Assembly (NCBI GenBank): GCA_021371935.1
Contig: JAJFVF010000004.1
Coordinates: forward strand, 124,001 to 188,000
Length of the DNA stretch: 64,000 nt
Direction of reading: 5' to 3'
From: a bacterium
GTDB taxonomy: Bacteria > Armatimonadota > UBA5829
Shown: positions 1 to 64,000 of the stretch, one piece after another
Layout of the letters: the number at the start of each line of letters is the position of its first letter
Position numbering within the stretch: position 1 is the stretch's first letter
Notes under the pieces: model-generated
The model's database searches: none
Told to the model about the DNA's origin: nothing
Seen by the model: the letters and a program-made list of their open reading frames with translations, nothing else
Translations under genes and position numbers: made by a program

Positions 1-372
1 CACCCACGCTCCGACAAGCGTCCATCTGCGCGTTTCGTTACCTGCACGATCATACCGAACGATGTCGATGTCGCGCATATACTCTTCCGGCAGCGCGCCG
101 ACACCGGAGTTCACATCGGCCTGGATTCTCACCCAGTCACGTGCCGCTTCGTCAGATCCATCAGCGAGCACACCCTTCTCGAGAGTGACATCGCCAAACT
201 TCATACGGCCCGCGACTTTCTGGTCGAACATCGAGCCAGCTGGAGCGAACGCCACTTCCTCAAACTCAGTCTTTGGCTCCTGACCTTTCTTAAAGAGAGC
301 CACATCGAACCCGTTCACTTCGATGGCGAACTGCCAGTTCTGGTAAAGGCTCTGAGGCATCATCACTTCCAT
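1..372 (-). CDS. Phage tail tube protein (partial)
   Basis: Open at the left window edge, so only the first 124 codons are present. I read the start as ATG at 372-370, preceded by a strong ribosome site (AGGAGGT) that lies over the stop codon of the sheath gene, so the two genes are translationally close. The visible protein begins MEVMMPQSLYQNWQFAIEV and continues through a GSMFDQKVAG segment and a basic RDIDIVRYDRAGNETRRW segment. This pattern is typical of the T4 gp19-like tail tube family, whose members polymerise into the inner tube of contractile tails. Its place directly after the sheath gene fits. The family call is from memory of the fold's sequence pattern, not from a search. Confidence 0.72.
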   Translation of the reverse strand, partial: MEVMMPQSLYQNWQFAIEVNGFDVALFKKGQEPKTEFEEVAFAPAGSMFDQKVAGRMKFGDVTLEKGVLADGSDEAARDWVRIQADVNSGVGALPEEYMRDIDIVRYDRAGNETRRWTLVGAWV

Positions 373-383
373 GCGGCCACCTC

Positions 384-2231
384 CTAAAATATCTCACTGA
401 AGTCCGCGCCGGTTGCGGTGAGGACGAAATTCAGTTCCACGAACTCAGCGGTCTTCGTAGGTTTCACGAACACCCGGCAGACCATCTGGTTCTGGTCTAT
501 CATCTGCGCGGTGTTAGTCTCATCGTCACACTGCACTCTGAAGTCATAGAAACCGCCCTTGCTCTTGATGTTCGAAAGAAACGGAGTGATAAGGCGCACC
601 AGCGCCCGCCATGTCTGCGAGTTGTTCGGCTCGAAGACTACGAAGCGCGACGACTGCGAAACCGCTTCTTCGACATACATCATCAGGCGGCGAACGTTGA
701 TTCGGTCGAGCGCGGAAGACTGAGACTGGAGAGTCTTCTGCCCCCAAACATTAATGCCGGTATCTGGGAAGCTCGCTATTACATTAATGCCTTCGGAATA
801 AAGAGTGTCTCGCTCACCGCGGTTGGTCTTGTAGGCAAGAGACAGCACATTGTAGATTCGCCCTCTATCGATTCCAGCAGGCGCATACCACACGTCCGTT
901 TTCTGATCAGATCTGGCGATGCATCCGGCCACCGCTCCGGTCGGAGGAACAAGCTTGCTCTTTCTCGTGAGCGGATCTGAAATTTCAAGCCAGGGATAGT
1001 AGAGTGCTGCATAGGATGAATTGAATGCGGCATGGGTGTAGGTACCTTGACCTTTTCGGAAATCGATGACTTCAAGCGGCTCAAGATGGATCGGTGGTTC
1101 GGTGATGAATAGCAGGTCTTTGCGATTCTCAGCATAAGTGATCCCGCCAGCAATGACCTGCGCTGTCGTAACACCCGGTGCGAGCACGATATTCAGTGCA
1201 TCTATCTCGTCGAATGCATAGAAACCGGTGTGTTGGGATGCATCACCGATATAATCCGCATCGGCAAGGCCGCTGATTCCGTTATCACCAGCCGTCAGCG
1301 AGAATGCTCCTACGGCGGGTCTGTCCTGGGCAGCGTTTGATGCAACAGAAAGATCGTCGACTGTGATGAATTCCGACACCTCATTAACAACGATTTCCAC
1401 ATGATTCGACTTTGATTCGTCCATCGAAAGGTTCCTGAACACTTCAACAGTCTCGCCTTTATATCGGACGATAAGGTCGAACTCGTTTGCGGCATCCTGT
1501 GTGCTGTCAGTGACTTGAACAGAGAGCGCATCACCCCACGTACCCTCATTTATCGCGCTAACTTTCAATGTGTCCTGCGGATCCTGTCCACCGGCCAGAT
1601 GTGTAGATGCAGCGGGTGTAACCACGCCAGTATCCGTTGAGGACGCCTGAATCAACGCCGATGTACCGGCATGTGCAACAACTGCTGCTACTACCTGTGC
1701 GGTTGTGCTTGTCGTATCGCCAGTAGCGTTAGTCGCCAGATGAATAGTAATTGCCTGGCCAGTTACCTCGATTGAAAGCGGCGTATCGTTGCCGGATTTG
1801 ACAAGTGCGATTGTGATAGAATTGCCAGCCGCACCTGCAGCCTTTGTGGTCCAGAGGATTCTGTCTGTGCCAATGATGCCCGTGTTCAAACTGGCTGCGG
1901 CTGATCGCCGATTCTTTAGTGAAATGGTTGAGCATTTTGCAGTAAGCGTTGCCCGGTCATCAGGATCAGTGTAGTGCGCCACTCGGTTTACATAGAGGAC
2001 TTGTCCGCCGTTGTCGAAGAACGCGCGAGCGGTATACGCAAGGTAACCATCGGCGATGTAGGAGCCGAACTTACGCACGAACTGCTCCCAGCTTGTCACA
2101 AGGATCGCCTTGTTGATGGGTCCTTTTTCTGCAATTCCTATCATTCCGCATGCCGACGTAGAAATCTGCTTCACGTAGTAGCTGAAGTCGGTCTCTTTCG
2201 TATAAACTCCGGGCGAGAGATATGATGTCAT
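384..2231 (-). CDS. Contractile tail sheath protein
   Basis: This 615-residue protein starts MTSYLSPGVYTKETDFSYY, the usual N-terminus of phage tail sheath proteins. It ends with the conserved C-terminal half (a GINVWGQKTL segment around residue 485, then VRRLMMYVEEAV and a terminal VELNFVLTATGADF). The sheath surrounds the tail tube and contracts on infection, so this prophage belongs to the myovirus type. A central segment rich in Thr, Ala and Gly (about residues 110-230) looks like an inserted domain exposed on the outside of the sheath. The ATG overlaps the stop of the preceding small gene as ATGA. The tube gene follows 11 bases downstream. Confidence 0.9.
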   Translation of the reverse strand: MTSYLSPGVYTKETDFSYYVKQISTSACGMIGIAEKGPINKAILVTSWEQFVRKFGSYIADGYLAYTARAFFDNGGQVLYVNRVAHYTDPDDRATLTAKCSTISLKNRRSAAASLNTGIIGTDRILWTTKAAGAAGNSITIALVKSGNDTPLSIEVTGQAITIHLATNATGDTTSTTAQVVAAVVAHAGTSALIQASSTDTGVVTPAASTHLAGGQDPQDTLKVSAINEGTWGDALSVQVTDSTQDAANEFDLIVRYKGETVEVFRNLSMDESKSNHVEIVVNEVSEFITVDDLSVASNAAQDRPAVGAFSLTAGDNGISGLADADYIGDASQHTGFYAFDEIDALNIVLAPGVTTAQVIAGGITYAENRKDLLFITEPPIHLEPLEVIDFRKGQGTYTHAAFNSSYAALYYPWLEISDPLTRKSKLVPPTGAVAGCIARSDQKTDVWYAPAGIDRGRIYNVLSLAYKTNRGERDTLYSEGINVIASFPDTGINVWGQKTLQSQSSALDRINVRRLMMYVEEAVSQSSRFVVFEPNNSQTWRALVRLITPFLSNIKSKGGFYDFRVQCDDETNTAQMIDQNQMVCRVFVKPTKTAEFVELNFVLTATGADFSEIF

Positions 2232-2512
2232 TTAAGTTTTCCTTTCTTCTGCCTAGCCTGCTGCTCACCAACTTCCACAGCGCTTTCTGGAGTGTCCACA
2301 CCGACTTCAGCACTCACGGCATGATCTTCACTGTCGCCTGGTTTGTTCACAAGAGAAACAAGCCCACGAGCAGCAGCAAGTTGAATCTCATCGGAGACAT
2401 GCTCCGCGAGTATTTCCCGACATTCGCGAGCCGAAAGATGCAGTCCCTCGCCATCCGTCGCAAGATGAAGTGCAAGCGGCTGAAAAAGCAAGTTCTTAAT
2501 ATTGAGTTTCAT
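2228..2512 (-). CDS. Small phage protein between head-tail and sheath genes
   Basis: A 94-residue protein beginning MKLNIKNLLFQPLALHLA and ending in a charged, lysine-rich tail. I do not recognise a named family. It stands just before the sheath gene with an ATGA overlap and 11 bases after the preceding gene, so it is part of the same late operon. Position and size suggest a small tail assembly or tail-completion component. That role is inference from gene order only. No membrane segment or signal peptide is visible. Confidence 0.6.
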   Translation of the reverse strand: MKLNIKNLLFQPLALHLATDGEGLHLSARECREILAEHVSDEIQLAAARGLVSLVNKPGDSEDHAVSAEVGVDTPESAVEVGEQQARQKKGKLK

Positions 2513-2523
2513 TGGTTGACTCC

Positions 2524-3042
2524 TTATGGATTCACTTCCAGTTTCAACCCGGTCGCAAGCTTCCCGGTCGTCACGCGGCCATCATAGACCGGGCAGTCCT
2601 CAATGCGGCATTTACCAGATGCCTGCCGCAGGTTCGATAGGTTAACTCTCTTCAAACCACCCAGTGGTGTAAGTTCAGTGATTGCAAGCGAGCCGTGCTC
2701 ACCAACCGGAAGCGTCGGATGAAGCTGGTAGAACCGCGCGACTTTCTCAGTCAGGTCCAGAAGATCGCCTTCCTTACCTGTCGTGACAATGACGTCGAAT
2801 TCGAGGTGATACAGCCTCGGAGACTTTCGCTCTTCGAAAGTCAAATCACTCTGGTTCTTCCTGACCTGCTTTGCAGGTGTTCTCCGCGCGCTGTCTTCCA
2901 CCAGGGTTGGCCCCTGCAGAACAACACTCGGCGTTTTTGTTACTTCGAACACATCGTCAGCCGCGACGAGCACAGCACCCAGATCGACTTCGACCTTAAC
3001 CAGCCGGACAAATGACTCAACGACTTTACGGATGAGCTCCAC
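2524..3042 (-). CDS. Putative tail terminator/neck protein
   Basis: A 172-residue protein without a motif I can name. It sits between a head-tail joining block and the small protein before the tail sheath, where myophages usually encode a tail terminator or neck protein. Its alternating strand pattern in the middle (residues 75-110, SPRLYHLEFDVIVTTG and onwards) would suit the beta-rich fold of tail terminators. The final part contains two cysteines (SGKCRIEDCPVYDGR). It starts one base before the stop of the upstream secreted protein gene. The function is inferred from synteny alone. Confidence 0.55.
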   Translation of the reverse strand: MELIRKVVESFVRLVKVEVDLGAVLVAADDVFEVTKTPSVVLQGPTLVEDSARRTPAKQVRKNQSDLTFEERKSPRLYHLEFDVIVTTGKEGDLLDLTEKVARFYQLHPTLPVGEHGSLAITELTPLGGLKRVNLSNLRQASGKCRIEDCPVYDGRVTTGKLATGLKLEVNP

Positions 3043-3043
3043 A

Positions 3044-3487
3044 CTACTGCGCCTTCACCGCGTATTCTAGCGAGACCGACTGACCCTCCAAAAGCGTACG
3101 CCCGATCTGAAACATAATTGTGCCGGAATCAAGCGTCGACGTAACCGGCTGGCCGTCTATTTTTGCAGAGCCAGCCACAAAATCAAAAAGAGCGGGGATT
3201 GCTACCTTGTATGTGTTGACCTTGATAGGTTGTATCACGGTAATGGTCGTACTCGCTGTTGTAGTTTTGGTCACTCCGTATTCGTCCTCCCACTGAGCTT
3301 CAGCCGTAAGCGTTATAGGATCACGCGGCGCGAGAACATTCTTGAGATTCACAGCCATCACAACCGGGACGCCGCGTTTGGTCTGGGTCGATACCTGAGT
3401 AGTTGTAACCTGCAGAGACTCCGCGCCACATTGGGGTGTTGCAATAAGTAGCAAGACGAGCACAAGCATCGAGCTTATTATCTTCAT
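3044..3487 (-). CDS. Secreted protein in the head-tail operon
   Basis: A 147-residue protein that opens with a classical signal peptide: MKIIS, a hydrophobic run (MLVLVLLLIA) and a likely cleavage site after CGA at about residue 22. No lipobox is seen, because the residues before the cysteine are T-P-Q. The mature part is a small beta-rich domain ending QSVSLEYAVKAQ, which resembles the closing strands of DUF11-like or CARDB-like surface repeats. Exported proteins are not expected among virion assembly genes, yet it is flanked by them on the same strand with short gaps (1 and 17 bases). It may be a cargo gene acting on the host surface. The function is unknown. Confidence 0.6.
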   Translation of the reverse strand: MKIISSMLVLVLLLIATPQCGAESLQVTTTQVSTQTKRGVPVVMAVNLKNVLAPRDPITLTAEAQWEDEYGVTKTTTASTTITVIQPIKVNTYKVAIPALFDFVAGSAKIDGQPVTSTLDSGTIMFQIGRTLLEGQSVSLEYAVKAQ

Positions 3488-3504
3488 ATCTCCCTATCTC
3501 ACTT

Positions 3505-3993
3505 TCATTTGAGAACTGAGGCCAGTGCCTCTCGGTAGTTATTGATCACTTCGTTCCGGTATTTCTCCATCGTCGGATGCAGGAAAGGCCTTGGTGGGAT
3601 AACAATCACGGCACCACTCGGATGTTTTATCGTGCAGCCATATTCCATGATCGCGCCGATATTTGCGGCGTTCTCGCCGTCCTTGTAGAAGCTGGTCCGC
3701 AGGAGACCAACAAACGCACGGTCTGAGAGTATCTTCTGAGTTATAGAATTCAACAGAAATCCCGTGTCAATCAGCGCCTTCGAGGATCCTTTCCGGTCGA
3801 TTGTCACCTGTGCAAGCGGAGGAAACTGTTTGCCACCCGGTGCCTGATCTCGTATTCCACGCTTTATTTCCCGCACAAGAAGCAGTGCGTTCTTTACCGT
3901 TGCCTGCCGGATCGCAAGAACCAGTCGCTGATCAAGCCCATTCGTGAGTAACTGCTTTGCTTCCGCCCAGTTGCCGAATCGCTTAACTCCCAT
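3505..3993 (-). CDS. Head-tail joining/virion morphogenesis protein (HK97 gp10 or Mu gpG type)
   Basis: About 162 residues. Landmarks are an N-terminal amphipathic helix, a QAPGGKQFPPLAQVT segment, SSKALIDTGFLLNSI (the ALIDTG.L..S pattern usual in this group) and a C-terminal IPPRPFLHPTMEK motif before a final helix. Proteins of this type sit at the neck and join the head to the tail. I take the ATG at 3993, which has GGTGG seven bases upstream, rather than the in-frame TTG at 4011. The gene overlaps the previous one by 11 bases, as is common in the late operon. Confidence 0.78.
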   Translation of the reverse strand: MGVKRFGNWAEAKQLLTNGLDQRLVLAIRQATVKNALLLVREIKRGIRDQAPGGKQFPPLAQVTIDRKGSSKALIDTGFLLNSITQKILSDRAFVGLLRTSFYKDGENAANIGAIMEYGCTIKHPSGAVIVIPPRPFLHPTMEKYRNEVINNYREALASVLK

Positions 3994-4345
3994 GCAAGAC
4001 CACCAACTCAAGAACCTTATGTGTCACCACACCAAAAAGCGATTGCGGCGCAACTGTCTGCACCCGGAAGTCTCGACCATAGAAACGAACACGATCCTCC
4101 ACGCGAACATCCAGCTCAGGAAGAACACTTGCGGTGGCATCCACCCTCTGGGCTATATCTGCCGGTGGAGTCTCAGAAATCTCCAGATGGAACACACAAA
4201 ACTCGACGAACTCTCCCTCGTCGGAACCATACAGGTTTTCGCTCGCCTGTTTCCTAAGTAGCGCTGCCGATTGACCCGACGCGGTGATGAGATTTCTGAC
4301 CTCGGCCACCGCTGCCGCTTTTTCCAGATCAGTGAGTATGGTCAT
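3983..4345 (-). CDS. Phage head-tail connector-region protein
   Basis: About 120 residues from the ATG at 4345 (MTILTDLEKAAAVAEVRNL). The longer in-frame N-terminus reads through the previous gene and looks non-coding, so I discard it. A section near residues 70-100 (LPELDVRVEDRVRFYGRDF) fits the small beta-barrel of head closure or adaptor proteins. The Shine-Dalgarno site is weak and translation probably depends on coupling to the preceding gene, which it overlaps by about 17 bases. Position between the connector and the gp10-like protein suggests a head-closure role. I cannot assign a family by sequence. Confidence 0.55.
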   Translation of the reverse strand: MTILTDLEKAAAVAEVRNLITASGQSAALLRKQASENLYGSDEGEFVEFCVFHLEISETPPADIAQRVDATASVLPELDVRVEDRVRFYGRDFRVQTVAPQSLFGVVTHKVLELVVLHGS

Positions 4346-4808
4346 GGTGATCACGATGACAGTGATGTCGACCCTGCTCGAATATGACCGGTCTAAGCGG
4401 CTTGGGCGTGAAGACATATCCATCATCCACCGCTGCATCCGGTTTTATCTCTCGAAGCCGCTCGGAATATGTCGTCGAGAGATCTGCCTCCAGTTTTGCC
4501 CAGTTCTGCGGCTGGCTCGTCTTATCCACCCGCTTATCGCCCGACGAAAACGAGAACGAGTTAGCGGTAGCGATGCGCATGAAGCGACATGCTTCAATCT
4601 GTGCTTGCAAAAGCAGCATCTCAAGTGTCTCACCCTGCGGCTCCGGCACGATCTCGCTACCGCTCATAGACATCTCCACATCCAGATCGCGACCGACCGG
4701 CGAGACGCTCTTCAGGATACAACGCGTAAGCACCTCGTCCTTGAATGTTTCGCCATTCGGATCGGCAAGATCGGTTCGCAACAGGGTCAGAAGATCAGTT
4801 GTCGCCAC
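4329..4808 (-). CDS. Phage head-tail connector/adaptor protein
   Basis: A helical protein with the middle segment QAQIEACRFMRIATANSF and a following WAKLEADLS region, resembling gp6-like head-tail connectors that assemble as a ring under the portal. I prefer a GTG start at 4808, which has GAGG six bases upstream, giving about 159 residues. The in-frame ATG at 4868 would overlap the previous gene by 74 bases. The C-terminus is unusual: it ends HHCHRDHHDHTH, a histidine-rich tail that could bind metal or could simply follow from the overlap with the next gene's start. Confidence 0.6.
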   Translation of the reverse strand: MATTDLLTLLRTDLADPNGETFKDEVLTRCILKSVSPVGRDLDVEMSMSGSEIVPEPQGETLEMLLLQAQIEACRFMRIATANSFSFSSGDKRVDKTSQPQNWAKLEADLSTTYSERLREIKPDAAVDDGYVFTPKPLRPVIFEQGRHHCHRDHHDHTH

Positions 4809-5178
4809 TTTCAGCCTCGATAAGCGACCTTTGTGTGGAATCGCTATGATCACCTGACCCACCGGCATTATCAGTGGACTTGGATGCTGCAGGTTCGGTC
4901 GATTCCGATTTTATAGCTTCCGACTTACCCGATCCTTTTTCTTCAGTCTTGCGGCTGCTGGACTTGGACTGAGATTTCGTTTCAGGCACCTTATCAGCCG
5001 CTTTGCTCGCAGGCTTCGTTTCCTTGTCTCGGTCCATCTGGGCAAGAAAGCCATTATCAAGCGCCTGTTTTGCCTGCGGAGTCAGTTCGCTGATTTCGCG
5101 ATCCTCTCCCGGAGCCAGCTTCAATCCGGCATCAGCAATAATGAGAATACCGGACCGGACGTTCTTTAGTCTGACCAA
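4795..5178 (-). CDS. Small head-region protein with a low-complexity tail
   Basis: A 127-residue protein. Residues 1-50 (MVRLKNVRSGILIIADAGL, then a LAPGEDREI segment) form a compact domain often found directly after major capsid genes in phage head operons. The remaining half is a lysine, serine and glutamate tail with no predicted fold. The gene lies 12 bases after the major capsid gene and overlaps the connector gene by about 14 bases. The exact role is unknown. Head-tail joining or capsid decoration are the reasonable options. Confidence 0.6.
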   Translation of the reverse strand: MVRLKNVRSGILIIADAGLKLAPGEDREISELTPQAKQALDNGFLAQMDRDKETKPASKAADKVPETKSQSKSSSRKTEEKGSGKSEAIKSESTEPAASKSTDNAGGSGDHSDSTQRSLIEAESGDN

Positions 5179-5190
5179 TGTAAGCCTCCC

Positions 5191-6051
5191 TTAAGGTAGT
5201 ATCTTTATCTTCGCAACGATGTCGGGGCGGGTGACACCCTGTCCGACTTCTGACCACACCAGCCAGCCGGTTTTGAACCGGGTTTTCTGCTCAATGGGAT
5301 CGGTTTTCAGAGATTCGCGGATTGGAAACTTCCCAATCTCCTCATCAGGAACGATGAGTATTTCGTTCATCTCCGCTGAAGCGGTGAGCATGATGCCGCC
5401 CGTGCCGTAGTTCTTGATGACGCCCTTGGTTCGCAGTTCCGCTCTCGTCTCCGGGTCGAGGTCCCAGTCACGCATGTCATTGAAACGGCGACCTCGCATG
5501 ACGATGTATTTTACTGTGAGTTCCAGATCCTCGAGGATGGATATCCCTTCGTTCAGAGCGTCGTCAGTGAGTTTTCCGCCTGTGACCTCTATTGTGTTAG
5601 CGGTAGGCACTCCAGCCGATATGACCGTGATCGTCCGTCTGTCCATCTCCTTGCGTATCTCGGCGGCGGCCGATGTCTGGATATCCATAAGGGTGCCGAT
5701 ATTGCCATGCTTCAACATCGAGATATCAACCATAGGCGCGGAGTGAATGCGATGGGTCGGAAACTCTATTTCATCCTTTCCGAGTTCCTGCTCACGAGCT
5801 TCGCCTTCAGTGCTTATCCAGTAAGCCTTGACCTTGGGTTTCTTCTGGTAGACCGGCCTTTCGCCTTTAGGCAGATCGTGCTGGGTAAGGAGCAGGGATG
5901 TAATTTCCTTGCGCTTTATCTCCTGCTCAATTGGATCGGCGATGGCAGCAGCAAGAGCACGCATTCCATCAGGAGAATCCAGAGCCTCGCTCATCAGGCG
6001 GGCCATGGTATCCATATATTCCTGGCTATGTACATCGATTATCGTTTCCAC
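5191..6051 (-). CDS. Major capsid protein
   Basis: A 286-residue protein in the standard place after protease, scaffold and decoration genes. A central region (HSAPMVDISMLKHGNIGTL, residues about 104-122) and the later VKYIVMRGRRFNDMRDW segment, followed by YGTGGIMLTASAEMN and a final receptor-like TGWLVWSEVGQGV, match the order seen in HK97-fold major capsid proteins of myophages. The N-terminal 60 residues are helical and charged and could include a part removed by the prohead protease, although I see no separate delta domain. The protein forms the icosahedral shell. The assignment rests on pattern and synteny. Confidence 0.82.
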   Translation of the reverse strand: METIIDVHSQEYMDTMARLMSEALDSPDGMRALAAAIADPIEQEIKRKEITSLLLTQHDLPKGERPVYQKKPKVKAYWISTEGEAREQELGKDEIEFPTHRIHSAPMVDISMLKHGNIGTLMDIQTSAAAEIRKEMDRRTITVISAGVPTANTIEVTGGKLTDDALNEGISILEDLELTVKYIVMRGRRFNDMRDWDLDPETRAELRTKGVIKNYGTGGIMLTASAEMNEILIVPDEEIGKFPIRESLKTDPIEQKTRFKTGWLVWSEVGQGVTRPDIVAKIKILP

Positions 6052-6063
6052 GTTATCTCCTTC

Positions 6064-6426
6064 CTAGATGAGCAGGCGGAACTTCAATGTCCCGCTGGCG
6101 ACCGATATCGCTCTGGCCACCACAATATCACCGGCTCCGACTCCAGCGGTAAGTTTGCCGCCTGTCGAAACCTTCAGATCATCGTTGACATTGATAGTGC
6201 CTTCGAAGACATCAGTCTCATAAATGCCGCCCATGCACAAGATGCCGGGCATTTCACCGCTCTTATAGTCTTTCACCAGGACTCCGAAAGATTTGGCAGC
6301 AGGATCAGTATTGACGGCAAACAGATCATTACCGACCAGCTTTACGAACTGGCCGAGCTTCCCGTCGCCCTGCAAATACCCGTCTCCGTATGCAAGCCCC
6401 CTGTGAGATGGATTGATAAATGGCAC
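6064..6426 (-). CDS. Capsid decoration/stabilising protein
   Basis: About 120 residues from a GTG start at 6426, chosen because AGGAGGT lies five bases before it. The longer in-frame start would run into the polyprotein gene upstream. The protein is glycine-rich and beta-rich (HRGLAYGDGYLQGDGKLGQ, then a VNTDPAAKSFGVLV segment), like the small head proteins encoded between the protease/scaffold gene and the major capsid gene in many phages. Such proteins bind the outside of the mature shell and stabilise it. The family is not certain, but the position is diagnostic. Confidence 0.65.
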   Translation of the reverse strand: MPFINPSHRGLAYGDGYLQGDGKLGQFVKLVGNDLFAVNTDPAAKSFGVLVKDYKSGEMPGILCMGGIYETDVFEGTINVNDDLKVSTGGKLTAGVGAGDIVVARAISVASGTLKFRLLI

Positions 6427-6436
6427 GTTGCACCTC

Positions 6437-9400
6437 CTACTTTGTGTTCTGATCTTTAGCAAGCCCTATGCGGTCATGGTATGCCGCCATAAAACCTGAC
6501 TTGAGCTTATCTTCAAGGCTTGTTTTGGTATCATCTACATCCAGCGGCCGCACACCCGCATCGGAACGAAGTGCGCCGCTCTCTTTCGAGCTAGCTTTCG
6601 ACTTGCCCTGATCATCGCCGCCTTTTGTCTCACTGCCTTTTTCGGGGCATTCTGGCTTGGCCTGAATCGCCTTGTCGAAGGCAGCCTCAGTCGCAGCGAA
6701 AGCATCATCGGAAAGTTCCGCAAGTCGCCCCAGCTCCTTTTCGCGCTCCTCATTGGATGCAAACATAATGCCCGACTTTTCAAGTTTGGCAATGAGATTC
6801 TGTGCGCGAGTTTTGTTCGCAGCGGCCTTACTTGCCGCTTCAAGTTCCTGAACCTGCTGTTGAAGGTCCAACACCTGCTGCTTGAGCTGCTTGTTCTCGT
6901 CCTCAAGCTCCTTGATGCGGGCCTTGTCGTCTACTGGCGCAGCACCACCCGGAGCGCCTTTCTTTGCAGCATCCTCGTGCTGCTCGTCAATCGTTTTCTT
7001 GTCGTCTTCCAATGGACTGCCTCCTGAACTTGTATGGGTTGCCTCCTGCGAGGCGACTTGTGTTATCCGGGCGTTTTCGTCAGCGCCTTTTCGGTCGAGT
7101 AGACCGAGGCCAGTGAACGTAACGCCATGCAAAATTTCAAAGACCGGCTTGCCCTGATACTCCGCGCCTTTGTACTTGCGAAGATGGATACAATAGTCGT
7201 TCTTGTTTGTCATCATCTTGCCGCAGACGGAGCATTCACCGGCCTCATAGTCACACTCCATCGAGACCTGACTGATGATGCCTTTCTTCATAAGCTTGTA
7301 GGCAAGCGCTGCAGTCGGCGTGTCAGCCACATAGAGTTCGCCAACACATTCGATTCTGCCGCCTGTTTCATCTTCAACGAACTCGGATGCGATGATCCCG
7401 CCGACGATGTCGGTGAGGTCCTGAGAATGTTTGAGGTCGATCTTCTTGTTGATTGCCGTTGTGCAGCGTGTCGAAAGCTCTTCGGGCGTGAAGTGATCGC
7501 CGTTTTTGTTCGTTCCAACCCGGCACATAATGAAGCCGAACTGCGGGTCGCCGGCGTTGGGATTGATGTCTATGGCATCCGCCGAAAGCTGTTCAGAGCC
7601 TGCAATACACACTTCGACTGGTATGGATGTGTGGCAGTTTGCCGGCAGTAGCGCAGCCGCAGTATTGGGAGCGCCGCTGGACTTTGAGGAGATAAACAGC
7701 AGTTCGCGGCCGGTTTTGCCTTCGGTATCTTTGCCGAGGACAATGCCATATTCGACATCCATTCCACGGACACTAACATTGCCGAGCCGCTCGGAGAAGA
7801 TATCGCGGATCTCCTTTTCCGTGGGGAATGCCTTGTCGCGGTAAGACATGATGACCGTTCCATACTTCCCGCGGGCTTCGGTCGCAAGGCTCTCGATGAG
7901 CGAGCGGATGCTGTCACGGTCGTAGTGCGTCCGCGACTGATAGCTTCTGCGATTGTCGTTGAGGAGGGTTTTGTCCGCCCAGCGGTTCATGAGACCCTCG
8001 ACAAAGTGCAGTGAATACTCGTAGTCGTTGTTCGAGAACTGGGTGATGTAAGGTGGGTCTAGGTACAGCACATCCGCGCCGAATTTGCGCACAGCCTCGA
8101 CAGCATCGCCGTGAAATGCCTTGCACTCTTGACCGTTATCGAAGACGAGCTTATTGAGTTGGTTCGCGTAACGTTTGAAGCTTTCGACCATGCTTGCTAC
8201 TGGGATGTTGACGAGCTGGTTTTCTTTGATGCCTGCATCAGCCTCCATCTCGGAGTCATAGTCCAATTCTGATTTGAGATTGAGCTTCGAGCGGTGGAAC
8301 TGCCCGAACATGGATTTGGCTTTCACGGTATTTCCGAGCACAGCAAGCGCGAGGTCTTTTTTGTAGCCGGGCAGTTTCTGGATATTCGCCCATACCTGAT
8401 CCAGCCACGCGAGCACTTTCTTGGTGTAGTAGTAGCCGTGGAAGTTGTCGACTATGAATGTCCCTGCGGATGCATTGGACGAAAGAATTCTCTCGATATC
8501 TTCATCGGTCAATGTCTCGTGTGAGTTCTCGACCACAGCCCGGGCGATATGGTATGGATAGAGCAGCAGGTCGTTCGCGATGACCTGCATGCCCTTGCGC
8601 TTGAAGTGGTATGCAACATTCGCGCCGCCGGAGAATGCATCGAGGAGGGTCTTTGCCTCCTTCGGCACCTGCCGCTCTATCCAGCCGAGCATCATGAACT
8701 TGTTGCCCATGAAGCCCGTGACTCGAACCGGATCTTCACCAGCCTGGCATGAAAGCAGGTCCACCTCATCAGCAAGTGTTGCATCTGCCAGAGCCTGCAT
8801 GTTTTCTTCGATCCGGACCTCGGCCTCTGACACCGGTTGTTCGTGGTCCTTTATCCACTCCTTGGCCTTGTCCATAGTCCAGCCATCAGGATTCTGTTCA
8901 GATTTTTTGGCAAATCGATATGCCTGCAGGACCGTTGACTTCGGATCATGAGCTTCGGGAATGAACTCATCTTTCAGTCTGCCGATAACAATGGAGACAC
9001 CATCAACGCCGTCGAGAGCCTTACGCCTGAAGCTCTCCGGTTCGAACTGCTTAGGATCGCGAACACGATATCGGATCTCGTTTTCAGTCTCGTCCCATAT
9101 CGCCTGTGCCTGCATCTGAGAACATGCCGGGCAAAACCCTGCCGATTGCTTCAACTTACCCGACCGGGAACACACGAACAGCCGCTCAATAGCCTCCGAG
9201 TTCTCGGAATGTCGGGAAGAGATATTGTAGTGGTGCTGCTGTGAACTGATCCGGCTTTCCATTCCATTTGCTGAGATGATGTCTTTCATCTCGGCTTCAT
9301 TCGGATACGCATGGTCGCGATATGATATGAGCCAGTTCGGAATATGCTTCGCATTCGCAAGAAACGTCGAGAAGAATTCGCCGGCGTTAGCTTTTGTTAC

Positions 9401-10285
9401 CGTCTTATGGTCCGTCTCGTAGTGCTTTGTTTTGGAGTCGTCGACTATTGTAAGGCCGTCCCAGTAGGTCATAAGTCCTTCGGTAAAGTGATATGCCTTC
9501 TCATAATTAGTCGTAGAAAATTCTGTGGCGTAGGGAGGATCGAAATAGGCAAGGTCTACTTTGGCATCCTTCACGGCATCATTGATATCCTTGCAGGATG
9601 CCTTGCACTCTTTGCCATTATCGAAGATGAGTGCGTTGATACGCGCAACATTATTTGAAAAGCGTTCCTTGAACTCATCGGGCGTGTCCTGGCGTTTGCC
9701 ATAATCCGTAGATGAGGAAAAGTGCCCGAAACCGCCCTTGCCACCGACACAAGCCTTTCCCAGAGCAAATAATGCGATGTCCTTCTTATAGCCTGAAAGC
9801 GCATCGATATTCGCTCGAATGTTGTCGACGATGGCGTGGACACCATCAGCGAAAAACAACCCCTTGAAGTTGTCACGAACGAACGTGCCAGCCTTGGAAT
9901 TGTTCGCAAGAAGCGCATCAAGCTCTTCCTGATCGATCCTAACGGAGTTGTTTTCAATGATAGCCCGAGCGGCGTGGTAGCTGTAGTGAAGCCGGTCATT
10001 TGCAACAACGCGCAGCCCCTTGGTCTTATACATATACGCCACGACCGCCGAACCGGAAAATGCGTCGAGGACTGAGCCAATGTCTTCCGGTGTATGCTTC
10101 CATATCCAGTCGACAAGCTTCTGCTTTGAACCTATGTAATTAGTTACGTACTTCGGCCGCTCGTCCGACGGCAATTCCTCCGTGACAAGCTCCGCTGCCT
10201 GTGCGAGAAGAATCTCAAGGTGGCGCGAAGCATCCGTCTCAAGTAGAAATGCCAGCCGATCAAGGTCCGTGGCGAAAAGCTGCAT
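6437..10285 (-). CDS. Virion polyprotein: two adenine DNA methylase domains, protease and scaffold
   Basis: A 1282-residue protein of unusual make-up. Residues 45-370 are a D12-class (Dam-like) adenine methyltransferase domain with the motif YIGSKQKLVDW, the motif I segment LDAFSGSAVVAYMY and the catalytic YFDPPYATEF near residue 250. Residues 373-390 carry a CxxxG...CPAC cluster. Residues 395-500 contain a YRVRDPKQF...GWTMDKAKEW domain of the kind found in XkdF-like phage proteins. A second methylase domain follows at about 520-880 (LDAFSGGANVAYHF; YLDPPYITQF near 745). Residues 900-1110 look like a capsid maturation protease region with a conserved DLKHSQDLTD segment and a four-Cys knuckle (ECSVCGKM). 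A coiled coil and charged tail complete it, as in scaffolds. It starts 40 bases below promoter copy A, with GGAG before the ATG. Both DPPY sites appear intact. Confidence 0.8.
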   Translation of the reverse strand: MQLFATDLDRLAFLLETDASRHLEILLAQAAELVTEELPSDERPKYVTNYIGSKQKLVDWIWKHTPEDIGSVLDAFSGSAVVAYMYKTKGLRVVANDRLHYSYHAARAIIENNSVRIDQEELDALLANNSKAGTFVRDNFKGLFFADGVHAIVDNIRANIDALSGYKKDIALFALGKACVGGKGGFGHFSSSTDYGKRQDTPDEFKERFSNNVARINALIFDNGKECKASCKDINDAVKDAKVDLAYFDPPYATEFSTTNYEKAYHFTEGLMTYWDGLTIVDDSKTKHYETDHKTVTKANAGEFFSTFLANAKHIPNWLISYRDHAYPNEAEMKDIISANGMESRISSQQHHYNISSRHSENSEAIERLFVCSRSGKLKQSAGFCPACSQMQAQAIWDETENEIRYRVRDPKQFEPESFRRKALDGVDGVSIVIGRLKDEFIPEAHDPKSTVLQAYRFAKKSEQNPDGWTMDKAKEWIKDHEQPVSEAEVRIEENMQALADATLADEVDLLSCQAGEDPVRVTGFMGNKFMMLGWIERQVPKEAKTLLDAFSGGANVAYHFKRKGMQVIANDLLLYPYHIARAVVENSHETLTDEDIERILSSNASAGTFIVDNFHGYYYTKKVLAWLDQVWANIQKLPGYKKDLALAVLGNTVKAKSMFGQFHRSKLNLKSELDYDSEMEADAGIKENQLVNIPVASMVESFKRYANQLNKLVFDNGQECKAFHGDAVEAVRKFGADVLYLDPPYITQFSNNDYEYSLHFVEGLMNRWADKTLLNDNRRSYQSRTHYDRDSIRSLIESLATEARGKYGTVIMSYRDKAFPTEKEIRDIFSERLGNVSVRGMDVEYGIVLGKDTEGKTGRELLFISSKSSGAPNTAAALLPANCHTSIPVEVCIAGSEQLSADAIDINPNAGDPQFGFIMCRVGTNKNGDHFTPEELSTRCTTAINKKIDLKHSQDLTDIVGGIIASEFVEDETGGRIECVGELYVADTPTAALAYKLMKKGIISQVSMECDYEAGECSVCGKMMTNKNDYCIHLRKYKGAEYQGKPVFEILHGVTFTGLGLLDRKGADENARITQVASQEATHTSSGGSPLEDDKKTIDEQHEDAAKKGAPGGAAPVDDKARIKELEDENKQLKQQVLDLQQQVQELEAASKAAANKTRAQNLIAKLEKSGIMFASNEEREKELGRLAELSDDAFAATEAAFDKAIQAKPECPEKGSETKGGDDQGKSKASSKESGALRSDAGVRPLDVDDTKTSLEDKLKSGFMAAYHDRIGLAKDQNTK

Positions 10286-10324
10286 GTATCACTCCGACAT
10301 TCAGTAGGCCAAAACAGAAAGGCC

Positions 10325-10368
10325 CTCTACTTTGTTATTTACTACTGACATCCACAGAGTGTCGGAAT
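10325..10368 (-). promoter_or_regulatory. Prophage promoter motif, copy A
   Basis: On the minus strand CGACACT (10364-10358) and TAGTAAATAAC (10344-10334) are separated by exactly 13 bases. Read as a promoter, CGACAC and TAAATA are 17 bases apart and a G-rich start (AGAGGG) follows. It is one of four copies in the window with identical spacing. It lies about 40-80 bases upstream of the methylase/protease polyprotein start at 10285. Confidence 0.7.
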
Positions 10369-10459
10369 GATTTTTGTGTGTACAGGTGCCTGGAGACTAT
10401 CTCTCCAATATTTACCGGAAACACATGCGGAGTGGTGAAACTGTTTTATGCGCCTCACT

Positions 10460-10630
10460 TTGGGGCTGATCTTTTGGAGGAAAGATGCGATGCAACCTTT
10501 GAGGCGAGGACTCATCCGCCTCGACTATATTGTATCGCCACGCGTCCAGCGGTACGGCGACATTGTCGCCCGGTGATACTCGAGGCAGTCTTCAGGCCAG
10601 CCACTTGATAGCGCTTTCCGCCGCTGGACC
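10460..10630 (-). pseudogene. Decayed second copy of the 112-residue gene at 11347-11685
   Basis: Read on the minus strand, this stretch translates to fragments matching the C-terminal half of the small protein encoded at 11347-11685. The clearest match is LEYHRATMSPY, identical in both. A later IVEADESS stretch corresponds to IIEIDEYSS. One inserted base in the fragment (GCCTGAAGAC against CCTGAAGAC) breaks the frame, and an in-frame TAG follows. The left-hand coding part is missing, and the fragment begins directly behind the ferritin-like gene. This is a duplicated and degraded gene remnant, as seen in arrays of immunity or effector genes. The intact homologue is about 0.9 kb away on the same strand. 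Confidence 0.7.
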
Positions 10631-10637
10631 GTCAGTG

Positions 10638-11222
10638 TTACATTCCCATCTCGCCCATTTCCAGGACATGGGTGAACATCATGTGGTGCATCCTAGTCTG
10701 CATTAGAACTGTATCAAGCACCTGTCTGGTGGTCTTGTTGTCGGTGTTCTTGATGAGCCACACATACTTTGGAATCGACTGCGCCTCTATATCCCGGCCG
10801 ATTTCGTAAGCTTGCCTTACCGACTCCGATTTCTTCACTGGCGGCGTCTCGACCCCAGGTGCTATGCCGTAGGCTTTGAACAACCCTCCTATCCAGGTTA
10901 TGTGGTTCTGCTCCTGGGGAATGATCATCATATACGGCATTCTGACGTGATACTTGTCCTCATCCGCTGTATATTGGGCTTGAGACAGCTTCTCAAGCGC
11001 GAAGATGGCTTTCAGCCTGGCTATCCACTCGGCGCTCTTTGGGTAAGGCAGTTTATCAGGTATCTGGCCGTTCCATCCATTCGGAATTCTCCCGGTTCCG
11101 CCGCACATAGGGCACATCATTCCGCCGCCACCCATCATGCCTCCGCCCATTTGTGCTGAGGTTGATGTGCACAGCAAGACTATCGCCAAACCAATCGCGG
11201 CTGTGGTTGTGTGTTGTCGCAT
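10638..11222 (-). CDS. Exported ferritin-like domain protein
   Basis: A 194-residue protein with a signal peptide (MRQHTTTAAIGLAIVLLC, cleavage probably after TSAQ), then a glycine- and methionine-rich stretch with a CPMC pair, then a helical domain. The segment YMMIIPQEQNHITWIGGLF carries the ExxH pattern of ferritin-like or DUF2202-like four-helix proteins, and a second helix holds RMHHMMFTHVLEM. Such proteins may bind iron or other metals outside the cytoplasm. The gene has its own ribosome site (GGAGGAC) and wide gaps on both sides, so it looks like an accessory cargo gene among the late genes rather than a virion part. The metal and the role are inference. Confidence 0.68.
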   Translation of the reverse strand: MRQHTTTAAIGLAIVLLCTSTSAQMGGGMMGGGGMMCPMCGGTGRIPNGWNGQIPDKLPYPKSAEWIARLKAIFALEKLSQAQYTADEDKYHVRMPYMMIIPQEQNHITWIGGLFKAYGIAPGVETPPVKKSESVRQAYEIGRDIEAQSIPKYVWLIKNTDNKTTRQVLDTVLMQTRMHHMMFTHVLEMGEMGM

Positions 11223-11346
11223 AGCATAGTCCTCCGTTTAGTCATTGCTGATATGATACCCATTTCCTGTCTTGTCTGAGATTCGGGGTAGCAGCAGTCT
11301 CGAAGACACCTAACTTAGAGCCTCGGCGATGGTGTCTGTTATGTGA

Positions 11347-11685
11347 TCAATCCGGAAGATTGATTTTCTGGAGTACGGAGGCCGCGCAGGCTTCCGCCGA
11401 CGAGTACTCGTCGATCTCGATTATCTCCCCACGCATCCCAATATACGGCGACATCGTCGCCCGATGATATTCGAGGAAGTCTTCAGGCAGCGACTTGATA
11501 TCATTTTCTACGAGCCGGTTAATGATCCAGTCGGCATCTTCGGCAAAATCGTCGTTGCCAGGCAAGTATTCCATGATGATATCGAGACCAGGTCCGGGTC
11601 CTTGCACCCAGACACCGATTGGTTCGTAATGCGGATCGGTGTCACGGTCACGCAGGGCATACTCTATCATATACCTAAGCCGCAT
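11347..11685 (-). CDS. Small acidic protein following the MuF polyprotein, possible immunity-type gene
   Basis: About 112 residues from ATG 11685 (MRLRYMIEYALRDRD), chosen because AGAGG lies just upstream. The longer frame reads into the previous gene. It is acidic and contains VWVQGPGPGLDIIMEYL and DFLEYHRATMSPYIGM. I know no family for it. It overlaps the preceding 160-residue gene by 11 bases, so both are probably translated with the MuF polyprotein. A decayed second copy lies at 10460-10630. Small acidic proteins in this place, with relics next to them, recall immunity genes of polymorphic toxin loci, but nothing in the sequence proves that role. Confidence 0.6.
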   Translation of the reverse strand: MRLRYMIEYALRDRDTDPHYEPIGVWVQGPGPGLDIIMEYLPGNDDFAEDADWIINRLVENDIKSLPEDFLEYHRATMSPYIGMRGEIIEIDEYSSAEACAASVLQKINLPD

Positions 11686-12157
11686 TCCATTCCTCTGCGA
11701 TCCGCACATGCTCCGCAAGAAGCTGAGCGTCAATCTGCTCAAACATAGCTCTGTTCTCAGCCTTGTAATGCTGCCAGTCTTTCCAATCCGCGACCATCTC
11801 AACATCCTGTGCAGGAAACAGCAGTTCTATATGAAACTCACGCCCACGATCATCAGTTAAGTCGATAAGATATCCATCGTTCTGACCCCAATCCACAACT
11901 TTGATAGTGTGAGCATATTGCCAGCCATTGTTGTAACCAGCCGATTTGAATAACAGCCAGAAATCAGTCTTTGTTACGTTGCCTGCAATATCAAAATGCG
12001 GAGCTATACGTGTGACAATGTAGCTGTCTATAAGGCCAAAGCCGAGTGGTTCGTCATTACCCTCTCGCATTTCCATACAGGAGCCAGTCGTATTAAATTC
12101 ATCAAAGAGCTTCTGCAGCTTTGCCTTTTCACTTGCTATGAACTCATTTAAAATCAT
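11675..12157 (-). CDS. Protein translationally coupled to the MuF polyprotein, candidate immunity protein
   Basis: A 160-residue, mostly acidic protein starting MILNEFIASEKAKLQKLFDE. Its ATG overlaps the stop codon of the giant MuF gene as ATGA, the tightest possible coupling. The centre contains aromatic-rich strands (TKTDFWLLFKSAGYNNGW) and the C-terminus is a Trp- and Ala-rich helix. I do not recognise the family. In temperate phages the C-terminal parts of MuF proteins may be toxins, and the next gene then encodes the cognate immunity protein. This gene is in the right place and of the right size for that, but the function is inference. Confidence 0.6.
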   Translation of the reverse strand: MILNEFIASEKAKLQKLFDEFNTTGSCMEMREGNDEPLGFGLIDSYIVTRIAPHFDIAGNVTKTDFWLLFKSAGYNNGWQYAHTIKVVDWGQNDGYLIDLTDDRGREFHIELLFPAQDVEMVADWKDWQHYKAENRAMFEQIDAQLLAEHVRIAEEWNAA

Positions 12158-15100
12158 ATGTCTATTACCAGTTCCTCGATTTTACGTCCATCCGGCATGG
12201 TTGATATGCCATGTTTCTTGAATACATCAAGAACGCTTTTCCTTTCGCCCTGACCGTGAACCACAATGTTTTCCAAGTTATCTAAAAGCGTAATCGAATA
12301 CTTGAAGATGGTCTCGTTGCTGGAGTTGCGCGAGAAGTTCTTCCATGTTGCTGAGTCGCTCCCGCGATTACTCGAAACATAGTCGTCCTTGACCTTGCCG
12401 AATGCGTCGTGATTGTAGCTTACCGCGTCCATCCGCCTGAGGAGCCGTTTCTTGAAGTAGAAACCGACATCTGTTGAATATGCAGATGGCGATTTCTTTA
12501 TGCGGGTGAATACGTAGCTTGCGCCGCCACTGTTCATATCGGACTCGGGTGACATTCCACCAGGCATGACACCCGCTCTGAGTTTCTCAACAGTGCTTAT
12601 CATAGCCCCATTATTCTCAAGTACCGTATCAAGAAACTCGCCTATGCTCTCGCCGTTCGTGAGACGATGATACAAGCTGTAGCCTTTCATCTGCTTCTCG
12701 ATGTCGGCATCTGATATATCGAAGCGATACTGATGCCTGTAACCTCCGGCGATCTTCGCGTCTTTGAAACCGAGCTGATATTCACCGACGGGATCATATC
12801 CCGGCATTTTGGTGATGTCGGAGACACCGAGACGCTGCTCCCAGAAACCGCGCATCGCTTGGACACGTTCGGTCTTCGTTGCGTTGCGCCCGTCAAGACC
12901 GGAGATCATACGAGCATAATCAGGCTCGCGGTCGGCTTTCGTAACATAAGCTTGCTTCGTAAGATACATTATCTCAGCATCTTCGGCGTCGGCTATGTTT
13001 GTTTTCAGGCCGAGCTTTTCAATGTTGTCGAGCGCCCTGTCCAGGCTCTTTGCGTCCGGCCTCTCGTCAACGATAATCTCGAGTTCTCCGCGCTGCGCAT
13101 AATGGTTCTTCTCTGACCACGGCCGATAGACCGCTCTGACACCATCACCGAAATCCACTTCATACTGCTCCCCGTCATTCATAGACCTGCCTCGAAACAT
13201 CGAACTGTTACCGACAGACTCTTTGTCGATGGAAAGCTCACCTTTTGCAAGTGTCCGCTTTTCCATAAGCACCTTGGTCTTGCGGACTGTAAAATCGATA
13301 TCCTTACTCTCACCTTTTTTGGGCAGGCTTTTCCGAAGATATGTCTCGAACTTCCCGGCAACGGGTTTTCTTTCCCTGACAGCTTCCTGTATCCTCTCTA
13401 TCCAGTCGACGTAGGCTGTCGCCATCTCGCGCACATCCGGATCGTCGGATTTGGCAAGTTTCTTCAGCGCAGGAAGATGCTTGTTCAGTTTATCTACTTT
13501 GGACTTGTTATAGTTGCCATCCTGCGAATGATAGTTTATGGTCTTCACTGCAAGAAGGATATCATCAGCGAACTCGTCCTCAGCAAGCGGCTCACCGACT
13601 TTGACGACGCTTACCTGACGATTGGATTTCCTGAGTGCGGGTAGGATCTTGGCTTCAGATTCGGGCCGAAGCTTCATCTTTACAACAGTGCGGGTCTTGC
13701 CTTTTACTGTCTCCGTGAAAACGAGGGCGGTCTGATCTTCAATATCGAATTCGTCTATTGGCAGCGATTTGCCCTGCCAGCCGAGAATACGAGCCTCCTC
13801 AATAATCTGCTCCTCGGCTTTACCGATACGGACTACTGTTTGCGCTTCTGCGATATCCTCGAACTTGTAACCCTTCTTACCGAGGATATCGGAGTAGAAT
13901 GACTCGAAATCACTGCGCATGTTGTGCTTACGGGCAAGGGCCAGGTCGTAGAATGCCTTTTTCTTCAGTTCGTCGCCAGCGAATCGGCCCTCGACATACG
14001 GACAGATCAGAGTGAGGTAATCATCGTCAGATATCTTCTCCACCTCGCGAATGCAGCGCAGAGTGACCGACGGATCGACCGTCACTTTTCCCTGCTTTAC
14101 CGCACGAAACAGAGTGTTGTAGAACGGCTCACTCTCCCCGCAGGCTCCGTTCGGGTGGTAGTCGATGGAGAGCTTGTCCGAGCCAAGAAACTTGAAGAGT
14201 TGAGCCTTATCTATACCGTAGACCTTGCCGTCCTTTGTCCGCAGGAACTGCTTTGCATGGCCGTCATGGTTTGAGATAAGCCAGTCGATCACGTGCTCAC
14301 GCTGGACCTGCGCTATATCATCCGCTGAAAGCTCAGTAATGTCGAAGCTGGAGAAGTCGGACTTTGCCGCCAGCTTACCGCGCCACATCTGAATGGAACC
14401 TGTTCGACCATTGAGCTGGATCGTTCTGACTTCCATTGCATCCGGATCTATAAGACGCCCTATCTTGTATGCGGCTTCTTCGCCGTGCGCGATGAAATCG
14501 TCCGTTGATTCGCCCACCGGCTTGAAAAGCCACTTATCGCTGTTCTCATCGAGCCAGAACTCCTTCTCATGCGCCCCGCCGACTTTGGCCTTACCGACAT
14601 ACTTGAACTTCTCGGGCTTGCCTTTCTCAGTCCAAGCTGCATCGACTGCGTCAAACTCGGAAGTCTTCTTTGTAAATGTGTTCGGTGTCGCGACTGTGAC
14701 AGGCTGTGGGGCGACCTGTGGCTCCGGTGTAGGGACTGCCTTCGGCTGCGCTGCCTTGCCGGACTTACCCAGGTGTTTCTCGGCCCACTTTGCATGCTTC
14801 GCCTCGATACCTGCCTGAGCTGCCGATACCTTCGGGGTGTCCGTCTCCGTGAACAGGGTGACCAGTTCGTCTTTCGACGCCCACTGCCAGTGCTTGACTT
14901 TGGTCTGCTTTGCAAGGTCCTTTAGTTCCCCGGACTTTATCGCCGAGACCTGCTGGGCGAACGTAAGCTTCTTTAGCACGATCTCCTTTGCGTGCTGTTC
15001 GAGAACCGATGCCGGCAGTCCCAACTCTTTCGCCAGTTCCGCATCGGCGGCTTTCACTGAATCCAGGAATGATTGGTATTGCGTGGGCGAGGATGGCATC

Positions 15101-16734
15101 ACCACTTGCGATACCGTATCCTTGAGAGCCTGTTCTGCTTTCTTAAGCGCCTCCTGTTTTGCCGCGTCCAGAGCCTGCTGCTTGGCCTGTTCAGCCATCT
15201 GCTGACCCGCGGACTTCTCAAGAGCTTTGACGAGCTGCTCTTTGTTCTTCAGGGGCGGTATGCCATGTTTCTGCTTGGCAGCGATCAGGGCTTTGCCGGC
15301 AATACCGGAGTGGTTCACACCCGGCTCAAGACCGTCCAGCATATCGATGACTTCGCTCTTGGTGAGGTTCAGCGACACACCGTGCTGCTTGGCTATATCC
15401 TTGAGTTGGACCATTGTGAGACCGGAAAGATCGGTCTGAGGCGCAGCGTTCTTTGCGGCCTCCTCCAGAGCTTTGACTTGCTTGATCACCGCCTGCTTTT
15501 CGGCCAGCAGTGTCGCCAACTCGTCTTTACTCCGTAGCGCCGCGATGTTGTATTGCTTGATCTTCGCCTGGAGCGCAGCGCCGGAAAGATCACCGTGATT
15601 AACTCCCGGCTCGACACCATCCAGCAGCTTGATAAAATCAGACTTGGTGCGGGCGACGGCTATGCCGTTCTGTTTCGCCAGCGTCTGAAGCTGCTTTACG
15701 GTGAGTGTAGAAAGGTCGCCAATGTCGCCGGACTCGAATGCGCCCTTGAGCTGCTTTTCTTCTTCAATCTTCTGTTTTGCCTGAAGTTCTATTGCCTGCG
15801 GAGGGAGAATACATGCATTCTGACCAGGTGCGGCAGTCGCGCCAAGATATCCTCCACAGATAACCAGCGGCCAGGCAACGACATTCGTGCACCGGCAGTT
15901 GGGATGCGCTGGCTGATTGGGAAAGTGGTCCGTATCGAATACTTTGCCATCGAGACTGCCGCAGACCGGGCACATGCGCTCGTCTTCCATCGCCATCCAC
16001 TCGAGCTTCTGTATACCGACCTCTTTGTGAAACTTGATGCGACCCTGGTTGTGAGCGCGCAGGACTTCGGTGCGGGCAATCATCTCCATCCGATACTGCG
16101 CCTTGGAGAACACCTTGCTTCCGGCATTGCGAAACGATTCCTTGTCCTCAACGACTGTGCCGAGATCACGGACAATATCGTCAGCACCTTTGCCCGTGGC
16201 AATACCGGAAAGGATCGTACGCTTGATACCGTCTGAAAGCTCCCGATGCACATCGCCGGCAAGTACGAGGTTGTAGTTGGCCATGAAATCGAGGGCATCA
16301 GTGTCGATAAGGGTGAAGACGGATGTGGTGAGCTTGTCAATTCCGTCCGACGTAAGGTCACGGTAAAACGGCATCTGAGCAGCCGCGAACTCTCCGATGC
16401 CGTGATATACGCCGGAGTGAAACGATGCGCGGGAAGACTTGCGGAACATAAGAGTTTGCTCTTTCTTGAGCGTCTTCATCACGTCGCCTATCTCTGCATC
16501 CAGCTTCTCCAAGCCCTTTACTGCGGCGAGCTTGTTATCGGGTAATGAGCCGAGGCTTTTATAGGCCAGGAGCGCTCTGCTTACCTGTTCCTGCGCGGTC
16601 TGAAGGGACAGCGTGAGTTCATGCGCAACCTGCTCGGAGTAGAGGTCACGGGCAAGAAGGCTCTTCTGCGTTGCCTCTCGGATCGCCTGAGCTTGAGAGG
16701 TGGTATCGGCGATAGCGCACATTGATGCGTGCAT
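12154..16734 (-). CDS. Giant MuF-domain head polyprotein with DNA-binding repeats and a kinase-like domain
   Basis: About 1526 residues from the ATG at 16734, 12 bases after the portal gene and preceded by GAGG. Residues about 100-290 form the MuF (SPP1 gp7-like) minor head domain, ending with the typical CPVCGSLDGKVF...HPNCRC cluster. Residues 335-505 hold at least two similar SAP-like repeats, each ending DG(V/L)EPGVNH. A third shorter unit follows. Residues 690-950 resemble a PI3/4-kinase or HipA-like fold, with WLISNHDGHAKQFL and a later YGIDKAQLF segment in the places of the catalytic and metal-binding loops. The last 600 residues are unrecognised and finish with a compact region (SSNETIFKYSITLLDNLENI) that might be an effector domain. 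MuF proteins enter the capsid, so extra domains could be delivered with the DNA. Confidence 0.78.
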   Translation of the reverse strand: MHASMCAIADTTSQAQAIREATQKSLLARDLYSEQVAHELTLSLQTAQEQVSRALLAYKSLGSLPDNKLAAVKGLEKLDAEIGDVMKTLKKEQTLMFRKSSRASFHSGVYHGIGEFAAAQMPFYRDLTSDGIDKLTTSVFTLIDTDALDFMANYNLVLAGDVHRELSDGIKRTILSGIATGKGADDIVRDLGTVVEDKESFRNAGSKVFSKAQYRMEMIARTEVLRAHNQGRIKFHKEVGIQKLEWMAMEDERMCPVCGSLDGKVFDTDHFPNQPAHPNCRCTNVVAWPLVICGGYLGATAAPGQNACILPPQAIELQAKQKIEEEKQLKGAFESGDIGDLSTLTVKQLQTLAKQNGIAVARTKSDFIKLLDGVEPGVNHGDLSGAALQAKIKQYNIAALRSKDELATLLAEKQAVIKQVKALEEAAKNAAPQTDLSGLTMVQLKDIAKQHGVSLNLTKSEVIDMLDGLEPGVNHSGIAGKALIAAKQKHGIPPLKNKEQLVKALEKSAGQQMAEQAKQQALDAAKQEALKKAEQALKDTVSQVVMPSSPTQYQSFLDSVKAADAELAKELGLPASVLEQHAKEIVLKKLTFAQQVSAIKSGELKDLAKQTKVKHWQWASKDELVTLFTETDTPKVSAAQAGIEAKHAKWAEKHLGKSGKAAQPKAVPTPEPQVAPQPVTVATPNTFTKKTSEFDAVDAAWTEKGKPEKFKYVGKAKVGGAHEKEFWLDENSDKWLFKPVGESTDDFIAHGEEAAYKIGRLIDPDAMEVRTIQLNGRTGSIQMWRGKLAAKSDFSSFDITELSADDIAQVQREHVIDWLISNHDGHAKQFLRTKDGKVYGIDKAQLFKFLGSDKLSIDYHPNGACGESEPFYNTLFRAVKQGKVTVDPSVTLRCIREVEKISDDDYLTLICPYVEGRFAGDELKKKAFYDLALARKHNMRSDFESFYSDILGKKGYKFEDIAEAQTVVRIGKAEEQIIEEARILGWQGKSLPIDEFDIEDQTALVFTETVKGKTRTVVKMKLRPESEAKILPALRKSNRQVSVVKVGEPLAEDEFADDILLAVKTINYHSQDGNYNKSKVDKLNKHLPALKKLAKSDDPDVREMATAYVDWIERIQEAVRERKPVAGKFETYLRKSLPKKGESKDIDFTVRKTKVLMEKRTLAKGELSIDKESVGNSSMFRGRSMNDGEQYEVDFGDGVRAVYRPWSEKNHYAQRGELEIIVDERPDAKSLDRALDNIEKLGLKTNIADAEDAEIMYLTKQAYVTKADREPDYARMISGLDGRNATKTERVQAMRGFWEQRLGVSDITKMPGYDPVGEYQLGFKDAKIAGGYRHQYRFDISDADIEKQMKGYSLYHRLTNGESIGEFLDTVLENNGAMISTVEKLRAGVMPGGMSPESDMNSGGASYVFTRIKKSPSAYSTDVGFYFKKRLLRRMDAVSYNHDAFGKVKDDYVSSNRGSDSATWKNFSRNSSNETIFKYSITLLDNLENIVVHGQGERKSVLDVFKKHGISTMPDGRKIEELVIDI

Positions 16735-16745
16735 TATCCTCGCCC

Positions 16746-18278
16746 TCAACCTGTCTTGCGACCGAAGAAACGGCATGCCGGGGAATCGAAGGTTGTCTCG
16801 GCCTGTGTGACTCCACAGCGGTTGTGCTCCTCGCCGAAGTAGGCACATAAGTCGCACATCTCGCCGACACCGGCGCTGGAGTATAGGGCTGCCTGCGATT
16901 GCACGTCCGGTCGATTCTTTGTCGGATCGAGGCCAAGCATCTGCTGCGCCGTCTCGATGCTCATTATTCCAGCCACAACCATATCCACAATGGGCTTGAC
17001 CTGCTTTTCGTCGAGGAGATCGACCGACTTGTCCTCGTGCTGCCGGTTGGCCGTTTCAGTATCCGGATCGAGGTCCATTTTGAGCTGCAGAGACGACCGA
17101 CTTATGAGCTTGCGGTCGTATAGCTCGATGAGGAGCTTCTTGAAATCGACAGCGTCCGTGGGATCGAGGTCGTTGAAGACGAACTGGACGCTCATTCCTT
17201 GGTGCCCGGCTATCTCAAGCCAGTCGTTGTATATCCAGTCGAGGATGGTACGCGCAGCATGCTTTATCTCCCGGATCATGATGAGCATCTTTTGCATGGA
17301 GACCGACGCTGTAGCAAAGTTAGGACCGTCGCCGGCAACCAGAGACCGCGAAAGCCCCAGCGCGACGACTATGTCTTCCTTTACATCCTTGACTTTGTCC
17401 TCAGTGTTAAGAACCTGTCCCTCCGTGCCGTGGGTCTCGACCGTCACATAGAACGGCACGACCAGGCCGCTCTTCATGTCCATCTTGTTGACCATGTCGC
17501 GGGTCTGTTCGAGCATCTTCTGGTCGGGCATCACCATTTTCTGGCCGAACGCACCACCGACCTTAATCAGTCTGAACGGCGTGGCCCAACGTTTAGCGAT
17601 GGCCTGCTCGGCTCTGCGGTAGTCTCTAAGCAGTTCGATGGACTGGAAAGCCGGAAGCACAAGCGAATTGCCGCGCGGAGAGAATGCCGGAGCGTCCCAT
17701 TTGAGGTGCAGCGTCTGCTCGACGGGTAGCGCCAATCCGTCACCAGCGGTCGGGCTGTCTTCAGGAAACTGTTGAACCTCTACAAGCTGTCCCTGAGCAT
17801 ATTTCACCTTTATGGATACCGGGTTTACACAAGTGACTTCCTCAAAGTCCTTGCCGTCTTTGGTGTATCGCTTGAACCCGACCGCATCGCCCTTCACAAG
17901 GAGTTGCAGGATCATATCCTTTACGAACTCGGAGACGCCGAGCCTATTGGCCAGATCGTTTGCTTCGTCCTTGACTGTATCATCGTCGCTCGTGATCCTT
18001 ATCTCATCTCCTACAGCGAACGTCCGCCAGGAGTTGATGCAGTTTTTAACGAGCGGTTCTTCGACATAGTACTCCCAGGCTTTCTTAGCACGCTCTTCCC
18101 AGGTCTTTGGAATCGCACAATCATCGGGATTGACGCGGGCGAACACAGCCGAATCCAGCATGGCCGCTGTCGCCATAGGAGTGATGACTATGCCTTGTGC
18201 CTGCGTGTCGTGTTCGTCGGGTATGGCTGCCTGGCTCCGGGGTTTTCTTGAGTGTGATTTTCGACTGCGGTTTTCCAC
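16746..18278 (-). CDS. Phage portal protein
   Basis: About 510 residues if translation starts at the GTG at 18278, which has AGAGGT four bases before it. An in-frame ATG at 18332 lacks a ribosome site. The protein shows the order expected of portal proteins: an N-terminal lead, AWEYYVEEPLVKNCINSW, a long helical stem with FRLIKVGGAFGQKM, then VALGLSRSLVAGDGPNFATA and MIREIKHAARTILDW. It forms the dodecameric ring at the capsid vertex through which the large terminase pumps DNA. The C-terminus has a Cys-rich end (MCDLCAYFGEEHNRCG), unusual for portals and possibly a zinc site. It is the first gene behind promoter copy B. Confidence 0.86.
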   Translation of the reverse strand: MENRSRKSHSRKPRSQAAIPDEHDTQAQGIVITPMATAAMLDSAVFARVNPDDCAIPKTWEERAKKAWEYYVEEPLVKNCINSWRTFAVGDEIRITSDDDTVKDEANDLANRLGVSEFVKDMILQLLVKGDAVGFKRYTKDGKDFEEVTCVNPVSIKVKYAQGQLVEVQQFPEDSPTAGDGLALPVEQTLHLKWDAPAFSPRGNSLVLPAFQSIELLRDYRRAEQAIAKRWATPFRLIKVGGAFGQKMVMPDQKMLEQTRDMVNKMDMKSGLVVPFYVTVETHGTEGQVLNTEDKVKDVKEDIVVALGLSRSLVAGDGPNFATASVSMQKMLIMIREIKHAARTILDWIYNDWLEIAGHQGMSVQFVFNDLDPTDAVDFKKLLIELYDRKLISRSSLQLKMDLDPDTETANRQHEDKSVDLLDEKQVKPIVDMVVAGIMSIETAQQMLGLDPTKNRPDVQSQAALYSSAGVGEMCDLCAYFGEEHNRCGVTQAETTFDSPACRFFGRKTG

Positions 18279-18665
18279 GTTGACCTCTACGTGCAGTTTT
18301 GCCGCGCCTATATAGCGCCAGGAGGCATGCACTCGCGCAACATCGCGCGAGAAGACGCCTCTACTTAGTTATTTACTAGCGACTGCGCGCAAGTGTCGGA
18401 ACGATCTTCGCAAGGAGCATCACCTCGGCGCTGTTCACAGAAGCCGGGGTGCTACTTCTAAGCATCCTGAAACAACTGACTTGCCGAGTGATTGCCACGC
18501 TTACCGCTCGTTCGTAGACATCAGTATTCAGGCCGATTAGGCCGAAAAGCCCGTCTTAAATGCTGGTATTTGTCGAATCATATAAGTAGCATGAGCCGTG
18601 GCATGAACATCATGGCAGGAAATGAAGCGGAAAGCGGTCCTGACTAAAGCGCAGAGGTGACAAGC
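18279..18665. other. Intergenic regulatory region between portal and plus-strand membrane protein genes
   Basis: The portal leader lies at the left. It holds the ribosome site and a hairpin at 18332-18351, with 7-bp arms CTCGCGC and GCGCGAG around a six-base loop. Promoter copy B follows at 18358-18402. To the right, up to 18665, I see no gene. A TATAAG hexamer at 18581-18586 could serve the plus-strand pair, but no good -35 box accompanies it. The AGAGGTG ribosome site of the plus-strand gene ends the region. Confidence 0.6.
18358..18402 (-). promoter_or_regulatory. Prophage promoter motif, copy B
   Basis: Minus-strand CGACACT (18398-18392) and TAGTAAATAAC (18378-18368) with a 13-base spacer. 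The spacer here (TGCGCGCAGTCGC) differs strongly from the other three copies while both boxes are unchanged, which indicates that the boxes are what is selected. It points at the portal gene about 80 bases downstream. Confidence 0.72.
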
Positions 18666-18977
18666 ATGAAACACAACAAGCCAGTATCGATCTATGCGGT
18701 AGGCGCTTTGGTATCAGGGGTTGTGCTCAGATACATCGAATGGCCTGACTCTCTTTTCGCGTGCCTGTCGGTGGTGATGGCGGCAGAGATCATAAGCAGC
18801 ATGCTGAGGATGTGCGATAGGCTACTCGACCCGCCGCCAACGATCTTTCTGATATTCTGCCACGAAAAAATAACTTCAGCCGATTTCCCCACATGTCTTG
18901 ACTCTTACTATCGACCAGAGCAAACATACCCCCCACGCTTCGGCGGAGACTTCAGAAAAGGGGGAAACAGGCAATGA
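18666..18977 (+). CDS. Small membrane protein, first gene of a plus-strand pair
   Basis: About 103 residues from ATG 18666, which has AGAGGTG upstream. An in-frame GTG at 18657 is the alternative. Two hydrophobic segments (SIYAVGALVSGVVL and SLFACLSVVMAAEIISSML) suggest two membrane helices. The C-terminal third is polar and proline-rich. The gene overlaps the following XRE regulator gene by ATGA. Both run against the direction of the late operon and separate the large terminase gene from the portal gene. It could be a holin-like or exclusion protein. I cannot decide from sequence, and the C-terminal part may instead be the promoter region of the regulator, since TTGACT lies at 18898-18903. 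Confidence 0.5.
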   Translation: MKHNKPVSIYAVGALVSGVVLRYIEWPDSLFACLSVVMAAEIISSMLRMCDRLLDPPPTIFLIFCHEKITSADFPTCLDSYYRPEQTYPPRFGGDFRKGGNRQ

Positions 18978-19207
18978 AAGACCAGGCAGAATACCAAAGG
19001 CTGCTGGGCCAGGTAATCACAACAAGACGAGAGAAGCTCGGTTATAGCCGCGAGAAGTTTGCTAGAATCCTTGGGAAAGGAACGGACTACATCACTTCCG
19101 TGGAAGACGGCAATTACAGCTACCTGAACCTTTCGGATATGATACTCATAGCCACAGCACTGCAGCTTCCACTTTCGACTCTCCTCGCACTCGTGGAGTC
19201 GAACTGA
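18974..19207 (+). CDS. XRE-family helix-turn-helix regulator
   Basis: A 77-residue single-domain protein. The stretch RREKLGYSREKFARILGKG followed by DYITSVEDGNYSYLNLSDM is the standard five-helix XRE (Cro/C1-type) DNA-binding fold, with the recognition helix near residues 33-45. It lacks any dimerisation or peptidase domain, like small Cro-type regulators and antitoxins. It is coupled to the membrane protein gene upstream and converges on the large terminase gene 14 bases away. The location between late genes makes it an unlikely main lysogeny repressor. Control of its own small operon is the simplest view. Confidence 0.75.
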   Translation: MKDQAEYQRLLGQVITTRREKLGYSREKFARILGKGTDYITSVEDGNYSYLNLSDMILIATALQLPLSTLLALVESN

Positions 19208-19221
19208 TGATACAAACCGCA

Positions 19222-20748
19222 TCAAAAGAAGACTGGATCAGTTAGCACCGGAATGACGCAGACTGTCTCTTCGGTCAACTGATCCAAGCTTCTCTGCTCT
19301 CGCACGAGCATCGCGCAGCGCACAGCGTCGATGATGTGATCGTTGCCCTTTGAGTAGATCACGTTACCGTTTGTAAGCGTATAGGTATGAGTAGTGAACT
19401 GGTCTTCTATCTCGAGATCATCGAATGGAAGTATCATCTGCCTGCGCTGCAGTAATCCTGATATGAAACTGGTCATCAGTTCCTTCGTTCGCTTTTTGAT
19501 CTCCCGTCCATCGCGGACGGCAAGCGTCGTCATACCCCCAAAGTCGTATCCGTAGAGTCTGCCTTCAAGCTGCAGTGGCTTATACTTATCAAGCGTCAGT
19601 AGCTCCTGTACAACCGCGAGGCCGTTACCGCCGTTATCTACACCTATCCCGACTGGCGTGAAATACCTTTCCAGTAGGGAAATCGTCTGAGCAATGTGAG
19701 GGTAAGAGACGTGTTCCATGTGGATTCGCAGCACAAGCTTCAAGATCGAGCGATCCCCAACTTCCATCTCCTGGAACACAACAATTTCGGTCGGATCGTT
19801 GGTATAACCCAAGTCGCCGCCTATCCAGAACATGCCGGTCTGTGGGATCATGTTAAGGAGCATTTCCAGCCGGTCGTAAGATTCCTCTTCGGTCGCACAG
19901 TCGCGCATGTCATCGCCGCATATCGCAACCTTTAGATACTCCGGCATTTCCTGACGGCAGAAGTTCAAATGCTCGACATTGAATGCGCCGTAGGACGGCT
20001 TACCATGTTCGCCTGCGACCTCATGATGCCAACCCGCTGTGTCGCGTCCACCATAGAACTCGAGAAGCTCATTTTCGCGATCCTTACTCCAGTCTGGGTT
20101 TATCCAAGACGGCCATCTGAACACCTCAAACTGTGGCGACATTGTCAGCCGGTAGTAAGTAGTGTTTCGCAGGCCATTAGGAGTTGAGTAGATGCGCAAG
20201 CGTCCACCGGCCTTGAGGCATTGCCTCAGTGCTTTCCATGCTTTTTCTGTGAGCCATGCGCCTTCATCGACCCATACTCGCTCGACATGCAGCGAGCGAA
20301 ATGCGTCGCCGTAGGCACCGGCAGGTCGGAAGTAAAGGATCGCACCGTTTGTGAACTCCAGCCTGAAATACGGCTTGCGAGTAATTTTGGGTTTGCCATA
20401 TTTCGTGAGGGCAATGCTTCTCATAAGCTCATCGTTGGTATCGAGTTGAAACTCTATCTCCTCGATCAAGGTATCCAGATGCCCCTGGTGCGGAGCGGCG
20501 ATGAGTCCTTGACCACCGCGAGTGGTGAAGGCGAAGTGCAGCGCATCAGTTGTGAGCACAATACTCTTGCCGACATCGCGTCCGTCGAGGTGAACGATGT
20601 TCTTTTCATCGCAGTGCATATCCTTGACCTGGTGTGGCCAATAGGCGCGCGCGGAACCGTCCCGATTGTGGAGATACTTCTCTCCCCAAAGCACCGGGTC
20701 TCGCAAAGACGTTCCCAGTCTCTCTTCTTCCGATGTTATCTCAACCAA
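19222..20748 (-). CDS. terL: Terminase large subunit
   Basis: A 508-residue packaging motor. The ATPase part has a Walker A-like GRDVGKS near residue 60 and a Walker B with following catalytic Glu (VERVWVDEGAWL near 155). The C-terminal RNase H-like nuclease shows GGDLGYTNDPTEIVV (first Asp), VGIGVDNGGNGLAVV (second acidic residue) and NDHIIDAVRCAML (third Asp). It cuts concatemeric phage DNA and drives it through the portal using ATP. A small-subunit-like gene stands 2 kb upstream, separated by the tyrosine recombinase cassette, and the portal gene is separated by the plus-strand membrane/XRE pair. All catalytic residues I look for are present. Confidence 0.9.
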   Translation of the reverse strand: MVEITSEEERLGTSLRDPVLWGEKYLHNRDGSARAYWPHQVKDMHCDEKNIVHLDGRDVGKSIVLTTDALHFAFTTRGGQGLIAAPHQGHLDTLIEEIEFQLDTNDELMRSIALTKYGKPKITRKPYFRLEFTNGAILYFRPAGAYGDAFRSLHVERVWVDEGAWLTEKAWKALRQCLKAGGRLRIYSTPNGLRNTTYYRLTMSPQFEVFRWPSWINPDWSKDRENELLEFYGGRDTAGWHHEVAGEHGKPSYGAFNVEHLNFCRQEMPEYLKVAICGDDMRDCATEEESYDRLEMLLNMIPQTGMFWIGGDLGYTNDPTEIVVFQEMEVGDRSILKLVLRIHMEHVSYPHIAQTISLLERYFTPVGIGVDNGGNGLAVVQELLTLDKYKPLQLEGRLYGYDFGGMTTLAVRDGREIKKRTKELMTSFISGLLQRRQMILPFDDLEIEDQFTTHTYTLTNGNVIYSKGNDHIIDAVRCAMLVREQRSLDQLTEETVCVIPVLTDPVFF

Positions 20749-20854
20749 TTGTTTTCCTCCGCATTTTTTCGCACATTCAAGGCAAACACCCTTGACTTCA
20801 CACTAAACCTGAGCGTGAATGTGAATACAAAACACAACCACTGGAGGTAGTGAA
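20749..20854 (+). promoter_or_regulatory. Divergent promoter region of the recombinase pair and terminase
   Basis: TTGACT at 20792-20797 with TGAATG 18 bases further is a candidate plus-strand promoter for the recombinase genes. The GGAGG ribosome site at about 20843 precedes a TTG start. The repeated GTGAAT hexamers at 20815-20826 could be an operator. None of this is strong evidence. Confidence 0.35.
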
Positions 20855-21250
20855 TTGGAACAAAAGACACTGCACGAGGCCATCGAGGAACACCTCGAAT
20901 ATCTTAAAAGCCAAGGCAAGAGCGAACGCACTCTGTATACTTACGGCAAAGACTTTGAACAGATCGAAGCCTACTTCGGACCTGATAGAAAGCTCACGTC
21001 AATTCTTATTCCGCACGTTTCCGGCTTCCTCAAATCCGATGCGCTGCTCAAAATGCACGGCGGTAAAGACCGCTCAGAAATCACGGTCAAGAAGACCATT
21101 CGCGTCTTCCGAATGTTCCTCATATGGGCAAAGGAACAGGACTACATCGCCAAGCTCCCGCTTCCAAAAGACACACCCATGGGCCGCAGCCTCAAGACAC
21201 AACCGGAGGTGCAAAGTGCCGAACCCGATCCGGCTGCTGCAACCGAGTAA
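20855..21250 (+). CDS. Stand-alone SAM-like (core-binding) domain protein of the tyrosine recombinase family
   Basis: A 131-residue protein starting at a TTG (GGAGG seven bases upstream). Its sequence EHLEYLKSQGKSERTLYTY and the later VKKTIRVFRMFLIWAKEQD form the four-helix, phage-integrase N-terminal domain that clasps the core DNA site, but the protein ends without a catalytic domain. The following gene overlaps it by 35 bases and encodes a complete recombinase with its own, different N-terminal domain. It is therefore not simply the broken start of that enzyme. It may bind the same site and regulate or assist recombination. That idea is inference. Confidence 0.68.
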   Translation: MEQKTLHEAIEEHLEYLKSQGKSERTLYTYGKDFEQIEAYFGPDRKLTSILIPHVSGFLKSDALLKMHGGKDRSEITVKKTIRVFRMFLIWAKEQDYIAKLPLPKDTPMGRSLKTQPEVQSAEPDPAAATE

Positions 21251-22133
21251 CAGCATCGAACTGGCGATAGACAGCTTCGCGGTAAGGCTCCGGGCGCAGG
21301 ATCGCTCGGAGCTTACTATCTCCGCTTACATGCGCGACCTGCACTGCTTTGCTCGCGCGCTGCCGGATACCAGCATCAGTAATATCACACCAGCAATGAT
21401 AGATGCTGCACTTACCGATCCTATCGTAGCCTGCTTGGAGAATGGCTCGCAAAAGTCACCAGCGACGATGTATCGTTTGAAAGCCTCTCTTCGTGCATTC
21501 TTCGCCTGGGCAACTGACACTGGTTTGGTAAACTCAAATCCGGCCAGGTCGATTAAATCCAAGCGGCTCTCTCGCAAGCCCCCAAAGTTTCTCACTGAAC
21601 ACGAGAAGCGCAGGCTCCTCAAGGAAGCCCATGATCGGACGAACCCACTTGCCAGGCGCGACAGTGTCATTCTTGAGCTTTTCCTCGGCACTGGCATTCG
21701 CATCGCAGAACTTGTGAGTCTCAACATCGACGATGTCGACCTCGAAGGCAAACATATCTATATAACGGGCAAAGGCGGCATTCCACAGACCAAGTTTCTG
21801 AAATCATCCCTACGTACGCTTCTGCGAGACTACCTCAAAGAGCGCCGCCGATTGACCAGTTCCGAAATCACCGCGCTGTTCATTTCCTCTCGCGGAACAA
21901 GGATATGCTGCAGACAGATTGCCCAGCGCCTTGCCTACTGGCTCGGCAAGGCCGGAATCCAGAAGAACGTCACACCGCATGGTCTACGGCACACGTTCGC
22001 TACGCATCTCTATGCCGCCACCTCCGATCTGGAACTTGTAAAACGTGCCCTCGATCACCTCTGCGTCTCCAGCACCGAAATCTACACGCATCTTGTGGAC
22101 AACGCACTCGAAGATGCGATAGAGCGACTATGA
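21216..22133 (+). CDS. Tyrosine site-specific recombinase (XerC/D-like integrase)
   Basis: About 305 residues from a GTG at 21216 with GGAGGT five bases upstream, inside the end of the preceding gene. The N-terminal SAM-like domain (IELAIDSFAVRLRAQDRSEL) is followed by the catalytic domain: Arg in GTGIRIAELVSL, the beta-hairpin Lys in GKGGIPQTKFL, HGLRHTFATHL (His-x-x-Arg), LDHLCVSSTEIYTHL with the third His and the nucleophilic Tyr. All six catalytic positions are visible. Size and features are XerC/XerD-like rather than lambda-Int-like (no arm-binding domain). It is a second recombination system beside the serine recombinase at 38.1 kb and could resolve multimers or move this 2-kb cassette. 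Confidence 0.88.
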   Translation: MPNPIRLLQPSNSIELAIDSFAVRLRAQDRSELTISAYMRDLHCFARALPDTSISNITPAMIDAALTDPIVACLENGSQKSPATMYRLKASLRAFFAWATDTGLVNSNPARSIKSKRLSRKPPKFLTEHEKRRLLKEAHDRTNPLARRDSVILELFLGTGIRIAELVSLNIDDVDLEGKHIYITGKGGIPQTKFLKSSLRTLLRDYLKERRRLTSSEITALFISSRGTRICCRQIAQRLAYWLGKAGIQKNVTPHGLRHTFATHLYAATSDLELVKRALDHLCVSSTEIYTHLVDNALEDAIERL

Positions 22134-22141
22134 CCCCATTC

Positions 22142-22615
22142 CTAACTATGCGAAACCCTGGCTATAGCGGGGGTGAAAGCCGAAATGTAATGAGCCATCA
22201 GCTCTGCGATTTTGGCATCCCTTGCCCAAGCGTTGAATGGTACACAGTTCACCTGTTCGACGAGCACATTGGCCTTGTGAGGTCTCGGGTTCAACTCAAA
22301 TGGTTGTCCTATTATCCGTAGCGCCGTGAGCTTCTCTTCTTCAATCACATCGAGTAACTCGTTTCGGATGATTGCGTCCGAGCCTGTTATGGAACCTTCA
22401 ATATAGAAATCCAAGTGTATAGAATAACCGTTACCGCGCTGTTTTTCCGGTGTACATTCCACGTGTACCCGCTTCCACTTGTTTGTTAAGTCACACCAAG
22501 GGAAGACCTTCAGAATCGGACCATTCTTGCCGTTCACGACTTTAGATGTGATCGTAAGTCCCGTCCGAGACTTAATATCGGATACCACTGCTTCATAGTT
22601 AATATAGTCAATCAT
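22142..22615 (-). CDS. Hypothetical protein beside the tyrosine recombinase
   Basis: About 157 residues from ATG 22615 (MIDYINYEAVVSDIKSRTG). The protein alternates short strands and helices (ILKVFPWCDLTNKWKRVHVE, then a GYSIHLDFYIEGS strand) and has no motif I recognise. It converges on the recombinase gene, with eight bases between the stops, and may belong to the same inserted cassette. No membrane segment or signal peptide is visible. Confidence 0.55.
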   Translation of the reverse strand: MIDYINYEAVVSDIKSRTGLTITSKVVNGKNGPILKVFPWCDLTNKWKRVHVECTPEKQRGNGYSIHLDFYIEGSITGSDAIIRNELLDVIEEEKLTALRIIGQPFELNPRPHKANVLVEQVNCVPFNAWARDAKIAELMAHYISAFTPAIARVSHS

Positions 22616-22662
22616 GTGTTTAGTCCTCTCCACTGCGTCGAATGATTATCGTTTGCTACATG

Positions 22663-22791
22663 CTATTGTTCCATTATGTCACGAGAGCGCCGCTGCCTAG
22701 CATCTTCTTTATGCTTGGGCATCATCGCATAACAGGTATTATCTGAACTCCAACTCCGGATCGGTCTGAAACCCACGCGTGGATTCAACAT
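22663..22791 (-). CDS. Possible 42-residue small protein
   Basis: An open frame from ATG 22791 to TAG 22663 encodes a basic peptide starting MLNPRVGFRPIRSWSSDN. It lies in the 208-base gap between the terminase-small-like gene and the hypothetical gene. The ribosome site is weak. A 17-base imperfect repeat, GGT(A/G)TTATCTGAA(C/T)TC, occurs inside it at about 22736-22751 and again at about 22809-22824 beside the terminase gene stop. It may be a gene remnant, and I include it only as a possibility. Confidence 0.25.
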   Translation of the reverse strand: MLNPRVGFRPIRSWSSDNTCYAMMPKHKEDARQRRSRDIMEQ

Positions 22792-22823
22792 ATCTGACGC
22801 CGCCACGACGGTGTTATCTGAAT

Positions 22824-23336
22824 TCATTCCTGCGTTTTCTCCGGCTCAGCCTCTGATTCGGCCTTTGCCTTCTCAGCCTCCGCCAGTTTCTCCAGCAGAG
22901 CCGTAGCCCATTCCGCTGGCGTCGTTTGCGATTCGATAGGCTCCGTTCCCTCGCGGGTGAGCTTGGTCGTCTTGAGATCCTTCATGTGGCAGCGTATCAT
23001 TCGGTCGAGTCTCTCGGCGGCTTCCCAGTCGCCCGCTTCCTGCGCTCGTCCGAGCTTCAGGAAATAGACCGCCACCAGTTCCACCTGGATGAAGTCAGAG
23101 CTCTTGTTGAACACAAAATCCTCGTGAAGCTGCGCTATGATTGCGTCGAAGATGGGCTTCTCCTCCGGCGTGAGGAACCGGTTGGCATATATGCCGTGCT
23201 GCAGGTTGTTGGTGTTGCCTGGTTGCCCGCCTCGGCTGCGGCTTGCACCGGAGTTTCTGCGCCACTGATCCAGCTCCTCGGTGTCGCGTTCACCTATCTG
23301 CGGCAGTTGCTCAATTGATGTGTTCTCGTTCGTCAT
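22824..23336 (-). CDS. Putative terminase small subunit
   Basis: A 170-residue protein. Residues 35-52 read RGGQPGNTNNLQHGIYAN, a segment common near the N-terminus of phage packaging proteins of the small-terminase type (the GxPxGNxNxxKHG pattern). A helical middle and a charged Ala/Glu-rich coiled C-terminus follow. A small terminase recognises the packaging site and hands the DNA to the large subunit. The gene is on the same strand as terL, but a recombinase cassette of about 2 kb lies between them. I do not see a clear helix-turn-helix, so the assignment is moderate. Confidence 0.55.
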   Translation of the reverse strand: MTNENTSIEQLPQIGERDTEELDQWRRNSGASRSRGGQPGNTNNLQHGIYANRFLTPEEKPIFDAIIAQLHEDFVFNKSSDFIQVELVAVYFLKLGRAQEAGDWEAAERLDRMIRCHMKDLKTTKLTREGTEPIESQTTPAEWATALLEKLAEAEKAKAESEAEPEKTQE

Positions 23337-23393
23337 AGTTTTCCTTCAATCGACCCGGCAAGTCGGAGTTGGGCGGGAGAGGCGTTTCGCGCC

Positions 23394-24314
23394 TCATTTT
23401 GTGCCTGTCGCGGCTGTAAACAACGTATTCTGGCCATCAGTTACTGATAATGGTTTTGCTGTGGTGGTTCCAAACGGACATTCATCTACGGGCACCACTT
23501 TGCCGCCGAATACTCGCTTGACCTCATGAATCTGCTTCACGACTTCTGATGATGAACCAACCATCAGCTTCAGTTCGTCCATAGTGAACCGGACCTTACC
23601 AGCCCACTTGTCCGGCACGGCAACCGAGTCATCTCGAACAAATATTACAATGTCCTCGATAATCGACGACCTGATGCCTGCGTAACCTCGGGTGGCAAGC
23701 GCATGTTCCAATCTGCGTGCCTGGTCAGACTCAGAAGAATCGCCCAATGATGCTCTCAGCTTGTGTGCATTCCATGCATGGTCCCAGACCTTTCGGTAGG
23801 AAGTGAAGGTCTGCTCGGATGGTGGAACGTACGTCTTGACGTTCGTAGTCCGAATCGCCGTGCGAAGAGCGTCTTCGCCAATGTGCTGGATGGCCCAGTT
23901 GTGAATGACGTTGAATCGCTCTCGGAGCGCATCAAATGTTGCATCATCGAGCCGACCGGTATCGTGCGACTTGCGGGCATTTTCCATCCGATGGCGCAGC
24001 CAAGCGTAGTATGACGCATCGAGCATCCGATAGACCGGCTCGCAGCCCAGCTCGTAACCAAACCTGGGATCGTATTCCTCGAATGAGTCCAAATCCGTTG
24101 CAACCCAGAGGATATGATAATCCGGCACGACCTCTGCAGATGGATCGGCAGAACCTCGCGAATCCATGATCTCGGTGACGAGTTCTTCCCGATGCTCGCG
24201 GACCAATCGCCGAACATCATTGGTGATGAGCCAATCCGGTTCCAGTCTGAGCTTACCGTCTGGCTGTATACTTGCCCTGAGGGCGTGCTTTATCAGTATC
24301 TCAAGGTATGCCAT
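23394..24314 (-). CDS. Hypothetical phage protein with TubC-like N-terminus
   Basis: A 306-residue protein coupled to the primase-helicase gene by a TGATG overlap. The first 45 residues (LEILIKHALRASIQPDGKL, then VRRLVREHREELVTEI) resemble the small TubC N-terminal docking-type domain that often caps phage replication proteins. The rest, with a helical RLDDATFDALRERFNVIHNW region, is unrecognised. Coupling to the primase suggests an accessory role in replication initiation or priming. That is inference from position. Confidence 0.55.
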   Translation of the reverse strand: MAYLEILIKHALRASIQPDGKLRLEPDWLITNDVRRLVREHREELVTEIMDSRGSADPSAEVVPDYHILWVATDLDSFEEYDPRFGYELGCEPVYRMLDASYYAWLRHRMENARKSHDTGRLDDATFDALRERFNVIHNWAIQHIGEDALRTAIRTTNVKTYVPPSEQTFTSYRKVWDHAWNAHKLRASLGDSSESDQARRLEHALATRGYAGIRSSIIEDIVIFVRDDSVAVPDKWAGKVRFTMDELKLMVGSSSEVVKQIHEVKRVFGGKVVPVDECPFGTTTAKPLSVTDGQNTLFTAATGTK

Positions 24315-26998
24315 CAGAACTCCTCATAGCCCGGTGAAGACCCGTCTTCCCTGGTGTTGTCTATGGAATCGCTTTCGTCTGTCTGCTCGGAAGGTGTATG
24401 TCGTGTATGTTGGTGTATGTTTTCTATACACTCCTCATGCGTGTGCGCGCCCGCATGCATGTATGTGCGCGCATGAGGGGTAGTGGGGGAACATACACCT
24501 TTATGCACCACATACACCCCTTCGCCATCCTCCGAGAACAGGTTCGTTGTCGGAGCCAGCATCCATTGGCTTATCCGCTTGGACTTGCCCGCAGACACAA
24601 TCCGATATTCACCTATCACACGATCACGCTGCTGACCGAGTCGTCTGCCGAAAGCGATTCTCTGCGACCGCTCTCCTCCCTTGCCGAGATCGAGCGCATC
24701 TATTTCCGACACCAGCTCGAACAGGTCGGTTACACCCACTTTTTCCTGGCCGAACTTCTCCCACCAGGCATCTACGATCTGCCGCCACATGGCTCCCTCG
24801 ATGTCTGCTGCTTCATAGAACTCGTGCAGGTTGGACAGGAATCCTGATATCCCCGAATGCTGCAATATCCCTCCGATGATGGCAGTCCACTGTTCGTATG
24901 AACCCAGCGGTTTCGCTTCGGAAGCGGGCATACCAGCACATATCCAAGCCTGCACAAGCGTAAGGGCAGCTCCGACCAATTCACCTCGACTATCGAGCGC
25001 CCAGTTGCGAAGCTTCTTCTGCTTGAACCCGTCGCGAAACCACGGGCGATCTACTTTTGCGTCCAACCTGATGCGTATACAACGTCTGGCGATTTCCGTA
25101 CTCATCGTGGGATTATTGGCCGTAGTCACCCAGACACAGCGCACCGGAAAGTGCAGGTTCTCGGACTTGCCCAGAATCCTATCCTCCCATATCGTCGCCG
25201 TAAGCGCGGACGCGAGCGACCCGGAATTGAGCGGTCGCGTAATGTTATCCAACAGGACCACGCTTCTCGCGCTGCGAAGCTGCGCTGTTATTCGTTTGCG
25301 CCATTCGTCATCATCCCGAGCCTCGGAGATGGTCGACACCTGCTTGCCGCAGGCCGGAGTCAGAAGGACATCGGCGAGAAGTCCTTTTCCGGTGCCCGCC
25401 TGCGGAGCTTCGATAAGGTGATTCGGCGTCGGCCCGTCGATGAGGTCTCGCACAAACGGGAGGAGCAGCAGCCCCACGGCGTGCGCGCGGTCGGCTTCAT
25501 CCACAAATGGAAAGTCTGAGATCATATCGAGGATGAGGCTTCCGGCAGCATCTACCTCTTCCTGCGACGGCGGGGACGATATCTCCGGTATATTGAGCCC
25601 GGGCCTCGACATCCGGTATGTTTTTCCCGCAGCGTGGTAGCCTTCAGCGGTTTGCAGTGATCCATCAGGAGCGAACACGGGAACATCCGTGATACGCGTC
25701 AGCACCGGCAGCGGCGGATTTGGCGTAGCCAGCACATCTCTCACGACATCGATTGGAGGCTTGGCCGCTTCCTCATCTTCGCCGCTTACCCAGTTTGCCA
25801 CACGTGCGAGTTCGTGACGGAGCCTGTCGGGAGTCAACTCCCTTGGGACAAGTGTTCCGTCATCGTCTTTTTCGAGCCTGGAAGGAAGACCGATATACCG
25901 AAAGTATTTCGGAGGATTGTTCGCATAGATAATAGCCCTCCAGCACACGGCAGTCACACTGCGCAGGTCCTGACAGTCGGCATAGATGGTGAGCAGGCCG
26001 TTGCTTGCCGCTGGGTGCGCCTGGGGCTTCGCTCCTTCGGCATCTCCCGATGCTCGTCTCTTTCGCTGCCTCCGTTTGCCGGCATGGTCGGCACAGGTCT
26101 CTTTGACAATGCCAATGGCCGCGTCAATCGTCATCTGGCCGTAGGTCTGCGCGCCATGCAACTCGTCCCACTTGGGCCTGATGAGTCCTGATTCGCGAAA
26201 CAGCCTGTCCATCCTGACCGGGTCCTTGTCGGTCCAGTATGCCAGCATGCAGCAAAGCGCCGAATCCGCTGCACTAGCATCGCTGTTGTAGTCTCCAATG
26301 TCGCCGTTCCAAAGCTTGCGGAATTTCTCTCCGTTTGATGCTGACAGCGCTCTTTGAATGAGCACAGGATCGCTCATTCCGTTTGGTTTAGCGTTCTTGA
26401 CATTTTCTTTTGGCGGCACATCGTTGTCAGGCTTATCGCCGAACATGCTCCGGTAGATCGCTGCCATCGCACGCTCGGCGTCCGTTATCTCCGCTGCCGC
26501 GCTGGGAAGCAGCTTGCCCGTGAAGACTACAAGTCGTCGGTCGGAGTATATCTCAAACTTTGGATGCTTGGCGGTTCTGCACCTGGGACCGGGTTTCTTC
26601 GCCCGCGCGATGATGTGTATTCCCGTTTCCGACCGGCTGAACTCCGTGTAGGAGCCGATGCGCCCGATTATCTCTCGTGCCCACGGCTCGACTTCACCTT
26701 CTGCTACGACGTGGTCCAGGTCGATGAAGATGTAGGGATCTTCTTCGGAAAGCACGAACCCTATGCCGTCGAATCTGTTCTTTGGCTTTGCGGCAGCCTC
26801 GATTACTTCCTCAAAAGTGTGCCACGTTGCTGGATTGTTAGTCTTTGCATTGCCGCGCCCGACCTTGTCCGTGCGGTACGGTACCTTGGTTGGGGTGCCG
26901 TCGCGGTCCTCGATCCGGTAGCAGACCCACTGCCGAAGCGCCTTGAGTTCGTCGGGTATCAAATCATAAGCGGGTGCGTGCGGTGCCGCATTAGTCAT
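24314..26998 (-). CDS. Phage primase-helicase (AEP-type N-terminus with AAA+ helicase)
   Basis: An 894-residue replication protein. Residues 1-200 look like a phage primase/polymerase N-terminal domain: LRQWVCYRIEDRDGTPTKVPY, then DGIGFVLSEEDPYIFIDLDHV with the paired acidic residues, then YTEFSRSETGIHIIARA with the conserved His. Residues 240-330 resemble a PriCT-like linker. The helicase core has Walker A EAPQAGTGKGLLADV near residue 545 and Walker B SARSVVLLDNITRPL near 595. The C-terminal 90 residues are low complexity and His/Thr-rich, and are encoded by the repeat region at 24394-24517. The protein probably opens and primes the phage origin. The gene directly follows the RecD2-like gene. 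Confidence 0.8.
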   Translation of the reverse strand: MTNAAPHAPAYDLIPDELKALRQWVCYRIEDRDGTPTKVPYRTDKVGRGNAKTNNPATWHTFEEVIEAAAKPKNRFDGIGFVLSEEDPYIFIDLDHVVAEGEVEPWAREIIGRIGSYTEFSRSETGIHIIARAKKPGPRCRTAKHPKFEIYSDRRLVVFTGKLLPSAAAEITDAERAMAAIYRSMFGDKPDNDVPPKENVKNAKPNGMSDPVLIQRALSASNGEKFRKLWNGDIGDYNSDASAADSALCCMLAYWTDKDPVRMDRLFRESGLIRPKWDELHGAQTYGQMTIDAAIGIVKETCADHAGKRRQRKRRASGDAEGAKPQAHPAASNGLLTIYADCQDLRSVTAVCWRAIIYANNPPKYFRYIGLPSRLEKDDDGTLVPRELTPDRLRHELARVANWVSGEDEEAAKPPIDVVRDVLATPNPPLPVLTRITDVPVFAPDGSLQTAEGYHAAGKTYRMSRPGLNIPEISSPPSQEEVDAAGSLILDMISDFPFVDEADRAHAVGLLLLPFVRDLIDGPTPNHLIEAPQAGTGKGLLADVLLTPACGKQVSTISEARDDDEWRKRITAQLRSARSVVLLDNITRPLNSGSLASALTATIWEDRILGKSENLHFPVRCVWVTTANNPTMSTEIARRCIRIRLDAKVDRPWFRDGFKQKKLRNWALDSRGELVGAALTLVQAWICAGMPASEAKPLGSYEQWTAIIGGILQHSGISGFLSNLHEFYEAADIEGAMWRQIVDAWWEKFGQEKVGVTDLFELVSEIDALDLGKGGERSQRIAFGRRLGQQRDRVIGEYRIVSAGKSKRISQWMLAPTTNLFSEDGEGVYVVHKGVCSPTTPHARTYMHAGAHTHEECIENIHQHTRHTPSEQTDESDSIDNTREDGSSPGYEEF
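24394..24517. repeat. GTGTATGT octamer cluster flanking an alternating purine-pyrimidine tract, candidate replication origin
   Basis: Inside the 3' end of the primase-helicase gene the octamer GTGTATGT occurs three times in one orientation (24394-24401, 24403-24410, 24413-24420) and twice inverted (24491-24498, 24510-24517). Between them lies a nearly alternating purine-pyrimidine stretch around 24437-24477, rich in GCGCGC and GCATGC. Phages often keep iterons within their initiator gene, as lambda does in gene O. The encoded protein segment is low complexity, so DNA-level selection is plausible. Confidence 0.45.
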
Positions 26999-29188
26999 CT
27001 ACACGCCTCCCGCAAGCAGCAGCGACAGAAAGGTCTTCCTGGCATCGACCTGCACACGCTTAGCGCAGTTGGTTATGCCCCAGTGGTCGCCGACGATGAT
27101 CGCGGTTTTCTTAGCGCGGGTGACGCCTGTATAGAGCAGGTTTCTGTGGTGCATAAATGAGTGCGACTTATGCGCGATCACGACTGAACATGGAAATTCC
27201 GATCCCTGGGCTTTGTGTATTGTGAGAGCATAGGCGAGCTGCAGGTCGCTTCGATGCGGCGATCCCGGCTCAATGAAGACCATCTTGTCATCGAACTCGA
27301 CAGTAAGCGAACCATCAGTGCCGACATCCCGCACATAGCCCATCGAGCCGTTCATCACTTCCAGATCGTAGTTGTTGCGCGTCTGAATGACCTTGTCGCC
27401 GATGAGCAGCTTCGGACGCCTGCCGGGCTGGACAGGTAAAACGTCGTAATCCCACAGCTTCTTTTGTATGAGGGACTGCAGCCTGATGTTGAGTTCCGCC
27501 GTTCCGAGCGGACCCTTGTGGGTCGGGGTGAGCACCTGAACGTCACGAAGCAGGTCGAAACCGAGCTTCTCGGAAAGCACCTGGTCAAAGATGTCCAGAA
27601 TGAACTGCTGAACGCGCTCGGCTTCCGTATGTTGATTGGCCACATACCATGGCCCGCGTTGGCCATCTTCAACTCTGCATGTCTTTCTCACCTCACCACG
27701 CAAGATGGCGATGCTGTTCTCCTTGAGCACCCCGGCCTGCCGCACGACATCTTCGAGTATCGTTATCGGTATGACTTTTGACTCAATGAGATCGCGCAGA
27801 ATATTGCCCGGTCCAACCGGGGGTAATTGATTGTGGTCTCCAACAAGGACTACGGCTGTGCGTTCGAGGTTGATGGCCTGAAAAAACCGCCAGGCGAGCG
27901 CAACGTCTATCATAGAAGCTTCGTCGACTATAAGGATATCGGCGGATATCGGGCTTTCAGCGTTACGGGAGTAGGTCTTGCCGTCGAAGCCGAGCAGCCT
28001 GTGAATCGTTGATGCTGATTGTCCGGTCGACTCCTCCATACGCTTTGCCGCCTTGCCGGTCGGAGCACAGAGCACAGCTTTGAGCTTTCGAGACTCACAG
28101 AGTCGAGTGATCGCATCGATGGTGAAGGTCTTGCCGGATCCGGCCCCGCCCGTAATAAGTGAAATCGCATGCTCACATACCATCATCGCGGCCTCGTGCT
28201 GACGATGATTGAGCCTTGGAGATATGCGCCGGATCATGGAGTCGATGTCAGGTATATCCGTAAAGTGCGGATTCATATCCTTGCCCCGGGCAAAGACACG
28301 CGCCAAATCTTCCTCCATTTGTCGGATTTCAGGCTTTGCTACAAGGAACCGGCAGTCGGCTGCATAACATGTCAGGGCTTTATTGTCGATGAGTTCGTCC
28401 AGATATCTCTCGATCCGCTCCCGGCTGTCGAGAGTATCCATCACCAGAAGCTTATTGGCCCGGTTAAGCAGGTCTTCATACTCGACCCAGCAGTCACCCT
28501 GATCCAGCGCGTCCTCCACACAGAACAGTAATCCCGCGCGAACACGGTTCGGGTTGTCCTTGGCAATGCCGATCTGCCTAGCGATCTTGTCGATCCTCTT
28601 GAACCCGAAGCCGTCGATCTCTCCAACGATGACATACGGATCATGCTCTATAATGCCGACAGCGTTGTTACCGAGCTTCTTCACCAGCTTCGTGACCTGA
28701 TGGTGGGTCAGTCCGTACGCTGCAAGCGCGGTCATTGCCTGGTTGATATGACTCGTCTCAAGCCAGTGAACGCGAAGCGACTCAATGACCGACAGCGGTA
28801 CTTTTGCAACCTCCGCGACTTTCTCAGGCTCATCTATGAGGCTGCACTCGAAATCCGAGCCGAACCGCTCGGCAATGATCCTCGCCTTTGCCGGGCCGAT
28901 CCCTTTGATGTCGGGGTTGTTTGCGAGGTAGTTTGCAAGCCCGCGGGCGTCCATCTGCCGATCCAATTCGATGCTTGCAACTTCGAACTGTCGGCCGTAT
29001 TTGGGATGCTTGACGAACTTTCCATGCAGCACCAGAGGCTGGTTTTCGCTTACGACGATATTGCCGGCGAACGAAATACGCTCGCCGCGTTCCGTTATGA
29101 ACCGTCCGGCGGAGAAGTCTGCGGATGAGTAGAAGACCCGTTCAACTTCTCCCCGGATTCGGATGGGCTGAGTTGTTGTATTTGGCAT
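26999..29188 (-). CDS. RecD2-like SF1 helicase
   Basis: About 729 residues from ATG 29188 (MPNTTTQPIRIRGEVERV). The N-terminal part shows an OB-like domain, then helix-hairpin-helix segments (NPDIKGIGPAKARIIAERF; DPYVIVGEIDGFGFKRID). The SF1B motor follows: Walker A LITGGAGSGKTFTIDA, Walker B ILIVDEASMIDVAL, motif III VGDHNQLPPVGPG, and near the end YALTIHKAQGSEFPCSV and YTGVTRAKKTAIIVGD. This is the domain order of RecD2, a 5'-3' DNA helicase that acts without RecBC. In this prophage it belongs to the recombination/replication operon. It overlaps the ERCC4 nuclease gene by 94 bases, which is unusually long. Confidence 0.88.
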   Translation of the reverse strand: MPNTTTQPIRIRGEVERVFYSSADFSAGRFITERGERISFAGNIVVSENQPLVLHGKFVKHPKYGRQFEVASIELDRQMDARGLANYLANNPDIKGIGPAKARIIAERFGSDFECSLIDEPEKVAEVAKVPLSVIESLRVHWLETSHINQAMTALAAYGLTHHQVTKLVKKLGNNAVGIIEHDPYVIVGEIDGFGFKRIDKIARQIGIAKDNPNRVRAGLLFCVEDALDQGDCWVEYEDLLNRANKLLVMDTLDSRERIERYLDELIDNKALTCYAADCRFLVAKPEIRQMEEDLARVFARGKDMNPHFTDIPDIDSMIRRISPRLNHRQHEAAMMVCEHAISLITGGAGSGKTFTIDAITRLCESRKLKAVLCAPTGKAAKRMEESTGQSASTIHRLLGFDGKTYSRNAESPISADILIVDEASMIDVALAWRFFQAINLERTAVVLVGDHNQLPPVGPGNILRDLIESKVIPITILEDVVRQAGVLKENSIAILRGEVRKTCRVEDGQRGPWYVANQHTEAERVQQFILDIFDQVLSEKLGFDLLRDVQVLTPTHKGPLGTAELNIRLQSLIQKKLWDYDVLPVQPGRRPKLLIGDKVIQTRNNYDLEVMNGSMGYVRDVGTDGSLTVEFDDKMVFIEPGSPHRSDLQLAYALTIHKAQGSEFPCSVVIAHKSHSFMHHRNLLYTGVTRAKKTAIIVGDHWGITNCAKRVQVDARKTFLSLLLAGGV

Positions 29189-29625
29189 GTATCCGCAAAC
29201 CTCCGGTAGCAGCGCAGCAAATACTCCTGAACAAACCGGCATGCGCACTGCCGGTTGGAGCAGAAAAAGATCGGAACGCCGTAGTCGACGATTATCGAAA
29301 GTGCCGCGCCTGCAACCGAAGCCGGATGTGCCCCACAGCGGTAATTGCCCGACAGCAGTTCCTCAAGGTTCGCTTCAACCACGATGCATGAGCACATGTA
29401 GGTCTGAAGCTTCCTGAGTTCATTGCGGAACCTGTCGCGTTCCCGGATAACCGTATGCACGAAGTCCTCGGCGGTCTTCCGCTCAATCGCCACATCGTGC
29501 TCAAAACCGGCGAGGGAATAATCCCCCGCCGGCAGAGCACGGCGTTCGATGAGGAACCGCTCGGGAGGAAACGAATAAGGCTCCTGCTCTCGCGTGTCGA
29601 CTACGATACTGACTTTCTCGGCCAT
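29095..29625 (-). CDS. ERCC4-domain nuclease
   Basis: A 176-residue protein with the XPF/Mus81-type catalytic core: VVDTREQEPYSF at residues 8-19, then a GDYSLAG turn and AIERKTAEDFVHTVI, which supplies the ERKxxxD metal-binding motif. Such nucleases cut branched DNA, for example flaps and Holliday-like junctions. Related phage versions stand beside helicases. No HhH2 domain is seen, so it may work with the RecD2-like helicase encoded just downstream. The last 31 residues are encoded in the overlap with that gene, and are polar and probably unfolded (STHPQTSPPDGS). Confidence 0.85.
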   Translation of the reverse strand: MAEKVSIVVDTREQEPYSFPPERFLIERRALPAGDYSLAGFEHDVAIERKTAEDFVHTVIRERDRFRNELRKLQTYMCSCIVVEANLEELLSGNYRCGAHPASVAGAALSIIVDYGVPIFFCSNRQCACRFVQEYLLRCYRRFADTCQIQQLSPSESGEKLNGSSTHPQTSPPDGS

Positions 29626-30093
29626 CTAAAACGGTGCGAGCGAGTCATCGACCGCATCGTCGAGGTCAGAGACGACAATACGCCGGTTGAAATAGATGTT
29701 CTCATTCTCGCCCTTTGTGCGCTTGGTGACTTCCAGAGTCACATCCAGGAGATCACCGAGTCTTGCCGGAAGCTCGGACAGCTTATCGATGTCCACTCCG
29801 CACGTGTGCAGGTCGGTTTTGAGCCACTTGAGGTTCTCTTTGGAAGCAAACATGCTGTTGCGCCACAGAAGCCGACCGGCATACTTCGGACCGAGAATCT
29901 TGAGCGTCCACTTTAGCATAGGATTGCCTGTGGTCTGCGCCTTGGTAAGCTCTACCTTGTCGACCTTTACCTGATACTTGCCGTCCGGCACATCCTCGAA
30001 CTCACGCTCTTCGACTTCCGCTTCAGAAAAGTCATCATCGAACTGAGTAAGATCGATATCGCCTATGCCGGTGGTGTCATAGTCACTACTCAT
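29626..30093 (-). CDS. DUF669 phage protein (single-strand DNA-binding type)
   Basis: A 155-residue protein with the DUF669 pattern: VPDGKYQVKVDKVELTKAQ followed by TGNPMLKWTLKILGPKYAG and a C-terminal NIYFNRRIV strand. The N-terminus is strongly acidic (DIDLTQFDDDFSEAEVEERE). Members of this family accompany Sak4-like ATPases in phages and are thought to bind single-stranded DNA during recombination. The start overlaps the Sak4-like gene by ATGA. The acidic tail is at the N-terminus rather than at the C-terminus, where bacterial SSB proteins carry theirs. Confidence 0.8.
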   Translation of the reverse strand: MSSDYDTTGIGDIDLTQFDDDFSEAEVEEREFEDVPDGKYQVKVDKVELTKAQTTGNPMLKWTLKILGPKYAGRLLWRNSMFASKENLKWLKTDLHTCGVDIDKLSELPARLGDLLDVTLEVTKRTKGENENIYFNRRIVVSDLDDAVDDSLAPF

Positions 30094-30824
30094 TTAGCAG
30101 CCTCCTTCATGGGTTTCTTCGCGTCCATTCCGGCGTTGTATGCCTCGACGAACTTGCCATAATCGAGGTCGATCACATCGGGCAAACGCTTTGTCCTGTC
30201 CCCGGCCTCGTAGTGAACATGCGGTTTTGTCCGCACCACGCGCCGAGCAACCTGTTTGTTGTCAGGTCCGGGCGCGATCTCAATATCGCAGTAGAGGATA
30301 ATGTCGACAAGACCAAGCACGATCTTGCGAGCTTTCTCCGGCAGTGTAGGAACGACCTTGGAATACTTGCCTGTGCGCGTTTCTATTTCGATCTCCTGGG
30401 AATGCGAGACCAGATACAGACCATAGGGCAGAAACGCGAGCTTGTTGATCACCCGTTGGAACTCATTGTTTGTGATGGAATAGCCCTTGCCGTAGCCGAT
30501 ATCGGACTCATGCTCCGCGCCGTATTTCTTGCAGACATACTCACAGCACATCTTGTAGGCGTTATCGACCGTATCGATGATGACTGTCTTAAACGAATGG
30601 CTGCCATCCGCGATCTCCGCACATATCGCAAGCAGTTCGTCCCATGTGGCAACCGGAACCTGATATACCTCAAGGGAATTCAGGCCCGGTTCGGTCGAGA
30701 TGAACAGAGCGGACTCGGCATTGGAACACCACTCGCTTTTGCCTATCTTTGTTGGCCCGTAAATGAGCACTGTCTGGTCTGACAGCGTTTGTTTTGGCGG
30801 CGTCTTTTGGGTTGGTAGAAGCAT
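30090..30824 (-). CDS. Sak4-like RecA-family ATPase
   Basis: About 244 residues from ATG 30824, which has AAGGAGA seven bases upstream. Walker A is LIYGPTKIGKSEWCS near residue 25, Walker B FKTVIIDTVDNAYK near 80, and a later YLVSHSQEIEIETRTGKY matches the sensor region of phage AAA_24/Sak4 proteins. These are short RecA-like ATPases that promote strand annealing and homologous recombination of phage DNA together with a single-strand-binding partner, here the DUF669 protein encoded next. It follows the RecB-like nuclease gene by 18 bases. Confidence 0.84.
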   Translation of the reverse strand: MLLPTQKTPPKQTLSDQTVLIYGPTKIGKSEWCSNAESALFISTEPGLNSLEVYQVPVATWDELLAICAEIADGSHSFKTVIIDTVDNAYKMCCEYVCKKYGAEHESDIGYGKGYSITNNEFQRVINKLAFLPYGLYLVSHSQEIEIETRTGKYSKVVPTLPEKARKIVLGLVDIILYCDIEIAPGPDNKQVARRVVRTKPHVHYEAGDRTKRLPDVIDLDYGKFVEAYNAGMDAKKPMKEAAK

Positions 30825-30842
30825 CAATCTTTCTCCTTGAGA

Positions 30843-31862
30843 TCAGAATACAGGCTGTTCTTCGCCGGCGTCGCTCTCCTCGCGCAGCTCTTCATGCGCC
30901 GGTTTGTGCTCATAGAAATTCTCAATCACATTGGGACTTCCGCCCGAGCGACACAGCGCAAAGTACGCGCACGGCCGATGGTAGAAAAAGCAGTATGACG
31001 TGTTCTGATAGAACACACTGCGCCGACGACTGTCGAGGAACTGCTGAGTGAGTTCCCAAAGGTCTGCCTGAAGGGTCTCGAACTGGTCGCGAGAGACGTA
31101 GAGCATCTCACGGTGGAACATCCCCGACTCGGCATACTTCGCTATGAGCCGAGCTTGAAAATCGGCATCGGTCTCCGGTATCTTGCGCGTCGCTGTAGTT
31201 TTGCCGGTCTTGGACTTTGCAAGCAGTTCTGTTCTACGAGCTTCGAATTCGGCTTCGGTCTCACCCTTGCCCTGCTGCAGACGCGCCTTCACCAGAACGT
31301 TGTAGATGATCCCGGCGATTTTGATGCCGAATACCTGCTCGACGTAGTGAGCGTAGAGCGTCACCTGAAAATCGGTCCACAGCTTCTCCAAATAATCGCC
31401 GTCGAGTTGAGACGCGGTCTTGTGCTCAAGGAGGTAGAACCTGCCGTCGATACAGACGATGCCATCGACTTTGCCGGCGAGCACGAAACTGCGAGATGGT
31501 GCGCTGGTCGCGGGGTTTGTGATCTTCCCGTCGAAAGTCTTCTCAAGAAAGACCACATCGAAGTCTTCGACCGGATATGTTGACGCATACCCATTCATCA
31601 TGGCTGTGGCCAAATGCCAGTCGGCTTTCTGGCCGTCATCGCTGTGCCTGTTCGGAAATGATTTATCGATGTGATCCAGCACTTCGACAAGGTCGCGTCT
31701 GCGGTGCCATTTCTCTAGGCACTCGTGAGCGAGCGAGCCAAACGACAGGTTATGATCGCGCTGGATCGGCACAAGCTCTTTGATGTATCGCCATTCGCAA
31801 GCCTTACGGCAGTTGCGAAACAGGTTCCACATCGAGTATGTCGTCACAACCAGCTCGCTCAC
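30843..31862 (-). CDS. RecB/Cas4-like PD-(D/E)XK nuclease with Cys cluster
   Basis: A 339-residue protein starting at a GTG that overlaps the stop of the preceding gene. The nuclease core is visible as FVLAGKVDGIVCIDGRFYLL followed by EHKTASQLDG, giving the D...ExK active site, with an upstream LSFGSLAHECLEKW helix carrying the His. Cysteines near the N-terminus (NCRKACEW) and a C-terminal set (YCFFYHRPCAYFALCRSG) probably hold an iron-sulfur cluster, as in Cas4 and AddB-type enzymes. It is likely the 5'-end processing exonuclease that feeds the Sak4/DUF669 recombination pair. Confidence 0.82.
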   Translation of the reverse strand: MSELVVTTYSMWNLFRNCRKACEWRYIKELVPIQRDHNLSFGSLAHECLEKWHRRRDLVEVLDHIDKSFPNRHSDDGQKADWHLATAMMNGYASTYPVEDFDVVFLEKTFDGKITNPATSAPSRSFVLAGKVDGIVCIDGRFYLLEHKTASQLDGDYLEKLWTDFQVTLYAHYVEQVFGIKIAGIIYNVLVKARLQQGKGETEAEFEARRTELLAKSKTGKTTATRKIPETDADFQARLIAKYAESGMFHREMLYVSRDQFETLQADLWELTQQFLDSRRRSVFYQNTSYCFFYHRPCAYFALCRSGGSPNVIENFYEHKPAHEELREESDAGEEQPVF

Positions 31863-32176
31863 AGCACGGCTCCTATGGCGCAGAGCAGTTTGCGGTTGCC
31901 GGGATGCTCTTCGACCCGCTCGATTTTGAATGAAGACTCACCGTAGCCTTTAGTGACGAATGTAGAGAGTATCTTCGCGATATCGCAGCCCACCGGAGTC
32001 TCGGCGTCGATTACACAGGTTCGGGCTTTTTTGTCCAGGCAGAAATATGCATCCTGCTTCATTGCGGCGCGTCCATGCAGAGCTTCCGCAGCAAGTGCTG
32101 CTATCATAAGCGAATCCTCAAGATCATCCACGGGGATGTGCTTTGAGAAGCTGTAGTTGTAAACCAGACGATTCAT
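31859..32176 (-). CDS. Small hypothetical protein, first gene after promoter copy C
   Basis: About 105 residues from ATG 32176 with GGAGG five bases upstream. The longer in-frame start lies within the promoter region. It begins MNRLVYNYSFSKHIPVDDL and has no recognised family. Position at the head of the recombination operon and an overlap of four bases with the nuclease gene suggest an accessory protein of replication or recombination. No membrane segment is visible. Confidence 0.55.
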   Translation of the reverse strand: MNRLVYNYSFSKHIPVDDLEDSLMIAALAAEALHGRAAMKQDAYFCLDKKARTCVIDAETPVGCDIAKILSTFVTKGYGESSFKIERVEEHPGNRKLLCAIGAVL

Positions 32177-32256
32177 TTTTGCCTCCATTTGCTGGGTTGG
32201 GAAGTTGGTACTTGGCGCGCCGGGGACCGGATCTGACCTCCACAAGAATTCCGGCC

Positions 32257-32303
32257 CCACACTTAGTTATTTACTACCGCAATCCACGAAGTGTCGGGAT
32301 TGT
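32257..32303 (-). promoter_or_regulatory. Prophage promoter motif, copy C
   Basis: Minus-strand CGACACT (32296-32290) and TAGTAAATAAC (32276-32266), 13 bases apart. It starts two bases downstream of the sigma-like gene's stop codon and points into the recombination and replication operon, whose first gene begins about 90 bases further on. The first bases after the second box are TAAGTGTGGGG, slightly different from the other copies. Confidence 0.7.
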
Positions 32304-32304
32304 T

Positions 32305-32892
32305 TCAGAGATAGTCCTTCAGGCCAGCCTCATCAAAGATGCCTCTGAGCTTGTGGATCGCGTCGTAGACCTGCTGGCGGGACGCGCCTGTTGCGGCAGA
32401 TATCTGTGTCACTGTCTGCGTCTTCAGGCGCTCGCAAATATCCTGGAGCGCTGACGGCAGGGACTCGACGACTCTTGCGATATCCAGCCGCATTTCGAGC
32501 ATCTCCAGTACCGGACGAGAAAGCAGACCTGCCGCCAGCAGGTAGTCCTCTCGATCTATCGCCTCCATCCGCTGCATGACACCGCCGCCATCATCTTCGG
32601 GAATCTCCTCATTAAGAGAAAACTCGAAAGTGGCGATACTCTCGACGCGCTTGTTCCTGCGGATCATCGTCCGAGCCTTGTTCTCCACGACGCAGGCAAT
32701 GAACGTCTTCACAGTGCCTCGCTCGGAATTATGTTCCTGCAAATGCTCGAACAGGTGCAGCGCGATCTCCTGTTCCAGATCATCGCGGTCGGATGTATCG
32801 AACCCACATTTCTTGATGAGCTGCCTGACTTTGAGCTTGATGGTAGTAATTGCATAGTCGTCGTAATCTACATAGTTTGGTGTATCACCCAT
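32305..32892 (-). CDS. Phage sigma-70-like RNA polymerase sigma factor
   Basis: A 195-residue protein with two sigma domains. Region 2 lies at about residues 35-85, with SDRDDLEQEIALHLFEHLQ and FIACVVENKARTMIRRNKR. Region 4 lies at the C-terminus: LPSALQDICERLKTQTVTQI, then an ATGASRQQVYDAIHKLRGIF recognition helix-turn-helix. The size and two-domain layout fit ECF-like or Xpf-like phage sigma factors that redirect host RNA polymerase. A four-copy promoter-like motif in this prophage, one copy directly downstream of this gene, is its obvious candidate target. The ribosome site GAGGAGA is placed in the 3' arm of a 6-bp hairpin, so translation may be controlled. Which DNA it recognises is inference. 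Confidence 0.84.
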   Translation of the reverse strand: MGDTPNYVDYDDYAITTIKLKVRQLIKKCGFDTSDRDDLEQEIALHLFEHLQEHNSERGTVKTFIACVVENKARTMIRRNKRVESIATFEFSLNEEIPEDDGGGVMQRMEAIDREDYLLAAGLLSRPVLEMLEMRLDIARVVESLPSALQDICERLKTQTVTQISAATGASRQQVYDAIHKLRGIFDEAGLKDYL

Positions 32893-32900
32893 TTTTGTTC

Positions 32901-33012
32901 TCCTCGATCCCGCGAGGAAGCCGCTGTGGGTGACGCATGAAGTCCACCGCTTACAACAAAGGCGGAGGCATTGCGATGTCGCGTCAAAGCGACACCCACA
33001 ACGACCTCCGCC
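32901..33012 (-). promoter_or_regulatory. Structured leader of the sigma-like gene with hidden ribosome site
   Basis: Near the gene, TCCTCG (minus strand 32918-32913) pairs with CGAGGA (32906-32901), and the second arm contains the Shine-Dalgarno bases of the sigma gene. Further upstream, arms 32925-32936 and 32989-33000 are complementary (11 of 12 bases), and arms 32961-32968 and 33005-33012 are fully complementary. Their order A-B-A'-B' is that of a pseudoknot. The alternating pairings could form a regulatory RNA. No known riboswitch is recognised. Confidence 0.45.
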
Positions 33013-33081
33013 TGGCGGTCAGTCATCTTGTCTGGTGTTTTGTAATACCGATATTTGAGTTGTGATCTCCCTCTGACCGTG

Positions 33082-33906
33082 TCAGTCGGGAGTGAGTGTG
33101 GTTCCGGCTGATTCAAAGCCCAACCGGAATCCTCCTATGCCAGCAAAGAGTTCAATAAATGTAAATTCTCTGCCTGTTGTCTCCATAATCCGCTCCGCAA
33201 GCCATCTGGCAACCAGTGTGTTCACTGCATTACCGAGCAGGATTCTGCGGCGCGAGCGAGATAGTCCAGAAGTCCAGCCTCTGGGGAATCCCTGCAGGGA
33301 TTCGCATTCTGACGGATCGAGCATTCGTAAGCCCCGTCCCGGTTCGTAACAGTAAGTGTCTTCCGCAGCCACCCGGTTGGGGTGCGCAGTAAGACACGCT
33401 GCAATGGGCGTTTCCTCTTCCACGCGCGACGCAGCAAACCCGTAACCATCTGCGGCGTTAGATACAAATCGCTCGAATCGGGCGTATAGCTCATGAGGGC
33501 ATCCGATACAGAACTGCCGCCTGCGACTCTGACCTGTGAAATCACGAGCGTCGAGTGCGACAACAGCGATTCCGTATCCGAGCAACTCCAACCCGGCAGC
33601 GAAGTTGACAATGTCTGGTGCACAAACATTCTCGCGGACCACCCACGGTGGGCGAAGTCTCCCGACCACGGCAAGGAAGTATCCGGACAGGTCGGGATGC
33701 TTACTTGGCCGATCCCCCCTGGCCAGGGAACGTGCAGGGCAGGGATCTCCTCCGCAAACAACGTCGATTGTCCCGAAGTCCTCTTGCTCAAGCTCGCCAA
33801 GCACATCTCGGATGTCTCCCTGGTGCAAGGTTCCGTCGCTCCAGTGCCTGCGGTATATTCCGCATGCAAATTTGTCGATCTCGTTTGCCCATACGCATCG
33901 GTTCAT
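33082..33906 (-). CDS. Circularly permuted cytosine-5 DNA methyltransferase
   Basis: A 274-residue C5 methyltransferase whose motifs are in a permuted order. The protein opens at motif II (MNRCVWANEIDKFACGIYR), then shows motif IV with the catalytic Cys in GGDPCPARSLARGDR, motif VI in PWVVRENVCAPD, motif VIII in GQSRRRQFCIG, a short target-recognition region, motif IX near ESLQGFPRGW, and motif X in LLGNAVNTLVARWL. Motif I, the AdoMet loop, comes last (TFIELFAGIGGFRLGFESAG, residues about 247-266). In ordinary enzymes motif I is first. The N-terminus and C-terminus of the usual protein are therefore exchanged by about 30 residues. All key residues are present, so activity is plausible. It would protect phage DNA from restriction. 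The recognition sequence is unknown. Confidence 0.85.
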   Translation of the reverse strand: MNRCVWANEIDKFACGIYRRHWSDGTLHQGDIRDVLGELEQEDFGTIDVVCGGDPCPARSLARGDRPSKHPDLSGYFLAVVGRLRPPWVVRENVCAPDIVNFAAGLELLGYGIAVVALDARDFTGQSRRRQFCIGCPHELYARFERFVSNAADGYGFAASRVEEETPIAACLTAHPNRVAAEDTYCYEPGRGLRMLDPSECESLQGFPRGWTSGLSRSRRRILLGNAVNTLVARWLAERIMETTGREFTFIELFAGIGGFRLGFESAGTTLTPD

Positions 33907-33909
33907 ACA

Positions 33910-34236
33910 TCAAAGCCGCACTACATCAACGATGTGTATTCGAAACGGCAACCCGTCGTGAATTTCCACCAATTGCACGACGCCGTCGCCAAGCCTGCGA
34001 AACTGCCGAAGCATCTCCACTACCTGCGGCTTGTCCAGATTGTCGCAGTCGGCAAGTATTGGCTTTCTGCTGCTCTCACCGCTGAGCTTCACATCTCGCA
34101 GCACTTTCACGGGAAGCCCCATGACTGGCTCGCCATCCGAGATGACGAGGTCTTCTACTTTGCCGTAGTGTATTTCCTGCATCAATTGAAGCAGCCGTTT
34201 TTGAGCTTCTGTGATTTGCAACTGGTTTTGAGACAA
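33910..34236 (-). CDS. Small DUF2292-like protein
   Basis: About 108 residues if it starts at the TTG at 34236, which is preceded by AGGTG and GGGAGG. The protein has QKRLLQLMQEIHYGKVEDLV followed by ISDGEPVMGLPVK, the helix-then-hairpin pattern of small DUF2292 proteins found in phages and plasmids. A second half (KPILADCDNLDKPQVVEMLR) is unfamiliar. It stands three bases before the permuted methyltransferase gene and downstream of the 11-bp repeat array. A regulatory or DNA-binding role is possible but not shown. Confidence 0.5.
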   Translation of the reverse strand: MSQNQLQITEAQKRLLQLMQEIHYGKVEDLVISDGEPVMGLPVKVLRDVKLSGESSRKPILADCDNLDKPQVVEMLRQFRRLGDGVVQLVEIHDGLPFRIHIVDVVRL

Positions 34237-34307
34237 TGCACCTGTGCCTCCCAAATGACACTGCAACGGCTCGATATCTGTATGGTATCTCAGTATGAGG
34301 TAAAGGC

Positions 34308-34351
34308 GGACGAAATCAGGACGTAACTCGGACGTAATTTGGACGCATTGA
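34308..34351. repeat. Four tandem 11-bp repeats, candidate operator or iteron array
   Basis: GGACGAAATCA, GGACGTAACTC, GGACGTAATTT and GGACGCATTGA follow one another without a gap at 34308-34351. The GGACG start is the same in each, and the period of 11 bases places the units on one face of the helix. The array lies in the 171-base gap upstream of the early gene starting at 34236. Repressor operators and replication iterons have such a layout. Confidence 0.5.
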
Positions 34352-34407
34352 ATAAGCCCAATCAAATAGAGGTGACCTGGCGTTGGAGGAGAAGACTGAG
34401 GTGAATG

Positions 34408-35391
34408 CTAGACATTGAGGCGATAAATGTCTGCTTTGACCCGTTTGATGAGGACTTTGCGGCTGTCATTGTATCGGAAAAGGTAACTCATCCTTTCCGG
34501 TGGATACTTCATTTGTGAGGCTATAGAACCAAATGTCATCTCGGGATGCCCCCTTTCGGCCGCTTCATGAAGTATGCGCACGGCGTCGGCCTGGTTTTCG
34601 TTGAGCGGTTCCAGCTTTTGCCCGCAAAACCAGATAATTCGGTAGTTTTCTCCGTGATCGAATAAACTTTTGGGTATTCTGCAACTTGACTGAGCTTCAT
34701 TCGATTCATGTCTATCTGTCGCTTGCATGCAGAACGATTCCAAGGTCTGCACGCACACATCATCAGCCACGAACACACCGGATTCATCCACCATGAAGAT
34801 ATCCGAAAGCGCCAGAAATACAGCATGCCTGTTGTCGAGTAGCTCTCTTGAGTCCGGCTTGCAGAGACTATGGGTGGGAGCCATAAGTATGAACGGCTCT
34901 CGATACTTCGCCAATAGATAGAGCACTACATTTCGGAAGTCATTCGGTACGGTTTGAATAGTCAAAAACACAGGCAGCCGAAATCCCCTACATTGAGTAT
35001 AGAAACCGATTTGAGTCGTCCAGCGCATATGCGGAATGTCTGCTATCTGGATATCAAGCGCAAGAGGCTTTGCCAGAGCTTTGTAAAGCGCAGGATGGTC
35101 CAGTTCATAGACGATAATTTCAGCCTTTGTTATTCGAGTCTTCTCGCACATCTGAGGATTACATGTGCAGACTGCCACGATGTTATCATCGCTGTGAACT
35201 ATGATCCTGTGATAACACCCGCACGGATATGAGTGCGTGCAGGGATAATACGCAGCAAGTTCTTGTGTCGGCCTGAGAAACGCCTTAGCCGCATTATACT
35301 CATCGCCCGCAAGCTGTCTCCACTGAAGCTCCACTGCTGCAGGCCCGGTAAGTTTCTCGCATGCAGTCCAAAATCCCTGTCGGTCCATCAT
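34408..35391 (-). CDS. Unrecognised early protein with N-terminal Cys/His-rich region
   Basis: A 327-residue protein. Near residues 50-82, CTHSYPCGCYHRIIVHSDD followed by VCTCNPQMCEKT gives seven cysteines and two histidines in a zinc-ribbon-like arrangement. The middle carries a mixed alpha/beta region (VPNDFRNVVLYLLAKYREPF). The last 60 residues (EMTFGSIASQMKYPPERMSY) look like a winged helix-turn-helix. This could be a DNA-binding regulator of the early region. I do not know the family. It follows the 415-residue early gene by 20 bases and precedes the 11-bp repeat array, which is a possible target. Confidence 0.55.
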   Translation of the reverse strand: MMDRQGFWTACEKLTGPAAVELQWRQLAGDEYNAAKAFLRPTQELAAYYPCTHSYPCGCYHRIIVHSDDNIVAVCTCNPQMCEKTRITKAEIIVYELDHPALYKALAKPLALDIQIADIPHMRWTTQIGFYTQCRGFRLPVFLTIQTVPNDFRNVVLYLLAKYREPFILMAPTHSLCKPDSRELLDNRHAVFLALSDIFMVDESGVFVADDVCVQTLESFCMQATDRHESNEAQSSCRIPKSLFDHGENYRIIWFCGQKLEPLNENQADAVRILHEAAERGHPEMTFGSIASQMKYPPERMSYLFRYNDSRKVLIKRVKADIYRLNV

Positions 35392-35411
35392 ACGTATCTC
35401 CCTGCCTCAAT

Positions 35412-36659
35412 TCATGCGATCCCACAAGATAAACAGAGATCATTGATGCCGAATCCGGAAAAAGCATCAAACCCGAAAAGTATGTGGCAGATAAGCAACA
35501 GCGGAAGTATTTGATTTCCAAGCATAAAACCTCGCAGCCGTAGCCAGAGATCAACCATGATGCGATCATCTTCCTGCTGAAAGTGAATCATGTTCGATGG
35601 CCGAAGCGAGACAACTCTTGGAGTTCTCGATCCGGCGAACTTTATGCGGAACCATGCTTCGCTTAACCTTACCCTGGGTGATATAACAACATCGTTTGTA
35701 TTAATTGCAGCGAAGACATCTTCAGCCTCAACAGTCTCTATACTTCTGAGCGGGCCATCTATACAACACTCCACCCGATATAATTTGACATACTCCATTC
35801 CTGGCACGTCCGAACAGACAAGGGCACGTTGTCCATCAGTTCTCAGAGGATCGAGAGTATATTTCGCGGTGCCTGGAAAGTGATTATCGTCTCCAAAGAG
35901 ATAACGACCAAAGAGCTTTCTGTAGATCTCCCTCTCACTGCGCGTTCCGGCACCAATCTGTAACTCGTCTGTTGCAGGTTGATAGACAAGTATGTCATAC
36001 CTTTCCGGCCGGTAGCAAATACATGATGATTCCCCGCGTTCGATGCATCCCTCTCGTCTATAATGATCTCCATGCCAGACTACAAACCAGATGCCATCGT
36101 CACGATGATAGACATACACTCGGCAAGTTCTGCCTTGCTGCATGTGCTCAAACCAGTAGTTGAGATCTTGTTCCAGTTCCATCATAATGGCTGGAGATGG
36201 TTCCGTGAACGTCACATCTTCGGACCTGTTGCCCTGGAAATAGACAAATGTGAATGATCTTACTGCAAACTGCTCGGCATGTATTCTTTCCAGAACACGA
36301 TGGTCACGCAGCCAGATGAGGACGGCGATATCGGCTGGAGAAAGGTCAGGGTCGTCAAGAGGAATTCCGAGCCCTGCAGCCTCTTCCAGGAGGCTATCCA
36401 TTGCTCCTGCTGCAGATACCTCGTGAATGCAGTGCAGAGAGTTGACTAATTCGACTGGCATGTCTGAGTCGAATGTCATGAGGAGACGCATAAGTGTTGC
36501 ATGATCCGGTGTTGTCATAGTTACATCAATCATCGACAAGTCAAGTCCTCTCGACAAGAGGAACTTCCTATAGGGTGAGAGGACTTGGACCAGGCGTTTC
36601 GGAGAAATGCTCTTGAGATCGCTTACGTGTGGAAAACACCTTGCAGTCTGAACTCCCAT
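35412..36659 (-). CDS. Unrecognised leftmost-promoter early protein
   Basis: A 415-residue protein, the first minus-strand gene of the early block, with AAGGAAGG six bases before its ATG. I recognise no domain. Visible landmarks are a helical N-terminal third (DPDLSPADIAVLIWLRDHRV), an aromatic-rich beta centre (RVYVYHRDDGIWFVVWHGDH) and a Cys pair (SSCICYRPERYD). The last 30 residues are hydrophobic (MLGNQILPLLLICHILFGF) and could be a membrane segment. They could also be a tail added after a frameshift. The gene is divergent from the lysis/integration cassette across a 263-base AT-rich region. Confidence 0.5.
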   Translation of the reverse strand: MGVQTARCFPHVSDLKSISPKRLVQVLSPYRKFLLSRGLDLSMIDVTMTTPDHATLMRLLMTFDSDMPVELVNSLHCIHEVSAAGAMDSLLEEAAGLGIPLDDPDLSPADIAVLIWLRDHRVLERIHAEQFAVRSFTFVYFQGNRSEDVTFTEPSPAIMMELEQDLNYWFEHMQQGRTCRVYVYHRDDGIWFVVWHGDHYRREGCIERGESSCICYRPERYDILVYQPATDELQIGAGTRSEREIYRKLFGRYLFGDDNHFPGTAKYTLDPLRTDGQRALVCSDVPGMEYVKLYRVECCIDGPLRSIETVEAEDVFAAINTNDVVISPRVRLSEAWFRIKFAGSRTPRVVSLRPSNMIHFQQEDDRIMVDLWLRLRGFMLGNQILPLLLICHILFGFDAFSGFGINDLCLSCGIA

Positions 36660-36829
36660 ATGCGCCCTTCCTTGTTGAGCAAATTATGCACTACAGGTTT
36701 CCGCCGCCCGTAAATAGCCGAAAGGCAAGCATGACACTGTTAATTATTCCATAGGATCGTGTGACATATAAAATACATATGGGACGAATATATATTTTTA
36801 CATTCTGCAATAGCATCGTAAACCATATT

Positions 36830-36880
36830 CTACATCCCCGACACTTTATGGATCACAGTAGTAAATAACTAAGTAGGGGG
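36830..36880 (+). promoter_or_regulatory. Prophage promoter motif, copy D
   Basis: The only plus-strand copy. CGACACT (36839-36845) and TAGTAAATAAC (36859-36869) are separated by 13 bases and followed by TAAGTAGGGGGG. It lies about 45 bases upstream of the first gene of the plus-strand lysis and integration cassette. The rest of the 36660-36922 gap is AT-rich and probably also contains the divergent early promoter, which I cannot place. Confidence 0.72.
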
Positions 36881-36922
36881 GCTTTCTTATAACCCTCTCA
36901 AAACCTACTGCGAGGTAGAACC

Positions 36923-37123
36923 ATGAAAACACAAATTTCCTCCGAGCGGCTCGCTGTGTCTGGACGAGTTTCTGAGGCAGCCAGCATACTGGCCAACGGA
37001 GTCCTGCGCGCCAGACGCCGACACAAAGAAGAAGCAAACACAATCTCAGGAAATAGACTTGACTCTTCTCCAAATTCGAGCATTAATTCAACTAATCCGA
37101 GCGCGAGAGGTGAGCAGCAATGA
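36923..37123 (+). CDS. Small basic protein, first gene of the lysis/integration cassette
   Basis: A 66-residue protein with GAGGT six bases upstream of its ATG. It is basic in the centre (NGVLRARRRHKEEANTI) and Ser/Asn-rich at the end. It has no membrane helix, so it is not an ordinary holin. The gene overlaps the endolysin gene by ATGA. No family is recognised. It might modulate endolysin synthesis or activity, which is only inference from coupling. Confidence 0.55.
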   Translation: MKTQISSERLAVSGRVSEAASILANGVLRARRRHKEEANTISGNRLDSSPNSSINSTNPSARGEQQ

Positions 37124-37530
37124 GCGAGTCACGCGAAGGGCTAAATCCTGAATTTGCGGCAAAACTTACGCTCTTTGAAAAGAAGCTGGCCACAAACGGC
37201 ATCAAGGTAATTCTTACAGCGGGTTATCGCTCTATAGCCGAACAGAACAGGCTTTATGCGCAGGGCAGAACCAAGCCCGGCAAGAAAGTGACAAACGCCC
37301 GCGGTGGGAACAGTTGGCACAACTATGGGCTGGCCGCTGATTATGCATTCGTTATAAATGGCAAAGTGACCTGGGATGGTCCATGGGACTTGTTCGGTCG
37401 TACAGCTCGATCTTGCGGGCTTGAGTGGGGTGGTAATTTCAAGAGCATAATCGACCGGCCACATTTACAGTGGACTCAAGGCAAGACGCTCGCGCAGATG
37501 CGCAACGCCAGCACCGTGAAGAAAAAGTAA
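37120..37530 (+). CDS. Endolysin, M15-family L-alanyl-D-glutamate or D-Ala-D-Ala peptidase
   Basis: A 136-residue cell-wall peptidase. The zinc-binding motifs are SWHNYGLAADYAFV (SxHxxGxAxD) near residues 66-79 and DRPHLQW (HxxW) near 112-118. An upstream LTAGYRSIAEQNRLYAQGR segment is the usual substrate-binding loop of the M15C group, which includes T5 and Listeria phage endolysins. It lacks a signal peptide and a separate cell-wall-binding domain, so release presumably needs a holin that I cannot identify here. It is coupled to the 66-residue gene in front of it. Confidence 0.87.
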   Translation: MSESREGLNPEFAAKLTLFEKKLATNGIKVILTAGYRSIAEQNRLYAQGRTKPGKKVTNARGGNSWHNYGLAADYAFVINGKVTWDGPWDLFGRTARSCGLEWGGNFKSIIDRPHLQWTQGKTLAQMRNASTVKKK

Positions 37531-37601
37531 GGTACTACTTCGGTGTCATCTTCCGCTTGTTTTCCAACCTTTCGCTCGGATGTTATGGTGAGGTAAGGAT
37601 C

Positions 37602-38057
37602 ATGAGTGTAATCAAACAAATAACAGATCTGCAGAATCTTTCCCACAGTGAACTTGTATCTCTCTGGCGCACACTCTGTGGCAATGAACCTCCAGCAGCC
37701 AACCGGAGGTTCATTATTAAGCGGCTTGCTTACAGGATACAGGAGATAGCATATGGCGGTCTCTCGGAGGAATCACATCACAAAATGGATGCGGTTCTTA
37801 AGTGCCATGGCTATGATGAGTTGGGTATGCCCAAGGCATCATCCAGCCGAGCTCAGAGTAGGAAAGACCTGCCGGTAATAGGAAGCAAGTTGGTTCGTGA
37901 ATGGAATGGCAGACATTATGAAGTTACAACGCTCCGCGACGGTTTCGAATATGAGGGCCGACGATATCGCTCGCTGTCGGCTGTCGCAAAGGCGATAACC
38001 GGCACACACTGGAATGGGCGTGCGTTCTTTGGCCTTGCGGGGAGAAATTCTAGATGA
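37602..38057 (+). CDS. DUF2924 protein of the recombinase module
   Basis: About 151 residues from ATG 37602 (MSVIKQITDLQNLSHSELVS), with GAGGT seven bases upstream. An upstream in-frame start would run back into the endolysin gene and is not used. The N-terminal helical domain is followed by GSKLVREWNGRHYEVTTLRD and FEYEGRRYRSLSAVAKAITG, then THWNGRAFFGL, which is the typical end of DUF2924 proteins. These are regularly encoded directly before serine recombinases in prophages and are presumed DNA-binding partners. It overlaps the recombinase gene by ATGA. Confidence 0.85.
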   Translation: MSVIKQITDLQNLSHSELVSLWRTLCGNEPPAANRRFIIKRLAYRIQEIAYGGLSEESHHKMDAVLKCHGYDELGMPKASSSRAQSRKDLPVIGSKLVREWNGRHYEVTTLRDGFEYEGRRYRSLSAVAKAITGTHWNGRAFFGLAGRNSR

Positions 38058-39631
38058 TAAATGAAAGTGGCATCTGTAATGAGCGTAAGCAAGGCATGCG
38101 TTGCGCAATCTACACACGCAAGAGTACCGAAAAGGGTCTCGAACAGGAATTTAATTCGCTTGATGCTCAGCGGGAGGCTTGTGAAGCATACATCGCAAGC
38201 CAGCGTCATGAAGGCTGGATTGCCCTAACAGAGCATTATGATGATCCAGGTTTTTCTGGAGGTAACATTGAACGGCCGGGGCTAAAGAAGCTTATGCGAG
38301 ATATCGAGCGCGGCAAAATCGATTGTGTCGTTTTTTACAAACTCGACAGATTATCACGGTCGCTACTGGACTTCGTAAAACTTGCAGAGTTTTTCGATCA
38401 GCACAAAGTGACTTTTGTATCTATCACACAGCAGTTTTCAAGCACAACAGCTATGGGGCGTCTCATCCTCAACATTCTCCTGAGCTTTGCCGAATTCGAG
38501 AGAGCTATAAGTGCCGAGCGTGTTCGTGACAAGATAGCCGCCGCCAAGCGGAAAGGTAAGTATCTCGGCGGAACTCCTGCATATGGTTATGATGTAGACT
38601 ACAAGAAAACGAAGCTGATTGTGAACCAGGAGGAGGCAAAGCTGGTTCGTGAGGTTTTCAAGAGATTCATAGAGACCGGCTCCTGTCTGGAGATAGCCAG
38701 AGAGCTGAATTCCAAGGGAATCCCGACCAAGTCTTGGACAACGAAAAATGGATCATTTCATCAGGGCGGGCCTTGGAACACTCAACACCTATACCGTGTT
38801 TTGAACAACCGAACTTATCTTGGTGAGACTGTCCATAAGGACAAGTCATATCCCGGCGAACATGAGGCGATTGTTCCAAAGTCACTATGGGAGAAAGTCC
38901 AGCAGATATTTTCAAGTGGCACCGCGCGGAAGAAAGGCCAGGAAACCCATGAGGTTAAGTCACTTCTACGAGGCATCATTCGCTGCGGACATTGTGACAA
39001 GTCCATGGTCGGCACATACACCAGAAAGAAGAACAAGATCGTCTATCGTTACTACACATGCAGCAGCGTAATAAAGAATGGCTATTCATCGTGCTCAGTC
39101 AGATCTGTTCCCGCCGGTGAGATTGAAAAGGCTGTCATTGGTCAGGTTCGGGCGTTGTTACAGTCGCCGGAAGTTATAGCCGAAACATTCCGGGCTGCAA
39201 GGGATCTCCAAGAGCAGGAAATTCGTTCTCTTCAGGATGAAAAAACAAATCTGGAAATGCGAATGGTAGAACTTAAAGCGGCAGCAAGCGAACTGGTATC
39301 AGGCAATTTCGAGAAAGGCACTACCACCGACAGGTTTTCGGAGCTTAATGACGACATCCAGAAGACACGCCGTATACTTATTGAAACCGACGAACGCCTG
39401 TCGGAACTTACTGCAGGATCGCTCACCGAACAAGATGTTGCGGATGCCCTCCGTAAGCTCGATCCAGTGTGGGACGAACTGTTTCCATCCGAGCAACACA
39501 GAATTCTGCGGTCACTGGTGGAGCGAGTGACAGTCTATCCCAATGGTTTAGATATTCAGCTTAGGGCAGAAGGTATTCACTCAATAGTAGCCGAGGTAAA
39601 AGGATGTGAAGAAAGGATAGGCGTAGTATGA
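38054..39631 (+). CDS. Large serine recombinase (prophage integrase)
   Basis: A 525-residue enzyme. The resolvase domain contains AIYTRKSTEKG with the catalytic Ser, then DDPGFSGGNIERPGL, FYKLDRLSRSLLDF and ILLSFAEFERAISAERVRDK. The recombinase domain follows (GGTPAYGYDVDYK, then TYLGETVHKDKSYPGEHEAI), and a zinc ribbon with CGHCDKSM and a later CxxxxxxxC part. The C-terminus has a coiled coil and a short beta domain. Such integrases insert and excise phage DNA at attP/attB without host factors. The gene is coupled to DUF2924 before it and to the ParB-like gene after it, a frequent trio. Confidence 0.92.
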   Translation: MINESGICNERKQGMRCAIYTRKSTEKGLEQEFNSLDAQREACEAYIASQRHEGWIALTEHYDDPGFSGGNIERPGLKKLMRDIERGKIDCVVFYKLDRLSRSLLDFVKLAEFFDQHKVTFVSITQQFSSTTAMGRLILNILLSFAEFERAISAERVRDKIAAAKRKGKYLGGTPAYGYDVDYKKTKLIVNQEEAKLVREVFKRFIETGSCLEIARELNSKGIPTKSWTTKNGSFHQGGPWNTQHLYRVLNNRTYLGETVHKDKSYPGEHEAIVPKSLWEKVQQIFSSGTARKKGQETHEVKSLLRGIIRCGHCDKSMVGTYTRKKNKIVYRYYTCSSVIKNGYSSCSVRSVPAGEIEKAVIGQVRALLQSPEVIAETFRAARDLQEQEIRSLQDEKTNLEMRMVELKAAASELVSGNFEKGTTTDRFSELNDDIQKTRRILIETDERLSELTAGSLTEQDVADALRKLDPVWDELFPSEQHRILRSLVERVTVYPNGLDIQLRAEGIHSIVAEVKGCEERIGVV

Positions 39632-40041
39632 GCATTGGACTTACCAACAATGAGGATGGCGTATGCGTGCATGTTCCAATGACGCTTAAGCGTCGTTCGG
39701 GCAGAAAAGAAGTAATCATACCGGATGGGTTGGAGCATTCTATGGAGTCAGGCCCAGACTACCATGAGGCGCTTGTGATAGCTATATCCCGCGCACATCG
39801 CTGGAAAAGGCTACTTGACGAGGGTAGGTATGCTTCGATTATCGAGATGGCACAGGCACTTAAGATAAACCGGTATTATATGGCACGTCTGCTTAGGCTT
39901 ACATTGCTCTCTCCAGATATTGTAGAGGCTATCTTGGAAGGACAGGAACCTGAAGGATTGTCGCTTGAACAATTGCGGAAACCAATGCCCATGTTGTGGA
40001 ACGAGCAATGGGAATCCTGTAAATTTGGCGAGTTCGACTAG
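39628..40041 (+). CDS. Recombinase-associated ParB/KorB-like HTH protein
   Basis: A 137-residue protein overlapping the recombinase stop as ATGA. Residues 45-110 (ALVIAISRAHRWKRLLDEGRY, then MAQALKINRYYMARLLRLTLLSP) form a KorB/ParB-type helix-turn-helix. This family is regularly the third member of the DUF2924/serine recombinase set in prophages. It may act as a directionality factor or regulator. That role is inferred from association. It is the last gene that I assign to the prophage. Confidence 0.78.
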   Translation: MSIGLTNNEDGVCVHVPMTLKRRSGRKEVIIPDGLEHSMESGPDYHEALVIAISRAHRWKRLLDEGRYASIIEMAQALKINRYYMARLLRLTLLSPDIVEAILEGQEPEGLSLEQLRKPMPMLWNEQWESCKFGEFD

Positions 40042-40314
40042 CCTGGTTTTGTGGCCATTAGCTGCCTTGCTATGAAGTTACAATAGTAATATATGTAACA
40101 GCAGCCCCATGGTCCACGATAAATATGTTCGTTCTACTAACTCCTAGATTAATGTCAGTAGGCTCCCAGTATACATGCCCAACATCAGACTTTTGTCAAG
40201 GCTAACATATATAGCGTGCTCAAGACATTACCTATCTTTTGGTCATGAGGGTGTCTCATTTGGCAGATGTTTCGTAGGTCTTTGCTGTTCTTTTTAATAA
40301 TGTCGCCGGTCAGA
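40042..40314. other. Intergenic region, possible right end of the prophage
   Basis: No gene is seen. At 40077-40099 the arms GTTACA and TGTAAC enclose 11 AT-rich bases, a palindrome just behind the integrase module. A large serine integrase usually has its attachment site within a few hundred bases of its gene, so the prophage end is expected somewhere in this region. I cannot define the core, since the left end lies outside the window. Confidence 0.4.
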
Positions 40315-41682
40315 CTACAATTTCTCAATTGATGGTTCGCGATAATAAGCCCACTGTAGAACAATAGATAAGTTGCCAGTTACTTCATCAGGTACTTTTT
40401 CCGACAGAATACGGTATTTGAAACTGAAAGATTTTGCACCACTAGCCGAATCGAAGACAACGAAGAGCGGGGCTAACCGAACCTGCGTCTTCTGTTTTAT
40501 TTTTCCGATGTTGAACTTGACTTGGCGGCCGGATGCATCAACCACTGGCCCTCTTACATTTGAGATCGGATGGCTGCCATGTGGAATGAGGCCAGCCCAG
40601 TTCGCGAATCCCGTATGATCAGACCTCAACGGTGCCGGTTCGTATTCTTTCCCGCACACAGGACGCTCCGGTGGTTCTGGACGTTCCGTGCGCTTTGGCA
40701 GGTCGTCTTCATCCATGACGCTGATCCCATCTGGAAACTCTATGGAGATGTCGGTGTCCTCTGCAGGGCAGGTGCCGTTGTTCTCCACGACTATCTGCAG
40801 CTCAACTACCTGTGATTCATAGAATGCAACAGCATTCAAGTGTGCCTCGAGTTCTTCGAGATACTTTTTGAGTAGGCTGTTGTAATCATAGCGAGCACCA
40901 AGCGAAATTCCATCTACTACCTTATTCATCCTTTTGAGATGCTCAAAGAGTTCATTTTTGGTAATCACCCGCCTGCTCTTGTTTTCCACCTCTTGGTTCG
41001 GTAATTGATCCGGTACATCCAGAGGTTGGTGGACGCTTCGCGCTCGGGCCAACTCGGCGTCCACGTATTCTTGTGGGTTTCGTAAGCGGCTGAGTTCCAT
41101 TTTGCGTATTTGGCCTGGAAAGTTGAGATCAAGCACAGGAACGCGGTCTTTCAGTTTCTTGTTCTCATCCTCCAGCTGCTTGATTCGCTTCTGGTCTGGA
41201 TCAGGTTCATCTGGCAGACGATATTCGTTGTCGCTCCACCATATTCCCTGTAATCCCAGGCTCTTAGCAGCGTTTGCCTGTCCCATGTCATTGGTGAGCA
41301 CAACCACATCAGCGTCATTGCGCTCTTGGTGTAGCTGGACGGCTGACGCCAAAACCCAGTCATCTGGTGCATCCGTGTGCAACTGGTAAGCTGAGAAGTT
41401 AATACTTGGATTGAATGACTGGAGTGTTAGGATCACCTTTGGTCCTAGAAGTGCACCATTTATTAGAGTGTTGTGGATGTGCTTAATGACAACGCTGGCA
41501 CGCTTTGACTCCCACTTAGAGGCGTGACGGTCTTTGTGCGCGTTGAGCTCGCTCATTACCTTTCGCGTGATAATGATCTCAGCCTCTTTGCACTGCAGCT
41601 TAGTGCACCAGTCGATCTCATTCGGCAGCTTGTAGTGCAACAGAATGTTGGTATCGATGACCACTACTTTGCGATCCATCAT
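40315..41682 (-). CDS. PIN-domain protein with coiled coil and C-terminal beta domain
   Basis: A 455-residue protein. Residues 3-150 form a PIN nuclease domain: VVVIDTNILLHYK (first Asp), TRKVMSELNAHKD (Glu), APDDWVLASAVQL and DADVVVLTNDMGQ (further Asp residues). A coiled coil (RIKQLEDENKKLKDRVP) follows, then a helical stretch and a beta-rich C-terminal region (VVELQIVVENNGTCPAEDTD). PIN domains cut RNA. The attached architecture suggests a sensor-effector protein rather than a plain VapC toxin, and no antitoxin gene is next to it. It starts the defence island. Its role there is inference. Confidence 0.75.
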   Translation of the reverse strand: MMDRKVVVIDTNILLHYKLPNEIDWCTKLQCKEAEIIITRKVMSELNAHKDRHASKWESKRASVVIKHIHNTLINGALLGPKVILTLQSFNPSINFSAYQLHTDAPDDWVLASAVQLHQERNDADVVVLTNDMGQANAAKSLGLQGIWWSDNEYRLPDEPDPDQKRIKQLEDENKKLKDRVPVLDLNFPGQIRKMELSRLRNPQEYVDAELARARSVHQPLDVPDQLPNQEVENKSRRVITKNELFEHLKRMNKVVDGISLGARYDYNSLLKKYLEELEAHLNAVAFYESQVVELQIVVENNGTCPAEDTDISIEFPDGISVMDEDDLPKRTERPEPPERPVCGKEYEPAPLRSDHTGFANWAGLIPHGSHPISNVRGPVVDASGRQVKFNIGKIKQKTQVRLAPLFVVFDSASGAKSFSFKYRILSEKVPDEVTGNLSIVLQWAYYREPSIEKL

Positions 41683-42117
41683 TCGACCTCATAAATGTTC
41701 ATTACCTTATGCCAAGTTGGAGTATATCACCTATACCGAAATAAAAATCACAAAGTATATCGTCTACTTACTCGAATTGCACTTGACAGACAGGTGGTTG
41801 GCGTGATAGACTGCTATCGTTGGGTTAGTTGCGAGACGGTAGCGGTGCTACTTACGCTATAATTAGAAATCTGCTTCCGCCATCTGGCTCAATATGAATA
41901 CAGCCCCACGTTGGCGCGTGGAGCTGCAAACACTTGCCCGAGCCTGAATAGCAGGGGCCAGAAGGATATATTTCCTATTCACAGATTATCCTTATTTGTG
42001 CTTCCTGTCAAGGCTGATTTCTGCTCGGGTTTACGGAGGTGAGGTCCAAATAACTTGAGCGGAGCCTGCCGGTGCTCTCGAAAACCGGCACAATTCTTAG
42101 CCTTTAGGAGGCACAAA
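41683..42117. other. Divergent promoter region and long leader of the GIY-YIG-like gene
   Basis: No open frame is convincing in these 435 bases. TTGACA at 41783-41788 with ATAGAC 17 bases later, and a perfect TATAAT at 41858-41863, are plus-strand promoter candidates. A leader of about 250 bases would then precede the gene at 42118. Short hairpins are visible, such as GTAGC/GCTAC around 41846 and the GCCGGT/ACCGGC pair around 42068-42089. A structured or separate small RNA is possible. The last bases carry AGGAGG before the ATG. Confidence 0.4.
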
Positions 42118-42441
42118 ATGAGTATCAATTTAAACAAGAACATCAATTACACATTGGCCCAACAGGTCATTACTGCCGCAAACAACCATATGGCTACAAC
42201 TGGTGGCGGTACTTACCAGCAGTGGTATGCTGGTATTACATCTGATTACAAGCAGCGACTCGCAGCTCATGGAGCAGATGCGACCGCATATCCTAAGGTA
42301 TATGATTGTGTGAATGATGACACTGCCCGCTATGTCGAGAAACACTTCCTTGCAAAAGGTTGCAAGGGTAATACGGGCGGAAGCGACTACCGCGGTCGTT
42401 ATTTCTATGTTTACAAGATCAATCGTAATACACGCCCGTAA
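42118..42441 (+). CDS. GIY-YIG-like small protein
   Basis: A 107-residue protein with AGGAGG seven bases before the ATG. The central QQWYAGITSDYKQRLAAHG resembles the GIY-YIG nuclease signature in the short single-domain form, with a later RYVEKHFLAKGCKGNTGGS carrying the conserved Glu and Gly loop and a final YFYVYKINRN strand. The usual catalytic Arg could be the R in YKQRLAAHG. Such proteins may be nucleases or inactive relatives. It lies between the PIN-domain gene and the type I restriction locus, and a hairpin follows it. Confidence 0.6.
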   Translation: MSINLNKNINYTLAQQVITAANNHMATTGGGTYQQWYAGITSDYKQRLAAHGADATAYPKVYDCVNDDTARYVEKHFLAKGCKGNTGGSDYRGRYFYVYKINRNTRP

Positions 42442-42455
42442 GGAGAAGATAGGTG

Positions 42456-42477
42456 GGGTAGTGGAATACCGCTACCC
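42456..42477 (+). terminator. Hairpin between the GIY-YIG-like gene and the restriction locus
   Basis: GGGTAGTGG and CCGCTACCC form a 9-bp stem (one G-U pair) with an AATA loop. No U-run follows, so it might be an attenuator or a Rho-dependent stop rather than a simple intrinsic terminator. The first hsd gene starts 13 bases later. Confidence 0.45.
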
Positions 42478-42489
42478 TACAATGATACG

Positions 42490-43071
42490 ATGAGAAAAAC
42501 TGTTTCTGAACTAGCAGATGTCCAGATAGGCTACCAATCTCGTGGGAGTATACATCCTGACCCCAGGGGCACTCACAAAGTAATCCAACTTAAGGATATT
42601 GGCAATGATTATAAGCTAGATACGAGTGACTTATATAAAATCATACCTGAACGTGAGCCGGATAGGTATCTTGTAACATGCGGAGACGTTCTATTTTTAT
42701 CGCGCGGGCGTTATCATGTTTCTGTGGTTATTGATGAGCAATTGTCTGATACCATCGCGGTAGGCACATTTTATATTTTGAGAGTCAAATCCAGTCATGT
42801 GCTGCCGGAATATATGGCATGGTATATCAATCAGCCTCAAACACAAGCGGAACTTAAGACAAAAGCGCAGGCAACCAATATTCCGTTAATAACAATAGCT
42901 GCGTTTAGGGATCTTGAGATTGATATTCCGCCACTATCCATTCAGCACAGTATAGTGGAGTTGACCAGGCTTGTGTCAAAAGAACAAAGCCTGCTTGCCA
43001 AACTTGCTAAAAAGCGAGAGCTATTGACTTCCGTCATCTGTATGATGGCGGCGAAAAGGACTAGAGAGTAA
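42490..43071 (+). CDS. Half-size HsdS-like specificity protein
   Basis: A 193-residue protein with one target-recognition domain instead of two. The N-terminus (VSELADVQIGYQSRGSIHP) and centre (RYLVTCGDVLFLSRGRYH) match type I specificity subunits. The end (PPLSIQHSIVELTRLVSKEQ, then LAKLAKKRELLTSVI) is the conserved helix that contacts HsdM. Half-size S proteins can act as dimers and recognise a symmetric site. Here a full-length hsdS also exists two genes downstream. The stop overlaps the hsdM start by one base. No clear ribosome site is seen before its ATG. Confidence 0.75.
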   Translation: MRKTVSELADVQIGYQSRGSIHPDPRGTHKVIQLKDIGNDYKLDTSDLYKIIPEREPDRYLVTCGDVLFLSRGRYHVSVVIDEQLSDTIAVGTFYILRVKSSHVLPEYMAWYINQPQTQAELKTKAQATNIPLITIAAFRDLEIDIPPLSIQHSIVELTRLVSKEQSLLAKLAKKRELLTSVICMMAAKRTRE

Positions 43072-44588
43072 TGCAAGACATAATTACTAAAATCGATCAA
43101 GAAGAAATAAACGGTATTGTGTGGCGCGCTTGCGATACGTTTCGAGGCGCGGTTGACCCTGAGAGCTATAAGAACTACATCTTAACAATGCTGTTTCTAA
43201 AATATATAAGTGATCTCAACAAAGACAAACGCGAGGAGCTTGAGCGAAAATATGATGGTAACAAAGAGCGCATCCGACGCGCGTTGAAACGTGAGCGTTT
43301 TGTGATGCCGCCGGAGTGCGATTTCGATTTCCTTTGCGGTAAGCGAGATGAGCCGAACATAGGCGAGCTTATTAACATCGCCTTGGATAGTATTGAAGAC
43401 GAAAACAAAGGCAAATTGGAGAATGTGTTTCGTGCTATCGATTTCAACAGCGAACCGATACTTGGCGAGACGTTGGATCGAAATAGGCGTCTGAAAAATC
43501 TGCTTGAGGATTTTGCGGATAACAGACTTGATTTTAGACCCTCTCACCTTGGCGGAAACGATGTAATCGGCGATGTATATGAGTATTTAATTGATAGGTT
43601 TGCATCCGGCGCTGGGAAAAAAGGCGGAGAATTTTATACACCGAAGTGTGTATCTGTCTTGCTCTCCAGGTTGCTTGATCCACAACCTGGAGACAGAATA
43701 TGCGATCCGGCATGTGGTTCAGGATCATTGCTCATTCGGGTAGCTCAACGTATTGGAAAAGATGATTTCTCATTATATGGTCAGGAGAGCAATGGAAACA
43801 CATGGGCGCTTTGCAAGATGAACATGTTTTTGCATGGAATGGACAGCGCACGCATCGAATGGGGAGACACACTTAATAACCCTAAGCTCATTGAAGATGA
43901 TCGGCTGATGAAATTCAATATTGTTGTTGCAAATCCACCATTCTCGCTTGATAAATGGGGAGCTGAAAATGCCGGAGCCGACCGCTTTCGCAGATTTTAC
44001 CGTGGCATTCCACCTAAAAGTCGAGGAGACTTTGCATTTATAAGTCACATGGTTGAGACTGCGCTGGAGGCCGATGGTAAAGTCGGTGTTATAGTTCCGC
44101 ATGGAGTTCTGTTCCGTGCAGGTTCTGAAGGCGTTATACGAAAAAAACTGATTGAAGATAACTTTCTGCATGCTGTTATCGGTTTGCCTACTAATCTGTT
44201 TTTCGGAACAGGTATACCAACAGCCATTTTGATCTTTGATAAGAGCCGCCCTAATAAGAGCATTTCAGATGTACTTTTCATAGATGCCAGCCGAGATTAC
44301 GGAGAAAGTAAGAGCCATAATATTCTTCGTGAACAGGATATTGAAAAGATCACATCCGCGTTCGGAGCTTATGAGACAATAGATAAATACACCTACCGCG
44401 CAACACTTGAGGAAATCGCCGAGTCGGATTACAATCTCAACATCCCGCGCTATATAGATACCTTCCAAGAAGAAGAGGAAGTCGATATAGCCGCAGTTCA
44501 GCGGGAGATCAATATGATCGAAGCGGAGCTTGCTTCTACTAGGGCTGAGATGAACAATTGGCTGAAGGAGTTGGGATATGGCTCTTAA
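43071..44588 (+). CDS. hsdM: Type I restriction-modification system DNA methyltransferase subunit
   Basis: A 505-residue adenine methyltransferase. The N-terminal helical domain is followed by the GGEFYTPKCVSVLLSRL region, motif I ICDPACGSGSLLIRVAQ and motif IV IVVANPPFSLDKW (NPPF), then DFAFISHMVETALEADGKV and VGVIVPHGVLF. These are the standard HsdM landmarks, and the length is usual. It modifies DNA as M2S and also forms the core of the R2M2S endonuclease. It overlaps both neighbours (one base with the short S gene, 11 bases with hsdS). Confidence 0.93.
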   Translation: MQDIITKIDQEEINGIVWRACDTFRGAVDPESYKNYILTMLFLKYISDLNKDKREELERKYDGNKERIRRALKRERFVMPPECDFDFLCGKRDEPNIGELINIALDSIEDENKGKLENVFRAIDFNSEPILGETLDRNRRLKNLLEDFADNRLDFRPSHLGGNDVIGDVYEYLIDRFASGAGKKGGEFYTPKCVSVLLSRLLDPQPGDRICDPACGSGSLLIRVAQRIGKDDFSLYGQESNGNTWALCKMNMFLHGMDSARIEWGDTLNNPKLIEDDRLMKFNIVVANPPFSLDKWGAENAGADRFRRFYRGIPPKSRGDFAFISHMVETALEADGKVGVIVPHGVLFRAGSEGVIRKKLIEDNFLHAVIGLPTNLFFGTGIPTAILIFDKSRPNKSISDVLFIDASRDYGESKSHNILREQDIEKITSAFGAYETIDKYTYRATLEEIAESDYNLNIPRYIDTFQEEEEVDIAAVQREINMIEAELASTRAEMNNWLKELGYGS

Positions 44589-45804
44589 CGGTTTATACCC
44601 AGCTAGCGTCAAGCCGGGAATACCAAAACTTGGTATTCAGCCGGATGGATGGCGAAAGGTAGTAATTCGAGACATAGTACAGGTTGTTGAAAGACCATGC
44701 AATGTATCACAAAACTTGTCATACCAGCTAATCATTGCACGGCGAAATCGAGGCGGCATAGAACCTAGATGTGTGCTCAATGGCAAACAGATAAAGACCA
44801 AGACGCAGTTTTATGTTAAGGCTGGAGATTTCCTGATCTCCCGCCGTCAGATAGTCCATGGTGCATGTGGTGTGGTTCCTCCTTATCTTGATGGTGCAAT
44901 TGTCTCTAACGAGTATGCAGTTCTGGTTCCCCGAGACGGCCTTACCATTGAATATCTCGGGTTTCTTTGCCATACTAACTATTTTCAACAAACATGTTTT
45001 CACGCCAGCGTGGGTGTAGCAGTGGAGAAGATGGTTTTTCGCATTGATCAGTGGCTTAGATATAAATTCTACCTACCACCTGTAAAAGAGCAGCATATCA
45101 TCTCGAAGATACTGTCAGCCGCTGAACTATCCATCGATCAAATAACGAGACTGATCGAAGCAAAAAATATCCTCAAGAAAGGCCTAATGCAGCAGCTTCT
45201 TACAGGAAAGAAGAGGTTCCGTGAGTTTGACGGGCAGGATTGGACTGAATATAAGCTTGGCAAAATATTCAAAGAACGCGTAGAAATAGGTCGGGAAGAC
45301 CTTCCGCTTCTCTCTGTAACTGCAGACAATGGTGTAGTCGATAGGGATGATCTCATCAAGCGGGATACATCAAGCTCAGATAAGAGTAAATACAAACGTG
45401 TCGCACCTGGCGATATCGCCTATAACACGATGCGTATGTGGCAAGGACGCTCCGCCCTATCTGACAAAGATGGCATTGTTAGCCCTGCCTACACAGTATG
45501 TGTTCCACAGGAAGAAGTTGACGGTCAATTTGCGGAGCATCTTTTTCGAATTCCTGAGATTATATACAAGTTCCGTCGTTATTCGCAAGGGCTTGTTGAT
45601 GACACACTGAATCTCAAATATCCTGCGTTCGCCGAAATCAAGCTTGCTTTTCCATGTAAACAAGAGCAATGTCGTATCGCTAACGTGCTCAATTCTATTT
45701 CAAAGGAAATCAACCTGCTCGAACGACAACAAGAAGCTTTGAAACAACAGAAAAAAGGCCTTATGCAAAAATTACTTACTGGACAAGTGAGGGTGAAAAT
45801 ATAA
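44578..45804 (+). CDS. hsdS: Type I restriction-modification specificity subunit
   Basis: A 408-residue protein with two target-recognition domains. The first is at about residues 20-170, the first conserved helical region at about 175-213 (LSAAELSIDQITRLIEAK, then GLMQQLLTGKKRF), the second recognition domain at 220-370, and the second conserved region at the end (QQKKGLMQKLLTG). The repeat of the LMQ.LLTG motif at both conserved regions shows the usual internal duplication. It determines the bipartite DNA site of the complex. The start overlaps hsdM by 11 bases. Confidence 0.92.
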   Translation: MALNGLYPASVKPGIPKLGIQPDGWRKVVIRDIVQVVERPCNVSQNLSYQLIIARRNRGGIEPRCVLNGKQIKTKTQFYVKAGDFLISRRQIVHGACGVVPPYLDGAIVSNEYAVLVPRDGLTIEYLGFLCHTNYFQQTCFHASVGVAVEKMVFRIDQWLRYKFYLPPVKEQHIISKILSAAELSIDQITRLIEAKNILKKGLMQQLLTGKKRFREFDGQDWTEYKLGKIFKERVEIGREDLPLLSVTADNGVVDRDDLIKRDTSSSDKSKYKRVAPGDIAYNTMRMWQGRSALSDKDGIVSPAYTVCVPQEEVDGQFAEHLFRIPEIIYKFRRYSQGLVDDTLNLKYPAFAEIKLAFPCKQEQCRIANVLNSISKEINLLERQQEALKQQKKGLMQKLLTGQVRVKI

Positions 45805-45805
45805 G

Positions 45806-46399
45806 ATGAGCTGGATGCACGAACTGATGAATGACACAATATCCATAGTAAAGCCCAATGGCCGTAGAATAGACAGCATTACAGCATTCGTAGATTCAAA
45901 CATGGTATTTATGGAGGAAAGCGATCTGGCTGGTTTCCCTTTTGAGGAGCGCGACAGAATAATCCGCAGATTGCCGAACGGTTGTGAAGAAGTCTATTTG
46001 GTAATGGATAGAGGCTACAATTCAAGCTTCGCTGGTGAAGCTGCACACTACCAGGCAAAGGTGAGAAAAGAGAGCGCAGTAAGCTTCGGCAGACCATCTG
46101 CTGTCACTTACAACCTGAATGGCGCTGCCTCCAGGGTCAATGTGAATTCCATTGATTCTTCGGTCAATGTAGTGAATGCGGCGAATGATGATAGCTTTCA
46201 GCAATTGAGAGCGCTAATCGAACAGAACATTTCTGAACCGAGAAAAAGAGCGGAACTGTTGGATCATGTAAACCAGCTTAAGAATACAAGTGGCGGCGCA
46301 GATTACAAAAGCCGATACACAGCGTTTATTGCGGCAGCAGCAGATCATATGACGTTGATCGCACCATTTATTCCGTTTCTGACAGGTCTGCTAAAGTAG
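45806..46399 (+). CDS. Restriction-locus associated protein with C-terminal hydrophobic segment
   Basis: A 197-residue protein placed between hsdS and hsdR, starting one base after the hsdS stop. The N-terminal half is polar with an acidic RDRIIRRLPNGCEEVYLVMD region. The C-terminal part (DSFQQLRALIEQNISEPRKR, then YKSRYTAFIAAAADHMTLIA and a final PFIPFLTGLL) looks like a helical hairpin ending in a hydrophobic segment. Similar proteins are present in various bacterial loci, but I know no function. Membrane association and a role in defence are inference from position and the hydrophobic end. Confidence 0.55.
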   Translation: MSWMHELMNDTISIVKPNGRRIDSITAFVDSNMVFMEESDLAGFPFEERDRIIRRLPNGCEEVYLVMDRGYNSSFAGEAAHYQAKVRKESAVSFGRPSAVTYNLNGAASRVNVNSIDSSVNVVNAANDDSFQQLRALIEQNISEPRKRAELLDHVNQLKNTSGGADYKSRYTAFIAAAADHMTLIAPFIPFLTGLLK

Positions 46400-46443
46400 C
46401 AATGGAATAGGCTAATTGATATTGGCTCATAACTAAACAGATG

Positions 46444-46468
46444 AACCCGCGACACAATGTCGCGGGTT
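46444..46468 (+). terminator. Strong hairpin before hsdR
   Basis: AACCCGCGACA and TGTCGCGGGTT form an 11-bp perfect stem around a CAA loop. It is not followed by a T-run. It separates the modification part of the locus from the restriction gene and could dampen or delay hsdR expression, which would be useful when the locus enters a new host. The GGAGGT ribosome site of hsdR starts 17 bases later. Confidence 0.5.
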
Positions 46469-46494
46469 GTGTCCTTCACTCTTGGAGGTAAAAT

Positions 46495-49400
46495 ATGCCG
46501 GACGTACCGTTAATGAAAGAAGATCATATATCGCAGATACCCGCACTACAATTTTTGCAGAACCTCGGGTACACATATCTCACGCCTGAGGAAGCAAATT
46601 CGTCTCGCGGTGGACGGACCGGCGATGTCATACTCGAAGGTATTCTAGCAAAACAACTTCGGTGCATGAACACCATCAACTATCGCGATAATCAGTACCC
46701 GTTCAGTGAAGGCAACATCATGAGCGCAATTCAGTCGCTCAAGGACATCATGAACGATGGGCTTATACGGACAAATGAACGAGTATACAATCTGCTCTGT
46801 CTCGGGAAAAGCCTGTCGCAGTCTATAAATGGCGACACAAAGAGTTTCACCCTCCAATACATTGATTGGGAGCATCCGGAACGCAATGTATATCATGTTG
46901 CCGAAGAATTCAATGTAGGACGCACTGGCACACGGCAACCATATACTCCCGACATCGTGCTTTTCGTAAATGGTATACCATTGGTGGTAATCGAATGCAA
47001 GTCACCTCATTCCGGTAGTGAAAATAACAAGCCTATTGATCAGGCAATTTCTCAGCAAATACGAAACCAGAAAGATGATGGCATTCCACAACTTTTCTTT
47101 TATTCTCAACTGCTGCTGGCACTATCCAAGAATGAGGCAAAATACGGAACAACTGGAACTCCCGCCAAGTTCTGGGCTGTTTGGAAAGAAGCAGATATTG
47201 ATAATGAAGTGAGTCGGCTGATCAACAAGCCTCTTTCTTCCGACAAGAAGACAAAACTCTTTAGTAAACGATTCCGCTATGTTCGGGACTACTTCGATGC
47301 AATTGAAGTTGATGGCGGCCGAGAGATTACCGAACAAGACCGCGCATTATACTCTCTCTGTAGACCCGATAGACTACTGGAGTTGGCATTTCAATTTATT
47401 GTTTACGATGCCGGAGAGAAAAAGATAGCACGATATCAGCAATATTTTACTGTAAAGAAAATCGCAGAGCGGATCAGGCAGATTGACAGCACAGGAAAAC
47501 GAAAAGGTGGTGTGGTCTGGCACACTCAAGGTAGCGGTAAATCACTCACAATGGTAATGCTCGCTAAGTCAATTGCCCTCGAATCAAGCATCAATGATTA
47601 CAAAATTATACTGGTTACTGACAGGGTGGATTTGGATGATCAAATATTCACTACCTTTAAGCATTGCGGCAGAGAAGTAGTGCAGGCAAAAACAGGAAAG
47701 AATCTGATGGCACTTCTGAGCGGTCAGAAGCAGCGTATTATCACTACAGTTATCGATAAATTCGATGCGGCAGTTGGATCCAAGGGGCTGCGCATCGACA
47801 ATCCTGATATATTCGTGTTAGTAGATGAAAGTCATAGAGGCCAATATGGTCCCAGGCATGCCCGGATGCAGAAAACTCTACCAAATGCCTGCTATATTGG
47901 CTTCACAGGTACGCCAATTATGCACCAGCATAAGAATACTGTCAGCAAGTTCGGCGGTATTATACCTCCAGCATATACAATGCGTGATGCAGTCAGAGAC
48001 AAGGCAGTAGTACCGTTGCTCTATGAGGGACGCCAAGTTAAACAGATGGTGTTCAAGGAACCGATTGATAGCTGGTTCGAGCGGATAACAGCTTCTTTAA
48101 CTAAGGAACAAGTCGCAGACCTCAAACGCAAGTATTCTACTGCTGACGAGTTGAATAAGGCTCTGCAGAACGTGATGAGAATCGCTTTGGACGTGAGCGA
48201 GCACTTCCGTGACAATTGGCAAAACTCAGGATTCAAGGCGCAATTGGTAACTCCTAACAAGCCGACGGCACTTCTATATAAGAAGTTCCTTGACGAGTTT
48301 GGAGTGGTAACAAGCGAGATCCTCATATCTGGTCCAGATGAACGAGAAGGCGAAGAAGATATCCGAGAGGAGAACACCAGCGAGGTGATTCACTTCTGGA
48401 AAACGATGATGGATAGATATGGAAGTGAGAAAGACTATAACCGTGAGGTTATTAACGCATTCAAATTCGATGATCAACCCGAAATAATCATTGTAGTCAG
48501 CAAGCTCCTAACTGGTTTCGACGCTCCCAGAAACACAGTTTTGTATCTTGCAAAGAAGATGGAAGGGCATTCTCTTCTTCAGGCGATTGCAAGAGTCAAC
48601 CGATTGTATGATGGTAAAGACTTCGGTTATATCCTTGACTACTGGGGCGTTCTCTCGGAACTTGATCAAGCACTTACATTTTATGACAAGCTTTCTGAGT
48701 ATGATGGGGAAGATTTGGATACGCTTGCGGTAACCAGCATTAGTGCAGAAGTTGAGAAGTTGCCACAGCGCCATTCTGATCTATGGGATCTGTTCAAAGA
48801 TATAAGAAACACAAGAGATGAGGAACAATATGAGCTATTGCTTGCTCAGGAAGACCTGCGCGAGAAGTTCTATCAGCGCTTCTCCGAATTCGGAAGAACG
48901 CTATCTATTGCCCTTTCAACTGTAAAGTTCATCACCGAGACATCAGATGACAAGATTGATCTTTATAAACGTGACCGTGATTTCTTCGCAAGACTCAGAG
49001 TGAATGTCCAACGGCGCTACGCAGAAGTTGTCAACTTCCGAGATTATCAGCCTCAGATCAAAAAGCTCATAGATACCTATGTTGGAACAGGCGATATTGA
49101 GAAACTAAACGAACCGGTCAATATCTTCGATACCGATGCATTTGAGGAAGAGGTTGTGCGACAGACGGGTGACGCCTCAAAAGCGGACATAATAGCCCAC
49201 AATACCATGCGATCTATTAGTGAGCACATGCAAGAAGATCCAGTCTTCTATAAGAAGTTTTCCCAGCTTCTGGAAGAAGCGATCCGCGCATTCCATCAAG
49301 AGCGCATCATCAAAGCGGATGAATACCTAAAGCGGGTCAGAAGTATTATGAACTCGGTGGTTACCAGAACTGGGGATGATGTTCCAGAGGCATTACGCGA

Positions 49401-49701
49401 ACGAGATGTTGCCAAAGCATTTTATGGCTGCATTAAAGAAAATCGTGAGAAGCACGGCATTGATAATGACGAGCGTGATATATGGTCTGAGGCCGCTATT
49501 GGCATTGAAGATATTATTCGTGTACATAAGAAAGTTGATTGGGAAACTGATGTTGATAAGCAAAATCAAATGCGTAATGACATAGAAGACTATTTGTTTG
49601 ATATGAAAGACAAGTGTGGGCTAGAACTTACATTTGATGACATCGATGTAATTATGGAGCAATGCCTAGATATAGCAAAGCTGAGGATTCACCAAAGGTA
49701 A
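46495..49701 (+). CDS. hsdR: Type I restriction endonuclease subunit
   Basis: A 1068-residue motor and nuclease subunit. The N-terminal PD-(D/E)XK nuclease has TPDIVLFVNGIPLVVIECKS near residues 150-169. The SF2 translocase follows with Walker A WHTQGSGKSLTMVML near 340, DEAD-like FVLVDESHRGQYG near 440, YIGFTGTPIM near 465 and IIVVSKLLTGFDAPRN and QAIARVNRLYDGKDFG near 660-710. The C-terminal helical part binds HsdM. All motifs are intact, so the locus appears complete. An 11-bp hairpin lies before it. Confidence 0.93.
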   Translation: MPDVPLMKEDHISQIPALQFLQNLGYTYLTPEEANSSRGGRTGDVILEGILAKQLRCMNTINYRDNQYPFSEGNIMSAIQSLKDIMNDGLIRTNERVYNLLCLGKSLSQSINGDTKSFTLQYIDWEHPERNVYHVAEEFNVGRTGTRQPYTPDIVLFVNGIPLVVIECKSPHSGSENNKPIDQAISQQIRNQKDDGIPQLFFYSQLLLALSKNEAKYGTTGTPAKFWAVWKEADIDNEVSRLINKPLSSDKKTKLFSKRFRYVRDYFDAIEVDGGREITEQDRALYSLCRPDRLLELAFQFIVYDAGEKKIARYQQYFTVKKIAERIRQIDSTGKRKGGVVWHTQGSGKSLTMVMLAKSIALESSINDYKIILVTDRVDLDDQIFTTFKHCGREVVQAKTGKNLMALLSGQKQRIITTVIDKFDAAVGSKGLRIDNPDIFVLVDESHRGQYGPRHARMQKTLPNACYIGFTGTPIMHQHKNTVSKFGGIIPPAYTMRDAVRDKAVVPLLYEGRQVKQMVFKEPIDSWFERITASLTKEQVADLKRKYSTADELNKALQNVMRIALDVSEHFRDNWQNSGFKAQLVTPNKPTALLYKKFLDEFGVVTSEILISGPDEREGEEDIREENTSEVIHFWKTMMDRYGSEKDYNREVINAFKFDDQPEIIIVVSKLLTGFDAPRNTVLYLAKKMEGHSLLQAIARVNRLYDGKDFGYILDYWGVLSELDQALTFYDKLSEYDGEDLDTLAVTSISAEVEKLPQRHSDLWDLFKDIRNTRDEEQYELLLAQEDLREKFYQRFSEFGRTLSIALSTVKFITETSDDKIDLYKRDRDFFARLRVNVQRRYAEVVNFRDYQPQIKKLIDTYVGTGDIEKLNEPVNIFDTDAFEEEVVRQTGDASKADIIAHNTMRSISEHMQEDPVFYKKFSQLLEEAIRAFHQERIIKADEYLKRVRSIMNSVVTRTGDDVPEALRERDVAKAFYGCIKENREKHGIDNDERDIWSEAAIGIEDIIRVHKKVDWETDVDKQNQMRNDIEDYLFDMKDKCGLELTFDDIDVIMEQCLDIAKLRIHQR

Positions 49702-49709
49702 CATTTATC

Positions 49710-50420
49710 ATGGGAATAGCAGTCCATACAATTACCTACGGACAACAAAGCATCAACTTTACTGTTCGTTTCAGCCATAGGGAAAAACTAACTATATCGG
49801 TACACCCGGATCTTTCTGTAATCGTTGATGCACCTGACGACAAACAAATCGCTGAAGTAGTTGCGAGAGTGAAACGCCGGGCGGGATGGATCGTGCGTCA
49901 ACGTGATTTCTTCGAACGTTTTAAGCCTGAACAACCTGAGCGACGCTATGTTGGCGGCGAAACGCATATATATCTGGGTAGACAATATCGGCTCAAATTG
50001 ATTGAAGACAAGTTAGAATACGTTAAACTTACGCGAGGCTACTTTCTGATACAAACCCGAAATCCGCATGATTCAACCAAAGTCAAAAGTTTACTCGATA
50101 AATGGTATGCAGATCACAGTCGCCGTGTGATTAGAACGCGTATTGATCGTTGTTTTGAGTCTCTTCAAAGGTATGGTGTCAACTATCCCACATCGATTAC
50201 ATTTCGGCGAATGTCCAAACGCTGGGGAAGTTGCAACAAAGCTGGCGGCGTAATGCTAAACACTGAACTAGCAAAGGCATCGGTGTTTTGCATAGATTAC
50301 GTGATTACTCACGAGATGTGCCATCTGAAATATACAAACCACAGCAAGGATTTCTATAGACTGCTTGATCTTGTAATGCCAGATTGGAAAAGAAGAAAGT
50401 CTAAATTAGAGATATTGTAA
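49710..50420 (+). CDS. YgjP-like metallopeptidase-domain protein
   Basis: About 236 residues from ATG 49710. An in-frame start at 49662 would lie inside hsdR. The metal site is YVITHEMCHLKYTNHSKDFY near the C-terminus, with the HExxH pattern and a following His, preceded by SKRWGSCNKAGGVMLNTEL. This is the layout of the YgjP/DUF45 family of zinc peptidase-like proteins, which are often found directly behind hsdR in type I loci. Its contribution to restriction is not established. It follows hsdR by eight bases and so is likely cotranscribed. Confidence 0.85.
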   Translation: MGIAVHTITYGQQSINFTVRFSHREKLTISVHPDLSVIVDAPDDKQIAEVVARVKRRAGWIVRQRDFFERFKPEQPERRYVGGETHIYLGRQYRLKLIEDKLEYVKLTRGYFLIQTRNPHDSTKVKSLLDKWYADHSRRVIRTRIDRCFESLQRYGVNYPTSITFRRMSKRWGSCNKAGGVMLNTELAKASVFCIDYVITHEMCHLKYTNHSKDFYRLLDLVMPDWKRRKSKLEIL

Positions 50421-50466
50421 TAATAATGCATGTTAATCAATCATCTAATATGAATGGAGAACTACT

Positions 50467-52014
50467 ATGGGTGGGAACATTAAAGTAGGACTGTTCTTTG
50501 GTGCCGGAGCAGAGGTTTGCTACGGACTACCTTCTGGTGGAAAATTTGCGTTGGATTTGTTTCGAGCGAATGTAGATAAGGAAAAAACAAAGCTCCGAAA
50601 TAACATAAAAAGCGTAAATAAATTAAGCGTATATGCAAACAAGTGGCTGCCGAACGATTTTGATGTAAAACGCATTCATGCTTTCGGAAGATCAGACTTT
50701 GCCTCACTATTACAATCAATCATGGAGTATAGGCGTTATGATATCATAAAATTTCTGGATGAGTTCGACATCCAGGCTGAAAGAGTGCTGCAGTCTTGGG
50801 ACATATCGAAAGCTGAACTGAATCAGATATTTAAGAGTCTGATCGGTGAAGATATTGGAGATGTAATCTATGATCAAAAAGTAAGTTTGAGCACACAGCT
50901 CGGGGCAAATACGGATTTATTCAAATCAGAGTATTTTTCAGCCCTGTTGGAAGTATTAAAAAACCGACCAGAGTCCGAACTACTCACACGGAGCTTGAGA
51001 GCATTCCTACAGCTTCTTATAGGATGTCACGGTCAGAATCTTGCGAGTGGTCTGAACCAAGCTCTATTTGCAAAAGCACCGAACGATTTGCCTATATTTG
51101 ATGACATAGGCGGTGTATTTCGTATTGATTTATCATGCGCTGGGCTGACTGCGCTTGAGCTTGTTTTGGAAGAAGAAGCACATACCGTCAGTTCGTCATC
51201 AAGTATGGAGAGTATATTCGGTGAGTTTGCGCGAAAAATGTTGGAAGTGCTCTTGGAACGCCATCTGAATTACCAGGCACTAATAGACGAGCATTTTCGA
51301 TATCTTTACGATCCGAGGGCAGAGTGGGCTAAGTTCACAAAGATTGTAATCTTTCTCAATACTGCAAGAACCTATATTCTCAATAAAGCATGTGGTGATT
51401 CAGCCCGCATTAAAGACGGCCCAGGTTATTACCACGATCTATTAAACTTTGGAACTATCGGACTTGACATAAGGGCTATTGGAACAACCAACTACAATAG
51501 TTTGGTCCCTGAGGTGGCTGAAGGTGCGTTGTCAACATATCAGGTAGAGCATCTTAACGGCAGTGTACATGATTTCTACGATCCATATCTCAACACAATA
51601 GTCCACTTTACTGATGACAATGAATGTTTAAACTACGAAAGGATAACCGTACCGTTGATGTTCACTCAAAGTGGCATAAAGCCATTGACATGCATAGAGA
51701 TGTCGAAGCGTTATGTAGGCCTATATGATAGTTTCTGTGACTCAGATGCAGTTGTTGTTGTTGGATTTGGTTTCAATGGCGACGATGGCCATGTAAATGG
51801 CCTTTTTAGAAATCTCATAGACGAGTGCAATAAAGATATTTATATATGTCATTACCAATCCAATGGGTCTGATTCCGCAGCCGCAAGAAACTACGAGCGA
51901 AAGTTGCGGATCACGAATAGAGATCGGCTACATATCATTGGAGTAAATGATGAACGGAAGACTTTGAATGGCGATTTTTGGTATGAATCCATAGCAAAAG
52001 CCATCATTGGATAG
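50467..52014 (+). CDS. SIR2-like NAD-binding domain defence-type protein
   Basis: A 515-residue protein. The N-terminus (KVGLFFGAGAEVCYGLPSGG) is the NAD-binding loop typical of SIR2-like domains, and the C-terminal region (DAVVVVGFGFNGDDGHVNGL) is the matching Rossmann strand of the SIR2_2 type. Between them is a long helical insertion. Large SIR2-like proteins of this kind occur in anti-phage systems, where they may deplete NAD during infection. No second gene of Thoeris or a DSR partner is seen, so it may work alone or as part of the island. GGAGA precedes the ATG. The function is inferred from the fold and location. Confidence 0.68.
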   Translation: MGGNIKVGLFFGAGAEVCYGLPSGGKFALDLFRANVDKEKTKLRNNIKSVNKLSVYANKWLPNDFDVKRIHAFGRSDFASLLQSIMEYRRYDIIKFLDEFDIQAERVLQSWDISKAELNQIFKSLIGEDIGDVIYDQKVSLSTQLGANTDLFKSEYFSALLEVLKNRPESELLTRSLRAFLQLLIGCHGQNLASGLNQALFAKAPNDLPIFDDIGGVFRIDLSCAGLTALELVLEEEAHTVSSSSSMESIFGEFARKMLEVLLERHLNYQALIDEHFRYLYDPRAEWAKFTKIVIFLNTARTYILNKACGDSARIKDGPGYYHDLLNFGTIGLDIRAIGTTNYNSLVPEVAEGALSTYQVEHLNGSVHDFYDPYLNTIVHFTDDNECLNYERITVPLMFTQSGIKPLTCIEMSKRYVGLYDSFCDSDAVVVVGFGFNGDDGHVNGLFRNLIDECNKDIYICHYQSNGSDSAAARNYERKLRITNRDRLHIIGVNDERKTLNGDFWYESIAKAIIG

Positions 52015-52391
52015 ACCTACAATATCTTTTATAATGTAGACTCGAGATGGCCTTTAAGTGCAACTAAACTTAGAACAGTGAATAATAGCATATAAAAATC
52101 TCTTACCAAAAGATGATTGTAGAAAGTATCGATACTAAACAATGTGACTGCAAGACACTGCCTATATATCAATCTTGTGACCGGACTAATCCCCGGTCAC
52201 TGAATTCAGAGAAAATCTGCAAAACAGAGAGAAAATGTCCAGAAATGTGGGCTTTAGGAGCAAAGCCCGGCCACAAGATGCATCTCGAACAAGACGGGGA
52301 ATAGGTGGCTTTTACTCTCGTAAATACGCGAAAACCCTGCCGGAATCCCGACAGGGCAAAATCGCATAGAGAAAAGTTTAACTTTAATAAT
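52015..52391. other. Border region between the defence island and host core genes
   Basis: No convincing gene is present. Inverted repeats are TGACCGG/CCGGTCA around 52178-52200, GGGCTTT/AAAGCCC around 52249-52268 and the terminator at 52331-52356. The 3' end of tRNA-Pro lies at the right end, facing the island. One junction of the island is expected in this stretch, but no duplicated attachment sequence was found inside the window. Confidence 0.45.
52331..52356 (-). terminator. Intrinsic terminator after tRNA-Pro
   Basis: On the minus strand CCCTGTCGG and CCGGCAGGG form a stem with one mismatch around GATT, followed by TTTT. It lies 36 bases past the tRNA 3' end and probably ends transcription of the tRNA. 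Confidence 0.7.
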
Positions 52392-52469
52392 TGGTCGGGG
52401 CGGCGAGATTCGAACTCGCGACCTCTAGTTCCCAAAACTAGCGCGCTAACCAAGCTGCGCTACGCCCCG
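52392..52469 (-). tRNA. tRNA-Pro (anticodon UGG)
   Basis: A complete cloverleaf on the minus strand. The acceptor arms CGGGGCG/CGCCCCG, the anticodon stem CTAGT/ACTAG enclosing a TTTGGGA loop with anticodon TGG, and the T arm GCGAG-TTCGAAT-CTCGC are all matched. The CCA end is encoded. The 3' end faces the defence island, the orientation in which mobile elements usually insert. It lies 117 bases behind rpsI. Confidence 0.95.
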
Positions 52470-52528
52470 CGAGTTAATTATACCATTTCACTTCATATGC
52501 AACAAGAGAATTCCTTTAGTACACCATA

Positions 52529-52561
52529 ACTTGGTCCGGCAGAAATTCCGTCGGACCAAGT
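52529..52561 (-). terminator. Hairpin downstream of rpsI
   Basis: ACTTGGTCCG and CGGACCAAGT form a perfect 10-bp stem, 25 bases after the rpsI stop codon. No T-run follows directly, so it could be a terminator needing Rho or an RNA-end stabiliser between the ribosomal operon and tRNA-Pro. Confidence 0.6.
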
Positions 52562-52586
52562 CGTATACATCGAGCAGCAGTGTTCC

Positions 52587-52982
52587 TTAGCGCTTGCTGA
52601 ACTGGAACCCTCTTCTCGCTCTCTTGCGTCCGTATTTCTTTCGTTCTTTAACTCTCGGGTCTCTTGTCAAAAAGCCTTGGCGCCGAAGCGGAGTGCGCAT
52701 GTCATCGCCTGCCTCAAGCAGAGCCTTACTGATGCCATGGCGTACAGCACCGGCCTGACCGGAAATGCCTCCGCCTGTGCACTTGGCTACAACATCGAAC
52801 TTGCCCATCGAATCGACGGCTTCAAACGGCTGCATAATAAGCAACTCAAGAGCCTTTCGCCCGACGTATTCAGACATCGTTCGACCGTTGATGGTGACGT
52901 TCCCCTCACCCGGAACCAGCCATACTCTTGCCGTAGCGTTCTTTCTGTGACCCGTACCATAATATCTTGCGGTCTGTTCCAA
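52587..52982 (-). CDS. rpsI: 30S ribosomal protein S9
   Basis: A 131-residue protein with YYGTGHRKNATARVWLVPG at the start, DVVAKCTGGGISGQAGAVRH in the middle and the basic tail KYGRKRARRGFQFSKR that reaches the ribosomal P site. The start is a TTG with GGAGGA five bases upstream, which is rare for a ribosomal protein. It is the last gene of the cluster, following rplM as in most bacteria. Confidence 0.96.
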   Translation of the reverse strand: MEQTARYYGTGHRKNATARVWLVPGEGNVTINGRTMSEYVGRKALELLIMQPFEAVDSMGKFDVVAKCTGGGISGQAGAVRHGISKALLEAGDDMRTPLRRQGFLTRDPRVKERKKYGRKRARRGFQFSKR

Positions 52983-53048
52983 ATCGTTCCTCCGTAAAAA
53001 GTCAAAAAGCAGAAAACATCACCCGCCTCAACTTTTTGACATCCAGAT

Positions 53049-53477
53049 CTAGAATTTCAATTCCTCGGGCTTCTGAGCATCCTGAGAGTGCTCTGAACCC
53101 GCATAGACTCTGAGCTTTTTCAGTATCGCATCACCCAGCTTGTTGTGCGGAAGCATACCTTTGACTGCCCGCATAACTGCCTTCTCGGGTGTTTGCTCCA
53201 TCATTGATGCACGACTTACACTCTTAAGACCACCAGGATAGCCGGAATGCCTGTATATAAGCTCGGCACCCTTGTTGGTCCCTGTCAAGACAAGCTTTGA
53301 AGCGTTTATGATTATAACATGATCGCCACAGTCCATGTGTGGAGTAAATGTCGGCTTATGCTTGCCACGTAGAATCTTTGCAGCCTCAGCCGCCACTCTT
53401 CCAAGTGGCATCCCAGCACCATCAATCACAAACCACTTTTTTGTCGTATCTTCGCGTTTAGCAAAATATGTACCCAT
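53049..53477 (-). CDS. rplM: 50S ribosomal protein L13
   Basis: A 142-residue protein of standard length. [19 protein letters not shown] at the start, [20 protein letters not shown] and [20 protein letters not shown] are the conserved L13 segments. It is paired with rpsI, as is usual, and follows truA by 12 bases. It binds 23S rRNA early in large-subunit assembly. Confidence 0.97.
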
Positions 53478-53489
53478 CGAGTATCCTCT

Positions 53490-54224
53490 TTAGTATTCAA
53501 CTTCCATAAGGCAAAGGCCCTGTGGGGGTGCCGTCTTACCTGCAACCCTGCGATCCTGTGCCTCCAAAATGTCACAAACATCCGAGCCAGCCAACTTGCC
53601 CAGACCTACATCGACCAGCGTCCCGACTATCACTCTGACCATCGAACGCAGAAAAGCATTCGCTCGCATCTCGATTATCACATGCTCGCCGTGCCCGTCG
53701 ACCACAATCGACTTCATATCACGAACAGGGCAATCATCCGCCCCCCTCGCACACCAAAACGACGAGAAATCATGAACACCCAGAAGGCATCTAGCCCCTG
53801 CTCTCATCGCATCGACATTCAGTGGCCGATTTATATGCCAACAGAAACGTCCTTCAAGTGCGCTCCGCACGCTCTGACTGAGTATATCATATCTATACAG
53901 TCTGGAAACTGCCGAATATCTGGCATGGAAATCATTTTCCACTTCGACTGCCGAAAGAACTGCTATATCCTTCGGAAGCAGCGAGTTCATCGCCGCACAT
54001 ACCCGATCAGTCGGAATGCCTTCATCTATTCGGAAATTTATTACCTGACCTGCCGCATGCACCCCGGCATCAGTGCGTCCCGAACCATACACTATCACCT
54101 TGCGTTTTACGAGCGTGGATAGAACTCTTTCAAGCTCTCCCTGGATCGTCGGCACGCCCGGCTGATACTGAAAGCCGAAGTAGTCAGTGCCGTCGTATTC
54201 AACGACGACCTTGACGTTTCTCAC
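53490..54224 (-). CDS. truA: tRNA pseudouridine synthase A
   Basis: A 244-residue enzyme that makes pseudouridine at positions 38-40 of tRNA anticodon arms. YDGTDYFGFQYQPGVPTIQG and the catalytic-Asp segment VYGSGRTDAGVHAAGQVINF are clear, as are YRYDILSQS and MRANAFLRSMVRVIVG. The start is a GTG overlapping the rplQ stop by one base (TAGTG). Its position between rplQ and rplM is the common one. Confidence 0.95.
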   Translation of the reverse strand: MRNVKVVVEYDGTDYFGFQYQPGVPTIQGELERVLSTLVKRKVIVYGSGRTDAGVHAAGQVINFRIDEGIPTDRVCAAMNSLLPKDIAVLSAVEVENDFHARYSAVSRLYRYDILSQSVRSALEGRFCWHINRPLNVDAMRAGARCLLGVHDFSSFWCARGADDCPVRDMKSIVVDGHGEHVIIEMRANAFLRSMVRVIVGTLVDVGLGKLAGSDVCDILEAQDRRVAGKTAPPQGLCLMEVEY

Positions 54225-54652
54225 TAGTCTACCGCGAGTTCCAGCTTGACTACAGAAGCAGCATCGCCGCGCCTTAACCCGATCTTCGTCATTCGAGTGT
54301 AACCGCTCTGCTTGTCCGCAAACTTTGGCGCAACTACATCAAACAAATGCTTCACAGCATCGTTTGCTACCATCTCAGCGCGCAATTCCTTCTGAGCTTT
54401 GCCGTTAGCACTGAGCATACCCTTGGGCATGTTGGCTGTCGGCAAAACCTTTCGAGCCATTCTGCGCGCATGAACCGTATTCTGCTTTGCAAGCGTAATC
54501 AGCTTTTCAGCAATGGCTCGAGCTTCCTTTGCGCGAGGCTCGGTCGTCTCTATCTTTTCATACATTATCAAGGACCTTACCAGACCATGCAAAAGGGCCA
54601 TCCTCTGGTCGGTCGGCAGATCCAGTTTTCTTCCAGCAACACGATGTCGCAT
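54224..54652 (-). CDS. rplQ: 50S ribosomal protein L17
   Basis: A 142-residue protein beginning MRHRVAGRKLDLPTDQRMAL and including RSLIMYEKIETTEPRAKEAR, both typical of L17, with a C-terminal GYTRMTKIGLRRGDAASVV segment. It follows rpoA by 19 bases, the standard order in the alpha operon. L17 lies near the exit tunnel of the large subunit. Confidence 0.97.
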   Translation of the reverse strand: MRHRVAGRKLDLPTDQRMALLHGLVRSLIMYEKIETTEPRAKEARAIAEKLITLAKQNTVHARRMARKVLPTANMPKGMLSANGKAQKELRAEMVANDAVKHLFDVVAPKFADKQSGYTRMTKIGLRRGDAASVVKLELAVD

Positions 54653-54671
54653 TTTTTACCTGCCTTATCTT

Positions 54672-55760
54672 CTACTCTTCGGCTTCATCAACTTCTTCTT
54701 CGGAGCCAGAGGTCTCTTCTTCAGACTCGGCTATCTCCTCGTCCTCGAAATCCTCATCCTCTTCATCATCTCCGGATGGGAATATCTTCAGTTCACTGCG
54801 CTCCCCACCCAGTTTGAGAGAGAGATTCATAGACTCAAGCTTATCGCGCACCTCATTCAAAGACTTCTTACCGAAGTTTCTTATGTTCATAAGGTCCGCT
54901 TCAGTGAGCTGAACAAGTTCGTGTATCGTAAGAACATTCGCCTTCTTTAGACAATTATATGTCCTGACGGAAAAGTCCAACTCCTCAATCCGGGCATCAG
55001 GCGGTCCAGGAAGATTACCCATACCGGCCTCACCAAACTCGATGCCTGCACCCTTCGGCTTTCGTGCAAAGTCAAAGAAAAGCCTCAACTGCTTGTCGAG
55101 AATCTTTGCCGCGTCGCTTATAGCGTCACTCGGCATTACTGTTCCGTTTGTTGTAACTTCGATCACAAGACGATCATAGTCCGTTTTGTGACCGACCCTT
55201 GTTGGATCAACCGTATAGCTGACTTGCCGCACAGGTGCAAAGATCGCTCCAATCGGTATCACGCCAATGCTCTTTTTAATATTCTCCTGTTTCTCAGGAA
55301 GAACATATCCCTTGCCGCGTTCAACGGTCAGTTCGGCCCGCAATGCAGCCGTCTCATCGTTTAATGTTGCAATATGCACCTCGGGGTTTACTATCTCTAC
55401 CTCGGGTGGTGTTATCAGGTCGGCACCCGTAACCTCACCGGGTCCATGAACATCAAGCCTGATTACGCGAGGTTCATCAATATCCTCCGCGCCATCAAGA
55501 TCCATCCTGACATACAGCTCACGCAGGTTAAGGATCAATTCAGTCGTATCTTCTTTAACCCCGGGTATTGTAGAAAACTCATGTAACACACCATCAATCT
55601 TAACCGATGTAATGGCGGCTCCCGGTATTGAAGCCAACAGCACTCTTCTCAGAGCGTTGCCGATTGTATAACCAAACCCCTGATCCAGCGGTTCAACAAC
55701 GAACTTTCCATAGGTTGCCCCGTCTTCCAATATTTCGATGCGCGGCGCTACCATCTCCAT
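54672..55760 (-). CDS. rpoA: RNA polymerase alpha subunit with acidic C-terminal extension
   Basis: A 362-residue alpha subunit, longer than the usual 310-330. The N-terminal assembly domain shows GFGYTIGNALRRVLLASIPG, and the C-terminal DNA-binding domain has LKKANVLTIHELVQLTEADL and RNFGKKSLNEVRDKL. After residue about 320 comes a tail of some 40 mostly Glu, Asp and Ser residues (SGDDEEDEDFEDEEIAESEE). This is seldom seen and could bind basic proteins or affect contacts of the alpha-CTD. GGAGGCGACC precedes the ATG. It follows rpsD, as in other bacteria. Confidence 0.96.
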   Translation of the reverse strand: MEMVAPRIEILEDGATYGKFVVEPLDQGFGYTIGNALRRVLLASIPGAAITSVKIDGVLHEFSTIPGVKEDTTELILNLRELYVRMDLDGAEDIDEPRVIRLDVHGPGEVTGADLITPPEVEIVNPEVHIATLNDETAALRAELTVERGKGYVLPEKQENIKKSIGVIPIGAIFAPVRQVSYTVDPTRVGHKTDYDRLVIEVTTNGTVMPSDAISDAAKILDKQLRLFFDFARKPKGAGIEFGEAGMGNLPGPPDARIEELDFSVRTYNCLKKANVLTIHELVQLTEADLMNIRNFGKKSLNEVRDKLESMNLSLKLGGERSELKIFPSGDDEEDEDFEDEEIAESEEETSGSEEEVDEAEE

Positions 55761-55779
55761 GTTTTGGTCGCCTCCGTTA

Positions 55780-56412
55780 TTATCTCGAATAGAACTCGAC
55801 TATTAGCGATTCTTGCACATCTGTATCGATCTCGTCGCGTGTGGGAGCCGACACAATGTTGCCCCTGAATTGATTCGCATCGAACTGAAGCCAGGTGGGC
55901 AACGCCCTTCCGCCCGACGCCTCGATTGCCCCGACAAGCGGAGGAATCTTCTTAGCACCCTCGACTACCTCAACAGTGTCATTTGGACGGACCTGATATG
56001 AAGGGATGTCCACGCGCTTCCCGTTGACCATAATATGGCCATGATTGACGAATTGACGAGCCTGGGCTCTTGATGTCGCAAGTCCCAGCCGATATACCAC
56101 ATTGTCCAGACGCATCTCCAGAAGCTGGAGCAGGTTCTCACCCGTTACGCCCGTTCGCCGCGTGGCTTCCTTGACATATATTCTGAACTGGCCTTCTCTT
56201 ATGCCATATACACGGCGCATCTTCTGCTTTTCGCGGAGCTGGACGCCGTAATCAGACAATTTGCGCCGCATGCCGCCCTGACCGTGCTGGCCAGGCGGGT
56301 ATGCCCTCTTCTCAACAGGGCACTTGCGGGAATAGCACTTATCGCCCTTAAGATAGAGCTTTACGCCTTCGCGTCTGCACAATCTGCAGACAGCGTTTCC
56401 TTCCGATGCCAT
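55780..56412 (-). CDS. rpsD: 30S ribosomal protein S4
   Basis: A 210-residue protein with an N-terminal zinc-type start ([20 protein letters not shown], then [19 protein letters not shown]), which has the four cysteines of the zinc-binding S4 form. The S4 RNA-binding domain [20 protein letters not shown] and [19 protein letters not shown] follows. It nucleates the small-subunit body assembly on 16S rRNA and is in the usual place before rpoA. Confidence 0.97.
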
Positions 56413-56482
56413 ACCTTATCTCCATTTGATATTTGATATTTAGTATTGAGTATTGATACTAAATATATGCGTTATGCTTTGT

Positions 56483-56878
56483 TTATACTCTGCGTCGTTT
56501 CGGTGGACGACAGCCGTTGTGAGGGATCGGGGTGCAGTCTTTTATCATACTGACCTCCAAACCCACTGTCTGAAGAGACCTTATTGCTGTCTCGCGTCCC
56601 GAACCGGGACCCTTGACCAATACATCCACACGCTTCATTCCATGCTCCATGGCCTTGCGCGCTGCCGCTTCAGCAGCCAACTGCGCTGCAAACGGGGTGC
56701 TCTTCTTTGTCCCCTTGAATCCAACCTGACCCGCACTTGACCATGCAACCACGGCGCCGGTCGTATCGGTTATGGACACTATAGTATTATTAAACGTGCT
56801 CTTAATGTGCGCTACGCCCTGGACGATATTTTTCTTTTCCTTGGCTTTTGTACGCACAGTCGCTGCTTTTCTAACCAA
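56483..56878 (-). CDS. rpsK: 30S ribosomal protein S11
   Basis: A 131-residue protein with the conserved [18 protein letters not shown], then [18 protein letters not shown] and the C-terminal [18 protein letters not shown]. Length and order (rpsM before, rpsD after) are standard. S11 forms part of the mRNA exit region of the small subunit platform. Confidence 0.97.
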
Positions 56879-56888
56879 TTATAGCCTC

Positions 56889-57260
56889 CTACTTCTTGCG
56901 GCGTACGCCGACAGTTCTTCGCGGACCCTTACGCATTCGCGCATTGGTCTTCGTTCGCTGACCACGTACAGGCAATCCGCGGCGATGCCTAAGACCCCTG
57001 TAGGAGCCGATTTCCATAAGACGCCTGATGCTCATTGAAAGCTCACGCCGTAGATCGCCTTCCACGGTGTATTCGCCTTCAATAACACGCCTTAGTTCCG
57101 ATATTTCACCTTCCGTCAGGTCACGCATCCTTGTATTCGGATCGACTCCCGCCTTCTCAACTATCTTCTGAGCGCTGGGAAGACCGATTCCGTATATATA
57201 GGTCAGCGCATATTCTACTTTTTTGTCCCTGGGAAGGTCTACACCTGCAATTCTCGCCAA
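56889..57260 (-). CDS. rpsM: 30S ribosomal protein S13
   Basis: A 123-residue protein starting [19 protein letters not shown], with [19 protein letters not shown] (helix-hairpin-helix) and the basic end [20 protein letters not shown]. It contacts the P-site tRNA and the central bridge. It follows rpmJ after an 82-base gap that holds a small palindromic repeat. Confidence 0.97.
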
Positions 57261-57294
57261 GCTACATTACCCTCCAATCAAAAAGGTGTGGGAT

Positions 57295-57336
57295 TCCCCC
57301 TCACCCCAACCCTCTCCCGCCAGGAGAGAGGGAACT
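57295..57336. repeat. Short palindromic repeat between rpsM and rpmJ
   Basis: CCCTCTCC and GGAGAGAGGG enclose a short CGCCA centre within a CCCTCACCCCAACCC context. Such palindromes occur as dispersed intergenic repeats in many bacterial genomes. Only one copy is in this window. It may form a hairpin in the rpmJ-rpsM transcript. Confidence 0.5.
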
Positions 57337-57342
57337 AAGTTA

Positions 57343-57459
57343 CTATCCTTGTCGCTGTTTATGCTTAGGATACTGCTTGCAGATCACGCGGATAACACCC
57401 TTCCGCTTGATCACCTTGCACTTGTCACACATGGGCTTCACAGAAGCTCTTACTTTCAT
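57343..57459 (-). CDS. rpmJ: 50S ribosomal protein L36
   Basis: A 38-residue protein, [20 protein letters not shown] followed by a [18 protein letters not shown] end. Cys11, Cys14, Cys27 and His32 form the zinc-binding set of the C+ type of L36. It has the standard length and the usual position between infA and rpsM. Confidence 0.95.
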
Positions 57460-57555
57460 CTATTTGACCTCTCAGAATGTAGAAAGCAATCCTACCGAAG
57501 TCCACACCCGAGTGTTCGATGTGAGGGTGAAGACCAGCCGCCGGTTGTCATGCCC

Positions 57556-57774
57556 CTACTTGTATCGATATATAATTCTCCCCCGAGTCAGGTCATACGG
57601 GCTAAGTTCCAATAATACGCGATCTCCTGGCAGGATTTTTATAAAGTGCATCCTGATCTTGCCAGAGACATGCGCGAGCACCATATGCCCATTCGGGAGT
57701 TCCACACGAAACATTGCGTTGGGAAGGGATTCACTTACCCGCCCTTCGACTTCTATGGCCTTTTCTTTAGCCAT
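57556..57774 (-). CDS. infA: Translation initiation factor IF-1
   Basis: A 72-residue single OB-fold protein: [20 protein letters not shown], then [20 protein letters not shown] and [15 protein letters not shown]. It blocks the ribosomal A site during initiation. It overlaps the end of map by eight bases, and rpmJ follows. Both are usual. Confidence 0.97.
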
Positions 57775-58549
57775 TTGTGGTTAACGCCTCCTCAGTCGGT
57801 ATCACGGTCAGGATGTCAGGACCGTCACGTCTTATCGCAACAGTATGCTCAAAATGAGCTGACAAAGAACCGTCCGCTGTAACTACCGTCCAACTGTCCC
57901 CAAGAGTCTCGACCTCATATGTACCGACATTTACCATAGGCTCTATTGCCAGAGTCATTCCCTCTTCGAGCCTTACGCCCTTACCCGGCATGCCATAGTT
58001 CGGAACATGCGGGTCCTCATGCATATTTCGCCCTATTCCATGGCCGACCAGATCACGGACAACTGAATAGCCATTCTTCTCAACGTATGACTGAATAGCA
58101 TGACCAATGTCTGACAATCTGTTGCCGACCCTGGCAGCATCAATACCCATATACAGCGCCTCGCGAGTAACTCTCAACAGACGCTTTGCTTCTTCAGTCC
58201 CTTTGTCGCCAACTAAAATTGTTATCGCCGAATCGCCCTGCCAGCCGTCTACAATTGCTCCAAAGTCTATACCCACAATATCGCCTGACATCAGTGCTCT
58301 GTTACCAGGAATACCATGAACCACTTCTTCATTTACAGCAACACACACTGAATTAGGGTAGCCTCTATAATTCTTAAACGAGCTTTTGGCACGATACTTC
58401 TTGGTCAGCTCTTCGGCCATCCGGTCGATATCCAACGTAGTTGTCTTGCCCGGAACGATTGATTCAGCAATCTCTTTCAGACACCTCGCAACTACCGCAC
58501 CTGCGGCTCGCATTTTTTCTATCTGAGCCGGCGTCTTTTTGATTATCAT
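57767..58549 (-). CDS. map: Type I methionine aminopeptidase
   Basis: A 260-residue enzyme that removes the initiator methionine. The metal ligands and substrate His are visible in [20 protein letters not shown], then [45 protein letters not shown] and [10 protein letters not shown]. The start overlaps the adk stop by one base (TAATG), so the genes are coupled. It lacks the N-terminal zinc-finger extension of longer forms. Confidence 0.97.
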
Positions 58550-59190
58550 TATGCACCAAGTGCCTTTGCTATTTTGGCTTGAATGTCGGCTATAGCGCCG
58601 ACTGCATCGATGTTCTTCAATATCCCCTTTTCGCCATAATACCCAAGAACCGGTGCAGTCTGATTGTTATAAACTTTCAGTCTGTTTCTGATTGCATCGG
58701 GCTGGTCATCAGCCCTGTGAACAAGATCACCACCGCACTTGTCACACTTGCCCTCAACCTTTGGAGCCTTTGTATCCACATGATATGGCTCACCGCATCC
58801 GGGACATACTCTCCTGCCGGAAAGCCGCTTTACTAGTTCCTCGTCATCAACCTCTAGATTGACAACCGCATCAAGCGGCTTGGCGATCTCAGCAAGTGCT
58901 GCATCAAGCGCTTCAGCCTGTGCAATCGTGCGAGGAAAGCCATCAAGTAAAAAACCTTCCCCACCTACCGAAGCGAGCTTGTCCTTTGCGATTGCGATCA
59001 CGACTTCATCGGGCACCAACTCGCCCTTTTCCATATATTCCTTGGCCTTAAGACCAACTTCAGTCTTGTTTGCGACGGCTTCGCGCAGTGTATCTCCAGT
59101 CGATATGTGCGCCGCGCCATATTTTTCTTTAAGTATACTTGCCTGCGTACCCTTACCGGACCCTGGAGGTCCAAACAAAACTATCCTCAA
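58549..59190 (-). CDS. adk: Adenylate kinase
   Basis: About 213 residues from a TTG at 59190 (M-R-I-V-L-F-G), with GAGGG five bases upstream. This gives the usual MRIVL start, while the in-frame ATG at 59241 adds 17 untypical residues. The P-loop is LFGPPGSGKGTQAS, and the NMP-binding part contains HISTGDTLREAVA. The lid has CPGCGEPYHVD and CDKCGGDL, four cysteines that bind zinc, as in Gram-positive and many other lineages. It interconverts ATP, ADP and AMP. Confidence 0.95.
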   Translation of the reverse strand: MRIVLFGPPGSGKGTQASILKEKYGAAHISTGDTLREAVANKTEVGLKAKEYMEKGELVPDEVVIAIAKDKLASVGGEGFLLDGFPRTIAQAEALDAALAEIAKPLDAVVNLEVDDEELVKRLSGRRVCPGCGEPYHVDTKAPKVEGKCDKCGGDLVHRADDQPDAIRNRLKVYNNQTAPVLGYYGEKGILKNIDAVGAIADIQAKIAKALGA

Positions 59191-59314
59191 AATAACCCTC
59201 GTATTCAGCAGTAAAAAACCGTCAACCTTACAATTATACACTATTCACACAGCAATGGGCAACCGGCTGCTAAAATCACAACCGATTGCCAACTGATGCT
59301 CATAGACTGCAATT

Positions 59315-60610
59315 CTATTTAATGAAGCCTTCGTAGTGCCTCATGAGCAGGTGACTTTCGATAGCTTGCATCGTCTCAAGTGCAACACCAACTACGATCA
59401 GCAGTGATGTGCCGCCAACCAGGCTGAAAGTCTGAATACCTGTAATCGACGGAACATAATACTGAAGCAGTGCAACAATCGCCAGGAAGATCGCGCCTGA
59501 AAGAGTGATTCTGGTCATGATCTTGTCGAGATATTCCTGTGTCGGCTTACCAGGCCTGATGCCTGGAATAAAGCTTCCCCACTTCTTGAGATTATCTGAA
59601 ACGTCCTTTACATTGAACGTTACAGCTGTGTAGAAATAGGTGAAGCCAATAATCATAAGTGCATAAAACAATGACCCCCACCAAGTGGCACCTGGAGCAA
59701 TGTTATTAGCAAAGCTCTGAGCAATTTCACCGAATTTGGTCTGAGGGTCGCCATGCGTAAAGATGTTTACAACCGTAAGCGGAAAATATTGGATTGACAC
59801 CGCAAAGATGATCGGGATTACTCCAGCCGAGTTAACCTTCAATGGTAGAAAACTCGATTGCCCACCATACATCTTGTTGCCGACTACGCGCTTGACATGC
59901 TGAATTGGTATCTTGCGCTGAGCCTGTGTAACGGCGATCATAAATGCTATGGTCCCGACGAATAACGCTACCAACAAAGCCAGCTTAAACCACCAGCCGT
60001 TTGTAATTACAACTTCCATCGTTGTAAATATCTGGCTTGGCAGATATGCAATGATGCCGGCAAAAATTACTATCGATACGCCGTTTCCTATGCCTTTATC
60101 GGTTATCTGCTCACCCATCCACATCAGGAATGCTGTCCCTGCAGCAAGTGTGATTGCAATCCACCAGATAGTCGGATCAAACAGGCCACCTTGAGACTGA
60201 ATAGCACCCATCGAACGAAGCCATGTTGTTGTTCCAAACGCCTGGAATACGGCCAATGCGCCTGTCAGCCACCTTGTCCACAGTCTGATCTTCTTCTGGC
60301 CTGCTGCACCTTCTTTCTGCAACTCTTCCAACTGCGGAATGGCAATTGTCAAAAGCTGCATAATAATCGACGCATTGATGTAGGGCATAATGCCCATAGC
60401 AAAGATCGTATACTTCTTGAAAGCGCCTCCGGTGAACGCATTGAGAATATCGAACAGACCACCACTGAGTCTTTCCGACAATATCTCTGTGTTGACACCG
60501 GGAACGGAAATATGCAGCCCAACCACATAGACAGCAAACATCATGAAGAGGAATGTAATCCTCTTCTTCAAATCTGGAACTCTAAACGCTGCCATCAACG
60601 ATGCAAGCAT
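59315..60610 (-). CDS. secY: Protein translocase subunit SecY
   Basis: A 431-residue membrane protein with ten predicted helices, for example RITFLFMMFAVYVVGLHISV at the start. Other landmarks are the IFAMGIMPYINASIIMQLL plug-side segment, GNGVSIVIFAGIIAYLPSQ, and FIPGIRPGKPTQEYLDKIM. It is the protein-conducting channel of the Sec system. It starts one base after rplO ends and is followed by adk, the usual gene order. Confidence 0.97.
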   Translation of the reverse strand: MLASLMAAFRVPDLKKRITFLFMMFAVYVVGLHISVPGVNTEILSERLSGGLFDILNAFTGGAFKKYTIFAMGIMPYINASIIMQLLTIAIPQLEELQKEGAAGQKKIRLWTRWLTGALAVFQAFGTTTWLRSMGAIQSQGGLFDPTIWWIAITLAAGTAFLMWMGEQITDKGIGNGVSIVIFAGIIAYLPSQIFTTMEVVITNGWWFKLALLVALFVGTIAFMIAVTQAQRKIPIQHVKRVVGNKMYGGQSSFLPLKVNSAGVIPIIFAVSIQYFPLTVVNIFTHGDPQTKFGEIAQSFANNIAPGATWWGSLFYALMIIGFTYFYTAVTFNVKDVSDNLKKWGSFIPGIRPGKPTQEYLDKIMTRITLSGAIFLAIVALLQYYVPSITGIQTFSLVGGTSLLIVVGVALETMQAIESHLLMRHYEGFIK

Positions 60611-61054
60611 CTATAATACCTCCGTCGTGCCGCCTGCAGCTTTGAGCTTCTCTTCGGCGCTCTTGCTGAACTTATGAGCACGCACTGTAAGAGATTTGGT
60701 TATCTCACCATCACCGAGCACTTTTATGCCGTCCATTGCTCCTCCAACCAGACCACTCGTGATAAGCAGTTCCGGTGTGACCTCGGTACCGGCGTCGAAT
60801 CTTTCAAGATCATCCAGGCTTACAATCGCATAAATCTTGCGGTTCACATTTCTGAACCCACTTCTCTGTGGAAGTCTGCGGTGCAGAGGAGTCTGTCCAC
60901 CTTCAAAACCCGGTCTGGGCTTCTGACCGCTTCGTGCCTTCTGCCCTTTGTGACCCTTGCCGGCAGTCTTGCCCTGGCCGGAACCCGTGCCTCGGCCTAC
61001 ACGCTTCGATTTATGCGTTGATCCCGGAGCAGGACGCAAATCCTCGAGTCTCAT
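60611..61054 (-). CDS. rplO: 50S ribosomal protein L15
   Basis: A 147-residue protein with [39 protein letters not shown] and [18 protein letters not shown], all typical of L15, and the C-terminal [18 protein letters not shown]. It joins the large subunit late in assembly. It overlaps rpmD by four bases. Confidence 0.97.
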
Positions 61055-61248
61055 TCCTTTACCTCCACAGGATCGCTGAGTTCTTCTACTTCAAGAAGGT
61101 GACCGACCTTATTGATCATGCCCTTCACGCAGTCATTTGCAGACTGCACAACAGACGAACCTACCTTGCCCAACCCAAGGGCCTTTACAGTAGCGCGCTG
61201 CCGTTTGTTGTATCCTATTACTGAGTTTTTCAGCGTAATCTTAAGCAT
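61051..61248 (-). CDS. rpmD: 50S ribosomal protein L30
   Basis: About 65 residues from ATG 61248 ([20 protein letters not shown]), with GAGG upstream. The following [20 protein letters not shown] and [15 protein letters not shown] are typical of L30. An in-frame ATG at 61260 would add four residues. It lies between rpsE and rplO, as expected. Confidence 0.95.
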
Positions 61249-61309
61249 TATATGCCTCATCTATAAGTCACACGAACTTCGGAAACCCCGAGCTCTATTT
61301 ACGACTGCT

Positions 61310-61921
61310 TTATTCGGCCTCAACGGCCTCGGCTGCCTCTTCGGTCTGTTCGCCGCTTACACCCGGCTCGCCAAACTCGCCACCGGATGCCATTTCTTCT
61401 TCCTGACGCTTGCGTACAAGCCATGGCACCATTTCTTCAAGTGACTTGCCGCGAAGCTCGGCAACTTTCTCCGCCACTCTGATGTTCTCCAGACACTTGA
61501 TCGTCGCTCTGGCAGTGTTGACTGCATTAGGCGAACCAAGCGACTTGGCAAGCACATCACGAACACCTGCAAGTTCCAATATAGGCCTTACTGCGCCACC
61601 GGCCACAACCCCAGTTCCTGAAGAAGCGGGCTTCATTCTGACCTTGGCTGCACCATAGTCCATCTCGATGTCGTGAGGGATCGTCGTTCCCACCATCGGC
61701 ACCTCAATGACGTTCTTCTTGGCTTCCTCAATGCCCTTTCGTATGGCATCTGGAATACCCGCAGCCTTACCCAGGCCTATGCCCACATGGCCATTTCTGT
61801 CGCCAACAGCAACCAGAACGCTCCAGCTGAGTGTGCGACCGCCCTTGTGGGTCTTTTGTACCTTATTCGTCCGGATTACCTGCTCTTCCATATCGAGCGT
61901 ATCCGCATTGATCTTAGGCAT
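61310..61921 (-). CDS. rpsE: 30S ribosomal protein S5 with acidic tail
   Basis: A 203-residue protein, longer than the usual 160-175. The core includes EEQVIRTNKVQKTHKGGRTL, GNGHVGIGLGKA-type VGDRNGHVGIGLGKAAGIPD, and MKPASSGTGVVAGGAVRPIL. After residue about 172 comes an extra Glu/Gly-rich tail (GEQTEEAAEAVEAE at the end). S5 is near the mRNA entry and affects decoding accuracy. The tail resembles the acidic extension on RpoA, and may be a lineage feature. Confidence 0.95.
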   Translation of the reverse strand: MPKINADTLDMEEQVIRTNKVQKTHKGGRTLSWSVLVAVGDRNGHVGIGLGKAAGIPDAIRKGIEEAKKNVIEVPMVGTTIPHDIEMDYGAAKVRMKPASSGTGVVAGGAVRPILELAGVRDVLAKSLGSPNAVNTARATIKCLENIRVAEKVAELRGKSLEEMVPWLVRKRQEEEMASGGEFGEPGVSGEQTEEAAEAVEAE

Positions 61922-61938
61922 GCTTCCTCCCTAGGCTC

Positions 61939-62298
61939 CTAGAACTTCAGCCCGGCCTCGCGCGCGCCATCTGCCAGCGCTGCGACACGGCCATGATACT
62001 TGTATCCGCCACGATCGAAAACGACCGTCTCAATACCCTTTTCGACAGCCCGCTTTGCAACAAGCTGACCGACCAACTTTGCGGCCTCGATGTTGCCGCC
62101 GCTCTTGACTTTCGACTTCAATTCGCCATCTATCGTTGAAGCGGAGACCAGCGTTTTGCCGGATTGATCGTCAATCACCTGAGCATATATGTTACATATG
62201 CTTCTGTAGACATCAAGTCTTGGCTTAGACTCTGTCCCGGCCACGGTCTTTCTTACTCTCTTATGGCGCTTTTGCCGAAGTAGTTCCTTCTTATTCAT
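61939..62298 (-). CDS. rplR: 50S ribosomal protein L18
   Basis: A 119-residue protein: [20 protein letters not shown] at the start, [17 protein letters not shown], and [20 protein letters not shown] with the end GLKF. It binds 5S rRNA in the large subunit. Standard length and position between rplF and rpsE. Confidence 0.97.
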
Positions 62299-62413
62299 AG
62301 TGCCCCCAATATAGTTTGAATGTCAGGGGTTGGGGGTTGGGGTTATTCTCATCTCTCCAACCCAACATCCAACATACAAATGTAATACTCAATGTAAATT
62401 ACTAAATACTAAA

Positions 62414-62974
62414 TTATTTGGTTGCTTTACCGCTCTTGCCGGCTTTGCGTCTTACGACTTCGCCATAATAGCGGATGCCCTTACCCTTATACGGCTCCGG
62501 CGGTCTTATCTTGCGGATGTTCGCTACCTGTTGTCCCAACACTTCCTTGTCGATGCATCGCGCAATAATGAACGGCATTCTTGTGTTGGTATCCATACCG
62601 ACCTCGAACTCAACACCATTCATCGGTTCGACAAGGACAGGGTGAGAAAGTCCCACTTGAAGATTCAGGTTCTTGCCCTGAAGCTCCGCACGATAACCAA
62701 CACCCTGCACCTGCAGCCGCTTCTCATAGCCCGATGTGACACCGACTACCATATTGTTGACCAGCGTCCTTGTCAGACCATGAAGCGAGCGATGCTCCTT
62801 GCTGTTTGAAGGACGCTCGCAAATTACCGCGTTGTCCTCTACTTTTATCTCAATCGCGCCGGGCAACGATCGGCTCAGAGCCCCTTTGGGACCCTTGACG
62901 GTGAGGACACCATCTTCCTGGCTGATCTGCACTCCACTCGGCAGCGGTATAGGTAATTGCCCTATTCTGCTCAT
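62414..62974 (-). CDS. rplF: 50S ribosomal protein L6
   Basis: About 186 residues from ATG 62974 (MSRIGQLPIPLPSGVQISQE), with AGAGG five bases upstream. The longer in-frame start would overlap rpsH. KGPKGALSRSLPGAIEIKVE, GYRAELQGKNLNLQVGLSHP and RPPEPYKGKGIRYYGEVVRR are typical of L6. A 115-base gap with a G-rich run separates it from rplR. Confidence 0.96.
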   Translation of the reverse strand: MSRIGQLPIPLPSGVQISQEDGVLTVKGPKGALSRSLPGAIEIKVEDNAVICERPSNSKEHRSLHGLTRTLVNNMVVGVTSGYEKRLQVQGVGYRAELQGKNLNLQVGLSHPVLVEPMNGVEFEVGMDTNTRMPFIIARCIDKEVLGQQVANIRKIRPPEPYKGKGIRYYGEVVRRKAGKSGKATK

Positions 62975-62990
62975 AATAACCTCTCCTACT

Positions 62991-63389
62991 CTACCAAATG
63001 TAGCACAGAACTTCGCCACCAATGCCGAGTTTCCTGGCATCACGGTCAGTCATAACGCCCCTGGATGTGCTGATGACGGCCACACCCAGTCCACGAAGCA
63101 CTCTCGGCACTTTGTCACGCTTGGCGTATACTCTGAGTCCGGGCTTTGATACCCTCTTCAGATTGCTAATGATCTGTTCCTGTTTTGGACCATACTTCAA
63201 AGCTATCTTGGCAGTCGGGAATTTCCGGTCCTTCAAAGATTCGTAATTTTTGATGAACCCTTCGTCCCTCAAGATACGAAGTATTTCCATACTCAATTTT
63301 GAAGCAGGTACCTCCACGAAGTCATGCTTCGCTGAATTCGCGTTCCGAATCCTCGTCAGCAGGTCTGCTACAGGATCTGTCACGGTCAT
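62991..63389 (-). CDS. rpsH: 30S ribosomal protein S8
   Basis: 132 residues from ATG 63389 ([20 protein letters not shown]), with GGAGG seven bases upstream. This matches the usual S8 length. [20 protein letters not shown] and the end [20 protein letters not shown], then GGEVLCYIW, are conserved. S8 binds helix 21 of 16S rRNA and, in some bacteria, its own spc mRNA. Confidence 0.97.
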
Positions 63390-63521
63390 GCTTGATCCTC
63401 CGTCTACCGGCCCGCACATCTAAAAAGTTTATCATTTTGTGCGAGTCGCTGTCAAACAAATTTCAGTCAGAGAGCAGAGAGAAAGCTAATAGCTGCCCTA
63501 TCATCTGCTCGGTTTTCTTAA

Positions 63522-63707
63522 TTACCAGCTCGATTTGGTGACGCCGGGGATCAATCCCTGATGCGCCATCTCACGGAAACATATTCTGCAGATTCCAAAC
63601 CTGCGGATGTATCCTCTTGATCTACCACAAAGCCCACAGCGATTGTATTTTCGCACGCTGAACTTCGGCTTGCGCTGCTGTTTTTGAATCAGGCACTGTT
63701 TTGCCAC
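63522..63707 (-). CDS. rpsN: 30S ribosomal protein S14, zinc-binding type
   Basis: A 61-residue protein with the two CxxC pairs [20 protein letters not shown], and the end [18 protein letters not shown]. This short C+ form holds zinc. It is in the spc operon before rpsH, as usual, but the gene upstream is an EF-G-like gene and not rplE. Confidence 0.96.
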
Positions 63708-63757
63708 GGAATCAACTCCTAGTCTAGATGTTATAGGTTAGAAGTAGCCTAACCGTA

Positions 63758-64000
63758 CTACTCTTCTTTCTTAGCCTTTTCGGCTTCTGCAATAATTTGC
63801 TGCGCAACACTGTGCGGAGCCTCTTCATAGTTAGAAAACTTCGCAGAGAATCGGCCTCTGCCGCGAGCGATTGAACGCAGATCAATCGAATATCTGAGCA
63901 TCTCAGACTGCGGCACCTGTGCCTTTATTCTCTGTCTGCCGCCGCCAATCGGCTCCATACCCGCGACCCTGCCGCGCTTTGAGTTCAGGTCTCCTATAAC
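63758..64000 (-). CDS. Elongation factor G-like protein (C-terminal part)
   Basis: Open at the right window edge, so only the last 80 residues are seen. The sequence VIGDLNSKRGRVAGMEPIGG followed by IKAQVPQSEMLRYSIDLRSI and ARGRGRFSAKFSNYEEAP is domain IV-V of the EF-G family, and the end is EKAKKEE. EF-G is a GTPase that drives translocation on the ribosome. Substitutions (MEPIGGGRQRIKA in place of the usual EF-G wording) suggest the second, paralogous EF-G group, but too little is present to decide. It lies 50 bases upstream of rpsN, a position normally taken by rplE. Confidence 0.82.
   Translation of the reverse strand, partial: VIGDLNSKRGRVAGMEPIGGGRQRIKAQVPQSEMLRYSIDLRSIARGRGRFSAKFSNYEEAPHSVAQQIIAEAEKAKKEE

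Follow-up and report, generated by a model that had tools for sequence, protein, structure and literature searches.

A conserved prophage gene joining D12 adenine methylase domains to a predicted prohead protease and a scaffold with a nested start

In an Armatimonadota genome, a prophage of the contractile-tail type harbours, between its MuF and capsid genes, a single gene in which two D12 adenine-methylase domains and a linker domain are joined to a prohead protease of assemblin fold and a scaffold with a coiled coil. The gene occupies positions 6437..10285 on the minus strand of the 64,000-nucleotide stretch of DNA analysed here (the window). We propose, tentatively and with a confidence somewhat short of even, that head assembly includes DNA methylation in a family of prophages spread over many phyla: each procapsid protease would bring one or two methylases, the nested scaffold start would set their dose, and the outcome would be a modification kit delivered with the genome.

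The open reading frame runs from an ATG at 10285 to 6437, encodes 1282 amino acids, holds no internal stop and has one-frame orthologues. The initial annotation had described a single frame with two D12 methylase domains with intact DPPY motifs, an XkdF-like segment, a protease-like region and a coiled-coil scaffold, and a frame check together with the domain analyses below bears this out except for the XkdF label. The neighbouring head genes lie on the same strand. Upstream are genes for the terminase large subunit (19222..20748; phrog_2, E=3e-26), the portal protein (16746..18332; phrog_2739, E=3e-64) and a MuF minor head protein with a long C-terminal extension (12154..16857; PF04233, E=1e-16; phrog_6577). 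Directly after the fusion gene follows a capsid decoration or cement-like protein (6064..6426; a weak phrog_673 match and conserved synteny), with a GTG start at 6426 and its own Shine-Dalgarno sequence, and then the major capsid protein (5191..6051; phrog_2522, E=4e-84). The order TerL-portal-MuF-fusion-cement-capsid-sheath is kept around the fusion.

Pfam D12 (PF02086) matches the protein twice, with a total E=4e-44 and each domain separately above the curated cut-off. Domain 1 covers residues 45-375 (9161..10153, DPPY at 249-252) and domain 2 residues 515-870 (7676..8743, DPPY at 743-746). Neither domain varies in its SAM motif I or its DPPY, the two DPPY motifs being invariant across 20 aligned two-methylase relatives; this alignment is better evidence for domain 2 than a motif count made elsewhere with a narrow pattern. 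The best match of the N-terminal structure model is E. coli Dam (4rtj), a Dam-like fold. By sequence, motif and fold, the methylase part is assigned to the D12 (Dam-type) adenine methyltransferases, and adenine methylation is predicted. Both domains are under strong purifying selection, with dN/dS of 0.03-0.13 for domain 1 and 0.03-0.09 for domain 2, values like those of the protease and lower than most of those for the scaffold. The methylases resemble enzymes of type II restriction-modification systems, and in a tree the domain 2 sequences branch as a clade next to those of domain 1. Two D12 domains in one chain also characterise the type IIS methylases of the AlwI kind; against the C-terminal domain of one of these, the phi1605 enzyme, domain 1 has 37% identity and domain 2 has 30%. 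However, AlwI-type enzymes combine one N-terminal-type and one C-terminal-type domain, whereas both fusion domains match significantly only the C-terminal type, and no AlwI-type or other type II endonuclease was found among the flanking genes scanned.

The linker domain between the methylases (residues 392-505; 8771..9112) is present in only some of the two-methylase forms. It had been labelled XkdF-like, a name for which no support was found: the segment has no Pfam match above the cut-off, no convincing PHROG match and none in 50,697 phage genomes. The linkers that flank the methylases are variable, with conservation of 0.45 (residues 376-391) and 0.57 (residues 871-914).

The protease region (residues 915-1080; 7046..7543) is assigned by a fold match and by residues that are invariant in distant relatives. 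Its sequence match is weak (Peptidase_S78 alone, E=0.0017, under the cut-off), a sequence search for solved structures gave nothing useful, and Foldseek alone found no significant match for the C-terminal model. A second look at this model with VIA-align was the only step that ranked T4 gp21 first (5jbl, Z 11.0, rmsd 2.6, 126 residues), followed by herpesvirus assemblins (Z of about 6-10). His953 and Ser1008 are the candidate catalytic pair, and Cys1018, Cys1021, Cys1032 and His1034 form a Zn-type motif; the His, Ser and Cys residues do not vary even when phage G gp19 and the protease of a Gordonia phage are compared. The region is therefore modelled as an assemblin/gp21-type prohead protease, predicted to cleave head proteins.

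The C-terminal part is predicted to form a 51-residue helix and shorter helices, consistent with a coiled-coil scaffold. Within the long frame, a TTG start at 7012 (residue 1092) opens a nested scaffold gene of 191 amino acids (6437..7012, minus strand), comprising the coiled coil and a conserved C-terminal motif, and it is preceded at a distance of 7 nt by an internal Shine-Dalgarno sequence, AGGAGG (7020..7025, minus strand). A start codon with a Shine-Dalgarno sequence of at least 6 nt stands at this place in 28 of the 34 aligned sequences, against 11% (6-nt Shine-Dalgarno) or 22% (5-nt) in the next-best column. The Shine-Dalgarno match is 4 nt long at the main start, 6-8 nt at the scaffold start and mostly 5-8 nt at the capsid gene. 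Given the conserved in-frame ribosome-binding site and start, a separate 191-residue scaffold should be made as well, and one gene very probably yields two products. No Shine-Dalgarno-led internal start is conserved before the protease or methylase 2 in the aligned relatives, so the protease would be made only as a methylase fusion. Four-nucleotide Shine-Dalgarno-like matches at residues 272 and 766 were rejected as starts, since an invariant EGLM peptide explains them.

At the other end of the chain, residues 1-19, MQLFATDLDRLAFLLETDA (10229..10285, minus strand), form a candidate capsid-targeting sequence with an (L/I)xE site after E16. F13, L15 and E16 are invariant and position 14 is L or I in all 32 intact N-termini, and conservation is 0.83 in residues 1-19 versus 0.63 in the following linker (residues 20-44). 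T4 propeptides consist of 10-20 residues and are cut after Glu (PMC9026906, PMC5694885), a rule that the F-(L/I)-L-E peptide fits. The resemblance to a T4 targeting and cleavage site is suggestive only, because structured proteins often contain (L/I)xE motifs. Protease cleavage sites in the linkers were not assigned: the only conserved (L/I)xE motifs in the fusion are the N-terminal one and one inside the methylase core, and the motif is also common in other head proteins.

A search for the same fusion elsewhere, as first suggested, recovered about 90 distinct proteins (raw locus counts include some contigs more than once) from prophages of several phyla, with either two methylases or only the first. 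Nearly all relatives come from prophages or metagenomes, and the isolated-phage collection searched held no full-length member. Among the relatives surveyed, no intact protease-scaffold of the fusion family was free of a methylase. Neither the breadth of the family nor the internal scaffold start had been part of the initial annotation.

We propose the following mechanism. The weak main start would give a low-copy methylase-methylase-protease-scaffold chain and the strong internal start a high-copy free scaffold, which would co-assemble with the long chain. The scaffold tail, perhaps aided by the N-terminal targeting peptide, would bring every long chain into the procapsid, where the gp21-like protease would then cut the linkers and scaffold. 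The methylase domains, folded and of about 40 kDa each, would stay inside the head because they are too large for the shell pores. Ejected with the DNA into the new host, they would methylate that DNA, or the first daughter strands made from it, ahead of the host restriction enzymes. Entry into the procapsid is probable, because the methylases are fused to a protease/scaffold protein that would enter it; this logic, already put forward in the initial annotation, gains strength from the T4-like N-terminal peptide and the lack of a conserved internal start before the protease. That the methylases are retained and delivered is an evenly balanced proposition, and we hold the whole explanation, from two products through entry, cleavage, retention and ejection to an anti-restriction role, to be equally apt to prove right or wrong.

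As a rule, prohead proteases eliminate both themselves and the scaffold ahead of packaging, and their digestion might extend to the methylases. Delivery is also not obviously needed, because a methylase active in the producing cell would already modify progeny DNA. The methylases could act in that cell, or on DNA as it enters the procapsid, and then be destroyed or left behind, the fusion ensuring modification of late-made DNA at the site of its packaging. The type II-like domains with intact motifs, the low copy number suggested by the weak main start and the frequent degradation of core proteins by prohead proteases agree with such self-marking, but a free methylase would suffice for it, such as the stand-alone relative in a Bacteroidales phage-like contig (L065), yet the fusion is kept family-wide; we consider it rather unlikely. 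The variable linkers that flank the methylases would suit a polyprotein of convenience, in which the fusion does no more than place a late methylase under common regulation with the head genes and the protease releases it in the cytoplasm for a function unrelated to the particle, for example epigenetic control in the lysogen. This is improbable, as gene order and a ribosome-binding site would be enough for co-regulation and prohead proteases such as those of T4 and lambda are expected to be active only inside the procapsid. It is still less probable that the head core uses the methylase folds to bind DNA or to fill volume, with catalysis irrelevant: domain 2 is missing in several of the lineages surveyed while domain 1 is always kept, as this would allow, but exaptation usually loses motifs such as the SAM motif I and DPPY, invariant in both domains, and dN/dS is very low. 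An assembly artefact or chimera of separate genes, also raised initially, is ruled out for practical purposes, because apart from a few broken frames (loci L035, L132, L148 and L150) the same full-length frame recurs in independent assemblies, including the finished chromosomes of Desulfosarcina widdelii and D. alkanivorans.

Anti-restriction enzymes carried in virions are known in the form of separate proteins, such as P1 Dar and the T4 internal proteins. In the fusion, the enzyme is covalently part of a protease-scaffold needed by every particle, an arrangement conserved across bacterial phyla. Whether phages link DNA modification to head assembly and deliver methylases becomes directly testable, and the arrangement suggests a natural design for cargo loading, in which free scaffold made from a nested start dilutes a low-copy enzyme-scaffold fusion. 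The analysis also corrects annotation, in that the capsid protease in a large group of phages lies concealed under a 'DNA methyltransferase' label.

The fusion had been thought new, which holds in part. PHROG 27806 ('DNA methyltransferase', 798 positions) matches residues 519-1274 over profile positions 47-787 and already holds the single-methylase form, with one methylase, protease and scaffold; its label covers the methylase only, and the window protein goes beyond it by another methylase and the linker domain. In the literature searched, no paper reports the fusion of a prohead protease with a D12 methylase.

The protease and scaffold have relatives without methylases. In lambda C/Nu3, a protease gene carries a nested in-frame scaffold start, and the fusion has its counterpart in the ribosome-binding site and start that lie in frame ahead of its scaffold. 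T4 gp21 shares the assemblin fold with the fusion protease, and it too possesses a second start codon, and its N-terminus fits its own cleavage logo (PMC9026906); unlike the fusion, both systems are without methylases. Homologous proteases occur in mycobacteriophages and in phage G, where gp19, with the same His, Ser and Cys residues, is located between the portal and capsid-region genes. Two such proteases were examined, gp19 of phage G (300 aa) and gp13 of Gordonia phage Stormageddon, and neither showed a methylase domain.

The closest precedents of the fusion are the polyvalent virion proteins and P1 DarB. In the portion of the survey by Iyer et al. 2017 drawn on here, polyvalent proteins carry assemblin-like peptidases at their C-termini (PMC5512222), and the fusion likewise joins several unrelated enzyme domains in one chain within a virion gene module; an earlier example could possibly lie within that survey. 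The peptidase of the fusion lies in the C-terminal third and is followed by about 200 residues of scaffold. As far as that portion goes, the fusion differs in that the scaffold ends the chain and in having a type II-like D12 pair with neither a zincin nor a SWI2/SNF2 helicase domain, the latter, a DarB-like feature, being absent in the Pfam scan. T4 heads take up foreign enzymes that are fused to IPIII or to its targeting sequence, in 20-200 copies, and these enzymes reach the cell (PMC9026906). In phage P1, DarB (250 kDa, about 40 copies) is a head-borne anti-restriction methylase with an N-terminal targeting signal (PMC9024508, PMC5512222). DarB is a methylase-helicase separate from the protease Pro, whereas the methylases of the fusion are covalently joined to protease and scaffold.

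The fusion gene occupies positions 10285..6437 on the minus strand as a single stop-free frame of 1282 residues. Pfam matches two D12 adenine-methylase stretches in it, domain 1 (residues 45-375) and domain 2 (residues 515-870), and each also scores on its own in a whole-genome search, so that both the undivided frame and the paired methylases reported in the initial annotation were confirmed. The predicted structure of residues 1-882, which is of moderate overall confidence (mean pLDDT 67), being reliable in the domain cores and poor in the linker, was best matched in Foldseek by DNA-bound E. coli Dam (4rtj, E=8e-6). In the model of residues 866-1282, a confidently predicted beta-rich domain had as its top VIA-align match gp21, the prohead protease of T4 (5jbl, Z 11.0, rmsd 2.6, 126 residues), followed by herpesvirus assemblins; this predicted fold agrees with the protease-like region previously proposed, and Foldseek alone gave no significant match for the same model. 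His953, Ser1008 and a CxxC...CxH motif showed no variation, and this extends to gp19 of phage G and to the protease of a Gordonia phage. The last 191 residues combine a long predicted helix with a conserved C-terminal motif, as would be expected for a scaffold.

The gene is flanked by the minor head protein (MuF) gene and a cement-like gene, the latter followed by the major capsid protein gene, with portal and terminase genes upstream and a contractile sheath gene downstream, an order conserved among related loci. The window belongs to a 3.5-Mb genome, relatives of which match an Armatimonadota MAG; a genome of the same family (G010) and JARYME010000042 encode a protein of equal length and equal identity to the query. 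Within Armatimonadota, the fusion was present in 7 of 291 genomes. A search for it in other phages, which the initial annotation had proposed, covered viral contigs and one genome per species and yielded, after removal of duplicates, approximately 90 distinct fusion proteins, on contigs assigned to Armatimonadota, Desulfobacteria and relatives, Acidobacteriota, Phycisphaerae, Ectothiorhodospira and others. This recurrence across phyla, finished chromosomes included, rules out an accident of one sequence.

Complete frames show three recurrent architectures: two methylases with the linker, two without it, and one methylase only. The few methylase-free frames appear to be disrupted genes, most of which have the methylase portion directly upstream in a different reading frame (related loci L035, L132, L148 and L150). 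Two prophages of the family, one single-methylase and one two-methylase, share one chromosome of Desulfosarcina alkanivorans (L056, L066). Two more distant homologues of the protease, gp19 of phage G and gp13 of Gordonia phage Stormageddon, were examined and no methylase domain was found in either; other distant matches occur in mycobacteriophages. No full-length member was found in the isolated-phage collection.

Immediately past the protease, residue 1092 is Met, Val or Leu in relatives, nearly always coded ATG, GTG or TTG, and is preceded by a Shine-Dalgarno (SD) site ranging from AGGAGG to AAGGAGGT. In a codon alignment of 34 sequences, this column paired a start codon with an SD of 6 nt or longer in 28, and was unique in this respect, every other column reaching at most 22% at a 5-nt SD threshold; synonymous shuffling gave a maximum of 45% at any column and 24% at this one. 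The SD of the main fusion start is only 4 nt in nearly all relatives, and that of the capsid gene is mostly 5-8 nt. The simplest reading is a predicted nested scaffold start resembling the lambda C/Nu3 arrangement, which would give much free scaffold and little of the long chain. The alignment held no conserved start with an SD ahead of the protease, and for this reason the protease should enter the procapsid solely as the methylase fusion.

Residues 1-19 are more conserved than the linker after them. All 32 intact N-termini, among them highly divergent ones and those of one-methylase forms, have F13, L15 and E16 unchanged and L or I at position 14. In T4, N-terminal propeptides of 10-20 residues direct internal proteins into the prohead and are removed by gp21 after a Glu, and gp21 carries its own such site near its N-terminus (PMC9026906, PMC5694885). 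Residues 1-19 are a candidate T4-like targeting peptide. The resemblance is no more than suggestive, since (L/I)xE motifs occur often in other head proteins.

The two methylase domains are 37% identical to each other. A maximum-likelihood tree places them in adjacent groups, separate from restriction-modification relatives, as expected from internal duplication, and one-methylase forms do not all cluster together, as repeated loss of domain 2 would predict; both readings are provisional because the tree is midpoint-rooted with some long branches. Among phages and plasmids, they are closest to the C-terminal half of two-domain AlwI-type modification enzymes and to a solo methylase beside a DpnII-family endonuclease. 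In AlwI systems, a joined methylase pair modifies both strands of an asymmetric site, one each (PMC4081073); domains 1 and 2 both resemble the C-terminal type. Pairwise dN/dS, with several pairs near saturation at synonymous sites, was 0.03-0.13 in domain 1 and 0.03-0.09 in domain 2; protease values were 0.006-0.08 and scaffold values 0.09-0.34. A free-standing methylase-1 homologue (343 aa, ~69% identical) lies at 931-1962 of a Bacteroidales MAG contig (L065), ahead of genes for terminase, portal and MuF, and falls within the domain-1 group of the tree. An unrelated phage contig (L033), with different terminase, capsid and tape-measure genes, carries a close methylase-1 module at 9755-11671 within a late gene, not far from one resembling a tail terminator, either a real mosaic or a metagenome chimera.

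Several other genes of the window were also noted. The MuF head protein (12154-16857, 1567 aa) bears SAP/Rho-N-like helices and a weak PI3/4-kinase-like stretch (TIGR03843). At related loci L029, L050, L058, L066 and L067 the MuF match spans just ~500-550 aa, and neither of the two small genes that follow MuF (11675-12157 and 11347-11805) was found; the extension and small genes may therefore be an accessory cargo or immunity set. Between conserved small genes and the fusion, a small Met/Gly-rich, probably secreted protein (10638-11222) had no homologue at the related loci listed, which makes a recent insertion likely. Type I restriction-modification genes (short HsdS-like, HsdM, HsdS and HsdR; 42490-49701) sit in a lower-GC stretch ahead of tRNA-Pro (52392-52469), and a C5-cytosine DNA methylase (33082-33906) shares a block with RecD2-like helicase, NrS-1 polymerase-like and AAA_24 genes. 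The prophage integrase would be either the tyrosine recombinase adjoining the terminase (20850-22133) or the large serine recombinase adjoining a DUF2924 gene (37470-39631).

Going beyond these sequence facts, we infer that most likely the scaffold part builds the long chain into the procapsid, where the protease would cleave scaffold and linkers; the methylase domains (~40 kDa), too big for the shell pores, would remain with the DNA and be ejected on infection, protecting incoming or newly replicated DNA. The main rival is that DNA is modified before or during packaging and the methylases are then lost. Packaging and delivery of methylases would be feasible, since T4 packaged and delivered 20-200 copies of foreign enzymes joined to IPIII or to its targeting sequence (PMC9026906), and P1 packages ~40 copies of the 250-kDa DarB (PMC9024508). 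In the literature searched, we found no description of the methylase-protease-scaffold combination or of how widely it occurs, nor of the nested scaffold start or the candidate targeting peptide; one PHROG (27806) includes the one-methylase form, without naming the fusion. The concept itself is known from polyvalent virion proteins, which likewise carry enzymes within virion polypeptides, some with assemblin-like peptidases (PMC5512222).

Follow-up and report, generated by a model that had tools for sequence, protein, structure and literature searches.

A circular permutation between motifs I and II in the C5-cytosine DNA methyltransferase of a prophage

The gene described here lies in the window, as we call the whole 64,000-nucleotide stretch of bacterial DNA that was analysed, and very probably encodes a working C5-cytosine DNA methyltransferase of a prophage, a natural circular permutant of the canonical fold. 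With its motif I at the end of the protein, a rearrangement that had earlier been built in the laboratory is now seen in an integrated virus of a bacterial genome. The minus-strand genes of the window resemble those of a myovirus-type prophage, including tail sheath, head, portal and terminase genes; a recombinase gene lies at 38054-39631, and the host genome measures 3.54 Mb. The coordinates of the features are given in Table 1.

Table 1. Features of the permuted methyltransferase gene, its surroundings and the type B genes of gut phages.
Feature	Position	Strand	Evidence or remark
Circularly permuted C5-cytosine DNA methyltransferase, 274 aa	33082..33906	-	PF00145; same ORF in L001, 88% identity
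Motif IV GGDPCP, presumed catalytic C56	33736..33753	-	Invariant in 9/9 aligned relatives
Motif VI RENV, residues 91-94	33625..33636	-	Invariant in 9/9 aligned relatives
Body, residues 1-243: motifs II, III, IV, VI, VIII, short target-recognition region, IX, X	33178..33906	-	HhaI 34-121 and 231-318; canonical profile
Link, residues 244-247, between C-terminal helix (motif X side) and motif I	33166..33177	-	Compared with canonical L057 C-terminus
Moved motif I segment, residues 248-267, at C-terminus	33106..33165	-	HhaI 12-33; motif I profile E 3.1e-5; dS/dN of codons 243-267
In-frame TGA that ends the upstream gene, two codons ahead of the ATG; rules out a longer N-terminus	33910..33912	-	One codon more in L001
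Small gene upstream (DUF2292 match weak and below cut-off), with a homologue ahead of the gene in L001	33910..34365	-	
Downstream hairpin, a probable terminator, shared with L001	32961..33012	-	Folding z -4.99 here, -3.84 in L001
Sigma-70 region 2-like gene, downstream, conserved in L001	32305..32892	-	
Type B C5 methyltransferases	L038 1193-2845; L040 1484-2845; L037 1473-2884; loci among L078-L157		

The open reading frame matches PF00145 in three stretches (Pfam search, E 5.4e-32, 111.9 bits, cut-off 22). In the translation, the motifs follow each other in the order II, III, IV, VI, VIII, IX, X and I, in agreement with the order given by a first-pass annotation, which had omitted motif III. 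Under the motif names that we take to apply to these positions, motif II reads NEID (with E9), motif III GDI (30-32), motif IV PC (C56), motif VI ENV (92-94), motif VIII QSRRR (126-130), motif X GN (225-226) and motif I FAGIGG (254-259), with motif IX at about residues 191-211. Motifs I, IV, VI, VIII and X, by which a C5 methyltransferase is recognised, are each present once.

Alignment with M.HhaI falls into three pieces, where residues 248-269 correspond to HhaI 12-33, residues 3-94 to HhaI 34-121 and residues 152-240 to HhaI 231-318. Since the first two pieces abut exactly at HhaI 33|34 and every motif is retained, the protein represents a complete enzyme with its chain opened between motifs I and II. 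Indeed, when rotated, it matches the canonical profile with 327.5 bits in a single domain, compared with 300.5 bits for the best domain of the unrotated protein. The old ends are bridged by a few residues: the canonical phage relative L057 ends GERIMETIRT..., and the window reads AERIMETTGREFTFIELFAGIGG. Hence, motif X precedes motif I in one chain with no motif lost, as in a circular permutant. The chain begins at motif II, and motifs IX and X come after VIII, which sets it apart from type H (M.BssHII-like) enzymes; motif II occupies residues 3-11, so that the N-terminus does not fall between motifs II and III as in type B. The break at HhaI 33|34, corresponding to M.MpeI residue 37 in the structure alignment, is that of an enzyme opened like cp35M.MpeI. 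Plant DRM2 is likewise a permuted C5 enzyme and contains the same run from motif X to motif I (query residues 195-262 on DRM2 173-242). In DRM2, motifs II onward come after motif I, whereas in the window protein the chain stops seven residues beyond the motif I segment (residue 267 of 274) and nothing else follows.

An AlphaFold2 model of the protein, for which canonical bodies and motif I fragments were entered as separate rows of the input alignment, has a mean pLDDT of 83.0 and a pTM of 0.84. The structure prediction proposed by the first-pass annotation thus yields a confidently modelled tail (residues 241-270, pLDDT 93-94) that comprises a strand (249-253) and a helix (259-266). DSSP assigns a strand only when it is paired and, since this strand is the only one in the tail, the tail would pair with the body in the model. 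VIA-align places model residues 1-246 on M.HhaI 32-324 (Z 17.0, rmsd 3.1, 224 aligned) and on M.MpeI 37-392 (Z 14.3, rmsd 3.4, 227 aligned); structure aligners follow chain order, so these superpositions cover the body and not the tail. Canonical L057, modelled without an alignment, reached a mean pLDDT of 34.7.

We propose that the N-terminus lies in the loop that separates motif I from motif II in the canonical fold, and that the chain passes through motifs II to X and then, by a link of few residues where the canonical ends meet, runs into the motif I strand and the AdoMet-binding loop. Docked into the central sheet as one of its strands, the tail would make the AdoMet pocket complete, and both catalysis by C56 and target recognition would be left unchanged.

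The same gene, with identical ends, is found on the IMG/VR phage contig 3300027863_001757 (L001). The DNA of window and L001 is 88.6% identical over 2866 bases on the downstream side and 82.5% identical over 1094 bases that include the gene. The in-frame codons preceding the ATG read TGA TGT in the window and TGA ACC TCT in L001, and the start of the gene one codon past the stop of the preceding gene suggests translational coupling. At the other end, conservation between window and L001 ceases at once beyond the motif I segment; further down there is a strong hairpin. We considered that the C-terminal segment could be the start of a second gene, a possibility that the first-pass annotation had named as fatal to its reading, and rejected it: the tail is homologous to the N-terminus of the same enzyme (HhaI 12-33), as its resemblance to an ordinary N-terminus had led that annotation to expect, and no conserved gene continues it, nothing being conserved between tail and hairpin. 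An overlapping 82-aa ORF at 32868-33116 gave no match in Pfam. At 32261-32298 and 36837-36880 the window carries, in opposite orientations, a repeat of some 40 bases that is also present in L001 (BLAST) and is perhaps a phage regulatory element.

Comparison of window and L001 gave dS 0.33 and dN 0.06 for codons 1-242 and dS 1.07 and dN 0.10 for tail codons 243-267, values that are rough as they rest on one sequence pair. In the tail, synonymous changes per site exceed nonsynonymous ones (p 3.6e-5, Fisher test with rounded site counts). These values point to purifying selection on the moved motif I segment and speak against a decaying stump. A motif I profile built from 24 canonical relatives and run over the 1809 six-frame stop-to-stop segments of the window recovered only the tail (E 3.1e-5; next 0.57), and a search of the window's genome with the whole protein gave one match, the gene itself. 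An upstream or hidden second motif I, which would have restored a normal enzyme, is thereby ruled out, both by the negative profile scan of all six frames and by the in-frame TGA before the ATG.

The ATG of residue 241 is preceded at six bases by GGAG in both phages and could act as an internal start, adding to the full-length chain a 34-residue motif I peptide that works in trans; indeed, the accessible part of PMC5944983 describes fragments of M.MpeI, split between motifs II and III, that complement each other. The full-length chain, however, already carries motif I, and a methionine is also found in the C-terminal helix of canonical L057, so that its conservation needs no role as a start codon. 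We regard such a split enzyme as very improbable. Even less probability attaches to the gene being a remnant of two tandem methyltransferase genes that decayed and fused into a non-functional protein. Duplication followed by loss is the likely origin of the gene in any case, the reading frame alone would look alike, and some type B genes elsewhere (see below) are split over frames, but purifying selection on both body and tail, the presence of each motif exactly once and the identical ends kept in both phages argue against decay.

Apart from L001, scans of viral and genome contigs yielded 26 distinct relatives once duplicates were removed. Motif I stands ahead of motif IV in 25 of these, with a degenerate form in L051, L059 and L066; the 26th, L046, has lost its 5' end at the contig end, and its C-terminus is without motif I. 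L077, with a broken ORF, is among the 25 but was left out of alignment and tree. With the other 25 relatives, the rotated proteins of window and L001 align over their full length, so that the comparison with non-permuted relatives called for at the outset resulted in an end-to-end match. The degenerate forms indicate that loss of cofactor binding may happen in the family, and the permuted protein, whose methylation activity is a prediction, might have been kept as a DNA-binding or regulatory protein that is no methyltransferase; yet here motif I is intact and conserved, likewise PC, ENV, QxRxR and GN, which renders this reading very doubtful. An assembly artefact in the draft genome of 22 contigs has practically no probability and is already refuted, given that both the gene and its surroundings recur, at 82-89% DNA identity, on the independent metagenome contig L001.

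In a tree of the body columns, the permuted pair groups together at 100/100 and is nested among 25 canonical rows, and hence the permutation is derived; the sister of the pair is not firmly resolved (L057, 63/93). The canonical phage GGDPCPxRS group (L057, L045) belongs to the same family as the window enzyme, with bodies 57-58% identical to the window protein and, by alignment, the same target-recognition region, but has the normal order with motif I first. Altogether, the break between motifs I and II claimed by the first-pass annotation is borne out by the alignments, by L001, by the tree and by the structure model. Two permuted members with this break are known, the window enzyme and L001: scans of genome and viral contigs for further ones returned only L001, and an X-to-I query against 291 genomes of the same phylum, that of the window included, gave no stop-free match spanning both motifs except the window's own.

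The permutation would have arisen from a normal phage enzyme in a common ancestor of the L001 phage and the prophage of the window. The most likely route is an in-frame tandem duplication or fusion, after which the first motif I and all that came behind the second were lost. Origin by tandem duplication and loss of the outer parts, as first suggested from the sequence, is plausible; no duplication relic, that is, a remnant of the lost outer parts, was recognised here. The stretch METTGREFTF had been considered as the fossil start of a second copy and was dropped, as canonical L057 has RIMETI in its C-terminal helix. On plasmid pAciIRM of Arthrobacter citreus, a 703-residue ORF (L041, 1553-3664) consists of two complete C5 methyltransferases head to tail. 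This fused pair has the required X-to-I junction and shows that the kind of fusion that could give rise to a permutant exists in nature.

In the accessible part of PMC5944983, a 2018 survey of 20,677 REBASE entries, 27 natural permuted C5 enzymes are reported, all opened in the variable region, so that motifs IX and X precede I-VIII, and type B is stated not to seem to occur naturally. Its authors suggest that nature favours breaks leaving both domains intact, perhaps as others weaken AdoMet binding. M.BssHII, M.Alw26I, M.Esp3I and other type H enzymes in that account share motif X before motif I with the window enzyme, but begin in the variable region with IX and X, whereas in the window motif I is last; the contrast with the M.BssHII break drawn by the first-pass annotation was therefore right. 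As far as this survey is accessible, natural breaks lie only in the variable region, and the window thus presents a new natural permutation point. Across the literature searched, consisting mostly of papers free of subscription and including PMC10853773, PMC10073500 and PMC13432834, each accessible in part, no report of a natural C5 enzyme permuted at I|II or II|III was found.

Engineered permutants of ten active types, built from tandem copies, are described in the same part of PMC5944983. Among these, cp35M.MpeI, whose chain starts at residue 35, is poorly soluble and conferred full or almost full protection once induced, and cp33M.SssI is active. Both are, like the window enzyme, opened after motif I and before motif II; the sites given in this part of the paper cover every inter-motif segment, so that the two would represent its I|II class. 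The window break lies about two residues from that of cp35M.MpeI (model residue 1 falls on M.MpeI 37, compared with the cp35 start at 35). The two constructs were made in the laboratory, whereas the window gene is natural and selected; by analogy, the window enzyme corresponds in nature to a design that is known to function.

The X-to-I query also led to a second type of permutation. Among 166 phage records that matched it, nine spanned 80% or more of the query, and the four of these nine that were examined all have a II|III break, in one frame in L038 and L040 and split in L037 and L039. The type B version of Faecalibacterium phage FP_Toutatis is likewise split over frames. Two of 2016 plasmid records reached the same coverage, pAciIRM with its fused pair and pBone7_3 with type H order, and hence the query can see known permutants. 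The gut-phage type B enzymes begin MKHLGDITKI and end with motif I and then II, being opened between II and III. A further scan gave 201 coding places, the best 80 of which were examined and, together with L038 and L040, make up 82 loci, 70 of them distinct in the motif IV region. With wider motif patterns, not demanding one frame, these 70 divide into 25 permuted, 25 canonical and 20 unclassified loci; under stricter patterns, 19 distinct proteins from the same set are permuted within one frame and 31 distinct rows are left undecided. In a 50-row tree, from which L092 was dropped as having no motif X match, the 18 type B rows all fall to one side of a branch that is not firm (58/97), and are separate from the family of the window enzyme. 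In canonical gut-phage relatives the corresponding place has an in-frame methionine (...RFPNMKHLGDI...), and type B enzymes may have adopted it as their start.

Like the window enzyme, the gut-phage type B enzymes (L038, L040, L078 and others) are natural permutations inside the AdoMet-binding half with motif I after X; they differ from it in being opened between II and III, in their separate tree branch and in a longer variable region, and the two permuted families are unrelated. Phages have thus probably settled at least twice, independently, on permutations inside the AdoMet-binding half, at I|II in window and L001 and at II|III in a diverse gut-phage group, and the motif II region would be a natural opening point of enzymes that work normally. 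Laboratory work had found both points tolerable, and the 2018 survey, in its accessible part, saw no natural case of either. Since the window enzyme is opened in the AdoMet-binding half, its motifs are selected and canonical relatives exist, the quality of a permutant becomes testable on natural enzymes. The enzyme is also a test case for tools that assume a chain order, and genes permuted in the same way may become annotated as truncated.

Inside canonical as well as permuted gut-phage genes we observed a second open frame that overlaps the enzyme frame, usually at +1, and contains a conserved ACxGILxRAxxRGK-like stretch (L040 at about 1971, L078 at about 3482, and others). The pattern is present in 41 of the 70 distinct loci from the best 80 of 201 places plus L038 and L040, and in L080, L103 and L144 the enzyme frame shifts near it. 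In the window itself, a 1282-aa protein encoded among the virion genes (6437-10285, minus strand) has strong matches to the DNA-methyltransferase PHROGs phrog_27806 and phrog_56, and type I restriction-modification genes for specificity, methyltransferase and restriction subunits lie at 42490-49701 on the plus strand, a few kb beyond the recombinase gene.
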